Shown piece by piece: positions 1 to 64,000 of a DNA stretch of 64,000 bases. Every line of letters begins with the position of its first letter. Position 1 is the first letter of the stretch. The notes under the pieces were generated by a model. That model saw nothing but the letters and a program-made list of their open reading frames with translations, had not been told where the DNA came from and ran no database searches. Source of the DNA: Amyloporia xantha (taxonomy: Eukaryota > Basidiomycota > Agaricomycetes > Polyporales > Adustoporiaceae); assembly GCA_036971615.1 (NCBI GenBank), contig JAYKKR010000011.1, forward strand, positions 1,259,683 to 1,323,682. The letters are read 5' to 3'. A program made the translations under genes and the position numbers.

Positions 1-1
1 G

Positions 2-1831
2 AACCTCGAGTATTGGCGCACGGCTCAGCATCTCACACGACGACAAGCGAGATGGGCTCTATATTTGTCCCGCTTCGATTTCACTATCACTCACAAGTCG
101 GGCAAGTCGAATGGAAAGGCTGACGCCTTGTCTCGTCGTCCAGACCTCCAGGTTGGAGATGACGATGACAACGTGGATCAGATTGTCCTGAAACCGGAAC
201 AGTTCCGCATTTCCTCCACACAGCGCGGGCATGCAGCAGTTGTGGCAGATCGATCGCTGCTGAAGCGAATTCGAGAATGTTCGGACAAGGATCGGGAGGT
301 GGCGGATGCCCTAGAAAAGATTCAGAATCTAGGCCCGCCCCGGCTCCAACGCGACTTCACTGAGTGGAACGCCGAGCAAGGGCTTCTGCTATTTCGAGGG
401 TGCGTTTACGTCCCAAAAAATGCAGAGCTTCGGCGGGATATTGTCAAAATCCACCACGACGCACCTGCAGCCGGTCATCCTGGTCGGGCCAAGACCCTCG
501 AGTTGGTATCACGAAACTATTGGTGGCCGGGAATGTCCAAGTTCGTCAATGAGTACGTAAGCACCTGCGACACGTGCAACCGTACCAAGACATTCCCCGC
601 TAAACCACAGGGGCCGCTCAAACCGAATGAGATTCCGGAGCGCCCTTGGCAGGTTATTACCACCGATATGATCGTGGGTCTCCCCAAGTCCGACGGGTTT
701 GATTCAATCCTAGTCACTGCAGATCGCTTCACCAAGATGGTACACTTCTCGGCATGTCACGAGACTCTGACTGCTGAGGGTGCTGCGGAACTTTATATAC
801 GCGATGTCTTTTCACATCATGGGGCCCCGGCCAAGGTCATATCAGACCGAGGTCCCCAATTCGCGTCAAAGTATCTGCATGCGATCTACAAAGGAATGAA
901 TATCGAACCAGCCATGTCGACTGCCTTTCACCCTCAGACAGACGGGCAGACGGAGCGGTGGAATCAGGAGATCGAGCAGTATCTTAGGGCTTATGTCAGC
1001 CACCGCCAGGATGATTGGGCGAAGCAGTTGCCTTTTGCAGAATTTGCACTGAACAATCGAGTTCACTCTGCAACTGGTTATTCCCCTTTCTTCCTGAACC
1101 AGGCGTATAACCCCGATCTTCAAATCCGCTTGAACCCCATGTCGAAAGTGCCCGCTGCGGAAGACAGGTTGAAGTTGTTACAGGAAGTACGGGATGACAC
1201 GCGCGCTGCGCTGGAGCTGTCTGCTGAGCGTATGAAAACTTACTACGATAAGCATGTGCAGGAGGCACTGGTGTTCGAACCAGGTGACAAAGTGTGGCTG
1301 GATGCTCGTAACCTGAAGCTGAAACAGCCGAGCAAGAAGCTCAGTCCCAAACGCCTTGGTCCCTTCCCTGTCACACGGAAGATCGGTGATTTAGACTATG
1401 AACTGAAGTTGCCCAAGTCGGTGCCAGTCCATCCGGTCTTCCACGTCTCCTTGCTCAGCAAGCATTCGCATAGTGAAATCCCGGGTCGAGAACCAGACGA
1501 ACCGCCACCTATTGAGGTCGAAGGCGAAGACGAGTACGAAGTTGAGCGAATCAAAGATTCACGTATATTCCGCCGCCAACTTCAGTACCTCGTCAAATGG
1601 AAAGGATACGATGAGTCCCATACGTCTTGGGAACCAGCGCGTAACGTAGCAAACGCGAAAGAACTCATCGAGATCTTTCATCGTGGACACCCTAGTGCGC
1701 CTCGTCGACTCAATGCCGCTGTCTTTGCTGGTTTGCAGTTTCGTCCACTTCCTGGAGCAATGACCGAAGCACGTTGCCGTTCTGGTTGGGAGATGGGGAA
1801 AGGAAGCGCGCATGGGGTCATGCGGCGTTAA
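2..1831 (+). CDS. Ty3/gypsy Pol polyprotein, C-terminal part (RNase H end, integrase, chromodomain)
   Basis: The frame is open from base 2, so this is a partial CDS cut by the window edge; there is no true start here. The first ~50 residues are the end of RNase H (motif GKADALSRRPD). About residues 130-175 of the visible part form the integrase H2C2 zinc finger (H..H then CDTC). The integrase core follows, with the catalytic triad visible as D in TTDMIVGLP, D in ISDRGPQF, and E in TDGQTERWNQEIEQ. The last ~80 residues contain a chromodomain (LVKWKGYDESHTSWEPA), which in chromoviruses is thought to steer integration to heterochromatin. The frame has no internal stop, so the element may be young. 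The stop is directly followed by the polypurine tract. Confidence 0.95.
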   Translation, partial: NLEYWRTAQHLTRRQARWALYLSRFDFTITHKSGKSNGKADALSRRPDLQVGDDDDNVDQIVLKPEQFRISSTQRGHAAVVADRSLLKRIRECSDKDREVADALEKIQNLGPPRLQRDFTEWNAEQGLLLFRGCVYVPKNAELRRDIVKIHHDAPAAGHPGRAKTLELVSRNYWWPGMSKFVNEYVSTCDTCNRTKTFPAKPQGPLKPNEIPERPWQVITTDMIVGLPKSDGFDSILVTADRFTKMVHFSACHETLTAEGAAELYIRDVFSHHGAPAKVISDRGPQFASKYLHAIYKGMNIEPAMSTAFHPQTDGQTERWNQEIEQYLRAYVSHRQDDWAKQLPFAEFALNNRVHSATGYSPFFLNQAYNPDLQIRLNPMSKVPAAEDRLKLLQEVRDDTRAALELSAERMKTYYDKHVQEALVFEPGDKVWLDARNLKLKQPSKKLSPKRLGPFPVTRKIGDLDYELKLPKSVPVHPVFHVSLLSKHSHSEIPGREPDEPPPIEVEGEDEYEVERIKDSRIFRRQLQYLVKWKGYDESHTSWEPARNVANAKELIEIFHRGHPSAPRRLNAAVFAGLQFRPLPGAMTEARCRSGWEMGKGSAHGVMRR

Positions 1832-1842
1832 GAGGGGGGTAC
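1831..1842 (+). promoter_or_regulatory. Polypurine tract of the retrotransposon
   Basis: A G-rich purine run (AGAGGGGGG) starts at the last base of the pol stop codon and ends 3 bases before the LTR TGTC. This is where the plus-strand primer is expected in reverse transcription. Confidence 0.8.
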
Positions 1843-2412
1843 TGTCACGAGTTGACATTGAGCGTTTCTTCCTTTCTATATACGGACGATTTTCTCCTTT
1901 TACTCATCGTTATTTTCCCCTCTTATTCGAACGACCATTCTACTATACACATCGCAAGCTCCTTGTTCATGGACTTAGACGCGTCGACCATTACAGGTCA
2001 CATGTTCCCTTCCCACGGACTCCGTCCCGCCTTCCCTTTACGGACGCTTACTTAAGCATGGTGCCGGCCGACCTCGGGCCCCGCCGGGCTCCGCTCACGA
2101 CATCACTTATGACTCATAGCCTGCTTACTCAGGCTGCGCACAGACCACCTGCGCACGGACCATGTAGATAGCCTGCCCTGAACTCTTGTAGTATATAAGT
2201 AGTACGCCTCTGCCTGGGGACTTCAGTTTCGACCTCTTGTCCCTAGGTAAGCCAAGCCTGCCTGTACATACTTACCATCGCTTACATTTATTTATCTTGT
2301 CCCTAGCCTTAGACTCGAGCATAGCTCGTCATCGCTTCGGTAAAGACCTAGTCGAACGCCCTCGGCCTTTTAGGTTTGTTCTTCCCCTGTCGCTTGACTC
2401 TAAGTCGCGACA
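1843..2412 (+). repeat. 3' LTR of the Ty3/gypsy element
   Basis: The LTR begins TGTCACGA right after the purine tract and ends TCGCGACA, an imperfect inverted pair as expected for LTR ends. A TATA-like box (TATATAAG, about 2192-2199) lies roughly 220 bp from the right end and would place transcription start, and so the R region, about 30 bp further on. With no second LTR in the window the right border is inferred only from the terminal inverted pair. Confidence 0.8.
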
Positions 2413-5263
2413 GGAGTAGTCCATGGGTTCATACTATACAAAATAGACTTTTTGGCCACTAAAAATTGTAACTCCTGGGAGGACGAACATATGCTTTTGC
2501 TTTCGCCGAAAAGTGGGCGCCAATGCTGGCGGGTCACATGAGAGCTGGTGGCATGTGACTGTCTGTCTTGCTGGCGCCGCCGACCTTAGGCTTTGGTGCC
2601 TTCGCTGAGCTCGATGGTTCCCTTTATGTTCTTCCAAGCTCCCCGTCCTCAGGCTGTCGTCTTCGACAGGGCCATGAGGAACAACATGAGGAATCGGTTT
2701 CGTGAGAGTCCGCCTCGCTTGCGAACAACAGCTCGCATGCCTCTCGCTCGCGAATGACAGCTCGCGTGCCCCCTAAGTACGCACCGTCTCCAGATGCCTC
2801 GCACTGTCATACGGCCCCGTCGTCCTGTGCGAGTACGACGTGACATTTCGCAGTGAAGGCGCTCTGCTCCATGTGCCCTTGCTGACTCTGCCATCGGCTG
2901 TCAGGGCGGTCGCTTCTCCAGGCTGCGCCCGCATTGTAGCTATTCGTCGTACTGGTGAATGCCGTCCACTCCCTGCGATAGTTTCGGCAATCGCGTGCAT
3001 CATTGCCCCCGATCTGTTCTGCACCTGATGGCAGTACGCGCCGCGACAGCCTTAGTATGCCTGTGAACATCAGGATATCCACCGCTTTTTGAGCGAGGGC
3101 TCCGTTCAGCTGAGCTTTCACCTGATCACTCGCTGCAGCCGCAACTTCCACCATAGAGCTGGCTCGGTTATTGGAAGTGATATTCTTGGCTAGTACTTCG
3201 TTATTGCTTTACAGTACTTCATTCTTGCTTTACAGTGATAGACAATAGAGAAAATATGTTATTTTTCGGTATGGATAAATACATTACATTATCGCAGTGG
3301 CAATGTCTGCTGAGTCGAAAGGCTGACCGTAGGTGGGAAGGCCATGCTGTACTTGCAGATAGCACATTCCCGATCGACATGTCCGGGGTCCTTGCACCCG
3401 GCAGACCGGCAAAGCCAAATAAGATCAGTGGCACCGAGCAGATCAGTCCCTGTTGCCATAGCCACTTTTTGAAAATTCGGGATCAGGGATATTCTCCTAT
3501 ATTCGGGGGTCCTTCGCTAGCCCTCGATGCGATGTCTAGAATGGCGCGTTTACTGCTCTGCTTAGACTCACTACTTCGTACCTTGTGTCATCGGCTTCGA
3601 GGCCTGCTATCGGTGGATATTGGACAGAGTGGAGCAAATTCTACTCGAGAGAGATTTGCCAGTGATGTCCATGTCAAGAAAGTCGTGACATGGAAGGCAG
3701 GGCCTGTCGATCGCACGACAAGAGCAGTGGGAAAGGAGACAAGTCCAAGGTGTCGAGCACGCCGGGCTAGCTAACTGACAACGTGAGTGGCGATTTCGAT
3801 ATATATTAGTGTGGGTGGTGCTCATATCTCGTATAACAGAGCAGCTTGAAATGTATCGCGACATTGTAGAGTTACGAACGGACCTAGAAGAGTCCGCACC
3901 GTTCAGTACCGCATCCTCTTGTACTTCTTCTTTCTCCGCCTCCATACGCTCAGCCCCGACCAGTAGTGTCGTCATCAACCACTGTTTGCTGCCGCGCACC
4001 GCGCCGCCGCCGTCCAACCACAAGGCTCAAGTTTCGCCTTGTCTACGGCCTGAGCTTGTGGAAGCAGCTTCAGCATAAGCACTGTGGGCGGGTCCTTATC
4101 GTCTGCACTCAAAGCGGGGAACGGAATAGCCTGACTTTACATGTCTCATGTGGAGCCGTTCTCGATATTCAGTCGCACGCCGTCATGTGCGAGCTTGTCG
4201 ATACCCAGTGCCCCAGGAAGCCCTCGGTAATCCCGAATCGAACCGAAGTGCGTGGAGCACGCCGCTGCAATGCACGCGGTACTTGTCTTTTGTGTTGACG
4301 TCTCTTAAAATGTTCGTCGGTCAGCCTTGCCTCGTTTTAGTACTTATTCGATGCTCATGTTTGACAACTTCCAGCTTACTGCTATCCTCCCCGTTCGTGC
4401 TCTCTGAGTTGAACTCGGTATTATCGGGTGATGCTAAGTTCAAGCACGCAAAGATAGGGACTGTATACATGGAAGGCGCAGCTCACGGGTCACAGACATG
4501 GATCCACAAGACGCGCATGCCCTTCGGAGAATAGTGGAACTAATGATCAGTGCCGTGCAAGCAGAGATTCTCCACTATGGATGGAATGTTCCCGTTCACT
4601 CTTTGAGTACTGCGGATGCCGAGTCGCTGTGGGAGGCTCGGATGAAATGGTCAAGATGGCATAGAGATCACTGGCAAGCGACTCCTCGTATGTCTTGGAG
4701 GACTGCGCGGGACCAAATTGGCTCGGATGCACTGGATCGTAGACTGTTTGTACTGTGGAAGAATGAGTAAGGCAGCTATGCTGATGCTGGCGTGCGCTGA
4801 CGACTAGAACTAGTGCAAGTATGCACGGCTGGGAACTTCAGAGGCGGATGCGTGACACATAAGTTGAAGGGAAGCCGAATCAGGCAGGTAGACTTCCTTT
4901 TCTGACCGGCGGCCAGTGCAGCGAGTCGAGTCTCTGCTAGTCAAGCTGGCCACGCTTCACGCGGTGTGGTGGTCTCACTTGATGTCGTGATCATGTTGGG
5001 TGAAAAACCCAGCTTCATAAAATACAGACAAGATTCCTACATCTTTTTCATCTTTGCTAGTCTCGTATTGTAGGAGGCTAGCCCTGCCTCAGTGAGATTC
5101 GTCTTCTCATCGAATCAGACGAACTCCAAATTGCTTGGACAATGCGAAGCGCCACTCGCTCTCGGCCCTCCAGACATTTTAATGCGTGTATACGGATATG
5201 AAATAGAAGGAATCGCGAGCATATACAAACGTCGTGACAGTCCGAGTCGGATCAGTAGTATCG
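2413..5263. other. Intergenic stretch with decayed coding-like sequence
   Basis: No reading frame here has convincing exon structure or a recognisable domain. Roughly 3600-4300 is related at DNA level to 12500-13400 (for example GGCATGGAAGGCAGGG and the CGATATATATTAG segment occur in both in the same order) but is more broken. 2413-3200 and 4500-5263 show nothing I can name. Confidence 0.5.
3600..4300 (+). pseudogene. Decayed copy of an unknown gene, related to 12476-13406
   Basis: This stretch and 12476-13406 share several blocks in the same order. They are an EQ.LL.RD-like segment, then V.KKV.(T/A)WKAG, then a possible 5' splice site before CGATATATATTAG, then a block around CCGTCCAACCA. 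In this copy the blocks fall in different frames and stops interrupt them, so I call it a pseudogene. No known domain is recognised. Coding strand and gene limits are inferred only from this pairwise comparison. Confidence 0.35.
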
Positions 5264-5463
5264 GGCACCAGGGTTACAAAGCAAAGCCAATAGATATAAC
5301 CACCCAGTAGGAAACCTGAGGAAGGAGTGTTATATATGGTCAAAGCGCATATATGTGATAATGTTCCATAGGATCTATAAGGATTGTCCTATCATCTCCT
5401 GCCATACGCACTGGCACGACACGTCACATTGTTGGTGCGGGGGATGATCACGTTTTTGGCTCG

Positions 5464-8400
5464 TTACCTGTCGCCGTCAGGTGGTGATGAAGCTAAAGGT
5501 CCGGCTCTAGAGATAGGAATGTTCAGTAGCAACATTCCAAGTATCGCTGAAAGACTCACGGATCAGAGTTTCTCTCAAGACGTTCGTGCAAGCGATCTAG
5601 AGCGCGCCTGGCACGAGCTGACAAGATATTGTCGGCAGGGTACTGAGAAGCGCATCTATTCAAAGCAATAACGATGTCCTGGGTTAGCAAACGAGCATCC
5701 AAGCTGGCGACAGCTTCAATGCGCTCCAGAAGGACTTCGACTCCGTACCAATTGGTACGATCGCTAGCAATTTTCTCGATCACGGAGTCCTTGCTGATAT
5801 GCGCAGTCACGGTGTGTAGCGCTTTGTTGATTTTGTCTCTTATCCCGTCGAAGTCCATGCGAGGAAGTTTGGCAGTAAACCTCAGAGCGGAACTTGCGAT
5901 GTATAAGAAAGATTTCACGTCCAGATGTTCGCGTAGATCTTGAAGACACGAAAGCAACGTGACAGCGTCTGTCAGAATGCAAAGTGAGCGCCCTATAGTA
6001 TGAGGGAGGGTAGACACGAGACTCGCCCTTCTTGCCCATTTGAAATTTGTGGTCGAATTGCCATATGATAAACGCTAGCTGATTGCGAGCACTCTTCCCA
6101 ACTTTGGTGTCCATGAGTAAACTGAGGAGGCGGTTATAAGGATCGAATTTCGCATCAGTGACAACCCAGAAAAATGAGGGAAGGTGATCCAGAATGCGCG
6201 CATAGTGTTCATCCCGCACGGCAGCCTCTATGGAAATGGCATTAATCTTGGATAGCAGCCCGACAGACATGTCAGCCATCATCGCAGCAATAGTGTGACC
6301 GCCCTGTTCCCGTCGATACAACCCCAGTGTGGAAGATGAGATGTACAAGAACGATTCGACGTCCAGATGTTCGCATAGATCTTGCAGACACGAAAGCAAC
6401 ATGACAGTGTCTGACAGAATGGAAAATGAGCGCCCTATGGTACGAGAGAGGGTAGACATGAGACTCACCCTGTATGCCCACTTCAAATTTGTTGTCGAAT
6501 TTCTGGATCAACGTTGCTAGCTTATCGCGAGTACTTTGCCCAACTTCGGTGTCCTTGAGTAAACTGAGGAGGCGATTATAAGGCTCGCATTTCGCATCCG
6601 TGACAGCATTGAAAACTGAGTCAAGGTGACTTAGAACGCGCGCATAGTGTTCGTCCCGCACGGTAGCATCTGTGGAACTTGCACTGATCTTGGATAGTAG
6701 GTCGACGGACATGTCAGCAATCCCAGCAACAGTTCGACTGTCCTGTTCCCTCGGATGCCAGATCGGTGTCGGCGGGTTGGTGGAAGTATCAATTTCGTGG
6801 GCCCTGTGCTCCACGACGCTGTAGAACGCGGGAAGTGCAACCTCGAGATCACTGGTCCTCAAGATCGGCCACACAACGTTCTCGAGGGATAATTTGTCCA
6901 TCAAGGCCTTGTCCGCCTCTGCAAGCATGGCAAGATTATGTCCTCCCTTATTGTCCTTCTCTTCGTAGCGCATAGACAGATTATCGAAATCGCTCCAACT
7001 GTCCAGCTTGAGCCACTCTCTCTGTGAGTCACACAAATTGCGCGTATAGCGCCATATGGGTCCAGACACTCGCTCGATATAGTTGTTGTTGTTCACGCGA
7101 TATATATCCCAGGCCCAGTCCCGTATGTGTGCTGTGAGTGGATAGAGGGTGCTTCCGATATACCTCGCTAATTGAATCCACACCCATGCCTGAGGAGACT
7201 TGTACGGGCACCCAGGAGCAATCGCTGGAATGAACATAGTGAACATAGCTGGAACTAGACCAACGACGGTCAGCGCTGTGACCACTCCAGCAACAACATA
7301 GTTGTATGTCCAAAGCAGCTCCACCAATCCGATGAGGAATAGTGCGAGAGACAGCTGCAAGAGGAACGGAAGGATGCCGATGATCCCCTCAACTTTCCAC
7401 TTGGTAAGGCTACTATGGCGGTGAGACCAGAGTCGAACAAGTTGACGAGACGTGGTTGTGGTTTGTTCCGTGTACTGATGAAGCCATTGGCTCACGGAAA
7501 TAGCAAGTGATCCGGCACTCAGACTGCAGACAAGCGCAGCGAACCACAACGAGGCTGTCGAGACGGTGACATGAGCCTGTGAGTAGGCAGTAGGGGAGAA
7601 CGGAGCTTGTGTCAAATTGCGACCGAAATCTGTTGCCATGGATGCCAGCTGTGCAGATATGACTATGAGAGCCTCCGTGGTCATATCCGGCGTCTGGGGC
7701 TGAAGATAGATGTAAAACGGGACGATAAATCCAGTCAATACCGTCGAAAAGAGACCGGCCTGTGGTTTAAATCGTCAGCCATCTCTTTGAGTAGGAAGAC
7801 GAGTCACTGGTGCGACCGCATTCAAGGTGGTCGTGCCAGAGATGACCACGCAAAGTAAAAGATACGCACAAAAAGAAGCAGATAATTGATGTCTTCTTTC
7901 CACTTCTCTACGAGGGCATTTTCATGTTTCCATACGTCTTCCGCACACTGGTCCCACGCAGCTGAGGCATCCCCGTCGACCGGCTGGACCGAGGCTTCAA
8001 TATTGCTATTGTCTTTGGCCCGCGATGCTGTTGATGCTGTAAGAACAGGGTCCTCCGCTCGTAAACCAGGGTCAGATCTACCTTCGTCGATTGCTGGCTG
8101 GGCATCTGCATCGTTTTGACCTATGCGATCACTGCTGCGCCTCACTGTTTCTATCTGCTCGCCACAAACCATCGTCGCTCAGACTCATGGCACTAAAGCA
8201 CAGGTAATCAACATACCTCAGGCTGCAGACTGACATGCGATTGGGAAAGGTCTTGTGCAACATCAGACAGAGCAATATCATGCTTATCGTGGATCCTCAA
8301 AGATCCAAGTCCACTTTCGGCATCCTGTATGGTCTACATATTATTCAAGTGACAAATTAAAGGGCTATCACGGCTCACGTTGTCTCCGTTGTCAGCTCCG

Positions 8401-8633
8401 CTCGAGTCATTTTTCTCTACGGTCAGGGAGTGTATCTCCACCACTTTCATGGGGATCTCTTCCCCGACGCCGGACACACTCTGGGAGGGAACTGGACTCT
8501 GCTCGGGACTGGCATCATTTCGCCCGTCGATGGAGCTGTGCTGCATGCTGGAAGCCAGGTCAGATGGCCTGCATACATTCGTCGAAGACGCTTTCGACTG
8601 CGTAGACCGACTTCTACCCCGTCTCTTCACCAT
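5464..8633 (-). CDS. DUF6535 family membrane protein, copy A (intact, 7 exons)
   Basis: Inferred exons (minus strand): 8633-8379, 8324-8217, 8154-7870, 7759-6469, 6410-6027, 5968-5560, 5506-5464. All phases agree and give about 924 aa. The N-terminal ~120 residues are polar and disordered (start MVKRRGRSRS). Exon 3 ends with a tryptophan-rich segment (AWDQCAEDVWKHE). Exon 4 opens AGLFSTVLTGFIVP and holds four hydrophobic segments, the pattern of the DUF6535 domain found in Agaricomycetes. The C-terminal half is a soluble helical region. A 441 bp unit spanning the end of exon 4, intron 4 and part of exon 5 is tandemly duplicated. The fifth intron starts with GC instead of GT. Function is unknown; a membrane location is inferred from the hydrophobic segments. 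Confidence 0.85.
5885..6766 (-). repeat. Two tandem 441 bp exon-intron units within the DUF6535 gene
   Basis: Bases of about 5885-6325 and 6326-6766 align end to end. Each unit contains an exon end, one 58 nt intron and the start of the next exon. At protein level the unit repeats as ...DEHYAR.L.HL...(Y)NRLLSLL.DT.VG... The related genes at 21.2-24.0 and 55.3-58.1 kb have one copy only. The unit borders are approximate. Confidence 0.75.
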
Positions 8634-8719
8634 GGATTCGAGCGCGTTGAGAGTGTATACGACGAGGGCACGGAGGCAGGGATGCAGGCGGTGAGTCTGG
8701 ACTTGCACCTGTTGGTGCG

Positions 8720-10790
8720 ATAAGCTTTATAACATAATCGATATGAATGAACATTGGAACACGCGGGACTATCCGATGTCAAGACCACACAGATGTTGCA
8801 GGGAAGCTTTTCGGTTGGTGACTCTGACGCTCTAGCGTCAGGTAACAAGTAACCTCGAAGTACTCCATGAATCGTCTTTCTGCCATAATAGCGACGACCA
8901 TCCAGAGAAGTGTGACAAGTGGAAAACCGCGCACGATAGGCATGAAATGAGGAGACCCCAATACATGAGCTCAAGCGCCGTATAAAACGCGCAGATTAGA
9001 GTCGCGCTATATCAGGCAATGGATGCCAAGCGCATGTTCGCCAGGCGGTGCTGGCGTTGTAACTAGCGCCCATGTAACGCACACCCAAAGCTGACCGGTG
9101 GCGACCTTCCAAGATGTCGTAGATCCGTTCGATAGCATGGCTGAGGCTCCACAGTTTGCAAATACCGTTCATTCGCTTGTATCCTGAGAACAAAGCGAGA
9201 TGGATAGGTTGCAAAATGACAGCTGCAAGGAGGGAGATGTCGAGCGACAAGTGTAGACTCGCAGAAGACAATGGACAGGTTAGGACAGGTGACACAATGA
9301 GCGATGATAGCACCTCCAAGGTGAGGCCGTTCGGGGTCATGCATTCCGCGATTACAGCAGAAGCGGTCGGTGGCACCTCCTCTCCCACATCGGACCAAAA
9401 CAAAGGATCACGAGATCGGAGATCTGTCGGCATAGATCGTCGAATGTCATGGTGCACGATGGCATTCGGAATTCCTCCCTTCAGTAGACGCGGAGGGGCA
9501 GCCTGGCAGCCGCGCTGCATCGTGTTGAATCAGAGAAAGAGCCCGAACATATGATTAGAGTGAGGCGATTTCCAAACGGAGTGTCAGTCGAGCGCCGAAC
9601 GCGAAACGCTGGTCACCAAGTTGTGCTGGCTGGCACTGGACTGGCATATATGCCTTACGCCGGTCCGACCGCCATTTCGTCGTTCCTCGAGGTGTGGAAT
9701 AACTGGAGAATTGATCAGGTAGGAGAGAGACATGTTTTGGCCTATAAGCGGGACGTCGATCGATGTTGGCTGACGTCAGCCCTGACTACGAGGACTGGAA
9801 GTATGTGGGTTCTGCGAATGGAATTCGTCGGCCTCTTCAATATTGTCTCCCTCGAGATAGACCATCTCGCGAAAAGCTGACTGATATCGGACGAGCAAAA
9901 GCGGCAGCGCTGGCAGACTGCTTTCAGGGGCGATCTTGACATTGCATTCAGAGATGCGGCCTACTAATCAGAGCATGCGTCTGGCTAGTCCTGCATGCAA
10001 AAGTATGTAAATGTGATGGAATAGTGTCGACCCTGGGCGCTGATGTCGCGGGAGAGTGAACCACTCCGAGATGCTGCTCTGATGGGGTAGATCGCGGCAA
10101 ATCCGATGCACGTCAAGTCGAATCGAGGTCGTGAAGGGTCATAATAGTGGTGTGGTCCAGCAAAGCCACATTCGGACAGACTGGGAAGAATATGCTATGC
10201 AGAACTTGTGGACTGAGACGATCAGCGACTTGAGTAGACTTGGAGACTAATCAACCTGGACTTACTGAAGACACAGCCGGTGTTCAACGACCAATTCACA
10301 GATATAACGCACTGAGCTAGAGATATGGCGCATCCCGAAGATACGACATGTTCATTTGCTTTACCATGCTTCGCCTCTCCTCATCGCGGCCCACGACAAG
10401 CGGCTCGATCCTGAGAGCTCGGCCTGCAAGACTAGTGAAATTGTACGTTATTTATCGTCTAGGAAAGTCACATAACGTGTATAACACACCGAGAATTGTT
10501 ACATGACCTAGATGAGCTTGGGGGTCGGCTACTAGACCGTAGCAGGTCATGGCGCGATGTCCCATTATCAGTGCATGCAAGAAGTAGCTGACATTCATTC
10601 TGACGAATATATGCCGAGTGAAGGCAGGAACAGGATAGTGTCTGAACAGTTTCGCCAAGAGAACGAGATTGGACCACGGAGCCTGATCTCATAGAATTGC
10701 TGGGCGCATGATCGACGGACGCGTGGAAATCGAAGACGAGTGTCGATTATTGATGAATGCTAAGAAAAATGAAGACCAACGGCCTTTGAT
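8720..10790. other. Upstream flank of DUF6535 copy A, no intact gene
   Basis: This tract matches 17830-20225 but neither copy keeps a shared open frame. A minus-strand piece near 9300-9450 has protein-like text in both copies (A: FWSDVGEEVPPTASA; B: FWTDVGEEIPQIASA) followed by divergent frames, so a decayed gene is possible. I cannot name it. The rest shows nothing recognisable. Confidence 0.4.
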
Positions 10791-13700
10791 TTGGTGGTTA
10801 TTGCGTGCAATGTACCGCGCATCCAAATTGCAGCAAACTTACAACCCAGTCATACTAACCTTTACATTCAAACACATCCTCGTGAGCATGCCTCATAATG
10901 AGACCGCATATACCCTCTCCAAAGAGGGTTGGCCACTGACAAGCCGGTGTGACGCCTTACGACCCGGCGGTTGGAAACACATAGATGGTCACGAGCCATC
11001 GCGTTGAGATGGGGTGGTTCTGAGTACTTAAAAGCGCGCGCATATACGTGGCCTTGAGAGAATGACTGCAAGAAACCTAGCCATGGAGACGTTATGGCCA
11101 CATCCTCACTGCTCAGCAGAATCGTCCGTGCGTTGGACCCCTCTACGTGACTACGTCTGCTTTGCGCTCGCCCTCCAGCAAAATTTCATCCATCCCTAAT
11201 GATGGAAAAGCGGTGACAAGGATGCTATTGCTCCAGAGGTTCACGAATCAGGAATACGTACTGCGGCAGAAATCAGATCGACGTAAACCATACCTTCGCG
11301 AGCCGCATCCTGCTCTGACTGTGAAAGTTTGGGTATATGATTGGAGTTGACGAGTGGCTTAGCATCATCCCCGTCTATCAAGTCCAAAACCAGAAGAATT
11401 ATGTATCTCCGAGGGAGAAAATCGCAAACCTAGGGCAACCGCGGTGCAGAACGCGACGAACTCGTTCGGAAGCGCTGGTGCCAGATGTTCATCTCGATCG
11501 ATCCCGGAGTCCGGGGAATTCTCAAAGTCGAATACGTCTGGATAGGTCTGGATCTAACCGTTAACTAGTAACTCCTGCTAGCTATAGCCCTCGATACACG
11601 CTATATTGCACCTCTGGTATTGACGGATCCAAGACCATGTCCAGAGTACGCATCGTACATGAAGCTTCTGAACATCCACTGCACTCTGAGCCATACGACA
11701 AGTGGACATGTGCGATTGCCTCACTTCGACGTTTCTCTGACTGACGACTATTATTTCTGAATCCCCGAACTCTCCCCCGTCTGTGTCAGAGTCAGTGCAT
11801 CAGCCACGAAGAGAAGCTCTAGGGCCGAAAACATCCAGCATTGGCAGGCTCCTTTTCGAGCAGCAAATCTGCCGCACCCTCTAAATTGAACAGCGCGACT
11901 GTCCCTCGTCGCTCTTGCGATCCTCATCGTAGGGTCCGGTCTGACCTAATTCTACCCGAGGTCTAATCTACTCTACGCGAGATTAGAATCCCCACCTTTC
12001 GATGACCTCCGACACCTCATGTGGACGCTCGACGGGAACTACCAACTTTGCTGCATCTGGTCTCGGCCTTCTCCACCGACGGACAGTTATCGCTGCTCAC
12101 TGTCTAAAAACACGACCGCTACTTCTTCCGCCTCATACTCTCGTTCATCTGATGTCGATCGCTTTCCATTCGGAAGTGGTAACGCTGAGACCGTCCCCTC
12201 CCTCACACCTTGAATTTCGGGCTTTGTCATCGTCGGTGATGAATTGGGCTACATCGTCATATTCCCCTTGCACGCGAACAGTGTGTTATCTTCCGGAAGG
12301 TTTGAAGCGCATGAGGAAGGCGAAATTATAGCTCTGGCGTCGAACTCCTTCGTCTTAGCGTCGGAATCTCCGCGCGCCACAGCCGAAGCCGACGATTCGC
12401 TCTCGCTTTCCTTGGTTTGCACTTTGCATCATCGGTTGCCAGGCCTGGCGTCGGCGGGGAATAGGATGCAATCGAGCAAATGCTGCTCAAGAGAGACATC
12501 TTAGTGATGTTTGTTGACAAAAAAGTAACGGCATGGAAGGCAGGGCTGGTCGGGTCACACGGCAAGACCTACGGGCAAGGGAAACAGGTTGGAGATGCCA
12601 CACACATCGGGCTAGATGAGTGGAAATGTGAGTAAATGTCTCGATATATATTAGGATGTGCTGTGCTCATATTGCGTCTGATGAAACAACTAGAAATGTA
12701 TCGTAGAGTCTCGCAAGGATCTATGAGAGCGGACGCATACACGTCGTGTCCTCGGGAGATAGAGGGAAAGCCAGTTGATCCCGGCCATCTCGATCTTAGC
12801 GAAACGAAAGCAGTTGAATACGTGTTGATGATGAAGAAGAGAACAGATGTATCGACGCTCTGGCGTCGCCGAAGGCAAGGATGCCTCTAAGGCTGATATC
12901 GACGATCTGCAGACGTCGGTATCCGATCCTGCTGCGTTGATCGAGCAAGCACCAAGCACCGTCCACTACTACATCCTCGGAATCTATCTTCATGGACATT
13001 CGCGCGCTCGCGCTCGAGGAACAGCGTTGTCATCAACGGCCGCTCGCTATTGCATCCTGCGCCCTCGCCGTCCAACCAAAAAGTTCAAGTCTTGCCTCGT
13101 GTACGACCTGAGCCGATGGGAGCAGATTTCAGCATGAGCCCCATGGGCGGGTCCTTATCGTCTTCATTCCATGCGGAGAGTGGCACGTCCTCGCCTTCTG
13201 TATCTGAACCAGGGCAGCTTCCAATTGTCAATCGCACGCCGTCCTCTACAGGCTTGTCCATACCCAGTGCGCCGGGAAGTCCTCTGGTGACTCGCCGTTC
13301 CATGTTCGGTAGTCCCGAACTGACTCGCAGCGCGTGGAGCACGCCTCCACGGTCCACGCGGTCCTCGTCGTCCGTGCCATCCCCGCCTCATGGCTCGACC
13401 ACTTGACCGTCGCTTCCCGCGTTTCCCAGAATGATTCTGCCCGTTCACCAGGCGGGTGCTAGTCTTATCTCGGCTGGTTTGCATGGCAGGCCCATACGGG
13501 TTCCGGACCTGTTTTTGAGGCTTCTCTTCCCGAGGATATGGAAAGGCAGGATGAAGAGCTGCGTTTCGCAATAGAGTTAAACCTTGCTGAGGCTCGCAGT
13601 TGCGGGGAGGAAGTGTGATTTCTCGGATATTCCTGCATGGAAGCTAACTATTCTTCACACTATATGAGTTAGGAGACAAACCTTTCATGCCTCTGAGGAT

Positions 13701-14399
13701 ATAAGAGTCTTGACGTTTTAGTGTGGAGCCACATGGATATGTGGAATGATTCTGCTCACCTCGTAATGATTCGAATTCACGTCGGCGCCTCCTACATGGG
13801 AGTCTCAGACAAAATGTGCATGCGCACGTACAGCTGACTCATTGCTAGATGTTTATGTATTAGCAGCCGCCACGTACCATGGGTCGCTCTTTGCACGTCA
13901 CCCCCAGTACTATATTTCGATGTCTTCCTTCGTCTCTAAGCGGTGCTGTATTTCCCTTCTGAATTTAAGCTGGAGGGGAGGTTGAATGCAGCGCAGAAGG
14001 TATGTGCATTACCCAACACTTCTGACGAACTGGGCCAGAAGCTTTGCAGACCCGGCTATCAGACCAATTCTTATCCAGGGATGTTCAAAGAAAGACAGAT
14101 CTGGAAGATGAGTGTCCGTGTCAACGACTGCGGGAACGCTCGTCGGGAGAAGTGAGTATACAATGGCTACAATCGAATACAAATGAGCGTAGGATATGTC
14201 CGCCTCCTCGGATGTGAGGTACCACTTTGACCTGCATTCTATGTCATCAAAACGGGGAGTATCTGCATATTCGTTATGTATAAGATAATACATTTGTGAC
14301 GCTGGTATTTTGAACGTATCTGACGTCCTTCGTTCTTCTGTGGGATACCTGAAAATTGAGTCAGTGTGCACCGCTTAGTATCGTCTTCGCAGGGGGACG
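10791..14399. other. Spacer between the two duplicated segments
   Basis: No intact gene. About 12476-13406 is the better-kept relative of the decayed sequence at 3.6-4.3 kb. About 13856-14340 resembles 55000-55290, downstream of the fourth DUF6535 gene (shared CCGCCTCCTCGG, and a CGTTATGTATA segment), so it is old flank of this gene family. 11100-12000 shows nothing recognisable. Confidence 0.4.
12476..13406 (+). pseudogene. Remnant of an unknown gene, better-kept copy
   Basis: A readable stretch (EQMLLKRDILVMFVDKKV..AWKAG) ends near a plausible 5' splice site at about 12618. Further on, a Ser/Pro-rich frame at 13050-13406 contains SMFGSPELTRSAWSTPP. The frames between are broken. The partner copy at 3600-4300 is more decayed. 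No domain is recognised. It could also be a diverged exon set of a live gene, but no continuous exon chain could be built. Confidence 0.3.
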
Positions 14400-14563
14400 T
14401 ATCGGGCCTCAGGGTTACAAAGCAAAGCTAATAGATATAACCACCCGGTAGGAAACCTGGGGAAGCAGTATTACATATAGTCAACAGCGTATACGTGATG
14501 ATGTTCCATTGGATCAATAAGGGTTGTCCTATCGTCTCCTGACATGCGCACGGGCATGACGTG

Positions 14564-17500
14564 TCACATTGTTGGTGCGGGGCATGATCGTGGCGTTTCT
14601 GGCTCATTACCTGTGTCAGGTGGTGATGGAGCTACAGGCCGTCCTGCGCTAGAAACAGGAATGTTTAGTAGTGATGCTCCAAGTATCGCCGAAAGACGCA
14701 CGGATCAGAGTTTCTCTCGAGACGTTGGTGCATGTGATGTAGAGAGTCCCTTACAAGAATTCGTAACCAGCTATCGTCGGAAGGGCACTGAGAAGCGCAT
14801 CTATCCAAAGCAATAACGATGTCCTGGGTTAGCAAACTAGCGTCCAAGTTGGCGACAGCGTCGATGCGCTCCAGAAGCTCTTCGACTTTGTACCAATTGG
14901 AAGATCCACTATCAATCTTCACCATCACGGAATCTCTGCTGATATACGCAGTCACAGTGTGTAGTGCTTTGTCGATTTCGTCTCTGATCTCATCGAAGTC
15001 CATGCGAGGAAGTTTGGCAGAAAACCCCAGCGCGGAACTTGCGATGCGTAAGAATGATGCTACATCCAGATGTTCGCATAGATCTGGCAGACATGAAAGC
15101 AACATGACAGTGTCTGTCGGAATGTAGAGTAAGCACCCTATGGTGTAAGAGAGGGTAGACACGAGACTTGCCTTTCTTGCCCACTTGAAAATTGTTGTCG
15201 AATTGCCATATGATAAACGCTAGCTGATTGCGAGCACTCCTCCCAGCTTTGGTGTCCTTGAGTAAACTGATGAGGCGATTATAAGGCTCGGATTTTGCAT
15301 CAGTGACAGCATCAAAAAGTGAGTAAAGATGATCCAGAATGCGCGCATAGTGTTCATCCCGCACGGCAATATCTATGGAACTGGCATTAATCTTGGATAG
15401 CAGCCCGACAGACATGTCAGCCATCGCAGCAACAGTGTGACGGCCCTGTTCCCATCGATACAACCACAGCGTGGATGATGAGATGTACAAGAACGATTCG
15501 ACGTCCAGTTGTTCGCATAGATCTTGCAGACACGAAAGCAACATGACAGTGTCTGAAAGAATGGAAAATGAGCGCCCTATGGTACGAGAGAGGGTAGACA
15601 TGAGACTCACCCTGTATGCCCACTTCAAATTTGTCGTCGAATTTCTGGATCAACGTTGCTAGCTTATCGCGAGTACTTTACCCAACTTCGGTGTCCTTGA
15701 GTAAACTGAGGAGGCGATTATAAGGCTCGCATTTCGCATCCGTGACAGCATTGAAAACTGAGTCAAGGTGACTTAGAACGCGCGCATAGTGTTCGTCCCG
15801 CACGGTAGCATCTGTGGAACTTGCACTGATCTTGGATAGTAGGTCGACGGACATGTCAGCAATCCCAGCAACAGTTCGACTGTCCTGTTCCCTCGGATGC
15901 CAGATCGGTGTCGGCGGGTTGGTGGAAGTATTCATTTCGTGTGCCCTGTGCTCCACGATGCTCCAGAATGCAGGGAGTGCAACCTCAAGATCACTGCTCC
16001 TCAGGATCGGCCCCACAACTGCCTCGAGGGACAACTTGTCCATCAAGGCTTGGTCTGCCTCCACAAGCATGACAAGGTTGTGTCCACCCTTAGTGCTCTT
16101 CTCTTCGTAACGCATAGAGGCGTTATCAAAATCACTCCAACTGTCCAGCTTGAGCCACTCCCTCCGTGAGGCACACCAATTGGACGAATAGTCATATATA
16201 TATCTGGCTACTTGTTCCGCATAGGGGTTGTTGTTCGTGAAGTATACGTTCTGGGCCCAATCGCGCATGTGTGCTGTGAGCGGATAGCAGGCTCTTCTGA
16301 GATGCAGCAAGAACTGGACCCACGACCATGCCTGAGGAGACTTGTAAGGGCAACCAGGCACGAAGCCTGGAATGAACACTGTGAACATAGCTGGAACCAG
16401 ACCAACAACGGTCAGCGCTGTGACCACTCCAGCAACAACGTAGTTGTATGTCCAAAGCAGCTCCACTAGTCCGATGAGAAATAGTGCGAGAGATAGCTGC
16501 AAGAGGAGCGGAAGGATGCTGATGATCCCCTCAACTTTCCACTTGGTAAGGCTACGACGGCGGTGAGACCAGAGCCGAACTAGTTGACGAGACGTGGTTG
16601 TGGTTTGTTCCGTGTACTGATGAAGCCATTGGCTCACGGAAATAGCAAGTGATCCGGCACTCAGACTGCAGACAAGCGCAGCGAACCACAACGAGGCTGT
16701 CGAGACGGTGACATGAGCCTGTGAGTAGGCAGTAGGGGAGAACGGAGCTTGTGTCAAATTGCGACCGAAATCCGTTGCCATGGCTGCCAGCTGTGCGGAT
16801 ATGACTATGAGAGCTTGCGTGGTCATATCTGGCGTCTGCGGCTGAAGATAGATATAAAACGGGACGATAAATCCAGTCAATACCGTCGAAAAGAGACCGG
16901 CCTGTGGTTTAAATCGTCAGCCATCTCTTTGAGTAGGAAGACGAGTCACTGGTGCGACCGCATTCAAGGTGGTCGTGCCAGAGATGACCACGCAAAGTAA
17001 AAGATACGCACAAAAAGAAGCAGATAATTGATATCTTCCTTCCATTTCTCTACGAGGGCATTTTCATGTTTCCATACATCTTCCGCACACTTGTCCCATG
17101 CAGCACAGGCATCCCCATCGGCCGGCTGGGCCAGGGCTTCGATGTTGTCATTGTCATTGGTCTGCAATCCTGTTGACACTGTAAGAACAGGGTCCTCCGC
17201 CCGTAAGCCAGGGTCAGATCTATCTGTGTCAACTGCTGGCTGTGCGTCTGCATCGGTTTGAAGTGTGCGATCACTGCTGCGCCTCGCTGTTTCTATCTGC
17301 TCTCCACGAACCATCGTCGCTCAGACTCATGGCAGTGAAGCGCAACTAATAAACGTACCCCAAGCTGCCGAGTACCACGCGATAACGGAAGTCTTTGCTC
17401 AGCATCAGACGGAGATATATCAGGATCATTGTTGACGCTCGAAGATCTAAGTCCACTGTCCGCATTCTGTGTTGTCTACACGTTATTCAACCGATTAAAT

Positions 17501-17775
17501 CACGGACTAACAAGGCTCACGTAGTCTTTATTGTCCGCTCGGCTCGAGTCATTTTCATCTGCGGAGAGGGAGTGTGTTTTCGCCGCTTCCATGGGGATCT
17601 CTTCCCCGACGGCGGGCACGCTCTGAGAGGGAGCTGCACTCTGCTCGGGACTGGTATTGTTTTGCCCGTCGACGAGGCTGTGCTGCACGCTGGAAGCCAG
17701 ATCAGTTGGCCGGCACACATTCGTCGAAGACGCTTTCGAATGCCTAGATTGACTTCTACCCCGTCTCTTCGCCAT
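14564..17775 (-). pseudogene. DUF6535 family gene, copy B, with premature stop
   Basis: Exons parallel copy A: 17775-17521, 17466-17359, 17296-17012, 16901-15611, 15552-15172, 15113-14702, 14648-14564. Phases agree, and an unbroken product would be about 938 aa. At 15678-15680 a TAA stop sits where copy A has CAA (Q in DTEVGQSTR), cutting the product to about 623 aa. The truncated protein would keep all four hydrophobic segments of the DUF6535 region but lose most of the C-terminal half. The fifth intron starts GCAAGT (GC-AG type). One changed base explains the stop, so the gene may be recently lost or may make a short form. Polymorphism or sequencing error is also possible. Confidence 0.8.
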
Positions 17776-17829
17776 GGATTGGAGCGTATTGAGAGTGAGA
17801 AGACAAGGATGTAGTGGGTGTGTCAGGCT

Positions 17830-20225
17830 CTCTAGACTTGCGCCTGTCTGCGCGATAAGCTTTGTAACATAATCGATATGAATGAACTTGGAATATGCGG
17901 GACTATCCGATGTCAAGAACCACACACATGTTGCAGGGAAGCCTTTCGATGCCATGAGATATGCGGAACCTTGATGGCTCTGACGCTCTAATGTCCGGTG
18001 AGAAGTAACCTCGGAATAGTCCACGAGTCGTCCTTATGCCACAATAGCTATGGGCCATATAGAGCATCATCACAAATGGAAGACCGCGCACGATAGCCAT
18101 GAAATGAGTACCACGATTTTAGGTGTTAGCGCGCGGATTCGAGCTAGCGCTAAAGCCAAATCCCAGGAATAGATGCTAGTGCATGTTCGCCACGCGTGAC
18201 GGCCACCCAATGCTAGCCAGCGACCGTCCAAAGCCTCAAGATTGACCCGATAGCATAGATGGACTTCCACGGTTGGCAAATATTTTTTATCCACTTGTAT
18301 TTGCATCAAACCAGACGAGAACTTCACAAGCGCGGGTATTGAAGCAGCCTGCAGTACCTTTTGGGCGGCCAGTGGCCACCCACCAGGGCATGGGAACTGT
18401 CATAAACGGAGCGCGGGGATGTCATGTGCTGTTGTGATTGGGCGACGAGTTCGTAGTAGAACAACATCTTGAGAGCGAAGCGAGATGGGTAGGCTGGGCT
18501 AGCCATCTTCGATGAAGCAACAGCGGCAACGAGTAAGATCTTGCGCAATAGCCTGTGCACACTCGCATGACGCAACGTATACGTTGGGACAGATAACAAA
18601 GTGAGCGATTATAGCATGTCGAAGGTGACACGGGCAGCAACAACGCATGTCCTAACGAACCATCGAGTCCCCTTAAGTAGAGATAAACTTGAGGCCGATC
18701 GGGGACACGCTCCCTGTGATGAAAGCAGAAGCAATCTGAGGTATCTCCTCACCCACATCTGTCCAAAACAAAAATAGCACGAGATCAGAGAGCTGTCGGC
18801 ATAGATCGTCGCAGGTCATGGTGAACCATGGCAGTCAGAACTCATCCTTCGGTCAACGCGGAACGGCAGCCTGGCCGCTGTACTGCGTCGAGTTGAATCA
18901 GAAAGGGAGCCCGAACATCTGATTAGAGTAAGGTGAACTCCAAACGGGCGAGGAATGGTATCAGACGAGCGCCGAACCAGGTAACGCTGGGCATCAAGTC
19001 GTGCGGACTGGGACTTGACTGGTACGTGCTTTACGTCGACGTCGGTATGATCACCATCTGGTCCTTCCTTGGAGTCTGACGCAGCCTGAAGGTCGATGAG
19101 TTAGGAGGGAGATACGCTTTGGCCTATAAGCATGTCTAGTGGGCCGTCGATCGTTACCGGCTGACGTCGGTCCTCACTACGAGGAACAGGATACATGTAT
19201 CTTGCGGCAATAGAATTTGTCGGTATTTTCAATATCTCGTCCCGTGAGATAGAGAAGACAAGCCCGCGGCTATCTGACTGATATAGGGTGAGAAAGATTA
19301 GCTATAGAAAGACAGCTTGCATGAGCGATCTTGACGTGGTATTCAGAAGTGCGTTCTACTAACCAGGGCATGCGCCTAGTCGACCAGGTATACAAACGTA
19401 GGGGAGGGAGTGACACAGAATAGCGTCGATACTGCGCTGATATCGCGGGAGGGTACACCACTCCGAGATGCTGCTCAGAGGGAGGTTGAGCGCGACACAT
19501 TCGATGCGCGCCAAGCCAAAGTCCGGAAGGACCGTGATAGCATTAGATCGTTTCACGGGTCAGCAGCGCCACATTTAGAGAGACTGAGAAAAAGACTCAA
19601 TCAGCGATGTGAGTAGACTGGGAGATTGATCAACTGGAACTTACTGAAGAAACAATAGGCAATCAAAAACCAATCCATAGGCAGAACGCACTGGGCCAGG
19701 AACATGGCCCCTTTGAGAAGATAAAACATCTTCGTGTGCTCTACAGTGATTCGTCTCTCGCCATCGGGGGCCCTAAACAAGCGGGTCCATCCGGAGAGCT
19801 CGGCCTACAGAATGAGTGGAAATATACATTCCTTTAGCATTGAAATATATAAAACATGATCTGTACGACACACCAAGAATTATCATAGGACTGAAACGCG
19901 CTTGGGAGTATGGCCCGGCTTGCTGGCAGTTGTCGATCGTTAGATTTGACAGCAGTGGTGCTTATGATAACTGCAGCAGGTCATGACGAGATGACTTAAT
20001 ATCAGAGCATGTACGAAGTGATTGATAGTCGTTTTATGACGAATGTATGTCAAGTGAGGGCAGGAGCACGATTGAGTCGACGGCTTCGCGGGCCGGATGA
20101 GATTAGACCACCAAGCCTAATCTGATTGAATCACTTGAGCAATGCCGGAGGGACGGGGAAAAGTGAAGAGAAGCAGGGAACATTGACGAATGCTAAGAAA
20201 TGTGAAGGCCAGCGACTTTGAAAGA
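17830..20225. other. Upstream flank of DUF6535 copy B, no intact gene
   Basis: Matches 8720-10790 with many small indels. It includes ATAATCGATATGAATGAAC near 17870, which also occurs in copy A. No continuous frame is shared by the two copies. Confidence 0.4.
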
Positions 20226-21194
20226 GACTTGAAAGAGGCTCGAATGAGTCCCAAGGAGCCTTCCACACCGCGAAGGTTATCTGGATTAGCGCCCCGATCT
20301 AATCTCGTGCCACTGTAAGTTACTGGCAGTCTGGCACCAGGATGTCTAGTACTACTGTCTATATCACTGTACGAGACTGTACGCATTGCACCTAATGCTG
20401 CGGGCCGAAAATCTCTAGCCAGCACTTCTACGACGCTACAAATGTCATAGCATCCGCGTATCAATACTTACTGAGGCACCAACGACTCGACAGGTTCGTC
20501 CGTACTTATCTCATATTACTACTCATCATTGCCGATGTTTTACCATACAGAACAAGGAAATTCCTCGCATTCTTATTCGTCAAAGTCTCTCGCCATAATT
20601 CCTCGCTACACACTCCGGATCACACCAGCCACAATAAATCGTGCATCTCTGGATACATCAATACTGAAGATAGGTACCTACTTCGGGCTGCCCCTCGTAG
20701 TATAGCGGAAACTCACAGCCTATCGTAGATACGCCTGTATGAGGATCGCTTTATCAGATGTTTTATCGTCATGACATATCGAGCTTTAGCATGGGTGAGT
20801 TCATCCGCTTACTCTCTACTGTCTCAAAATATCGCGGGATATCGATTCTAAATGAACGGCAAAAGTATGCATCAAACAAGAATGAAGCCGGCTCGGTTAA
20901 TCGGAACGGTGACGGCACAAAGTGATCTGGTGTGTTCCTTGAAAGGTATCGCCGTTCAAGTCTGACTAAGTAGGCTATCGTCCCGAACGAACTCTCTGAC
21001 GATGAAGTCTTGCATGCTATAATCGCAATTTAACCAAGCCGTAGCAAAACTTGGGAATACATTGGTAACACGTATAGATGAGCTGATTGTCATATGATAG
21101 CCCACCTCCATACTGCAATAGCAGCCAAGAAACCCTGATATTCCTGCCCCGACGGTCTGCGCCGTCCCGCGAATAGTGTACTCGTTGCCACATT
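20226..21194. other. Gap without recognised features
   Basis: The stretch between the duplicated segment and the next DUF6535 gene has no long frame with coding character and no repeat I recognise. Confidence 0.4.
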
Positions 21195-23990
21195 CTACTG
21201 GCTTTTTTCTGGACTCGTTTCTCCAGGTGGTGGTGGAGCCGCGGGCCTTGCAGATGCATCAAGATTACTTGGTCAGTCATTAAAAAAGTGCAGACAAAGA
21301 CGTACGTGTCAGAAGATGGGCTGTCAAGTTCACGCAGCTTGTGTAGTGATTTTTGAATCCACGTGGACCATATATTGTCGTCAGGGCATTTGGAAGAGCA
21401 TTGGTCCAAAGTGTTAAAAATCTTAGGAGTGAGCAGCCTGAAGCTCCGAGTGTTATCCAATTCTGCCACTTCGACGATTTCCTCAAGGAGGCTTAAGAAT
21501 GAATACCAATCTCCGCCTTCAGTTATGTTTCTGGTCACTGATTCTAGATTTGAAGGGGAGAAATAGTCGGCTATGGCGGCTAGCGCATCTCGAACAACAG
21601 GTCCAACCTCCGCGAATTGCCCAGACTTGCGGGATAGACATGACGAAAGTTGCAATGTAGAATGCGAGATCAACAAGAAGGGAAGTGGAGCGAGATTTTG
21701 ACATAGACCCGACAGACATGACAACAGCTTGGTGATATCTGGCGCGACAACAGCAAGGGATTTATGAATTATAAAGGCAGTCTGCAGAGATGACCAATGA
21801 GAACATACCGAGAGAAGCAACTTCAAACCAATCATCGTACTCCCAGATCACTGAAACAATTTTTACACGGACACTCTCGGTGATCTCTGGGTTTGCGAGT
21901 ATGCCAAACAGACGGACGTAAGCCGTCGTGTCCGCCTGTGGCACAGCACTCAGGACTCCGAAGAGAATATCAAGGACACGAAGGCTATGTTTCTCTCGTT
22001 CTTCGCTGTCTTGCATTGACAGTGTCGGATTGATTCTTGAGAACAAGTCAAGAGACATCTTAGCGATCATGGCAACGGTTTGACGGTCTTGTTCGGTGAG
22101 GTACCAGACGAGAGTGGGTGGTTCGATTGAAGTATCGACTCCATGGGCTCTGTGCTGAGAGATGCTGTAGAAAGCACGAAGTGAAATAGTAAGATCACTT
22201 TCCTCCAAGATCGGCGATACGATTTTCTCGAGAGACAGCTCGTCCATCATGGCTTTTTCTACATCCATGAGAATCGTGAGATTATCGCCGTCTTGTTCTT
22301 GAAGGGTGCGCATGGCGAGGTCGTCAATGTCTCTCCAATTCCGCAAATTCAACCAAGCGATTTGCAAGCTGCGCCACTCGTCAAGATAATCGTAAGCGGC
22401 CTTTGCCCATCGCTCTGTACGATTATTGTCGTTTCGGAGATATATTTCCCATGACCAAGTTCGTATCTTGGATACGACCCAATAGCGAGCATTTCTCCAC
22501 TGTTGAAACAATCGGATAAACCACCATGCTTGTGGCGACTTGAAAGGGCAGTCCGGCATGAAAGCTGGGATCAATGCACCGCACAACGGGAGCAGTAGTA
22601 GCAATATGACCAAGGCCATGATGCCACCGGCAACTGCATGATTGAGGGTCCATAGCATTTGTACGAGACCAACGAGGAACAAGGATATGGCGATTTGCAA
22701 CAGAATAGGAAGTAAATTGATGATATCTGGAACCCCCCACTTCATTCGGCTGCGGTGGAGGAAGGACCATTTACCAACCCTCCGATGATATGTAGAATCA
22801 TCCCGTTCAGCGCCAGTGTATAGCCACTGGTTGACTGAGATGGCGATAGAAGCTGTACCAAGACTGAGGATAAGGGCCGAGGTCCAAAGGATAATTATCG
22901 ATTCGGAGATGTGTTCATAGTATGACGGCGTTTGTATTGAAGCTGACAATTCCGTACAGGCCCCGTCAATGTTCCCAAGCTTGCATGTGAGCATTGTCAG
23001 CCGAGTGTACATGGCCATGAAAGCTTGAGAGTCTGTTGTCGATTTGAGAGAGCCATAATATTGTACGACGAACCCGGTAAGCGCTGCGGAAACAAGACCA
23101 GCCTAAGTGTGATTGTGAGTTTCTACGACATATTCGCAGAAATATTCGAGACGATCATGAAAGAGGAGTGGCTAAGCGACACCCATTGATATAATATCGC
23201 ACATGTATCATACGGTGCGCCCCATATAACATGCATTGAATGCAGATACTCACAATCAAAATCCAGTTATTTAGCTGATCGTGCCACTCCTGAATAGTGT
23301 CCTTTTCGAGTTGTCGGACAGCTTTGGCACACTTTTTCCATGCACGCGATACATCGGGAACAGGTCGCTGCTGATGGTTTTCACTGACATTCGGTCGGGT
23401 TGATGCCTCTACTGCCCCTCGTGGCCTTTCAGATCCATTCGTGGTAGGTTGTTGAATATCGGGACGGGTTGCATGCCCATCACTGGCAGTCTGGTCCACA
23501 GAGGCTAAGTTTTCCTTTTCAGAGATGCTTCTTGTCGGCTTCACATATTATAAGCTCGAGACATATAAAATACATGGCTAACGGACACACCTGTATAGAT
23601 GCCATGGCTTTCGGTGGCCCCGATTTTTCCCTGGTAGGATCGACATCCCGACTGGAGATCGAACCTCTACTGCTATTCGTGATCTACATGCCCCATGATA
23701 ATAAGCCCCAGACTTCGAGGTGGAAACATGTGTGGACGTACGCTGTCACCAGTGTCATTCTCACTATCAGTGGAAGATTCGACTCGAATATCTTGCAGAG
23801 GTGCGTCCTGGCCTTCTACAGCTCCTGATCGTGTTGACAGATTAACGATGTCCGAGTCGAGGTTGACAGGAGGAGCTTGTGTATCGGCAACCCTTCCCTC
23901 CCTCTCCGTATCCCCCTCCTGCCTTATGTTTTCGGCCCGTGAATCTGAGTTGGATCGTGCAGACCCGCTACGTCTGTGTCTGTTACCCAT
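21195..23990 (-). CDS. DUF6535 family membrane protein, copy C (6 exons)
   Basis: Inferred exons: 23990-23742, 23683-23591, 23538-23254, 23102-21809, 21738-21306, 21246-21195. All phases agree and give about 801 aa. The start MGNRHRRSGS matches the basic start of the other family members. Exon 3 is exactly 285 nt, as in copies A and B, and ends in the helical segment W..CAKAV..LEKDTI.EWH. Exon 4 begins AGLVSAALTGFVV and carries the four hydrophobic segments. The final small exon is proline-rich (PAAPPPPGE), as in copy B. It has no internal 441 bp duplication, so it shows the ancestral gene form. Function unknown. Confidence 0.83.
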
Positions 23991-24330
23991 GGTATTGCCA
24001 GCAATGTGGGAGCTAGAACAAGGGGGGTATGCAGGCTTACAAGGCCGGCAGCTGTTCTAAGCAGTGGATATAAATGTCTTTTTGCAAGCGCTTCGTTCAT
24101 CTGATGTGTGGTTAGGAACATCTGTCAAGGTGGCAGACTTGCATGGAAGCGCTTCGGATTTTGGGAGTCACAGAGCTGGACCCATGTAAATTGACACGTA
24201 TCTAAGTTTCTCGCAGTTGAATATGGCATAGTCTCTACTAGAGTGATATAGCATGTGAATGACAGTAATCACGCGATTCATCGGTTTCGAAGTTACCAAA
24301 TAATGTTTGCTTGTCAAGGAAGGCCAACTG

Positions 24331-24358
24331 CATCAGCAAAACCCAACATTTTCCTTAA
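24331..24358 (+). repeat. Left terminal inverted repeat of the Plavaka element
   Basis: Reads CATCAGCAAAACCCAAC then TTTTCCTTA. It pairs with 35246-35272 with few mismatches and one or two gaps. Confidence 0.65.
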
Positions 24359-24814
24359 GGTTCTTTATCTGTATTATTGGTCTGAAATAAGAGTGTCAGA
24401 TCGTCAAGACTTTCAGAAAAGTCCAATGTGAATTGGGATCGTTCTTAATTCTCTTACATCTTGCTGTATAAGAGTATTCAGATTGTAAGAAATTATTGTC
24501 AATTTGACACAAAAGAAACTAAGGAGGAAAATGGGTGTATAAGAAATAATAAGACTATAATACAGATTGTAAATGGGAGGAGTCAATTGTCAGTATGAAG
24601 TTCAGAGCAGAAAGTAGATAAGAATGTAAGACATATGTATATATTTAATTCTGAGAATAACCTCAGGACACAAAGATAAATTGAATTCATCAAGGAAGGT
24701 TCAATTCATAGAGATAAGACAACACAGAATTTCAGACAATCATAATTTTTTAAGATCAGCAAGTCAGTAAGTAGTACATGAATCAATACTTTGTAAGACA
24801 TAAGGCCCACACAA
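24359..24814. other. AT-rich left subterminal region
   Basis: AT-rich, gene-free sequence with scattered CTTAA/TTAAG motifs, such as TTCTTAATTCTCTTAC. It mirrors the composition of 34255-35245 at the other end. It may hold transposase binding sites; that is inference. Confidence 0.45.
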
Positions 24815-27800
24815 TTAATGTAGGATCTCAAAAGCATGGTGATCTGCATACTTCAAGTTGTTGATATAAAAGGATGTAAAGGTATCCAAGGAATTGTAAT
24901 GTTTAAGATTATTTGGAACCCGACGTCTGCCATAGACGCCAATCAGATGGGCAGCTCGGATGATTGAGTCCACAGGAATGACGGATACTTGGGGAAGACC
25001 ACGCCTACGTCTCGCCGGACGCACGATCCACATTCCAGTGTCTTCGTCTACTTCGTCGCAAACACGTTCAAACCAACGTACAAGTGCGGAAGGGTATTCC
25101 ACACCATTGAGCTTGAATGAGAAGAACAGGAGGATGCGGACGACAAAGAAACTGTCGCGCGTTTCACCCCTCTGATTATGTTTTACCAGCGCGCAGTCAA
25201 AGCGGGCATGGGCTGTTTTAAACCAGCGCGGAGTTGCGCGGATGTGCTCCCGGCGCATTCCACCAATACCGGAAGGGTCACTAGGTGCGTAGAAGGTTGC
25301 AGCGGCCGAGTAGAAGACATTAATCTTCTGATTATAGGGGAGTACAGGACATTGAGAGAGCGGCACAACGAATCCAAGTAGCGGCTGCTCGGGGTTTCGC
25401 AAGTCGAACAAGAACCGCCGTATGAATTCGCCTAGCTGAGGTTGATTAATTTCAATAGCTAAGCCTGAAACCGACTTAGAATGTTTGCGTTCTGTCACGT
25501 AATGAATATCATCACACAACTGCGAAGACATAATCGTTGATGACTCACGGATGGTTGCTGCCATTACAATGAATCCGCAGACAGTCGGACCAGCGATCAC
25601 TCCCTCTGGTATAACTTCAGCTGGAAGATGTTCGACTTCAATATTGTTAATTGGTAGGTCATCACTTCCAGGCTCTGCAGCATCCCCGTTGCCGGCGTAC
25701 TGATCGAAAAGTGCTATGTGACCAGGATCAATAAAATGATTGAACACAATTTAGACGGTGGTACTTACGCTGCAGCGCGCGATATGCTGCGAGTAGACAT
25801 GTTCCTTCTAGCATCCCCCGAGCTGAGAAATCAACACGTGCTGCGGCGAGCTTTTCTAGCCGCTGATTAGTCAACAACATCTGTCCGAGTGGCTCATAAT
25901 GACTAGAGCGTCGATAGGGTTCCTTCACGGCCTTGATGTGTTTAGCCTCCGTGATTGATGAACAGAGTCCATTGGGAGCACCATATTCCCATATCATCAA
26001 GAGGTAGTGGCGAAGGGAATGCTGGCGGGGAAGATTGAATCCGGTTTCACATACACCAGAAGTCTCGAAGATAGGCCGGTAGTGGTAAAAACGTTCTAAA
26101 GCGTCTTGCAGGTCTTGAAGGGTCTTCTCGTTGTGAACGTTACGTCGCGCGATGTAGCAAAATTCGAGGAATGCGCGGATTGCACGGATCATATCCACTG
26201 GGACATAACCAGCGATCGCCGGCAGGTAAACCTATAAGTTAAAGTATTAAGTAATTGTGGCACAAGCCAGCGAGGTGTTCTGCACACCTTCATCAGTGCT
26301 TTAGAGTCGTCGCCGGTCCATTGCTTAAATCCACGGCCTTCATGAAACCGCCGCAGACCTGCAAATGCAGGAACAGCCGCTATTCTAATACAGATATCAG
26401 CCGTGTCGAATTCCTTATATGGCTTGGTACTGACCGTCGATCTATGTCGGCCATGATCTTCTGGCCACCGCGTTTTCCATGCTCCAGCTCAAGATATTGT
26501 TCCACCCATTCAACGAGGTGATCTTTGAAGGTTCCCTTGATTAATTGGTGGAGCAGATCCGGAGAGAGAAGTTCATGGATGTCGGCTCTGGGAAAGTCGT
26601 TCGTGAATGGCTATATGAAAGGAAGTGTCAGCGCTCGTCATACGAAGCTAAAGAATGGAGTGTTGTTCAAGGAGAAAGTGAGACAAGATGATAAATTAGG
26701 AGAACCAGATTCGGAACGAAAGTCTTGTATGTGACAGCAGGGACGGTGATGGAACACATGTGATCGCAGCGCGAGAGAAGTCGAAGTAGCGTGTGGGCAG
26801 TTGGCGTCGTGCAGGGGCTTGCGGGAGAGGACGATGTACTGTTGCATCGGACTAATGCGAAGCCAATTCTTGCCGCTGTTCCTACTCGAGGGGCTGCCTG
26901 CATAGAATCTGTCCAATGTCGGCTGAGGAGAGCAGTATCGAAATCCGACCAGCGTGTCATTCCGCAATCGGTCGTTTCGGTCATTAGCCACCTGACATCC
27001 AAGGATGTCTTCAGGTTTCGGAGGTCGAGAGCGTCCTGTGCATCGGGCCACGGCGACGCATGGCCACCGCTCGTGCATACTATCAAGGCCGCCGCCGCTC
27101 ACTGCTCGCGCCACTCATAGCGAGGATGCGGCGGACCCACGCCTTCTCGTAATGGGCCTTGATACTGCCTTCCTCCGGTATACTCGCCCTGTCGTGCTCT
27201 AATAAGTATACCCGCTGAATCCCAGGAACTCCGCGCAGGCTGATCGAATTCAACATAGTGTTCTCCAGCTGGTGCAGGAAAATGTCTTCCTCTGCGGTGT
27301 CCATACCGTCCTCGTCCTTGTCAGTGCCACCTAGGACGCGACAGCGAATGATGAGCTTTTCGGAGTTATCTTCGCTCCAGATGACGAATAGGTCAGTTTT
27401 GAAACTTTCCGCGATCCGTCCGGCGACATAAGACATGGTCAATTTGCGATCAATCATCTTCGCGCGATCCAACTCCAGCCGCGGTAACCAGGGAGATTGC
27501 AGATGGAGCTTTTGTTCCACTTCTTCATCAGGGATGGCAAAGAATGATTCCACGAAGACGCTGTCCTCCTCGATGATAGTAGAACTGGGGTCAGGAGCGT
27601 ACCATATCTCGACGGAGGCAGTGACTGTGCGAAGCGATGTATAAGCCAATTCTTGTTGTACGCCATTCGCGAGAATCTGATCCTTGGCGATTTCGGGTTC
27701 GAGATATACTGAAAGCGAAGGCATTTTGAGGTTTGTTGCCACATGATGATTTCCTTCAGGCGAGGGACACCCAAGGTAATGTTCTTGCTGGAGACACCTG

Positions 27801-30800
27801 CGTAGTGGAACGTGTTCAAGGTCATCTGCGTAGCTGGCTCTCCAATCAACTGCGCCGCCAATGTCCCACACATCTCACCGGGATGTGCGAGAGACTGATT
27901 GAATTTTGCCTCGATCTCTCCCAATACCCATTCAACCGCCTCCCGGTTAAGATGGAATTTCTCCAACACCTGCTGAGCAGCAAAGGTGGCCCGCAAATGT
28001 ATACGGAACTTCAAAGTGGCATTGTTCTGAGTCTCGTTGCTAAAGGACGTGTCGCTCGCCACGAACGACGACCGGCCGGTTTGCTAGATCACGGACAGAG
28101 TCGATAATATAGGCAGGGTCGAGATCGCTTGGCTTTCGTCTGTCGATATGGAAATGTTGAATAGCATTTTGAACAATCCGCTGTAGGTTGACCGGAAGAT
28201 GGTGTGGAATACTAGGATCCTGGCGACGGAAGACAAACTCGCGCAGTAATCGTCTGTCCTCGACGAGTTGTAGATATTCCTCGTCCAGCTTTGCCTGAAG
28301 TTCTAAGGAACTGTTGTCTAAACCAACTTGAAGGACCCCAGGGAGGAAGCCACCAGACAGGTCGGTAACGTCCACTCGATAGTTATGTTCAAATTCCCGA
28401 TTGTTCAAAGCGAATGTTTCTATATTCTAGCGCTCGATGAGCGCTCCGGTTGCATGTTCAGGGAATGAACCTCACCATGGACAGGACATTCTGCAGAGGT
28501 CGTGCTACCGAGGCGCGCGATTGAAACTTGACATTGGTCTTCATCCACGCACAGGATACCAAAGACAAATACAAAAGAAAGGGCTGCGAGACGGGTACTT
28601 ACCACAATATCACCGACGATACCATAATCATCCCATAAGACACCGAGTTCGAGTTCTTCCACCAATATATCTGTGTGAGCACGTGATCTTCGTCCACATT
28701 GAGCACCATCTAGGTCAGTACTTCGTGCTGTGCATCTAGATAATTGTCGGCATGAACAGAGTGAGCGGACAAAGAGTGGTGTAGCGCGCACTTCGGACAC
28801 CATCCCTGCACAATACAAGCCAGGAGCGCTTGTTCGGGATAATCTGCGATGTAGGGACCGAGACCATATATGATGCGTCGAAAGTGTCCATCGGCACAGC
28901 GGACAATCTCAGGTGTTGTCATCCCAGGCTTCAAGGACTCGAGTATTCTTGAAAGAGAAGAATGGAATAGTTGTCGGCGAAATTTGCGGAATCGGACATC
29001 ACCAGCATATTCCCTATCAGCTGTACGGAGTATGAGTCCAGCAAATCGACGCATGTCATAAAGTGAATGCCTACTCTTTGGAATTGCTAGAAACCCAATC
29101 AATGTGAGAGCGTCACGATGAGCACGCCGGACGTTATTATGGGTATTGCCAACGCCGAGATACAGTGGGTAGTATTCATTCTGCCCAGTTGCAACTGAGA
29201 CAGTCGTCTTATCGCTCCCAGTATCAGCGGAACGAACGCGCATCCGTGAGTGTTTGGATCACGGGCAATGGTATCCTGTAGAAAAGTTGTAATGAGATGT
29301 ATATTCACGACATGCCAGTGCTAGACACTGACCCCTTGTCTCCATGCCCAGTCTCCCGACATGAAGTTCTTCACTTCGCGGTGTTCCAATTCGTCAAAGA
29401 CGCGGACCGGACAATAGTCTATCTCGCCATCGAAATCTGGGTTTCCGATCATTTGCTCCGCTACTAGATGTGGGTCTCGGAAGAAGACGTCGAATTTTGA
29501 TAGCATCCATGGTGGTACATTGTCTTCGGGAATCTCTCCTTCATACGACATCTCGAAACTCTGCCATTTGACATCACCGAGCTTCGTGCTGTCAATAGTG
29601 TTGTATAGATCGTTTGTATTTATGAACGGCGGAGCGTCATTGTGTTTCAGGAGCGATGCTGCCCAGAGCTCCATGATAAAATCCACGTTTGGTGCAGACA
29701 TCTGCGCCTTCTTGAAAAGGAATTCCGCTGCCTCATATTCGAGACGGTCGTTGTACGGACTCCAATCGTTTTGCGCAGGTACTGGTCTTGGAGGTGGTGG
29801 AGTGTCTGCTGCCAGATAGTTGCCGTCCTTGTCGCAGGGAGTTCCTAGCGCAGATCTTGTGAGTTTGTGAGTCTCGAATGCACTTACGAACAAGCATACC
29901 GTTTATGTACTGATGATACTCAAATCTCACGGGCTCAGCTGATTCCGAGCTGCTGCCATCCTCATCATCTGAGGCTTCTTCAACGAAGGGTCTATAGCGT
30001 CGTCGGTCCGCGCCATTCTGAGAGTCCTCAGAAGGTGGAATGTCTGCGACTTGAATCAAGTTAGCGCGAGAAATTCGAAGCTCGGGCGTCACCATACTCA
30101 CAAGCTTCAGCATACCCGGGCAAGTATGCAGGCTGGAAGCCGTCCTCACTCTCAAAGTGGTTGTCCTGAGGTGGGAACTCATCAGCTAAGCAAACGTCAG
30201 TGTCACCGCATCTGTTATAAACGGGACAAATGAACCTTCAATTCCTTGCACATCTTCTTCGGCCTCGTCGTCTGCGTCTGCATCTTCGTCTGCGTCTTTG
30301 TCTTTGTCTTTGTCTTTGTCTTCGTCTGCATCTGCGTCTGCATCTTCGTCCTTATCCTCATCTCCGTCTACATCTACGTCTGCGCCTGCACCTGCGTCTG
30401 CGTCTGCGTCCTCATCCGAGTACTCATCTGAGTCCCCGTCTCCGCGTCCGTCTACATCTGCCTGTTCATCTGCGTCTGCGTCTGCATCTGCATCTTCATC
30501 TTCATGACGCCGGTCTTCATCGTCGCGTGAGCTGGTGTCAGACCCAGCATTGGAAACCTGCATGTCGTTGTCCATATCAAGGATTTGCTGATCCAAATTC
30601 ATGTCGCTGGGCACAGCACCAGCATCTACCTCATCTTGAGAGCGTGCAGCTTCGTCTTCCATTTCTACATCCCAAAGTCGAGATTGGGCGCGCGAGGTCT
30701 GACTGCGAATATCCTCACACACTATTAAGAGATTGAAGGTCAATATGGATATATAAACAGACTTTGGGGCTATGATTCGAGACACTTACTCGATTCGCTA

Positions 30801-31000
30801 GATCCTTCTACATCATCCTCTGCTATGTTCATGACTCTGTCACCCTGCGGCGGAAGCTCGTTGGCTAGAATCGAATGTTTCGTTCGCGCGTGCTTCGTGC
30901 ATCCTGACTGGCTTTTGAAGCGTCGGGTGCAGAAAGGGTATGGACAATCAAACGGACAGTTCTGATCCTTGAGACTTTTGAGAGTAGTAGATTTAGACAT
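24815..31000 (-). CDS. Plavaka family transposase (multi-exon, one intron enlarged by an insertion)
   Basis: The first exon (31000-30790) starts MSKSTTL and carries a C2H2 zinc finger (CPYPFC...H..TKH). Next comes an acidic Asp/Ala/Glu repeat (30.25-30.5 kb), then [18 protein letters not shown], the family's conserved N-terminal block. The catalytic region follows ([14 protein letters not shown]...[20 protein letters not shown]). After [11 protein letters not shown] a 2 kb intron (about 28609-26608) holds another element. Coding resumes with [20 protein letters not shown], ...MADIDRR, and the C-terminal exons with [20 protein letters not shown]. These blocks match the Plavaka transposases of Agaricomycetes as I remember them. 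One junction (about 29888/29855) does not phase cleanly, so the copy may be damaged. Exon limits are partly approximate. Confidence 0.8.
27029..28493 (-). mobile_element. Small gene-carrying element with RPB1 fragment, nested in the transposase intron
   Basis: The right end (complement reads CAGAATGTCCTGTCC) is nearly identical to the left end of the element at 62926-63491. The left end reads GAGCGTCCTGTGCATC, an imperfect inverted match. Flanking bases CGGAGGTCGA (27019-27028) and CAGAGGTCGT (28494-28503) agree at 8 of 10 positions and could be a decayed target duplication. About 1.27 kb of the 1465 bp interior is RPB1-like. The structure resembles Pack-MULE type gene capture; the superfamily is inferred. 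Confidence 0.55.
27140..28408 (-). pseudogene. Fragment of RNA polymerase II largest subunit (RPB1)
   Basis: Reads through the part of RPB1 after the cleft region: [13 protein letters not shown], then [29 protein letters not shown], then [33 protein letters not shown] and the trigger-loop/jaw part up to [10 protein letters not shown]1 is the catalytic subunit of RNA polymerase II, but this covers only about 400 of its ~1700 residues. Two single-base frameshifts break it: one near 28060 (before the NNATLKF block) and one near 27747 (KEII/MW, where an A seems lost). It has no start, no active-site loop and no C-terminal repeat, so it cannot be a working gene. It lies on the same strand as the surrounding transposase. 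Confidence 0.88.
30240..30510 (-). repeat. Hexanucleotide repeat coding for an acidic Asp-Ala/Asp-Lys tract
   Basis: Repeats of GTCTGC, GTCTTT and similar hexamers on the plus strand. On the coding strand they give alternating DADADA, DKDKDK and DVDVDG in the N-terminal region of the transposase. The plus-strand frames here (Leu/Arg or Val/Phe rich) are antisense artefacts. Confidence 0.8.
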
Positions 31001-31248
31001 AGTACCAGATTACAATGTTCAGTATCATGAGAGTATATCGACTGAGATTGCAGCGGCCGGCTTGACTCCACACAATTGATCCCAATTATCCTGTATTTGC
31101 GCACATTTTAGACGCCGGTTTCTTGCCAGCAACCATCGCAATTCGGACTTACTCACTGCGCTACGTCTTCTTCAAAACTTCGCATCCATCTCCTTCAAGT
31201 TTTCCAGAACCTCGCATCCATCTCGCCCCACTGTCCTGCTGATCAATC

Positions 31249-34200
31249 ATGCAGACTCGGTCGAAAAACGCGCAGCAGCACCCTGGCCAGGTTGACTTAC
31301 CTGCACGTCGGGCCAGCAAAGCTGAGGTGCAAGCAGCCAAAAAGAAGAGCGCGGAAGCCAAGCAGGCGAAGGTTGATGCAAAGGAACGGGGCATTGACCG
31401 TATTGCTGGTGTAGAGAATAAGCTGGCGGCTCGTGATGAGGACAATGATCGTCAGCGAGTGCTACGACCTACACGGAAGAGTAAACCCGGTCAGTCTCTA
31501 GCGTCTTCCTCGCATTGATATTACGCTCATTGTTCTTGAGCAAGGCCATAAAAAGCGTGAAGTGTCGAGATCTGATAGCGATGATGAGCAAGGCGAACAT
31601 GAGGAAGAGGCAAATCAATCTTCTGACAGTGATAGCGATCTTGTTATACTGGCCCCTCCGAAACGACAGCGAAAGGCCGCTCCGCGCAAGTCGCCGCCGA
31701 TTATACTTGAAGAGACTTCGTCGGGAGATGAGGCTGTCATGAGTCTGAGGAGACGGTCGAGCAAGGTTTCCCGGAAAGAGGTAGTTGAAGAAGCTGAGGC
31801 GCCGCCATCTCCGAAGAAACTATCAAAGAAGGCAGCAAGCAAGAGGAGAGTTCCTGTCGAAAGCGAAGTCGAGGAAAGTGAATTCGAGATGGTGCAAAGT
31901 GATGGCGAGTCGGATGCAGGTGATGTTGAGGCGGATGAAGGTGAGGGCGACGAAAGTGAGGGCGACGAAAGTGAGGGCGACGAAAGTGAGGGCGACGAAA
32001 GTGAGGAGGATGAAGTCCCCATCCTTGATGCGACAGAGGAAGAGGATCGCCCGAAGAAGAAAACCAAGAAGACCAATGTTTCGACGAGAGATGCAATAGA
32101 GGAAGCTCGCAGGCAAGCAAAGGGGAAGGGAAAGGAGGTCGTGAGCAAGGTGTCGAAGTCGAAGGGCAAGGAGGTCGTGAGCAAGGTGTCAAAGTCGAAG
32201 GCGAAAGATCATGATCGTGATACCGATATGGATAAGGCGCCCAAAAATACCAAGTCCGTTCTGCTCCTATTTTCTTATCTCCGCACCATCACTGACCATG
32301 AATCGTTGCTCCCTGCTATCCCTGGACCAAACCACTCTATACTACCATACACTTAGGACTACGGCACCGAAAAAGAAGGCTGTTACGACCTCTATCAAGG
32401 AGTGGTCTACCAATCTCGCTACGGAATGGCAAGCTCCATCTAATAATAGCGCATCTGCCAGCCATCGAACTGCTTCCTCCTCTACTGCTATCTCAGGCTC
32501 ACGCGGCACAGGCCCTCCGACTAGCACTGCCTCACAGAATCAAGGATCTTCTAAAAGCGGCAAGGGATCAGCCTCAAGTTCAAAAAGCGCGCCAAACGCG
32601 GGGGGGAATGTACAAGTCAAATTAAGTGACTTCCTCAGCGACAATGAAGACGTCGAGCGGTTGGCCGCCTTGTCTAGTCCAGTGAAGGCTGTTGGAGCAC
32701 GAAATGAAAACATGGTGAGTCGGCGTACTATACATGTACGTCCGGAGCTAACGCCATGTTGCCTTCCAGAGGACGATCAAGATGGAAGAGGTAGATTTGA
32801 CGCCACAACCCAAGCATTCACGATCCACGGCTAACGTATGGTTTTACATACATAGGACACTATTATTCTACTGATAATGACTCTATTCTCAGATGGGCGT
32901 CAAGATTCATGAGGCCGGTGAGACTAGTGTCACGCCGCAGCCAAAACGCATAGCGGAGTGCAGTTGCGGTGAGCCATTCATCATGGTAGTATATTTTCGC
33001 TGACTGATGGAATTTTCAGACTGCATTTGCAGATTACGACGAAGCCGCACCCCCGAAGAAGGTTCTTGCTAGACCTCGGGCGAAGTCCACCAAAGGTAGT
33101 AAGTCGGCTAAGACCACCGATCACTCTGACGGCGAGGACCACGATATGGATGCCGCCAATGAAAACCAGTCCGATGTAGGGGGGGGCACGGTAGCCACTG
33201 CCAGAGGCCGCAAAGTCTGGACGAATCAGTCACTCCCCCCCCAGGCCCGGGGAAACATTACTGTTTGGCGTGGTAACTACGTGACAACGGCCACGGAAGA
33301 TGTAGGTACAATGCAAAATCCCTGGGTCCCGGAGAGTCACCCCAAGTACGTGAGGAACCTGCAACTTATCTGGATCGCCATCTACGGCAAAACATATCAG
33401 CTGTTAACATTCGACGATCCCATCGAGGGTGTGGTGAGTCTACTGCCGCCAGTATCTACATTGCTCACTCGTTGACAAATGCATATATTTTAAGATGCAT
33501 CAGCGGCTGTATGAGTGGCGCTCCGGCTTCGGTTCTGCTTCGTTGTCTGTCCTCGAAAGTCTCTTCAGAGACCTAGGCTACAAGACCAGCAAGACACGCG
33601 GAGAGCTTGCTGCTTATCTGCTTCACGGAAAGCGATTCTTATGGGAAGACGCGAGGGGCGATAACAAAGCGGTGAGCATTCGCAAGTACATCTGTTCTAG
33701 CTACCTTCGCATTAACGGACTACTTTAGTTGTGGAAGGGCCTTTTCCGATCGCCGTTCCTTATCCGCACGGCTGCCTATCATCTGGGCTTTATCTCTGGT
33801 AGGTGTGAGAAAGTCGGCGGTCTCTACGAAAAAGGAGAAGCCCGTCCTCCCATTGGCGCCATTGCCCTAGCGGCTGCGGCTGTAAGTTTGTTATTTCAAG
33901 GTCATGTTCCTACACTCATCACGGTGGGTCGTTTTGCAGTGTGAACGCGCCCTTGTCCTATGGAAGGATCAAGCAATCGTTTATGAGGACGGAAAGACAA
34001 AAATACCGCTGTTGAGAAACCCGAAGACAGGCAAAGAGAGCAACATTGGGACAGCCTTCAATGCCGGAAAATACAGCTCGAAAACCCAAGAGTATGCGAT
34101 TTCCGTTGCGAAGCTCACGCCCAAGCGCCTGGAGAAGGTGGTCGATCTCATGAAGGATTGCTATCGTAGTACAAACGGAAGGGAGGACGAAGCTTGGGAA

Positions 34201-34254
34201 GCCAGTGACGGGAGCGACGATCGTGCAGAACTCATCGAAGCTGACTCCGAGTAG
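31249..34254 (+). CDS. DUF6532-like nuclear-type protein carried by the Plavaka element (9 exons, intact)
   Basis: Inferred exons: 31249-31489, 31545-32253, 32357-32714, 32770-32835, 32893-32968, 33033-33433, 33495-33671, 33729-33881, 33940-34254. Phases agree throughout and give about 831 aa. The N-terminal half is low-complexity: basic start MQTRSKNAQQ, Lys/Glu-rich helices, an EGDES repeat, two copies of KGKEVVSKVSKSK, and Ser-rich stretches. This suggests a nuclear, DNA- or chromatin-associated protein. The C-terminal third is globular and contains LWKGLFRSPFLIRTAAYHL and ...IGAIALAAAACERALVLW, which resemble the DUF6532 domain of Agaricomycetes. The gene lies inside the element's inverted repeats, opposite in strand to the transposase. 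The family name rests on memory of its motifs. Confidence 0.75.
31941..32005 (+). repeat. 15 bp coding repeat (EGDES)
   Basis: GAGGGCGACGAAAGT is repeated in tandem about four times, in frame, giving an acidic EGDES run. A second in-frame repeat of 39 bp follows at about 32127-32204 (KGKEVVSKVSKSK twice). Confidence 0.8.
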
Positions 34255-35245
34255 GTCAGTCGCCTCGTGAGTTTCTTATCTCTTTCTCGCGACCTATATC
34301 TCACGTCTACAGCGCAGGCCTTGTCTCGACTCGGTGGTATATACACGTCATGGGGCTGCTTCGCAACAGGACCTGTTCGCTAGCGTGATTCAACTCACCG
34401 CGCGATTATTCTCCATCGTCGCCTTTGCTTCTCAACAAGCCTTGCATAGGCCTTATTGTCATGTCTTTCGGACAATGTCTCGTACTCATATTTCATTCAT
34501 GATGCTGTATTAGATCGATCATCACGCAATCAGTCTCTTGTGATGTTGTGTCGTCATTTCGTTTGTTTTTACTTACATTTTTCTGCATTGTCTTAGATGC
34601 TCTGCACGTCGTTCTGCTGGCAGAACATTCCAAGGTTGTCTTGTGCCTCTTCTGGCCTTTGCGTGCGCAAAGCTTCTTATTATCATTGACCACTCTTAGA
34701 CTCGATAAATTGCATGTCTTGATGTATCTTACGATTCTTAATAATTTCTTATGACTCTTACGATCCGTCTGCGATCTGTCTGTTTTGTCTTATGACTCTT
34801 ACGATCCGTCTGTTTTGTCTTATGAAGTCTTTATGACTGCATACTTTGTCTTAGCTCTATACAAGTAATGCATTTATTTGTATCAAGAACATAAGGGGGC
34901 ATTTAAGAGATTAAGGTCACTTCAAAGCATGTCCCGGTAACATCAAGGTATTCAGGGGTGAAAAGTATGCTGGTAAATATTTAAGAGATGTCAGCCATAA
35001 TGCAGCAAGGCAGCAAATAAGACATTAAGAATGAGTCTTAGCTGTCTTGTCTGCGGTTGGCCCGATCTTGAATGATCATTAAGGACATTCCAAGGACTCA
35101 AGAGAATTCTAAGAGTGCAGATCGTTCTTATTTAAGAACACCTCTGTCTTAATTAAGACCGAATCAGATGCCATTAAGACCGTCTTTCTTACATAGATTT
35201 TTCTATTAATTTCCTTATGTTCTGTAATAAGGGAGCTAAGGTTGC
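34255..35245. other. AT-rich right subterminal region of the Plavaka element
   Basis: No gene. It contains a short tandem repeat (CTTATGACTCTTACGATCCG at about 34750-34820) and many TTAAGA/TCTTAA motifs at 35020-35200, including palindromic CTTAATTAAG. The composition mirrors the left subterminal region. Confidence 0.5.
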
Positions 35246-35272
35246 CTAAGGAAAAGTTGGGTTTTCCTGATG
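35246..35272 (-). repeat. Right terminal inverted repeat of the Plavaka element
   Basis: Plus strand ends GGGTTTTCCTGATG. Its complement begins CATCAGGAAAACCCAAC and matches the left end at 24331. Confidence 0.65.
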
Positions 35273-35492
35273 TGTCGTACGACCTGGTATTTTTCCAGAT
35301 GAAGGAACAAACAACCTAAGTCAAAAAATATGGAAGACGGATTGTGGAGGACGTACACATTCTTCAAAAATGCTGCAATCCCCGACAACCTCAATCTCAT
35401 AGATGGCGCATTGCAGAGACCGCCCGAGGAATAAAGATTTTCCGGAGGCTGAGTCGCATCTGCTTTCAGTATACATACCATTTGTGTTTCAG

Positions 35493-35603
35493 CAGTAGTG
35501 TCAGTTATAGTGGATAATCTTCTCAACACTTTGTACATTTTTTTGTCTAATCCACCCCACACCTGAGTGCTCCACACTCTTTAATCCTGGGATAATCTAG
35601 TGA
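35493..35603 (+). repeat. Left terminal inverted repeat of the KDZ element
   Basis: Contains GGATAATCTTCTCAACACT, a T7 run, ACCCCACACCTGAGTGC and ends near GATAATCTAGTG. Its complement is found at the right end with one mismatch in the core; the outer ~20 bp are less conserved. Confidence 0.88.
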
Positions 35604-36060
35604 GAAGTCACTTGGAGTCCTAATCCCAATCCAAAGATTATCTGCTTTGTTGGATTATCCCATGCTTACCCTATGATTATCCCAATTGTCCTCAGTGTCT
35701 CTCCCTTCATTATCCAGGATTATCCATGGGATAATCTAGCTCCATGGCCTCCATAATATGATCATCTCACCATGAATATAGACTCTGAACTTGAGATAAT
35801 CCACCTAGGATAATCCACTTCAGATTTTATTGAGCTAATCCTAATCCCAACTAGAGATTATCCACCTACAAGTTGATTGTGCTAACCCTACATCTAACAG
35901 ATTATCTACTCTATATTGAACTAGACATTATCCACATCCAAGTTTACTAGGCTAATCCTACATCTAATAGGGATTATCTACTCTATATATGCAGCACTAT
36001 ACCAGAGATAATCCATATCCAGCTTTAAGATGGTTAATCCTACCCTTAGAGTCAAACACC
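35604..36060. repeat. Left subterminal array of GATTATCC motifs
   Basis: About a dozen copies of GATTATCC/GGATAATC and one-base variants, in both orientations and irregularly spaced. No gene. Probably transposase binding sites (inference). Confidence 0.75.
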
Positions 36061-36169
36061 AGGGAGGACAGGGCACACGCAACATGCGCGCACTGTGCAG
36101 CCCCGTTCGCGTGTTTCCCGCACCCGATCAGTCTCCGCCCACGGCGGGTAACTCCAGTAACTAGGATGA

Positions 36170-36560
36170 ATGATCCGCGAGGGCGCATCAGCGAACGTAC
36201 TCTTCGTCAGGAAGGTACAGAACATACGGAACATACCTGGTGCACGCTCGCCGCAGTGCGCGGACAGCCGATCGTCCCCGGGCGATTGCGAAACCCTACT
36301 TGGGAGCGCATCAGCATCCGCGCTCGTCGTCGGGCAGGTACAGAACATACGGAACTTACCTGCAGTGCCCTCCCTACAGTGCGCGGACCACTCCTTACAG
36401 TGCACGGACGCCGCGCGATTACGAAACCTTCCCTAGAGGGCGCATCAACGCCAGCGCTCGCCGTCGGGAAGGTACAGCACACAGGAACATACCTGTAGTG
36501 CCCTCCCTACAGCGCACGGACGACGTGCCATCGTCTCCGCACGATCGCGAGACATTTCGC
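36170..36560. repeat. Tandem repeat, about 135 bp unit, three copies
   Basis: The unit runs from GGTACAGAACATACGGAAC through CAGTGCGCGGAC and GCGATTGCGAAACC to the next GGTACAG. The three copies differ by small changes. Several frames stay open through it on both strands, a by-product of the repeat and its GC content, so I assign no gene. Confidence 0.6.
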
Positions 36561-38765
36561 TTCATGTACATATGTAACCTTAATCGCATTAGTCGGGCGC
36601 CCGTCGTTAGGGAGGTAAAGAACGTACCGCGCGGGATGCTGTCGGACGAACGAACCAGCCGGCGCATTGGCATCCGTGCAACTGTACTGTATATACATTC
36701 CATTAGCTTTCTGTGCTGTGATATCAGCAGAACTCAATGATAGCTACATACCTTGTATATTCACCGAGAACGGCTTCCAGACTTGCTCGGGTGGGGAGCC
36801 AACGTCGAGCCCCATGTCGTGACGGGCGTATTCGCGCGAGAAACGGCCGTACTCACGCTCCGACGCTGACGGCACGGGAAGCCTCTGATCGACGACCAGC
36901 ACTCGGATGCGCCAACGCTCGAGATGTACGGACGGCGGCGAGAGCACTGTAACCGTGGAGACAGCTTGCGTAGCAGACGCCTTCTGTACATATGTAAATG
37001 TGGCAGCATCAGTCTCGGCCCAGCATCAGAACATCACCGTGAGCACCTTGTCATTGCGTATTTAGGACGCGTCTATGCACTTCGCCAGCATGTTCGCGCT
37101 GTCCCACACACCCCTAGCAAAGCTACAGCGTTTGTAATTCTAATTTTATCATCCCATGATATCCCTAAACCAACTAAAATCCTTGAAGAACGCATCAGTA
37201 TTGCGGCAATATCCAAATTAAAAAGGGAACCCACCATCAACGACGGCAGGTGGGCGCGAGCAAAGTCCCCGGGATCGCTTGCCCCGCCTTCTTGCATCTG
37301 CTGCAGTACTTGTTCGTCCGGACGAACTCCGCCGCCTCCTGAACCCCACACGCAGTCCTGTACTGCGTGTTTCCGCGCCACTTCCACGGAGCCTGCGCAC
37401 AGTGCCTGTGCTTGCGCTGCGTCGTCCCCCCACAAAGGTGCTGGGCATAGACGGCTTGGCACATGCTACTCTTGTCCGTGAGTTGCACACGAAGATCTCG
37501 ACCATCTTACTTACCTAGAACGTTGAGTGAGTCGAAAAGAACAGAATTCAGAATAGAAGTGTTGCGTATCAAGTGAACTGGACAATTGGCATGCGCGATG
37601 TAGCAGGTCGCCCGCGATCGACGATGATCGACGATGATCGGCCATGATCGACAACGATCGAGCCACTCGATTCGCCAACTTTTGAGTTCCTGCACAGCCA
37701 TCCGCGCGCAGCCTCTGCCTGATGTCCGCGAACAGGTGAGCGTCGGTCTCACTCTCCCTGCGCGCGCTCCGAGCGCACTCCTCACGCCGCGCAGCGAGCG
37801 AACTGCACGATGAGCGTCCAGTAGTAGCGGTCTTCGGGGGGGGGAGAATTGCGAGCGGAGGGTGCGGGCGCTGAGGGCCATTGTAACGTCGGCCGCTGGA
37901 TCTCCTCCCCGCCGACGTCCTCTCGCCCGCCGACGTTCTCTTCTCTCGCCCCGCCGACTCTCGCGTTCGCTCCCCCCAACCCTGGGCCCGCCCGACGTCC
38001 GCTCCTCCCGCCCGCCCATCTCTCGCCCGCCCACGTGCTCTTCTCACGCCCCGCCGACTCTCGCGTTCGCTCCTCCGTGTTACGGCAGTATTTGAGGATC
38101 TCTTGAGGGATCTCGTGGGTGAACCAGGGCGGTTCGGATGTTGACGACGCAACTGGCGCCGTCTCTGTGTCCGTCGCTGGCGAACCGAACATCCACAGAG
38201 TGAACGCTTGTGGCAATCGCTGTGATGGGCGCGCCAGACCCATTCGTGTAGTCGCTGAGGAGTGATTCCTGACCAGGCGCACGGGAGTAACCTCTCAGCG
38301 CACATGGTCGAGTCTCAGAGGCGTCTGGATGGCGCCTGCCATCCGTTCGCGCACCTGTCTTCGCTCTATCGGTGAGAGCTTACCCGCCGTCACGAAGACG
38401 TCGAGACACCAATAGGCTAACACAACGTCAGTTCGGATCCGTTATGCCATCAACCTTGCTCACCGTACTATAATCCAATTTGTCTCCGTCAGGATCCTTT
38501 CTGACCTCGCGATACACTTTCGAACAGTCCCTGGCCATCGACTCATACATTGCAGCCTTCTTCAAAGCATACGCCCTCGCCCCTCACGATAACTCCGCTT
38601 TCTCACTCGTCTTCACCCATGCAGCTGACATGTTATTCCAACCCAATATCGTCCTGCGGAACTCCACATGCAATTTGTTGACTTCCTCATCGACACGTTG
38701 CTTTTCAGCGCGCGCGGAACCATTGCACACGCTCGACTACCATTTGAGTGAGTGGATATCAAAGA
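36561..38765. other. Element interior without a confident gene
   Basis: Some minus-strand text at 37237-37488 has a Cys pattern (CSRCKK) but no exon chain could be built. 37610-37665 has a run of GATCGACGATGATCG-type repeats. 37905-38075 has a GC-rich direct repeat of about 117 bp (shared CCCCGCCGACTCTCGCGTTC). 38326-38765 shows nothing recognisable. Confidence 0.4.
37905..38085. repeat. GC-rich direct repeat pair
   Basis: Two copies, about 117 bp apart, share CGCCCGCC(G/C)ACGT and CCCCGCCGACTCTCGCGTTC. Pyrimidine-rich on the plus strand. Long open frames here are compositional. Confidence 0.55.
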
Positions 38766-41700
38766 TTATGACCAGCTGTGTATATGCTCACCTTCGGACT
38801 GCCAGACATCTGCTGTAGCTTCCGATGACCCAGGGGGAACAATACTCCATATCCATGACCGTAACTCCTTACTGTCACCCTGAGTACGTGGCGTCCATAG
38901 ATTTTTGCTGACAAGATCCTTGGCGAGATCTATAGGCTTTAAGCCCATCGCAGAATCGTCAATGTACAGATTTGAGAGGCGCTCCCTGTTGAAGTTATAC
39001 AACGAAGCGAGGGCTTTCGTGTGTTCCGCTGCGGTGCGGATTATCTTCTGTGCACGCGTGTTGTCTTTCTGGCCTCGCGCGTGCTTCTGCTTGTCTGCGA
39101 GAAAGGCACCTTGATGGTTCAGGGCTTCCTTCACGGCATTGAGGAGGTCATATGCCCGGCCGACCCGTATACGCTGCTCGAATACGCCAAGCGTCTCTAA
39201 ATCCATCGTGCGCCGCTCATCATCGGTGAAGTCTGATGGGAGAGCCAGGGGTTCGGTCTCGGGTTTACCGTACGCATCACCTTCCCCGTCGTCATCGTCA
39301 TCGCCGGTCTCGCCCTCGTCAGTGTCAGGCAGGTCCACTCTCGGCATATAGGTCTCCTGCTCTTGACACCATTTGTCTAGATCGTTTCTTAGGGCCTGGC
39401 GCGCGGCTGCGATGCTCGCGGCATTGTCATCTGCATCCGCATCACCAGTTCGCGACTTCTCGTATTTCACTAACCGTTGACGGAGGTCATACCTATAAAC
39501 GTCGGTCAAGTTAATGTGAGCCACAGGGTGAGCACGCTTACTGTTGTTTCTCGATTTGCATACTGGTCTTCAGGAAATGGGCCGCACCACTCGGGGCTTT
39601 ACCAGCAGCGAGATCGACGTGACGATCGTTAGGCTCGATTTCCAACTTCGCGAGCTCCCTATACACCTTGCCGACACTAGGCACTAGTAATGTCATCAGG
39701 GTATGCATCCAAACAAACACGAATGACATACCCTTCGACTCATCCAGCATGTAAACGCTCTCAATCTTCTACCCTCTCCGGACCTTCTTTCCTTTCATAA
39801 TCTGCGGACCGCTTGGTACATGCTTCTGCTCTAGAGCAGCCCATGTTGTCACCCGCGCTGCTCCCGCTAGATGATTCAGCGCACTGAATAGAGTAGTCTT
39901 CTGCTCTTGCAACTTAAACGCTTCGCGGAGTTTCCTGGCCAGAAACATTGCTGGTCCCAATATCAATGAATGCAGTACAATTGTTATAACCAAGCGGCTT
40001 ACTCCTCGTCTCGACCTTGCGCCAATTCCAATAATTGTGAATGGCGTTAAGCACGTCGTGGCGATGGCCGGCACTCATCTCGCGAGTGCTCAAACCCGCT
40101 TGATTGTGCTCTGCCCACGGATGCTCCACACTTTCACCGTGGGTTAGGCCCGCACCCCACGAGTAGCATAGCGCATATATGATCTGACAGGCCTCCTTGT
40201 GCGCGAGCATGTGCATCTTCGGCAGAAGCAGTTGCATGCGCGCCAGCAGCGGGAGGAGATGTGGAAAACGTTTTCCGAAGCGTGCCATCAAATTGATTTC
40301 ATAGATGCATGCAACATCATACGTGAAGATGAAATGCAGCACTTCCTCCAGGCCTTCCAACGCGCCTGCCAGAGCAAAGTCCATGTGCCCGTACCTGTCA
40401 TGATCGTCAATCGGGCCCGATTTCAATCACAAAGAACAACTCACCTTTCACCCTTCTGAAGATCAACCATGGCCCCGGGTCTGAAACATCCATGACGAAT
40501 GCATATGACCGCAACTACGCCACTGACTTCCAGATTACGGAACTTGCCCGGGCGCTGAGCACGGCCCACCTTGAAGCCACTGCATGTTTCAGGCTTGCGC
40601 ACGATGAGGTCATGACTTCATTGACAGATCACAAGGCGAATGCACTCACCGGAGGTTCAGCATCAATGTCCTCCATGTAATCTTTCATTTTCTGCGGATT
40701 CACAAAATACCCTTGTCCAGGCGCTAAGCTCACGTCGTGCTTCCGCTTCTTCTGCAAGCCATGGTTGCCGTCGCCGCCCAACTCACACGCATGAATATAG
40801 CTGCCAACTCGAATATCAGATTGAATCAACAGGTATCCAATTGAAGACTCACCCTAGATCGGCTGGCGTGTCCTTCCAGTTTGGGGGCAAATTGAAGCCT
40901 GGCCAAGGGCAAGTGAAACAAGGCACGGTGAGCGTCCCAGCCGGCCGTCCTGGTAACTCCATCCCATGATGGTTGCCACTGCGTTTGATCATCATTAAAT
41001 GCAGCCAGAGGCGCGAGATCACGTTGAACTCCCGATAGCGATTCTGCACACATAGGCTAATAGTTAGCACTTAGCCATAGTTAGTCTGCATTACATTGCT
41101 CACCTTTACATTGTGAGGGGCGGCGTTGTTCGTTAGGCGTCGTAGAGCTTCCATGTAATCATACACGCTCTTCTTCGACGTTAGAAAATGGATATCCCAA
41201 TCTTTGAGAAGCTGCACCGAAAATGCGCTCTCTGGGTGTTCAGTGGTGGCCGGAAACAGCCCCGCGCAAAAGCTGAGATATCGGTTCCCTTCGGCCTGCA
41301 CAATGGCACCAGTGGATACGCGCTTGGTGGATGCCATTTGTGTGGGTGACGACGAGATTCGAGGGCGCGACTGCATGAGATAGGTGAGGACACGGTCGAC
41401 CTCGGTGGCCCAAATAGTACACCAAACCCAGCGCGGACAGGTCACGCTTCTCGATGTAGTGCCCGTTCCAAAAATCCACCCAATGGAACGGCTGGTGACG
41501 GTGGGCCTTGACTATGCAAGACGAGCACTGGGGGTCACTGGCGAAGCAATCGTGACACCGCCCTACTGCGCGTTTACCGCATAGACATAACCCTGGCATG
41601 CCTTCAATGTGTTCGCTCTCGAGCAGATCCTGGAGAATTGCAGGCAAGAGTGGCTTCCACTTCTCCAGTACTTCGGATACCCCATGCTATACGACTATCG

Positions 41701-42040
41701 TTAACGGGTGCGCAGAGCCTATGCAGGGCATGCGTACCTTCACTCTGCTGTTCGAAGGCGTGCTTTTGTCACATGTTGAGGTCGAGTCTTCAACAGATGC
41801 TTTCGGCGATTCATCAGGACTTTTACTATTTGACGACATTTCTGCAGCCTCTAGGAGCGGCGGGGATGTTTCGCGCCGAATCTTCTTCTTCTTGGGGGAG
41901 GTGTCCATAAGCCGAATCTCAGGAGTAGAAAGGTGATGCTTGCCAGCTGGATCGATCACCACCTTGTCGAAGACCATATCTACCTGAGAACGCACTTCGC
42001 GAACTCGGAACTGAGCGCGTTTCGAGCGAGCACGTTTCAT
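38766..42040 (-). pseudogene. KDZ transposase with a frameshift
   Basis: The start is placed at 42040 (MKRARSKRAQF); exon 1 is 42040-41738 and exon 2 is 41686-41104. Exon 2 carries the CxC2-type cysteine cluster of KDZ transposases (CLCGKRAVGRCHDCF..., CSSCIVKAHRHQPFHWVDFW, LGLVYYLGHRGRPC). Then come ALRRLTNNAAPHNVK, CFTCPWPGFNLPPNW, and the catalytic core (YGHMDFALAGALEGLE, FTYDVACIYEINL, LLPKMHMLAHKEACQ, THGESVEHPWAEHNQ, STREMSAGHR, NYWNWRK). The C-terminal helical part (TYMPRVDLPD ... LPSDFTDDE) ends at 38766. Near 41262-41267 the frame jumps between SQLLR and GLFPATTEHPES; a loss of CG from a CGCGCG run would explain it. The enzyme is therefore probably not made in full from this copy. 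Confidence 0.85.
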
Positions 42041-43650
42041 GGCAGGTACACGCGTATAGTGCTGGAGTTGGCGAATTGGAGGGATCAATGAAGGTGCGCG
42101 TGTACGCGGGTTGTGCGAGAGTAGGAGCAAAAGAATGTGGGCGAGAGGAGATGGGTGCGCGTCCACTCGCGACTGCGAGGGGTAACCCATTCTGCACTGG
42201 CGCATAATGCCCTGATTGCCGATTTGACCCGAGTACCGATAGCGCTGAGTGTTGCTTTGCCCTGGCAGCCATGCGCTCTTGCACCTCCGGCGTGCTTGTG
42301 TCGCCCGAAAGTGGCGCCACTGCCGGGTAAGCTCATAGGCAGGAGGTACACGATCCAACGGCGGACGTACCATGACAACAACAGACGGACACCTTGACCA
42401 TTTCGGATACCTTCCAGCGAGGCGCATGGTCACTGCACCATGCGAGATCTGGATACCGCCATCAGACGCGAATAGGACTGCAGAGCAGGGGCGGCACTGA
42501 CTTCGGGCGCCGGGTCCACGGTCTATACACAGGGTAAATGACGCAAATATGGGTCTGAGACGTGCAATCATTAGTCATGGAGGTGTTGTCAGAACAAGAT
42601 GGCCTACTAATCTTGGAGAGTGCATGCCTGCGTTGGTCCCCAGAATGTTCAATATGTACCACAGTGGGCGAGTGCTCCCGTTAGACGAACAATGAGTGAA
42701 GTTTATTATTGACAGAGGACTGCCACAAGCACATCGAGAACGTCGCCCAGATATGTTCATCACCCAGATATGTTCATCGCCCAGATATTTTCGTCGCCCA
42801 GATATGTTGCCAGAGATACAAGCCGGTCTTCATGTCGTCGCCAGTAGATTCACAGAGGCCTTGTCCCGAGATCGCTGAGAGGTCTTCAACCTGCGTTCTT
42901 GCCCACAACGCCTCGCTCCCTGGTAACTCAGGGCGAGATCGCTGTTCACTGGGTCTCAACGACGGCCGTACGGCCATCGGAGCGCACCAGGTCTTGAGGA
43001 TGTGTCCACGTCGGGGTGTTGAACTTGAGAGCGTTGGCGATGAGGATGATCCAGCGATAATCGCCTACGCCAAATATTTGGACGCCACCGAGACCAAATG
43101 TTTGGACACCAATGTTCCAGTGAAGGATGCGTTACAGTCACGGCTCTTGCTGCAATTTGGGCCAGTGGCTGGAACTGCGATATCGAGTATTATAATTGAA
43201 TATATCAGCGAGTGGAAGGCAAGATAATGAAGGAGCCACGATGCGAGGCCGCAAAGTGCGATTGAGGTGAGCGACGCAGGCCGCAGCCACTCAGCACGCG
43301 CGCTCAGCCACAAGTTCAATCGACCTTCACGCTCGATGCTGGCGTCAAGGGCAGTACCTCTCCCCTGTGTAGCTGCAACAACCCTAATGTGCCGGCGCCC
43401 GTATTAAACACTACACATGTGCTTGACTTGTAATGTAGATTGTGTCTTAACTCCCTTTTGGGTGCCTGGAAGCCGGCATAGGTCCGATTGCACCAAGCAC
43501 TGGCACTCAAAGTACGCCTTGCACAAGAGTATGCACATTGACATCAATTCAATTAAGCAGCCAGATTAGGGTACATGCCAATGTCTACTAAAATTATCTC
43601 TATGGTACGCGAATGCATGAAATCTGCTAAGTCTACTGAGTGTAATTAGA
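42041..43650. other. Between the KDZ transposase start and a repeat cluster; no confident gene
   Basis: Contains the transposase upstream region and a short tandem repeat at 42743-42807. The frame at 42709-43227 (plus) overlaps that repeat and has no recognised domain. I see no supported gene. Confidence 0.4.
42743..42807 (+). repeat. 17 bp tandem repeat, four copies
   Basis: CGCCCAGATATGTTCAT is repeated about four times with one or two changes per copy. Confidence 0.75.
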
Positions 43651-44125
43651 GGAGGCTTCAGCCACATCGCCTGAATGGGGCACAGATCAGGTGCAGGATT
43701 CAGACGTGTGAGCCTGTCGGCGCCTTGAGTCGCAGGGTTTTGTATCAAGATGACAGCCGAATATACATACCATCTACTAACACTCTACACCAGTACACGC
43801 ATATTATGCAAGAGCTTGAAATTGGCCAAGTCTGCTCAGCGCGTTGGAGGAGACTTCAGCCACATCGCCGAATCGGGCACAGATCAGCTGAGGGATTCAG
43901 ACGGTCCAGCGTGTCGGCACTTTGAGGCTATCACACGACATAATATTTCGCGCAGGGATTTGTATCAAACTTACAACTGAGTGTACATACCGTCGACTAA
44001 CACTATCTGGATGCTACGCTAACCCTTGAAAGCCGCCGAGTATCCCGAAGGCAATTGGAGGCTTCAGCCACATCGTCCGAATCGGGAGCAGCTGATTCCG
44101 ACGCCTCAGCCTCTCGGCGCAAGCC
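43651..44125 (+). repeat. Three direct repeats about 200 bp apart
   Basis: GGAGGCTTCAGCCACATCG followed by GAATCGGG and GATTCAGACG/GATTCCGACG recurs at about 43651, 43846 and 44057. The linking sequence is also similar (TTTGTATCAA, CATACC, CTAACACT). The third copy opens into a longer frame. Confidence 0.65.
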
Positions 44126-44384
44126 GAGTTGGCAGACTCCGCCTGAACTTACAGACGAAGCTAATCTCGAGGATAATCGTGGCAGTGAACTCTCACTGTC
44201 CTGGCAACTCTCTTCACGGCGTCTGCCCTTCGTGCTCAAAGCCTCGGATTTCGACCTCAAGCCCATCGACAGGCCTCAAGTGTTGGTTGTGCGAACGGAA
44301 GGCAGTTGCCTGACGAACGCCACTGACTTCCTGCCGTGTGCGCTGGAGAGAGCTCTCTCCTTGCGCCTGGCATCGGTCGCCTAG
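44055..44384 (+). CDS. Possible exon of an unknown protein
   Basis: An open frame of about 109 codons (EASATSSESGAADSD..., SWQTPPELTDEANLEDN) begins in the third copy of the direct repeat. It has protein-like composition but no recognised domain, and its start codon is uncertain (a TTG heads the frame). It could be a 5' exon of the gene at 45061-47079, but no joined exon chain could be proved. Confidence 0.3.
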   Translation: MEASATSSESGAADSDASASRRKPSWQTPPELTDEANLEDNRGSELSLSWQLSSRRLPFVLKASDFDLKPIDRPQVLVVRTEGSCLTNATDFLPCALERALSLRLASVA

Positions 44385-45060
44385 AAGACCACCGCAAGAA
44401 CGATCCCCTGGTGTCTCTAGGCTCTCGGTACTCTGCTTGCCGCTGTCTCCGTACCCTCTAGCTTCTCAAATTGTTGCTCACTGCCGTCGCCCTGTCGTTG
44501 AAACCTCCTGGATCTTGACTTTGCAATCTCGTGGCGTTGTTTTCCGTCGCTGCTACACGCGTCGGCCCCCCTTTCCGCGTGTCACTCCGGCTTCCTTTAC
44601 AGCCGTACGTTGCTCGCTCTTGTGGTTTTGCCAGTCTAACCGCCCTTGTCATTCACCCGATGACTTGCACAGGTCTCCCCTGATACGGTTGGAAGGTAAG
44701 TGATTTGAAATTATTTATTTGCCTAATCACTTTCTCTCGGGTGTAACCATGTAGCGCGCGAATACTATTGTTCACGGTGAGTGCCCGAGCACTTGTCTCA
44801 TGATTCCTCGCTTATTGGGCCATCACGCCATTGATTCCTTCCAGGAACTCAAAGCACGTCATTCTCTACCACGGGCAGCTTGGCCTGCGGCGTAGTATAG
44901 AGTCAATATAGTTCAATAGTATGTCGTGTGTGCGCCGTCCAACGCGTGTGTTCATACATGCAATTTAGATCGAACACTTTGAAGCGACATGTCGGCAGCA
45001 CCGCTGTGTTTGAAAGAGACCCCTCGGTTGCTCCGTGAGTAGAGATTCCCAGTAGCCGTC

Positions 45061-47079
45061 AGGGACGCACTAAATCAGTTATGGCTAGGGGCTGGGGAAC
45101 CCATAGAGTGGAACGATGGCAAGGTGGCTAGTGTCTGGAGCATGCACGCCGAAGCGGTTGTCACCAGTCCGAATCAAACCTGGATTCCGGAATTCCCGAG
45201 GGTTCAGCCGGGAGTGATTACGTCCCGCGTAGATGGCCGCTGGGGTCCCCAGGAGTATTCGAGATGGCCCCAGATGTACGATATCAAGATTCCCCACCAT
45301 GCGTGCATCCCCGCGTGCATGCGCATTGCACCAGGAGATCCGCGTGAATTAGGCGTGCAGGATATCGTTTGGCGTCGCTTCGAGGAATGGGACTGGCACG
45401 AAGACGTTCTGTGCGGGGTGCGCCGTCTGGGGTTTCTGAAGAGAGATTGCATGGATGAGCTTGTAGGCGAAGCGGAGCGTATTATGCAGTTCTTCGAAGC
45501 GAGTGGTTCTGGTGTACTACAGGACAAAAAACAGCTCGGCCACAATCTCTGTGGTATTCTGCGGCAAGCAATCGACCGTCTGCGGAAGCTCCCCGCGTCC
45601 AAGATGCACGTCATCGCGCTTGCAGCACACATCCAGCGTCTTGCACTGGAAATTGCAGGATATGTGAACTATCTGGAAATCATCGCGCCGAGGATTACAC
45701 TTCCTACCTTCCATGCCAAACTCGTATTGAATATCCGTGGAGCTTTCACACAGAACCCTAGCACTGCCCAATCGTTGTTCAGGGTGGGTGTCCCTGTGTG
45801 GTTTATACAGGATCTCACAGCACGCGTCAAGGTCCATCGTGTCATTGACGACCCTGTCCCCATCGAGTCTGAGTTGGCACTAGCACAGGCGTGGCCGAGG
45901 ATATACAGTGGCCAGGGTGATCTGGCTGGATTAGTGACACGGGTTGGAGATTGGCCGTATGTTATGAATAGGGAAGTCACGCGTGCCCTGGTGGATCAGT
46001 GCTTGCCGGTGTTACCCCATGACCCCGTGGAAGACGACCGCGACTCAAAGCGCCGCAAACTGGGTGGTCGTACTCATCGGGGCACTCGTGGTCGGGAGGG
46101 CGCGAAGGGCGGATCGTCATCAGGACCTGCACATCCTTCTGTCGAACACCAGGCGGTCCCGGGCTGCAAGATACCTCCATGTTGGGAGGCCGCGCTCACG
46201 GCAGTCTCACCGCTGCCCTCGCCCCCGACTTCCGCGACATATTATTTCCCTCCGCCCTTCCTATTCGTCGGTGTGAGAGAGCCCCTGAGTGATAAAACCC
46301 GCCGATATATACACAACTATGTACGCATACGGGGCTTCTGTCGCCACCGCCTACTTGACCCTGCAATCGGTGGCAAGCCGTTGTCAATCGCCGAGTGGAG
46401 GGACAGTCTGTATGGTGACTACACGCTTGATGTCGGAGACAACGACCCCGGCTCTTCTTCCAAGTCCAAGGGCAAGAAAGTCACTCGGGCACAGGAACGT
46501 CATCAAATTGCTCAGAATGTGCGCAAGCTGTTCGCGCAGACGGGTGGTTTACCATCGTACTCGCCCTCCCAACTGGTACTGTGGGGCTCGAATGAAATCA
46601 ACGGTGAGGCAGCGGGCTCGGGTGAGCTACGGGCGCAAATCCTGTGGGAGGTCCACGAGGTCAACTGGCGGTGTGAGGTTCGCGCGCTCGATGAAGCCAT
46701 GACCGGGAGTTCACAGTGGTCCACGCTGCATCAGTGGGATCGAGAAGCTCTGGTTGCGCGAGTCTGGACGTCGGGTGCGAGCGCACTCTCTGTAGTCCCG
46801 CAATGGGAAAGCGAACGCCCCGTGTTTTGTTGGTTGTCCTTGGTCGAAGAAGGCTGGAGAGACAACCGTTGTTTCCTCAAGAGTCTCATCACGCTCATGG
46901 ACCGATGGTCTGGTTTACCTGATGAATTGCGGGTTCAGCCAGAGTTGGTCATGTCGTGCGCTGAAGCGGAATACAACTCTCTTCAGCGTGCTGCCACTCT
47001 CTTCTACGCTCGCTGCTTCGTCCGTGTATTTCGTCGTCTTCCCGTAGTTCCCATGTACATTCCAGCTAGTTTACCGTGA
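45061..47079 (+). CDS. KDZ-element cargo protein of about 670 aa, function unknown
   Basis: One long exon ends at 47079. The frame is open upstream of 45124 to about 45061, where a CAG boundary follows a plausible intron, so the true start lies further left (perhaps in exons at 44.7-45.0 kb, where NTLKRHVGS is readable). The N-terminal half is globular (PHHACIPACMRIAPGDP, RRFEEWDWHEDVLCGVRRLG). The middle is basic and disordered. The C-terminal part has EVNWRCEVRALDEAM ... FCWLSLVEEGWRDNR and ends RRLPVVPMYIPASLP, with the look of a recurrent Agaricomycete family of unknown function seen near transposons. No catalytic motif, signal peptide or membrane segment. It lies within the KDZ inverted repeats on the strand opposite the transposase. 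Confidence 0.65.
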   Translation, partial: RDALNQLWLGAGEPIEWNDGKVASVWSMHAEAVVTSPNQTWIPEFPRVQPGVITSRVDGRWGPQEYSRWPQMYDIKIPHHACIPACMRIAPGDPRELGVQDIVWRRFEEWDWHEDVLCGVRRLGFLKRDCMDELVGEAERIMQFFEASGSGVLQDKKQLGHNLCGILRQAIDRLRKLPASKMHVIALAAHIQRLALEIAGYVNYLEIIAPRITLPTFHAKLVLNIRGAFTQNPSTAQSLFRVGVPVWFIQDLTARVKVHRVIDDPVPIESELALAQAWPRIYSGQGDLAGLVTRVGDWPYVMNREVTRALVDQCLPVLPHDPVEDDRDSKRRKLGGRTHRGTRGREGAKGGSSSGPAHPSVEHQAVPGCKIPPCWEAALTAVSPLPSPPTSATYYFPPPFLFVGVREPLSDKTRRYIHNYVRIRGFCRHRLLDPAIGGKPLSIAEWRDSLYGDYTLDVGDNDPGSSSKSKGKKVTRAQERHQIAQNVRKLFAQTGGLPSYSPSQLVLWGSNEINGEAAGSGELRAQILWEVHEVNWRCEVRALDEAMTGSSQWSTLHQWDREALVARVWTSGASALSVVPQWESERPVFCWLSLVEEGWRDNRCFLKSLITLMDRWSGLPDELRVQPELVMSCAEAEYNSLQRAATLFYARCFVRVFRRLPVVPMYIPASLP

Positions 47080-47473
47080 CGTGATGGTGATGTCGTGTAT
47101 GGCTTGTAGATATCCCGGTTTACTGTATCAGCATCATGCTTCCTTGCCCTGACCATGTGGACGTTGCTGATATCTCCCTTGTCATGAGATTCAGAATAGG
47201 ACGCGGGTCCGGCATGTTTGACGCGATACCCGGACACAGTCTGATGATGATCGTGCTGAATTCCATTGATCGACGCTAACCTTCTGCTTTCTAGATTTTT
47301 TTTCGGGCAAATAAATGCGAGCGCATCATGACGAATTTGGTAAGTGTGCTCATGAGTGCGGTATGAAACTGAACAGAAATTTGTGGCACGAATATTATGT
47401 GTGCATGTATTTGAGCATACCCAGCAGCATATAAAGGCGGCCTGAGCTCGGGGCGTTTTTGTACTGCACAAAC

Positions 47474-48655
47474 ATGATAAGGGCAGACACTCGCGTCAAA
47501 ACCATCGTCAACCAGTTCATACCCTCCCGTGCGGTGATTCGCGGCGCTGTGGTTCTTTGCACCACGAATCCCGACGTTCGTCATCTCGTCGTCACCAGTT
47601 ATGGAGTGGCGAATGAAGGTTCGCTCGGAATGCTGTTCGAAATTGTGAGTAAAGCTCTCTTTGATTGGATAACGGTCCTGACACATTATGAGCTAGTGCC
47701 GTCAGCCTGAAGCAAAGCGATGCGCGCGTCATTTGAAACCGCTCAGGATTCAGATGACGAAGGAGCAGCACGACTTATGTATGGACCGCGTTCGTGCGCT
47801 CGACCCGCCGGCGTGTCTGGGCGGAGCGGGCTACTACACGGGCCCCGAACTTCAGCCTCCACCCCGACTCCGACGAACACGCCGAGCTGTGTGCAGACGC
47901 TCACTGCGACTCCCCGCCGAGGGCGCCCGCCGTTGAAGACGGAGGAGATTTTGGTGACGATTTATATCAAGGTACGGTGGTTTCGCATTTGCAACGTTAT
48001 GACAAAGTGCTGATGGACGCTGAGCCAGGACAACGAGGAACCGATCACAATCCCTGCGAAAGGCATCCAGCGCGAAGGCTTGTTGGAGTTCACCTTCCGC
48101 CAGCGTAATATCTATGATGTGCTGGGGATAGAGGACAACGAGTCCTCTGTCCCGTATGAACGCTTTCATAGCCGTCTGGGCTATTTTCTCGGCTATCCTA
48201 AGCCCCACGATAAGGAGTATTTGATGCCGGGGGATCCTGTAGTCTACAGACTGAAGAGCGTAGCGTGGTGCCCGGGACTCAGCGCCTTCACAGAAGTGCG
48301 GCCGATAATATTCCCGGATCCGCTCCCGGCGTTGCTGAAGGGCGTGGATGTCGGCGTCGGGAAGGCTGGGCCTTCTACTCCGAAGCGAGGACGCGAGCCG
48401 TTCCCCTTGATTTCGCCGCTGACCGCTAGTAGCTCGCGGACGTCGGACGGTCGTAGCACAGATGCTTCCCCCGCTACTCCTAGCTCTGGTTACAAGCGTA
48501 AGCGTTTAGCGGCGCACGATGGGCGTTCTAAGGCGGCGGCGAAGAAGCCTTGCAGCAAAGGGAAAGCTCGGGTGATCGAGATCGAAAGTAGCGACGAGGA
48601 AGCACCTTGGGAGTTGATGGAGAGCGACGAATGGGAGGTAGAATCGCAGATCTAG
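47474..48655 (+). CDS. KDZ-element cargo protein with basic/acidic tail, function unknown
   Basis: Exon 1 (47474-47644) starts MIRADTRVKTIVNQF and ends at GTGAGT. The last exon (48029-48655) starts DNEEPITIPAKG and runs through REGLLEFTFRQRNIYDVLG and YLMPGDPVVYRLKSVAWCPG to a Ser/Lys-rich tail that ends in an acidic patch (IEIESSDEEAPWEL). One or two middle exons lie in 47706-47970; their exact joins are unresolved because three frames look partly coding. The tail (KRKR, KAAAKKP) suggests nuclear localisation. No domain recognised. It sits between the two other cargo genes on the same strand. Confidence 0.55.
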
Positions 48656-49129
48656 ATAGCGGATATATCTGCGCATTGTTCGGCCAAAAAGGTTATTTTT
48701 CAAGAAATGATTTCTTATCAGCTGCGACTGTACCTGACTGAAAGCGCGTCGGCCGGAATATAGTTGGTTAGGCTGATACGGTGCGCATGGATGTGGCTTA
48801 GGAAAACATCGGGTACTTGGCTGAGTTTTCCCGGCACAGGTGGTCGGATTAGGCTTGGTAAGGTCATTAGTCTGCTGACTGAGTGGCAGGACTAACCTTT
48901 GAGACAGCCGCGGCAGTTGCGTAGTGACGAGTGTACATGCAAGCCCGTCAAATTGTGTGTAGCGTCGTCTTTCCCCGTTCGCCACTCGTGTGCACTCTGC
49001 CTTTCCTTCCCCCCCTCCAGGGGATACCACATTCGTTCAATTCATCCCCCCCCCTTCGTTCAAGCCATTCCTCTATTGCCTTGCGGTTCGCTGGATTTTC
49101 TCTACCCCAGCCGTCCATTTTAGCTCGCA

Positions 49130-51549
49130 ATGGTGGCTTCCGCTGGCATCAGCGACGAACAGGAGGGTGAGGTGCAGGAAGTCGCACGTCAGGCTAGGAT
49201 GGTCTGGACTCCAGCGCAGACGGCGTACCTAGAAAGCACTCGAGCGGCATGGCAGGATATCCCCCAAGACCGCGAGCGGCGCAATAAATTCAGAGGGGAC
49301 GTAGAGGATGAGCTCTTGAAAAGATGGTCATTTCCCAACGCGAGTTACCTGCGCTTGGTCAGTTTTCGTCTGCTGTCTTAGATCCAAGACTGATTGTTAC
49401 CCTCAATAGTCCATTCGCAACTGGTACAAAAACCATGGCGCAGGCACGAGTTCGACAGTGAATGAGCCGCACCATGCGAAGTCTATGTTTGGACGGCACA
49501 CACGCTCGCTGGGTGCCTCGGAACTCTGGGGGCAAGAGAACAAAGATATCGTTACGGCTGCTGTTGGGAGTAACGGGATGGTCGGACACGGCGGGAATCG
49601 GAACGCGGTCCGTTCGCAGCTGTTCGACGCTCTCCCGATAAGATCAAGACAGACTGGGCAGAGAAAGCGCAAAAAGCCAAGGAGCAAGCGGCGAATGGTG
49701 ATGTATGGGATGCTATCACTATGTGAGTTGTGCCTTTATGACGGATGGTTAATTTTCTGACGTTGATTTGACTTAATTAGCAATCAAGAGACAGTCTTTG
49801 ATGTTATTGGATCGGAATTGCATAAGCTGATTGGGCACGGCCGAAACCAAATAGGAGATGCCGTTATCTTCCTCCGCATTGCGTTTGTGAATGCGAGGGG
49901 GGAGAAGGTAACACGCACGTAGGTGTCTTTCATAGATATACATTGATGAGGCTGAACGTGTGCCCTCAGGATTTCGATCGGATGCACGGCGAATGGAATC
50001 GACTTCGGCAACTTCGAAGACAATAGACCGGAGAACATTAAATGGTTGCGCTTTATTGACCTGGCTCTGCGTACGTATGTCTTAAATTGTGCCGCATCAC
50101 CAGTACTGATACATATATTCATCAGCGTGTGCTCGTCCAGGCGTGAATCAAGGAATCACATATGATGAAGACGGCAAGCCGCTCCTGCCAATGTGGGTGC
50201 CGGAGCGATCAATCGCTGAATCCATGAGTACTCTCCAGGCGTATTTAGAAGGATTGTGGGGTACGTTATTGATGCAGTGTCTACAAACGACGTTCTGAAT
50301 GAACATATTTCAGCTTATGCCCATGGTCATGGAGGCGACACACCACCAATCGACTGGGAAGCCGTCAATGACCCGAAAATGAACATTTTATTACCCATGT
50401 GGCGCGACGTCAATCTACAGGACCTGGTGGACATCACTCAGAACACTCCAGTCAAATTGTTGACACTCTACATCGACATATACGACAAGCAGGGTACCGA
50501 CATGGCACTGGAGTTCCGTCTTCCTCGTGACGGAGAATCTAAGACGGCTAGGGACAACACCGAGGTGGCGGGTGCAGCCGAGCACGATGTCAACCCGGAT
50601 GCCTCGTCACGCGCATCGCAAGTCGGGATGGTCACGCCTCAGCGAAAATCACAAGAGCAAATCGTAATCCCCGTACTCGATGATGAAGAACAGGAAGTCG
50701 GTTGTCGATACCAGCACGGTGTCGTTGCCGCCACGGCGCCAGGATCGAGATGACGCTCTCGTGGGAGCCAGTGGCAAGGAAGACGACGACAAGGGCATCG
50801 ATATTCCGATATCGACGCCTCGCAAGAAGGTCCCGATTTCGACGCCTTGCAAGAACACGCCGATATCGACCCCCCGCAAGAACACCCCTGGGCCGATATC
50901 AACCCCCGCAAGAACACCGCTATATCGACTCCTCGCAAGAACACCCCGATGTCGACTCCTCGCAAGACGCCAGACATGGAAGCCAATGGTGACAAGCCCG
51001 CGCCGCTGGCAAACATGTTGCCAAGTGGGGTGATGCGCGAATCCCCGAAGAAGCCGACAAACGTGTCTCCGTTGAAGATGGCTGGTCACGATGAGGAAGA
51101 TCGCGATGCTGAAGGTGAAGAAGAGGAGGCGGGGGAGAAGGATGACGAGGAGGGTCCTGAGAGCGGTAGTGCCGTTGAGAGTCGTCAGTCGGAGGAGTTG
51201 GAGGGGGCACGGGTCGGGTCAGGTAGTGGGGTCAGTTCGGAAACATTGAAGGTGCGTCATATGTGTCTTGCTCAGGTGGGTCAGGAGCTCACAACTCTCA
51301 TTACTAGCGTGCTGCTTCCCGCAAGAAGGCTGCCGCGCCTATACCCCAGGGGCGGACGAGCGCGCGCTTACTGTCGAAGGCTAATGGGTACGCTTCATTC
51401 ATTAATATCTTGGAATACGAGTTGATAATCATGGTGAAAGGGACGGACGGATGGTCACGCGCGGTGTCAAGCGTGTGATGGACCCGGGCAGCCAGACTGC
51501 GAAGTCAGGACCCACGGGGAGGCCGGCCAAGAGGCCGAAAGCCAAGTGA
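49130..51549 (+). pseudogene. KDZ-element cargo gene with DNA-binding-like N-terminus and STPRK repeats, two frameshifts
   Basis: Inferred exons: 49130-49357, 49410-49722, 49781-49918, 49970-50070, 50126-50260, 50314-50700, 50750-51251, 51308-51385 and a last exon to 51549. The N-terminus (VWTPAQTAYLESTRAAWQDI ... FRGDVEDELLKRW ... SIRNWYKNHG) looks like a helical DNA-binding module typical of KDZ-linked fungal proteins (from memory). Later come repeats of ISTPRKNTP, an acidic stretch and a basic end (PTGRPAKRPKAK). Two one-base shifts break the frame: at 49634-49636 (CCC where CCCC would keep frame before GATAAGATCAAG) and at 50903-50907 (C5 where the neighbouring repeat has C6). Both are in C runs, so sequencing error is possible. 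Confidence 0.6.
50810..50985 (+). repeat. 27 bp-type coding repeats (ISTPRKNTP)
   Basis: Six or seven imperfect copies of ATATCGACNCC(T/C)CGCAAGAAC. Each encodes ISTPRKNTP or a variant with a threonine-proline site next to basic residues. The frame shifts midway through the array. Confidence 0.75.
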
Positions 51550-51940
51550 CGATTTTGTTGCTTGTGGATGTGTGCGGCATGTCTTGCCATAGTATACCCT
51601 TAGTTGGATTGTTCTCTTTCTTGCATATCCATTCCTTCCATCTCCACTCATTTCATCTTCGTTAGTTTTGTGCTATCGGAAAGTTCCTTGACTTTGGACA
51701 CTCACGTGACTTCTAGTTCTCACGTGCGCCTTCCTTCTAACCCTCGCGCGCACTCTTTGTATCGCGCGCGGTCTTTCTAATCCTCGCGCGCCATCTTTCT
51801 AATCGTGTTCGGTGTTTCTTCGGTGTGTGCTCATTGTAATCCTCACCTGCATTTCCATCTCATGCATGTTTTAATCCATAGGGGTGGTCTAATACTTTTG
51901 CTCGCCTCTATCCTTTGTGCTGTTGGCAACTTCTTTGACT
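51550..51940. other. 3' flank of the last cargo gene
   Basis: Pyrimidine-rich sequence with repeated CTTTCTAATCCTCGCGCGC-like text at 51730-51800. No gene seen. Confidence 0.4.
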
Positions 51941-51941
51941 T

Positions 51942-52452
51942 TGGACTAGTGGTAGTGGATAAGCCATTGTAATCCCCCTTGGATAATCCTGTCTATTGGA
52001 TGGATAATCTTTGGTAAATAGGAAAGATCATCCTTATGTCTAGTAGATAATCCTGTTATAATCCCCCTTGGATAATCTTCTCTATTGGGTGGATAATCCT
52101 TCTTGGACTTTGGACTAGTGGTAGTAGATAAGCTGTTGAAATCCCCCTTGGATAATCTTGTCTATTGGGTGGATAATCTTTGGCAAATAGGAAAGATCAT
52201 CTTGATATCTTGTAGATAATCTTGTTCTTAGCTTTATGAGGTTGGGCAATCTTACTGGGGATTATCCTCTGGTTCATGGATTATCTTAGTTTCTAGGGAG
52301 GATTAACTTGAGGATAAGCATGGGATTAGGTGAGCATACAGTAGGATTATCCTGGATGGTAGGGTTGAATCAGAGGCAAAACTCAGGGATTATCCAGGGA
52401 TAAGACACTGGATTATCCAGGGATAAGAATATTGAGACAGTGCTACTGTCCA
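51942..52452. repeat. Right subterminal array of GGATAATC motifs
   Basis: A unit of about 170 bp (starting GGACTTTGGACTAGTGGTAG, with CCCCCTTGGATAATC and GGTGGATAATC) is present twice, at about 51942 and 52112. Single GATTATCC motifs follow up to the inverted repeat. It mirrors the left end in motif but not in order. Confidence 0.75.
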
Positions 52453-52560
52453 CTAGATTATCCCAGGATTAAAGAGTGTGGAGCACTCAGGTGTGGGGTG
52501 GATTAGACAAAAAAATGTACAAAGTGTAGAGAAGATTATCCAATATAAATGACAAAGACG
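52453..52560 (-). repeat. Right terminal inverted repeat of the KDZ element
   Basis: Complement of 35493-35603, with one mismatch in the ~90 bp core (CTCTACACT against CTCAACACT). Confidence 0.88.
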
Positions 52561-55299
52561 GTTTCAGTACGCAGCTGGAATGGACTATGGCGTCGACATG
52601 CGTTCTAGCTGGTCAGCCACTGCTTGGTAGTCAACAATACGCGGTTGCAGGACCGCCGAGGGAGTAACGAGTTGCCGACACGAACAAGTTGCCCATATAA
52701 TCTTATACCATCAATTAGTGACTATGACTGCACTCTTGTCATGATATGTCGGCTTCAGATACCTGCCACTAGACTTGTCCAGAGTTCGGGAAAACCTCAA
52801 GGCATCCATCGCGAACAAAAGAAAAATCTCGGAATTTGATTCTAGGGGTGATGGGTGACTTCGACATCAAACGAGGATGTCCTTGTGTGGTCTGATGCTG
52901 CGTGAAATGGTACACACGTCACAATCGCAGTAAAGTCGGGACACTGTGCTACTAACCTTCTTAGGTAGTCACCATGCGCTCGACGGGCGAGTACAATCCT
53001 CTAGATGCCAGATTCATACTGTTTAACGGATTATTCACCCTAGCGTCTGATAAAAATAACATTACATAGTAATTACCTGAGAACGCTGTTTAGCCGCGCG
53101 CTTTGTAATACAAGTCACAGTGAAACTCACGAGGACGTGGAGTTACTGATAGAGGTGTTTGCATAATCTGGGCTTAGTATAAGCGCAGAAGGGTAGTGTA
53201 CGAGGAAACACGGACACCAATGTACCGAGTACAGACGGGCCCTAGTTGTTCCTGCCAAATGTCAAGCCAGTTATCTCCGCACCCTCTACTGGTAACTGCT
53301 CTATAAGTGCCAAGAGATAGACGGTCGTGAATTTTAATTCCAATGAACTTACATTGCCTAGCAAGAGACGGGAATGACAATATAGATCAATGACGGAGAC
53401 ATGTGTGAGGGAAGGTAGCAGATGAAGGCGTAACCTTGTATTGATCATAGCTTCATCCATACACTGTATCAATATATGCAGCGATTAATAGAGAGCCACA
53501 GTAGCCCATGGAGGAATGTGAAGTCAGGGAAGCGGAAGCCCCGCACTGAATCGCGCGGCTGCACTGCGAGAATGTACAAAGAGTATCACTGTCGTTAAGC
53601 CTCTGGATTGAGAGCGATCTACATCTACCAAGTCAATCGAGGCTGTCTTTGACTGATGTAGCTACCAGACAGGTCGAAGGACCGAACTGAAGAACTGCAC
53701 GGAGAGCGCTGATGGGCGATCGCGTTAGCGCCAAGATGCACTGCAGACGGTCATAACTGTTATTAAGAACTTACATCATGACAAAATTGCCATATGAGAA
53801 TACTATACGCTGTTATATATACTTCCCGAACAGGAAGTACAAGAAGCAGAGCCGAGCGATATGAGTCAGGTATAACGGTAGCATATTTGACTTGACAGTG
53901 GAGACTCACCTGAACTGAATCAAAAATGTACCTCATATAAACGGCGTAGAGGGGAAGAAATTATCAGAAACGTGAAACGGCGTGAAGACAAGTATTCCGA
54001 AGGTTAGAAACACTCAGAGCACGCTTGCCGCGCCACGTCAAAACAGAAGGATTCATATAGCCTGGAGTGGGCAAATATCACGACAAGCATCGTCAAATTC
54101 GTTGCCAATGTTCTTCATATGCAATGAACGTTGAATGGAATGCATCCACAGCCAAGGCCTGACGGCAATTTGCAGACGTTCAAAGTAGGAAAGCCATCGA
54201 GATCCTCAAGCGCTTAAACTCCGATCTCATGCTCCCCACGCCCTCCCACGCCACCACCGCTTTCAGCAGCCTTCGGGTCAGGACTAAATGGCGAACTAAA
54301 CAGTTATGCAGTCAAGATGAGCTACGCTTGGCGATAGCAAAGACCCTCCCTTTGAAAATATTATCGTTCTCTGTGTACTGATTGCTGAAGGACGCAATCA
54401 CTGGGATTAGGTGTGTTTAGCAAAGTGTTCGTACTGTTAGATATATTTGACAGCACTAGTCGTCTTATGTGCAGAAATTCGACTGCGCAGACTCTGTACT
54501 CTGTTATTTTACAGGATTGTACAATATCCGTGTTGTACTGATATCCTGACGCGGTATCTCTCGAGCGTAAGAAAAGTCGTCGACGTCTGGATCGGTGTGT
54601 GGCCTCCCCAAGCTCTAGTTTCAATGGAAGGGCATGAATGAGAGATATGGCATAAGGCTGGCTTGACGATCATACAATACGTTTCTATCATTTTCCTTAT
54701 CTCGCTTCTCCACGATAGTCTACGGCTCCCAGCGTCTTCAGTCACCGGTGGCGGCGAAATTTGCTTTCATTTCAATATGATGTCTTTTGTATTTCTCTAT
54801 CGGGCGGTCCATCCTTGACGGTATAAGCGGGCGCAAAATACGCAGTCATGACGATGTATTAGCATGCAACTTGCGCACGGGCGACTTAGCCCCCAATATC
54901 GGACAGCACTTGACGCACCTGGACGGGCGGTTCGTTAGACGCGACCTTAGACATGACGTGCATCAGCGTAGCCTCATGTCCGCCCCTCGCTAGATGTCCA
55001 TACCTGTCCACGCAGACAGCACGCACATGCTACGGGTCGCTCTTCGCACGTTCGCATCAAACATCAACAAGAAATGTTCAAGAAAACCTATTTCTCAAAG
55101 ATAGAGTCCATAGCAATGACTCCGAGCGGCTGCAATCGAATGCAGAGCGTAGGGCGATTCCGCCTCCTCGGGCGTAATTTACAATCTCAACCTGTATCAT
55201 ATGCCATCTGAGTGGAGTACATAGGTATCCGTTATGTATAGAGGTTATATCTGTGACATTGATTATTCGAGAACATCTGTCCTTGATCTTCCATAACAG
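52561..55299. other. Gene-free stretch with old flanks of the DUF6535 family
   Basis: About 52880-52960 resembles 58550-58640 and 10810-10860 (a GGTACA/GTACC stretch, then TCGCAGNAAA, then CTNACC). About 55000-55290 resembles 13856-14340. No intact frame and no recognised domain. Confidence 0.4.
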
Positions 55300-58074
55300 C
55301 TAAGGATTCTGAACCTTGTGCTTCCCATTATATCCATCAACGAGTTGCTCATTTGTCTGGCATGTCCTCTGAGTTGATTGTCTCAGGTTGCAAGGCGTAG
55401 CTCTGAATTCAGGGACTTTGAGTAACTATAGCAGATGTAATGGCAAATAGACGTACAAATCGGAATTTTGCCCGAGACGTTCACGCAAGTCATTCAAAAG
55501 GCCTTTTATATCATTTGACCAAAAGTTGTCGATGGGGCATTGTGAGACGCATCTGTCCAAGGCGGTGATAATGCCCTGGGTGAGCAGACAAGCGTCTAAG
55601 TCGGCGACCTTCAGGATGTCCCGCAGGATTTCCTTGAACATGTACCAACTGTCGTCGCCGTCGATGTCCCGGATTGCTGAGTCTGTGCTGATATGAGCAG
55701 CTACGGCATCCAGAGCAAGGTGAATTTCATTTCCAATTTCATCGAAGGCTGTACGAGGAAGTTTGGCAGAGATCTCCAGCGTGGCACATGAAATTGATAA
55801 GAACGAGAATATGTTCAGATGCTCGCGTAGACCTGGCAGACACGAAAGTAACGTGATAGCATCTTTAAAATGTATAGTGAGTACCCTAATGGTGTGGAGG
55901 AAGGTAGACATCAGATCGCGAGGCATACCCTTTTTTCCCACCTCAAACCTATCATTATACTGCCAGATCAATGTCGCCAGCCTGTTGCAAGTGCTGTCTC
56001 CAACTTGTGCATCTTTGAGGAAAGCGACGAGGCGGTTGTAAGGCTCGAATTTGGCATCTGTGACAGCATCGAGTAGCTGGAATAGGAGAGTGAGAATGCG
56101 CTCATAATGTTCCTCGCGCACGGTGTCATCTGTAATCAAAATGGGAGTGATCTTCGATAGTAAGTCGACAGAAATATGCGCGATGGTGCTAACAGCTTGA
56201 CTGTCCTGTTCCGTGCGGTACCAGACGAGTGCCGGCGGGGTTACGGAGGTATCCGTTCCGTGTGCCCTGTGCTCCACAATACTGTAGAATGCGGGAAGTG
56301 CAACATCGAGATCACTGTGTGCCAAGATCGGCCATACAACAGTTTTGAGGGACAGTCTGTCCATCAAAGCTTTATCCGCCTCCACAAGCATGGTAAGATA
56401 GCGCCCGTCCTCGTTGACCTTCTCTTGACAACGCATGGAGAGATCATCGACGTCCTTCCAATTATCGAGTTTAAGCCACTCTCTCTGCGAGTCACACCAC
56501 TCTTGAGAATAGTCGTATATATAGCTGGCCACTAGCTCGATATAGTTGTCGTTGTTCGCGTAATATATGCTGCAGGCCCGATTCCGTATCTGTGCTGTGA
56601 GTGAATAGCGAGCCCTTCTAAGGTACCTCACTAATTGGATCCACGACCATGCCTGAGGAGACTTGTAAGGGCAGCCAGGTGCGACCGCTGGAATGAATGC
56701 AGTGCACAAGGAGACCAGTAAGAGCAGTATGACCAGAGACATCATGCCACCAGCAACGGCCGGGTTCAAGGTCCATAGTAGCTGTATGAGGCCGATAAGG
56801 AACAGGGAGATGGCCGCCTGGAGGAGAATCGGAAGCATACTGATGATAAGAGGAACCTTCCACTTTGCACGATTGTGATGGAGGAAGCTCCAAGTCCGAA
56901 CGCTCTGGTGAGATGTGGCATCACCCCGTTCAGTACCTGTATACAACCATTGGTTGACAGAGATGGCGATGGAAGCTGTACCTAGGCTGAGGATGAGGGC
57001 AGAAATCCAAAGGATGTTGACGGATTCGGGGATGTTATCATTTGACGTTTGACTGCCTGAATCAGAGAGCGATTTCAGCAGCACAGGTAGGTCTAGCAAG
57101 GTTCCATCGGTTTGCCCGGACATGGATGCGAGGAGAGTCAATTGTGAAGATAGGACAAGGAGAGTTCGTGCGTCTGTCGTTGATTTGAGCGACGTATAGT
57201 ATGGAACGACAAATCCAGTGAGTGCCGCGGAGACAAGTCCAGCCTGAGGAAGGTCATGAGTTACATTCATCTTACGATTATACGATATTACGACATTCAC
57301 ACGGAACAGTTTCGTATCGCCGATCGTTGTTTGATATCCTACAAACTGACACCAATACTCACAATGAGGATCCAATTGTTGAGCTGGTCGTGCCATTCAT
57401 TGACAGTTTCCTTTTCGAGTTCCCACACGGCTTTCGAACACTTGGACCATGGGTCGGAATCGTTGGAAGTGTGTGGCTCTAGATACTTCACGTTGTTCCC
57501 CGGTGAGTCTGTCCCGACCGCATCGCTATGTTGTCCACTCGAAGAAGGATGGACATGAGCATGTGCGGCCCGTCCATCTGTATGGCCGAGGGTAACCGAG
57601 GTATCACTACTCAGATCCCCCCTCGTCTCCTACATGGCTAATTAGGTAAAACAGTGAAGATACGTAACTTACTGACACACCTGCATGGTATTTACGAGCC
57701 CCGTGGATGCACTGGCAAGGGGAGCTTCGACATCCTGATTGCCATGCGACCCCGGATTCGCGATCTACGTGTCTCACGATGAATGCGCATCACACTGTGT
57801 AGTAGATAGTACCGAAACATACACCGTTTGTGTCCTCTGTGACGGAAGATGACTGGATCTGCATAGCTTGCAAAGGTATTTCCTTCATGTCCTGGTCTTT
57901 AATCGCTTCCCGGTATGATGAAGAGTCCATGACGTCCGAGTCAACATTTTCAGGAAGAACCCGGGGATCGATCGTGCTTGCGCGCATCTCCAAATCCTGC
58001 TCTCCATTCTCGAGGTGCACCCTCGATGCTGATCGAGATTGTTGAGACATCCTGCGTCTGCGTCCGTGAGCCAT
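55300..58074 (-). CDS. DUF6535 family membrane protein, copy D
   Basis: Inferred exons: 58074-57823, 57764-57681, 57629-57363, 57243-55929, 55862-55457, 55402-55300, giving about 808 aa in consistent phase. The start MAHGRRRRMSQQ is basic as in its relatives. Exon 3 ends NEWHDQLNNWILI at a GTGAGT site. Exon 4 begins AGLVSAALTGFVVPYY and has the four hydrophobic segments. The intron at 55863-55928 is 66 nt with no stop, so unspliced RNA would still read through with 22 extra residues. The last exon is less certain, since it lacks the proline-rich text of the relatives. If the last intron is kept, translation ends at 55426. Single copy of the C-terminal unit. Confidence 0.8.
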
Positions 58075-60087
58075 GAATCACTGTAAGGTATAGAGATAGA
58101 CCTAGGCTGACGAGAACTCCTGCTCAGCAAGTAACAAATATCTGCACATTCTTATGCGAGCGCCCTTGCGCTGATTCGAAGGGGGTAATCTGTCAAGGAA
58201 GACGCACTTTTGCAGGGAAGCATTTTGGGTTTCAGTCTAACACGAAAGAGAACTTACTTATTCAGGGTTTCGCAATTTGATGTACAGAGATGACCCGTGC
58301 TTGTGCTTGTCCCTGGACTTCGAGGCCGCTAAATGACACGATTTGCAGCTGCCTCGCGCCCCAGTGACGCATATGTTCAACCCGCTGATTTCTATGCATA
58401 TGATACCCCGCAGAGCTCTTGACTCCTCATCGCCTGCTCGAGCGAATCTGGCCGCGCTATCCATGGGCCCATTGACGTGCCAAGGAGGCCTTGACAAACG
58501 ATCCTGGGGCTGACTAACAACTCCGATGCCACATAGAGATAGATGGGGCTATGTGTGGTCCGATGTCGTATGGAATGTACCACATATCAAACTCGCAGCA
58601 AATTGATGACTGTGTCATGCTGACCTCTATAGTTAGACGTATTCTCAGTTTGATGAGCGCGCTTCATCGTGAGGCGAAGTCCACCCTCTCCGAGGAGCGA
58701 CCGGTCACGAACCAAGGTCTTACGACTCGGAAGTCAGAGGGCCCTACACTTATATTGATGTAGACATGTTTCAAATACTTACCAGCGTGCGCATGCACAG
58801 GGGACCTTCAGGAGATAGCGTGAGAGGAAAACGAGCTATGGAGATACTGCGGCCAGATCCTCCGAGTCAGTCCTCCATACAGATGTCGAAGGCTGAAAAA
58901 TGCATCCCAATACACTTCGATGGAGACCACATCGAGACTACTTGAAGATCTGTCAGTCAACTTCTTGCCTAAAGCTGGACAGCCAGTCCTAGTCAGCACT
59001 GAACGTGAATTGAGCATAGACGACGGACGGAGGATTAGCATTGAGATCCAAGCTCCGATTCAAGACTCACGTTCTCGTCCAGGGATCCTTGGCGGTTTGA
59101 GCACCGTTCATTTGGGCTTACTGATACGCCTGCATGGTTATCACTTTCTACGCACAAGGCCACCCAAAAAGCGCCTCAATGTATGATATATCCTCTTTCA
59201 CTTGCTCTCTAGTGTCGCAGTGGTAGGAATAGATTCCAGTTGGATGGCACATATACGAGCTGAAACAGCCCTGGGGTTTCTGCTAAGCATGCTGCGCAAG
59301 CGAGGGAAAGCTTTCAAACTCACAGCGTAAATCGAACGCGGTAGCTTGGTATAGAGATTGATCTGTTATTATTCAAAACGACGATCGTAGTGTCCTCTGC
59401 GCAGTCGTTTCCACACTTTTAAAACCAGCAATGATGCCTGCGACCGAAAATTCCGTCACCACGACAAGACGACTTGAATTGGGCAATAACCCTCCGAAAT
59501 TCAACCTTGAACTCCCTTTCGCATAAACGCAGGCTGCCACAACAGTCACATATCAAGATTGTGTTGTGACCTTGACTGCTATTCATACACATACCTTGGT
59601 TGGTACAAGTTGATATGAAATGGTTCAGCGAGTAAACTGCAAGGCGACGTGGAGATCAAGAATACAAGAATGAGCGGGGGACTCCAGAATAGTATTTAAG
59701 TCGAGAGCTTCCCAGAGAAACATCAACAAGTTCACATATTCTTAGGGATCTTCGGCGTGAGGATCCGCCAGAGAGGCGCCCAGGACCTAGAGCAGCGGCA
59801 AGCAATGACTCGGATTCTAGTCCGTGAGAGTGGTCGTCCCAATTTTGCAAGTTCAACAAACGCTGTATTAGATTACTGTGCATCTTGGCTGATATCAAAA
59901 TCAGAGCCATGTAAGTAGCAGAGTCAATATACTCACCGTCAGAATTCATCCCGCTAGTAGATATCCACTTGTGAGTCCGAATATCTGGAACTCAGCTCTG
60001 GAACCCTACTGTCCACATTTTTCTCGACCGCCAGTCCCTGCAAAAATGAATTCACCTATTCTGAGTAGTTTGTAGTGACGGTCCTGA
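58075..60087. other. Gene-poor stretch upstream of DUF6535 copy D
   Basis: 58540-58650 resembles flanks at 52.9 and 10.8 kb. A minus-strand frame at 59949-59656 (MNSDGEYIDSATYM...) contains a GTGAGT site directly after its fourth codon and has no domain; I do not call it a gene. Nothing else seen. Confidence 0.4.
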
Positions 60088-60112
60088 CATCAGGAAAAAC
60101 CTCCCGAGCTAA
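60088..60112 (+). repeat. Left terminal inverted repeat (CATCAGGAAAA type)
   Basis: Pairs with 62221-62245 with one mismatch (GAGCTAA against GGGCTAA). Confidence 0.75.
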
Positions 60113-60890
60113 ATATCCCTTATTGGGTATATTCGAATCTCATAGGCCAATAATTACATACTATTCAGATAATCTCCACTACTCGTTCACTATTTTCATA
60201 TACTACATATGCCACTTCAAGAACAGATTAGGTACAGGAGCTATCAACAATTGTTGCAAGGAGACCAGCGGGGAGGTCACAGCCTCAGTGCTCATTGATC
60301 TGCATTTTCTGTGGTCATCCCCGCCCTCGCATTCACCTTCACTGTCCAGCATCCAGTATGAAGTCTCGGCCCTGCTCTCCCTCCTTGTGTGTGCAGCAGA
60401 CTGCAAATCACAGATGACGGATGTACTAGGCTACTAGCAAACCGCACACACTGCCTTGACCGATCATGTCTTGCTCGACGGCATACACATTCAGGGCACG
60501 CCTATGGGATGGAGTGGATGGACGAAGCAGGTGTCGGTGTGTATGGTAGATCGAGACGGGGAATGGACGGGTCGGTTGCTGGGCTACGGAAGCACAGTGC
60601 ATTGCAGCGCTGTGCTGTGAGCGTCGGTCGTCGGCATAGAGGAGGACGGGGGAATGTAAGCTTGTTAGCGCTGCACGAGGAAGACGAGGAATGCCAAAGT
60701 TCACTCGAGCTTCGAGACGGGTCAGCGGCTTGTAGGCACGTGACTTTGTTGAAAACAACAAATACCGCCAAATAGCCTCGTGTTCATCGCAACGTCTTCG
60801 CCCTCCGCTGTCTGAACAAAGAGGTCTACATACGAGTCGGACGTATCACGCTCCTCCATTTGCTCTCGAGTTCCTCACATGTCATCCGCA

Positions 60891-61352
60891 CGCATTTACT
60901 ACGAGCACCGACTCATCGACGACATGGTTGCGCAGACGATCAAGTCCTCTGGCGGGTTCGTGTGGGCGTGCAAGAACTACGATGGTAACGTCCAGTCTGA
61001 CATGCTCGCGAGTCAGGGCTTCGGAAGCTTGGGTATGATGATGAGTGAGCTCATCACTCCGGACGGGAACACTGTCGAGAGCGAGGCTGCACACGATAAT
61101 GAGGATTGCTAGGTACTTTACTCTCTAACATTCACTGATTTTGCTCCGTTGTCATCATGCAGGCACAGTGACGTGGCACTACCGCAAATGGCAAGAGGGT
61201 AACGAGACGTCGATGAATCCCGTCGCTTCGATCTTTGCATGGACACGGGGTCTCCTGCACTGTGTGAAGCTGGATCTCGTGCTTGCCATCCACAGAAAGA
61301 GCATGAAGGAGGAACACTGGGTCGTACGGATGTGTACATGGGCGCAGTGAAC
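60891..61352 (+). pseudogene. Fragment of NADP-dependent isocitrate dehydrogenase
   Basis: Reads [39 protein letters not shown], then [27 protein letters not shown] and [15 protein letters not shown], the C-terminal half of the NADP-dependent isocitrate dehydrogenase family (isocitrate to 2-oxoglutarate). The family's intron is kept at 61096-61162, so the source was genomic DNA, not cDNA. Damage: the 5' splice site reads ATAATG where GTAATG would be expected; a stretch is missing between the KLD and LVLAIH blocks; and the frame shifts near 61325 before TDVYMGAVN, which ends at a GTGAGT site. It has no N-terminal half, so it is not functional. Confidence 0.85.
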
Positions 61353-61479
61353 GTGAGTGCACTTCGCTATTTCTACAGGACTTTTTCTTACTCTCTCCGA
61401 CTATGGATGGGTTCGAATTTGCGTGCAATTCGAGTCTTGCGCCCGCGCCTGCTCAAATCCTCCCATGCGCGTGAGCGAG

Positions 61480-61935
61480 GTTTCCTACAGCAATGCCGCT
61501 CAAATCCTCCTGGCGAAATGTGTACAAATACCCCACCCCGACACCATGTCGTGCATGTCTTCCCCACGAGCAGCTCCTTGCGGACGACCTCGCTGACGTT
61601 GTCGCTCGTCTCCACAGAGTCCTCCGCCTCGCCGCGACACGCGCACCCGGCTGGAGTACCAACTCACGCGCCGTGCACCCTCGGTCTTGCTTCCCTTGCC
61701 CCGCAGCGATGTCGACCACGACGACGACCACGACGCCAACCGCAATGACGACCACAATGACCGTGACGATGCCCCCCCGCCGCGTCGCACCCGTCGCCCC
61801 AACGTCGCCCGTGCCCGCACCCTTGACACGCGCATCGCCAAGATTCTCCAAGCCACCGTCCGTGACCCCATCACCATCGCCGAACTCAAGGACGCCATCA
61901 CCTGCTTGCCCGCCGGCACCCGTATTTTGGTAAGA
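61480..61935 (+). other. Coding-like fragment of an unidentified gene inside the element
   Basis: Two overlapping frames look protein-like. One is CRACLPHEQLLADDLADVVA. The other is TRIAKILQATVRDPITIAEL, ending at a GTAAGA site near 61930. It may be a second captured gene piece. No family recognised, and no proof of coding. Confidence 0.3.
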
Positions 61936-62220
61936 ATATCATGGTAGTACCTGTGACAGAGTTTATTATCTGCAGTCCTCATTTTGGCTATTATTCCGTA
62001 GCACTCTCATGTATTAGCACTGTACTCTCATCAATATATTTCAGTGTCTCAAAACTGTTGTGTGAAATATGTGTGTCTATTTCAACATTACTGGACCAAT
62101 ACCAGCTCACTACTTGTCTTATATCACAACTATTCCATCTAATTAGAAGTGGAACTATCCTAATGAGCTCTAATCCACTATTTCTGATAAATAGCAATAA
62201 TTAGCAATAAGTAGGCATTA

Positions 62221-62245
62221 TTAGCCCGGGAGGTTTTTCCTGATG
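62221..62245 (-). repeat. Right terminal inverted repeat (CATCAGGAAAA type)
   Basis: Plus strand TTAGCCCGGGAGG then TTTTTCCTGATG, the complement of the left end with one mismatch. Confidence 0.75.
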
Positions 62246-62925
62246 CCTGGGTCTGCCGAATAACGCGTGCAAGGACCTCCAAGTTGTGAGAATCGACTGT
62301 GTGAGGCTTGAGGCGTAAGGAAATGACTCTCGGAATGAGGTGTATGCATGCGTATATATTCAGGATACTGCGCGATGGGCCAGGATAGCGAGGGGGTGTG
62401 GTAGTCATGCAAGACTGAGACTGAGAGGAAACATGGACGCGACAATATGTCACGCGATCGCGTGTCTACTGAAGCGCTGAGCGCTGAATCCTGATGTAGT
62501 TGATTGACTTGGTTAGAGACGGCGCTGCTCCGCCCGCCCGAGCCCAAATGACCTCTAGTCACCATTGTTGCAGGTCTCATGTCAGGTGCCATGTACTTAT
62601 TGAGATTGGACGCATGACATATGACGCTCGATTTCGAAACTTACATTGAATCTTGATCAAGTAGGGACTCGGAACGATGAATCGCTGGGATCATCATGTA
62701 TGCACCGACGCGATATGCAGGGGCATTGCAGGCAGCTGGTGTCATCTTCCATTATCTCCCCTCATCATTTGCTTCCTCTACAGCATGTAATTTTAGAGGA
62801 CTCTTGCTAATGTAGTCCCAAATGCATGCCAAGAACAGCAGCGCCAGGGAGCCGACGAAAGACAGAAAGACACCAATTGCGACGACCGCCATCACGTGAA
62901 GACCCGCAACGAGCCTCAGCGAATC
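62246..62925. other. Stretch with a small membrane-type frame, otherwise empty
   Basis: On the minus strand, 62892-62752 encodes MAVVAIGVFLSFVGSLALLF followed by LACIWDYISKSPL and an acidic end, a single likely membrane span. Its upstream part is interrupted by the element at 62926. No family recognised. The rest shows no feature. Confidence 0.3.
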
Positions 62926-63491
62926 CAGAATGTCCTGTCCACGGGGAGGTTCGTTCCCTGAACAGGGCACCGGAACGCGGAACGTCACGTATTGGCGCCT
63001 TAGTGACACACCATCACGCTGGCCACACTGGAGCTTAAGCGCTTGAGCGGTCCCGCCGCCGCCGTGGCGGCCGTCTCCTAAGTGTCGGGCGGCACCACTG
63101 ACTCCGCTAGGTTAACGGCCTCGCGTTCCACTTCTACTTACTGCTAGACGTAGACCATGACGGTCGGGTGGGCACTGAGCGGATGGCACCCTCCCAGGCT
63201 ACTACAACTATAATATTGAACTAAGTTTCAATCAAACATTAATATTTCTATATCTCCCGGTCTGCCAGCAGCCGCAGCGTCTGAGCTCTAGCTATCCGCG
63301 CCGAAGGCGCCCACGATAGGATGTATGGGCGGTGGTCATGGGCCGCTCCCGACGCGAGTAGTGAGTACTGGGCCGCCCGGCTGGCGGTCAAAGCGACTGT
63401 GGCCCTCCCCCTATAGTCACACATGTCACATCACCAGGCACGGTTCCGGGAACATGTTCCGTGAACAAATCTCCCAGCGGACAGGACGTTC
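62926..63491. mobile_element. 566 bp inverted-repeat element (MITE-like) with 10 bp target duplication
   Basis: The left end reads CAGAATGTCCTGTCC and the right end, complemented, GAACGTCCTGTCC. Similarity continues inward for about 40-50 bp (GGGAG.TT.GTTC...GAACA...CCGGAAC). The exact 10 bp direct repeat TCAGCGAATC flanks it at 62916-62925 and 63492-63501. It has no transposase. The duplication length fits Mutator-like or hAT-like elements. The same end sequence occurs at the RPB1-carrying element (28493 inward). Confidence 0.8.
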
Positions 63492-63501
63492 TCAGCGAAT
63501 C

Positions 63502-63890
63502 ATACACTCGCTTGCTTGTCACGTGAGCGGGTAAATGTTGCGGGTGCAACAAGGTGGAGCTGATTTGTCAGCACCATACACCGTACATCAATTGATAACC
63601 AAATGACAGGTCATTTGGGACTTGATTCAACTGCAGGAGCCTGAGTCCTGACCATTTGGACGAAAAACCAAGTACTGTTCTCCACGTGAAATACATACTT
63701 CTCGCAGAAAATCTGAAAGATGAACGACTGAATTACCTGCGGATTTCTTGTAGGAAAATCTGAAGCAGTCATTTGCAGTAAGTTACTTTCACGCTGATCA
63801 ATTCAAACCACGCGGGCTTTATGTATTGAGCTTCGACATCAATCTCTGTCCCCGCGATTTCGTCATTCATCACCATTTCAAGTGCAACAT
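63502..63890. other. Gap before the terminal frame
   Basis: No gene. GGAAAATCTGAA and AGAAAATCTGAA occur about 50 bp apart near 63706 and 63752. Confidence 0.4.
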
Positions 63891-64000
63891 ATGGCGTCCT
63901 CGAGAACCTCAGAGAGTTGGCCATTGACTATGATATGTCAAGAGGAACATGTACAAGAATTTGAACCCTTTGACGAACAAAACGATGATTCTGATGAAGA
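63891..64000 (+). CDS. Start of an unidentified protein, cut by the window edge
   Basis: ATG at 63891 opens a frame to the window end (MASSRTSESWPLTMICQEEH then an acidic stretch EFEPFDEQNDDSDE). It has a protein-like acidic N-terminus; acidic starts are common in transposase genes of these fungi, but nothing identifies it. Only 36 codons are visible. Confidence 0.4.
   Translation, partial: MASSRTSESWPLTMICQEEHVQEFEPFDEQNDDSDE

Follow-up and report, generated by a model that had tools for sequence, protein, structure and literature searches.

The window, i.e. the whole stretch of 64,000 nucleotides that was analysed, is the end of contig C3 in an assembly of 46.8 Mb and 60 contigs, and it contains a KDZ element of 17,068 bp (35493-52560). 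In agreement with the initial annotation, which had reported near-identical inverted repeats of ~90-100 bp lying 17 kb apart and a direct GTTTCAG outside both ends, the element is delimited by two arms of 104 nt (35499-35602 and 52451-52554), 97% complementary and separated by 16,848 nt, and is flanked by GTTTCAG as a 7-bp target duplication (35486-35492 and 52561-52567). The outermost bases, which lie outside the repeat, are CAGTAG at one end and, read inward, CGTCTT at the other. The left boundary was set independently by alignments of the window to the differently flanked copies on contigs C55, C21 and C28, all of which begin at 35493, and the right boundary falls at 52560-52561, where the alignments to C55 and C21 end, the C28 copy being cut by the contig end.

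Within these limits a single minus-strand KDZ transposase gene and three plus-strand genes, A, B and C, were recovered where they had been annotated (Table 1). The transposase matches the Pfam domains KDZ (PF18758, E 5.2e-49) and CxC2 (PF18803, E 4.5e-16), and the motifs DGN, YDVAC and HGESVE are candidates for its D-D-E catalytic residues; the KDZ class itself was reportedly defined by Iyer et al. in 2014. Among the element genes only the KDZ gene has a Pfam match, none being found for A, B, C or D. Gene D, a minus-strand gene that was not part of the annotated set, encodes a basic protein of 75 aa with seven cysteines, and 10 of its 14 differences to the C35 copy are located at third codon positions.

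Table 1. Features of the KDZ element and its flanks, in window coordinates.
Feature	Position	Strand	Basis or remark
Target site duplication GTTTCAG, left	35486..35492	.	flank sequence
Left end, terminal inverted repeat	35493..35602 (repeat proper 35499-35602)	+	repeat and copy alignments
Outer kilobase, left, 8 copies of GGATAATC or complement	35493..36492	.	motif count; kept in subfamily B copies
Gene D, 75 aa, Cys-rich, basic	37237..37464	-	third-codon-position bias vs C35; other copies
KDZ transposase gene with CxC2 cluster, 17-exon model, 1120 aa	38044..42427	-	first and last exons uncertain
Conserved block, probably noncoding, 86% between subfamilies	42920..43110	.	
Conserved block, probably noncoding, 85% between subfamilies	44060..44413	.	
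Gene A, 678 aa, main exon 45089-47079	44989..47079	+	short first exon uncertain
Gene B, 333 aa	47474..48655	+	exons 47474-47644, 47697-47825, 47897-47971, 48029-48655
Gene C, many exons, TPRK-type repeats and acidic patches in tail	49130..51549	+	tail model uncertain
Outer kilobase, right, 12 copies of GGATAATC or complement	51561..52560	.	motif count; kept in subfamily B copies
Right end, terminal inverted repeat	52451..52560 (repeat proper 52451-52554)	-	repeat and copy alignments
Target site duplication GTTTCAG, right	52561..52567	.	flank sequence

The gene models were built from conservation between two subfamilies of copies, described below. Of 34 modelled introns, a count which includes one false intron of gene B, 29 display 42-59% identity between subfamilies and five 67-77%; the false intron belonged to the first model of B, and the corrected protein has 333 aa. 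For the window copy against C35, dN/dS was lowest in KDZ (0.079), followed by A (0.117), B (0.148) and C (0.278), versus 1.3-3.0 in a wrong-frame control, with synonymous sites near saturation. These ratios show purifying selection on A, B and C. Between recent copies dN/dS is uninformative owing to too few changes, as in the value of 1.87 obtained on a handful of changes for KDZ against C55.

Gene A of the window copy has no stops, and its confident AlphaFold model (pLDDT 87.3, pTM 0.87) found no convincing match in the PDB or in BFVD. The last exon of gene B could be aligned in seven sequences with 28 invariant columns, and its C-terminal region combines a basic stretch with an acidic tail containing VIEIESSDEE, which we take to resemble a SUMO-interacting motif. 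Gene C is characterized by STPRKNTP-type repeats and acidic patches, and its open frame spans 447 aa in the window copy, in which the tail is interrupted, versus 688 aa in the C55 copy.

Copies, empty sites and terminal motifs

A search of this genome with the terminal repeat, as had been proposed, returned 40 matches. Seven long pairs of ends were found, namely the window copy and those on C55, C21, C37, C35, C34 and C14; the ends pair around the same genes in all six copies beyond the window, and in one more, C28, which is cut by the contig end. There are also at least seven short pairs, the six examined measuring 0.81-0.94 kb. An exact 7-bp duplication, different in sequence at each site, flanks all 13 examined pairs (seven long, six short). 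The long copies fall into two subfamilies with ~68% identity between them: the window, C55, C21 and C28 are 99.56-99.80% identical, and in the other, identity is 99.95-99.98% among C35, C34 and C14 and ~98.9% for C37, all these values referring to ungapped columns only and leaving out the nested insertions of C55, C21 and C37. The near identity of C35, C34 and C14 suggests recent movement of the element family. The neighbours of the two conserved blocks at 42920-43110 and 44060-44413 show 54-57% identity between subfamilies, versus 85-86% in the blocks.

Empty sister sites were obtained for six of the 13 insertions (two of the seven long and four of the six short). Once joined, the flanks of the C14 copy match the genome at three places, and those of the C34 copy at least 37, with 98-100% identity straight through the junction, in repeated DNA in both cases. 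Neither of the outcomes that the initial annotation had named as refuting was seen: the terminal repeats do pair around the same genes at other sites, and the empty sister sites of these two long copies do not place the genes outside the insertion. For the window copy a separate search of this assembly found no empty site. Since scoring covered 40 of 395 candidates for the long copies and 40 of 314 for the short elements, the first site of the latter having been searched with a query 67 bases short, the absence of empty sites for the remaining insertions means little. The element is best explained as a cut-and-paste unit which moves as one 17-kb whole.

Sequence common to the short and the long elements is essentially limited to the outer 106 bp and a patch of 64 bp, yet the ends and the length of the duplication are identical. 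Since these short elements also generate duplications of 7 bp, the KDZ transposase would, on the simplest view, need little beyond the ~105-bp repeat. The outer kilobases of the long elements hold a further feature, as GGATAATC or its complement, which is abundant in both (Table 1), occurs once in the 15 kb between them and once in the rest of the window. These arrays are kept in the other copies with both ends, at 8-10 and 10-12 per outer kilobase.

Companion genes and TET/JBP across the KDZ loci

In order to place gene A among the KDZ elements of this genome, 137 loci listed out of 181 KDZ matches, with 13 second-exon or overlapping rows dropped, were compared with 40 gene A loci, merged from 76 rows, and with 87 of the 114 TET/JBP rows, 27 of a weak class being left out. 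Gene A lies within 8 kb of 25 of the 137 listed KDZ loci and TET/JBP within 8 kb of 70-71, and at none are both present; with all 114 TET rows and 45 A loci the TET count is 71 of the 137 and that of both is still zero. The Fisher p of this split, 6e-10 for the 137 listed loci, is overstated, the copies being related. The absence of a TET/JBP dioxygenase from the element, already pointed out in the annotation, holds for all 114 matches of the genome, and the nearest of the 87 stronger ones is 357 kb away from gene A of the window. Within wider limits A and TET do occur together, at two listed KDZ loci for 10 kb and at eight for 20 kb, as neighbouring elements run together. Counted from the A side, a TET match lies within 8 kb of four of the 40 loci, strong in one case and weak in three.

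Conversely, 23 of the 40 A loci lie within 8 kb of a listed KDZ, when ~1.8 are expected by genome fraction; the A gene of the C55 copy is counted as lacking a KDZ, since nested insertions place it 31 kb off. The split follows the transposase clades: at a core identity of at least 40% to the window transposase, 22 of 37 listed loci have A and one has TET, whereas below 40% A is found at three and TET at 70 of 100. It suggests that A may replace TET. Nevertheless, it may reflect shared descent, as two transposase lineages with different inherited companions would look alike. Given that 15 of the 37 closer listed loci have no A within 8 kb and 17 of the 40 A loci no listed KDZ, A is either not always needed or not always found. 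In the clade of the window A is divergent from KDZ, and in a clade of 42-49% identity it stands head-to-tail, ~1.9 kb upstream of KDZ, at seven loci (C9:225k, C43, two on C44, C10, C34:239k and C55:1878k), which indicates that the partnership outlived a rearrangement.

A search for gene B with a 314-aa model that still held the false intron gave 13 loci, all of them with an A no more than ~2 kb away. Gene C, searched with a 354-aa part, is present in the repeat family of the window, on C1 and on C59, is faint at C9 and at a second C18 locus, and was not found at the C6 element. Gene D occurs in nine copies of the terminal-repeat family and at C59:1540889 (42%), and was not found at the more distant elements C59:747k, C9:316k and C6:823k. 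The companion set therefore varies between elements.

Relatives of gene A in other fungi number 52 among 7,996 scored candidates, are devoid of any listed Pfam domain, and include proteins of Fomitopsis, Rhodofomes, Dichomitus, Earliella, Trametes, Ganoderma, Sparassis, Epithele and Polyporus, 36 of the 52 having been taken into the alignment. Rhodofomes, Epithele and Sparassis belong to the Polyporales, as do the other six genera, which makes a polypore the probable host of the element. In Rhodofomes roseus, the predicted gene EVJ58_g8945 (P0007) contains a relative of A followed by a relative of B (38% over 256 aa, E 6e-51). The sole relatives of B and C found outside this genome are P0053 and P0054, whose contigs have the same reported length (5,273) and are probably one and the same.

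Possible roles of the companion genes

The initial annotation had called A, B and C cargo and asked whether they co-occur with KDZ transposases elsewhere. They do so even where the elements have diverged, and selection maintains A, B and C. The label is therefore not retained, and the genes, D included, seem to belong to the element itself. We favor, with moderate confidence, a self-contained KDZ unit in which A-B-C-D constitute its own nuclear helper set on the GGATAATC arrays, in transposition and/or anti-silencing. In such a unit KDZ would cut and join the DNA with the assistance of A-D, which would probably act in the nucleus on the arrays of the outer kilobases, where they may promote assembly of the transposition complex and/or protect the ends from silencing marks. 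We infer an action of these proteins on the element's own ends from the tie to one transposase clade, the maintenance of the genes, their basic and acidic tails of nuclear type and the motif arrays at the ends. The roles in transposition or on chromatin that had been proposed in the annotation are plausible.

A narrower reading, tentative and yet a real possibility, is that A-D serve the transposition reaction only, much as the parts of a multi-subunit transposase would, in end binding, synapsis or target choice, and do nothing against silencing. The confinement of the motif arrays to both ends, the company of A and KDZ in two gene arrangements and the selection on A, B and C are all consistent with it; nevertheless, the TET-carrying elements at 70-71 of the 137 listed loci have no nearby A, which argues that A is not generally needed by KDZ transposases, and the short elements, by showing that the ends suffice as substrate, say nothing of A-D. 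Slightly less probable is the opposite restriction, by which A, together with B, C and D, would stand in for TET/JBP and keep the element ends open. Here the lack of any listed locus among the 137 with both A and TET within 8 kb is as predicted, and the dense arrays of a short motif resemble the targets of VANC, which often form tandem repeats (PMC5735166), but no enzyme-like domain or fold match was found, and the split between A and TET coincides with the transposase clades. An extension of this reading, which we consider unlikely, holds that A, joined in this clade by B, C and D, provides fungal KDZ transposons with a second means of countering silencing that is independent of TET, has a fold not yet represented among solved structures and is sequence-specific for the GGATAATC arrays, and that KDZ lineages divide by the system they carry, none having both.

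The capture of passenger host genes by the transposon, i.e. true cargo, is improbable: in its favor, a listed KDZ within 8 kb is missing at 17 of the 40 A loci and four further A-like open frames (450-969 aa) are located away from listed KDZ, but A occurs in many copies and accompanies KDZ even in elements that have diverged, A followed by B is found in another genus, Rhodofomes, and no host pathway domain was detected. A chance or nested assembly, with the genes belonging to another insertion between two KDZ ends, can be set aside, for even though C55, C21 and C37 do hold nested insertions, copies inserted elsewhere, each with a duplication of its own, retain the 17 kb in the same order, and the unit is missing from empty sister sites, so that the other copies already refute it.

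The literature on KDZ elements, as far as consulted, treats their companion genes mostly in terms of TET/JBP. The present genome contains two groups of KDZ elements that differ in their companions, a contrast which allows one to ask what TET does for the transposon and whether another gene set substitutes for it; should the anti-silencing reading be true, KDZ lineages would be split by which of two systems they carry. A direct test is possible, because the family seems to have been active recently, its short relatives share the ends and could be used as substrates, and A of the window copy has no stops.

Comparison with known systems

Among the open papers found on KDZ elements and on cargo-carrying giant transposons, no title or abstract describes a gene set like A-B-C-D. 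The role proposed for A-D would be that of Spm TnpA and VANDAL VANC in plants and that suggested for TET/JBP in the other KDZ clade. VANC (PMC5735166) and the plant element-encoded TnpA (PMC10398659) are both linked to methylation loss, and the likeness, a second protein encoded by the element together with repeated short noncoding motifs, is one of functional analogy alone: VANDAL and Spm are other transposon types, no sequence kinship is claimed, and what is known here is the motif arrays.

Among KDZ elements, the close counterparts include KDZ1, KDZ2 and KDZ3 of Cryptococcus, which are likewise large (~9-11 kb) and have long inverted repeats (139-241 bp), but are of the CxC1 type, in contrast to the CxC2 of the window element, and duplicate 8 bp of target, or 4-8 bp in the case of KDZ2 and KDZ3, instead of 7 bp; the part of the report available describes no gene set like A-D (PMC12810828). 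In Pleurotus a CxC2 cluster also precedes the KDZ domain, there in intact genes, and the corresponding part of that source describes neither whole-element structure nor companion genes (PMC7641404).

Defined termini with target duplications of 7-8 bp characterize KDZ-type elements, and the 7 bp seen in all 13 pairs agree with Kyakuja, Zisupton and Dileera having 8 bp (PMC12730594). The window element has CAGT...GACG and 104-bp inverted repeats in place of the 5'-CA..TG-3' ends without inverted repeats of Kyakuja; that structure is described, in the same sections, for two Laccaria families only, from which the window element differs in its long repeats and in the CG, in place of TG, of its other end (PMC12730594). 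By its transposase domains and its defined termini with 7-bp duplications, the element is a KDZ DNA transposon, and it may be described as Kyakuja-like. Its nearest counterparts are the TET-carrying Kyakuja of Agaricomycetes, including Polyporales, with which it shares the KDZ transposase, the 7-bp duplications, one end starting with CA and the presence of extra genes inside; in those elements TET/JBP is proposed to act against silencing (Kojima 2025, PMC12730594), and the window element has A, B, C and D and no TET/JBP.

Companion genes away from a listed transposase, and rearranged copies

Gene A, the companion gene lying divergently from the transposase in the 17-kb KDZ element, is also found on its own on contig C34, with 71% identity and an open frame of 671 aa, and an A-B-C set of companion genes is present on C18; no KDZ accompanies either locus among the KDZ matches listed (137 loci; 181 matches in all, part of them outside the list). 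The region separating the divergently oriented KDZ and A genes contains two blocks that are more conserved than coding sequence, and the second of these recurs at C34:2123446, adjoining the lone gene A. A further copy of the element on C18 extends to the contig end and has its right flank in common with the window (91-94%); it carries numerous small indels, yet approximately its last 1.5 kb are 100% identical, and it represents an allele, a duplicate or an unpolished contig end. The C1 locus, in which a left end is followed by gene C at just 3-4 kb and no match to A or B is found nearby, is a rearranged derivative. Near the left end of the window element a unit is present in three copies, and additional off-register matches are observed at this place in subfamily B (copies ~68% identical to the window's group).

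Coordinates of the element's features, related loci and neighboring genes
Feature	Location	Remarks
DUF6535 genes (four)	window 6275-7774, 15681-16916, 21765-23102, 55429-57393	all minus; both sides of element
Rpb1 domain 7	window 27086-27874	minus; E 1e-50
Repeated unit	window 36179-36524	spacing 123 and 133 bp
Conserved blocks	window 42920-43110, 44060-44413	
Lone gene A	C34:2120735-2122714	
A-B-C set	C18:147340-154421	
Further copy	C18:622500-640622	
Rearranged derivative	C1:4034638-4038671	
Short elements	C16:305861, C55:1538696, C25:333138, C6:602426, C3:175987, C2:87007	
TET+ KDZ element (example)	KDZ C6:599200-599721; TET C6:601335-601727	

Short elements and neighboring genes

Six short elements of 0.81-0.94 kb, which resemble one another at 94.7-99.0%, possess the same ends as the 17-kb element and likewise have 7-bp duplications. 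The C2 short element is inserted in an apparent Copia polymerase gene, recognized by eye, and the insertion sites of those on C6 and C3 recur next to TET genes. In the window, the element is flanked by DUF6535 genes, and the Rpb1 domain 7 match belongs to a gene that lies 5-8 kb away from it and encodes the largest subunit of RNA polymerase II.

TET/JBP-carrying KDZ elements

Genome-wide, 114 matches to TET/JBP dioxygenases were obtained, 79 of them above the family cut-off. Many lie approximately 2 kb from a KDZ locus, and KDZ elements carrying TET are numerous in this genome.
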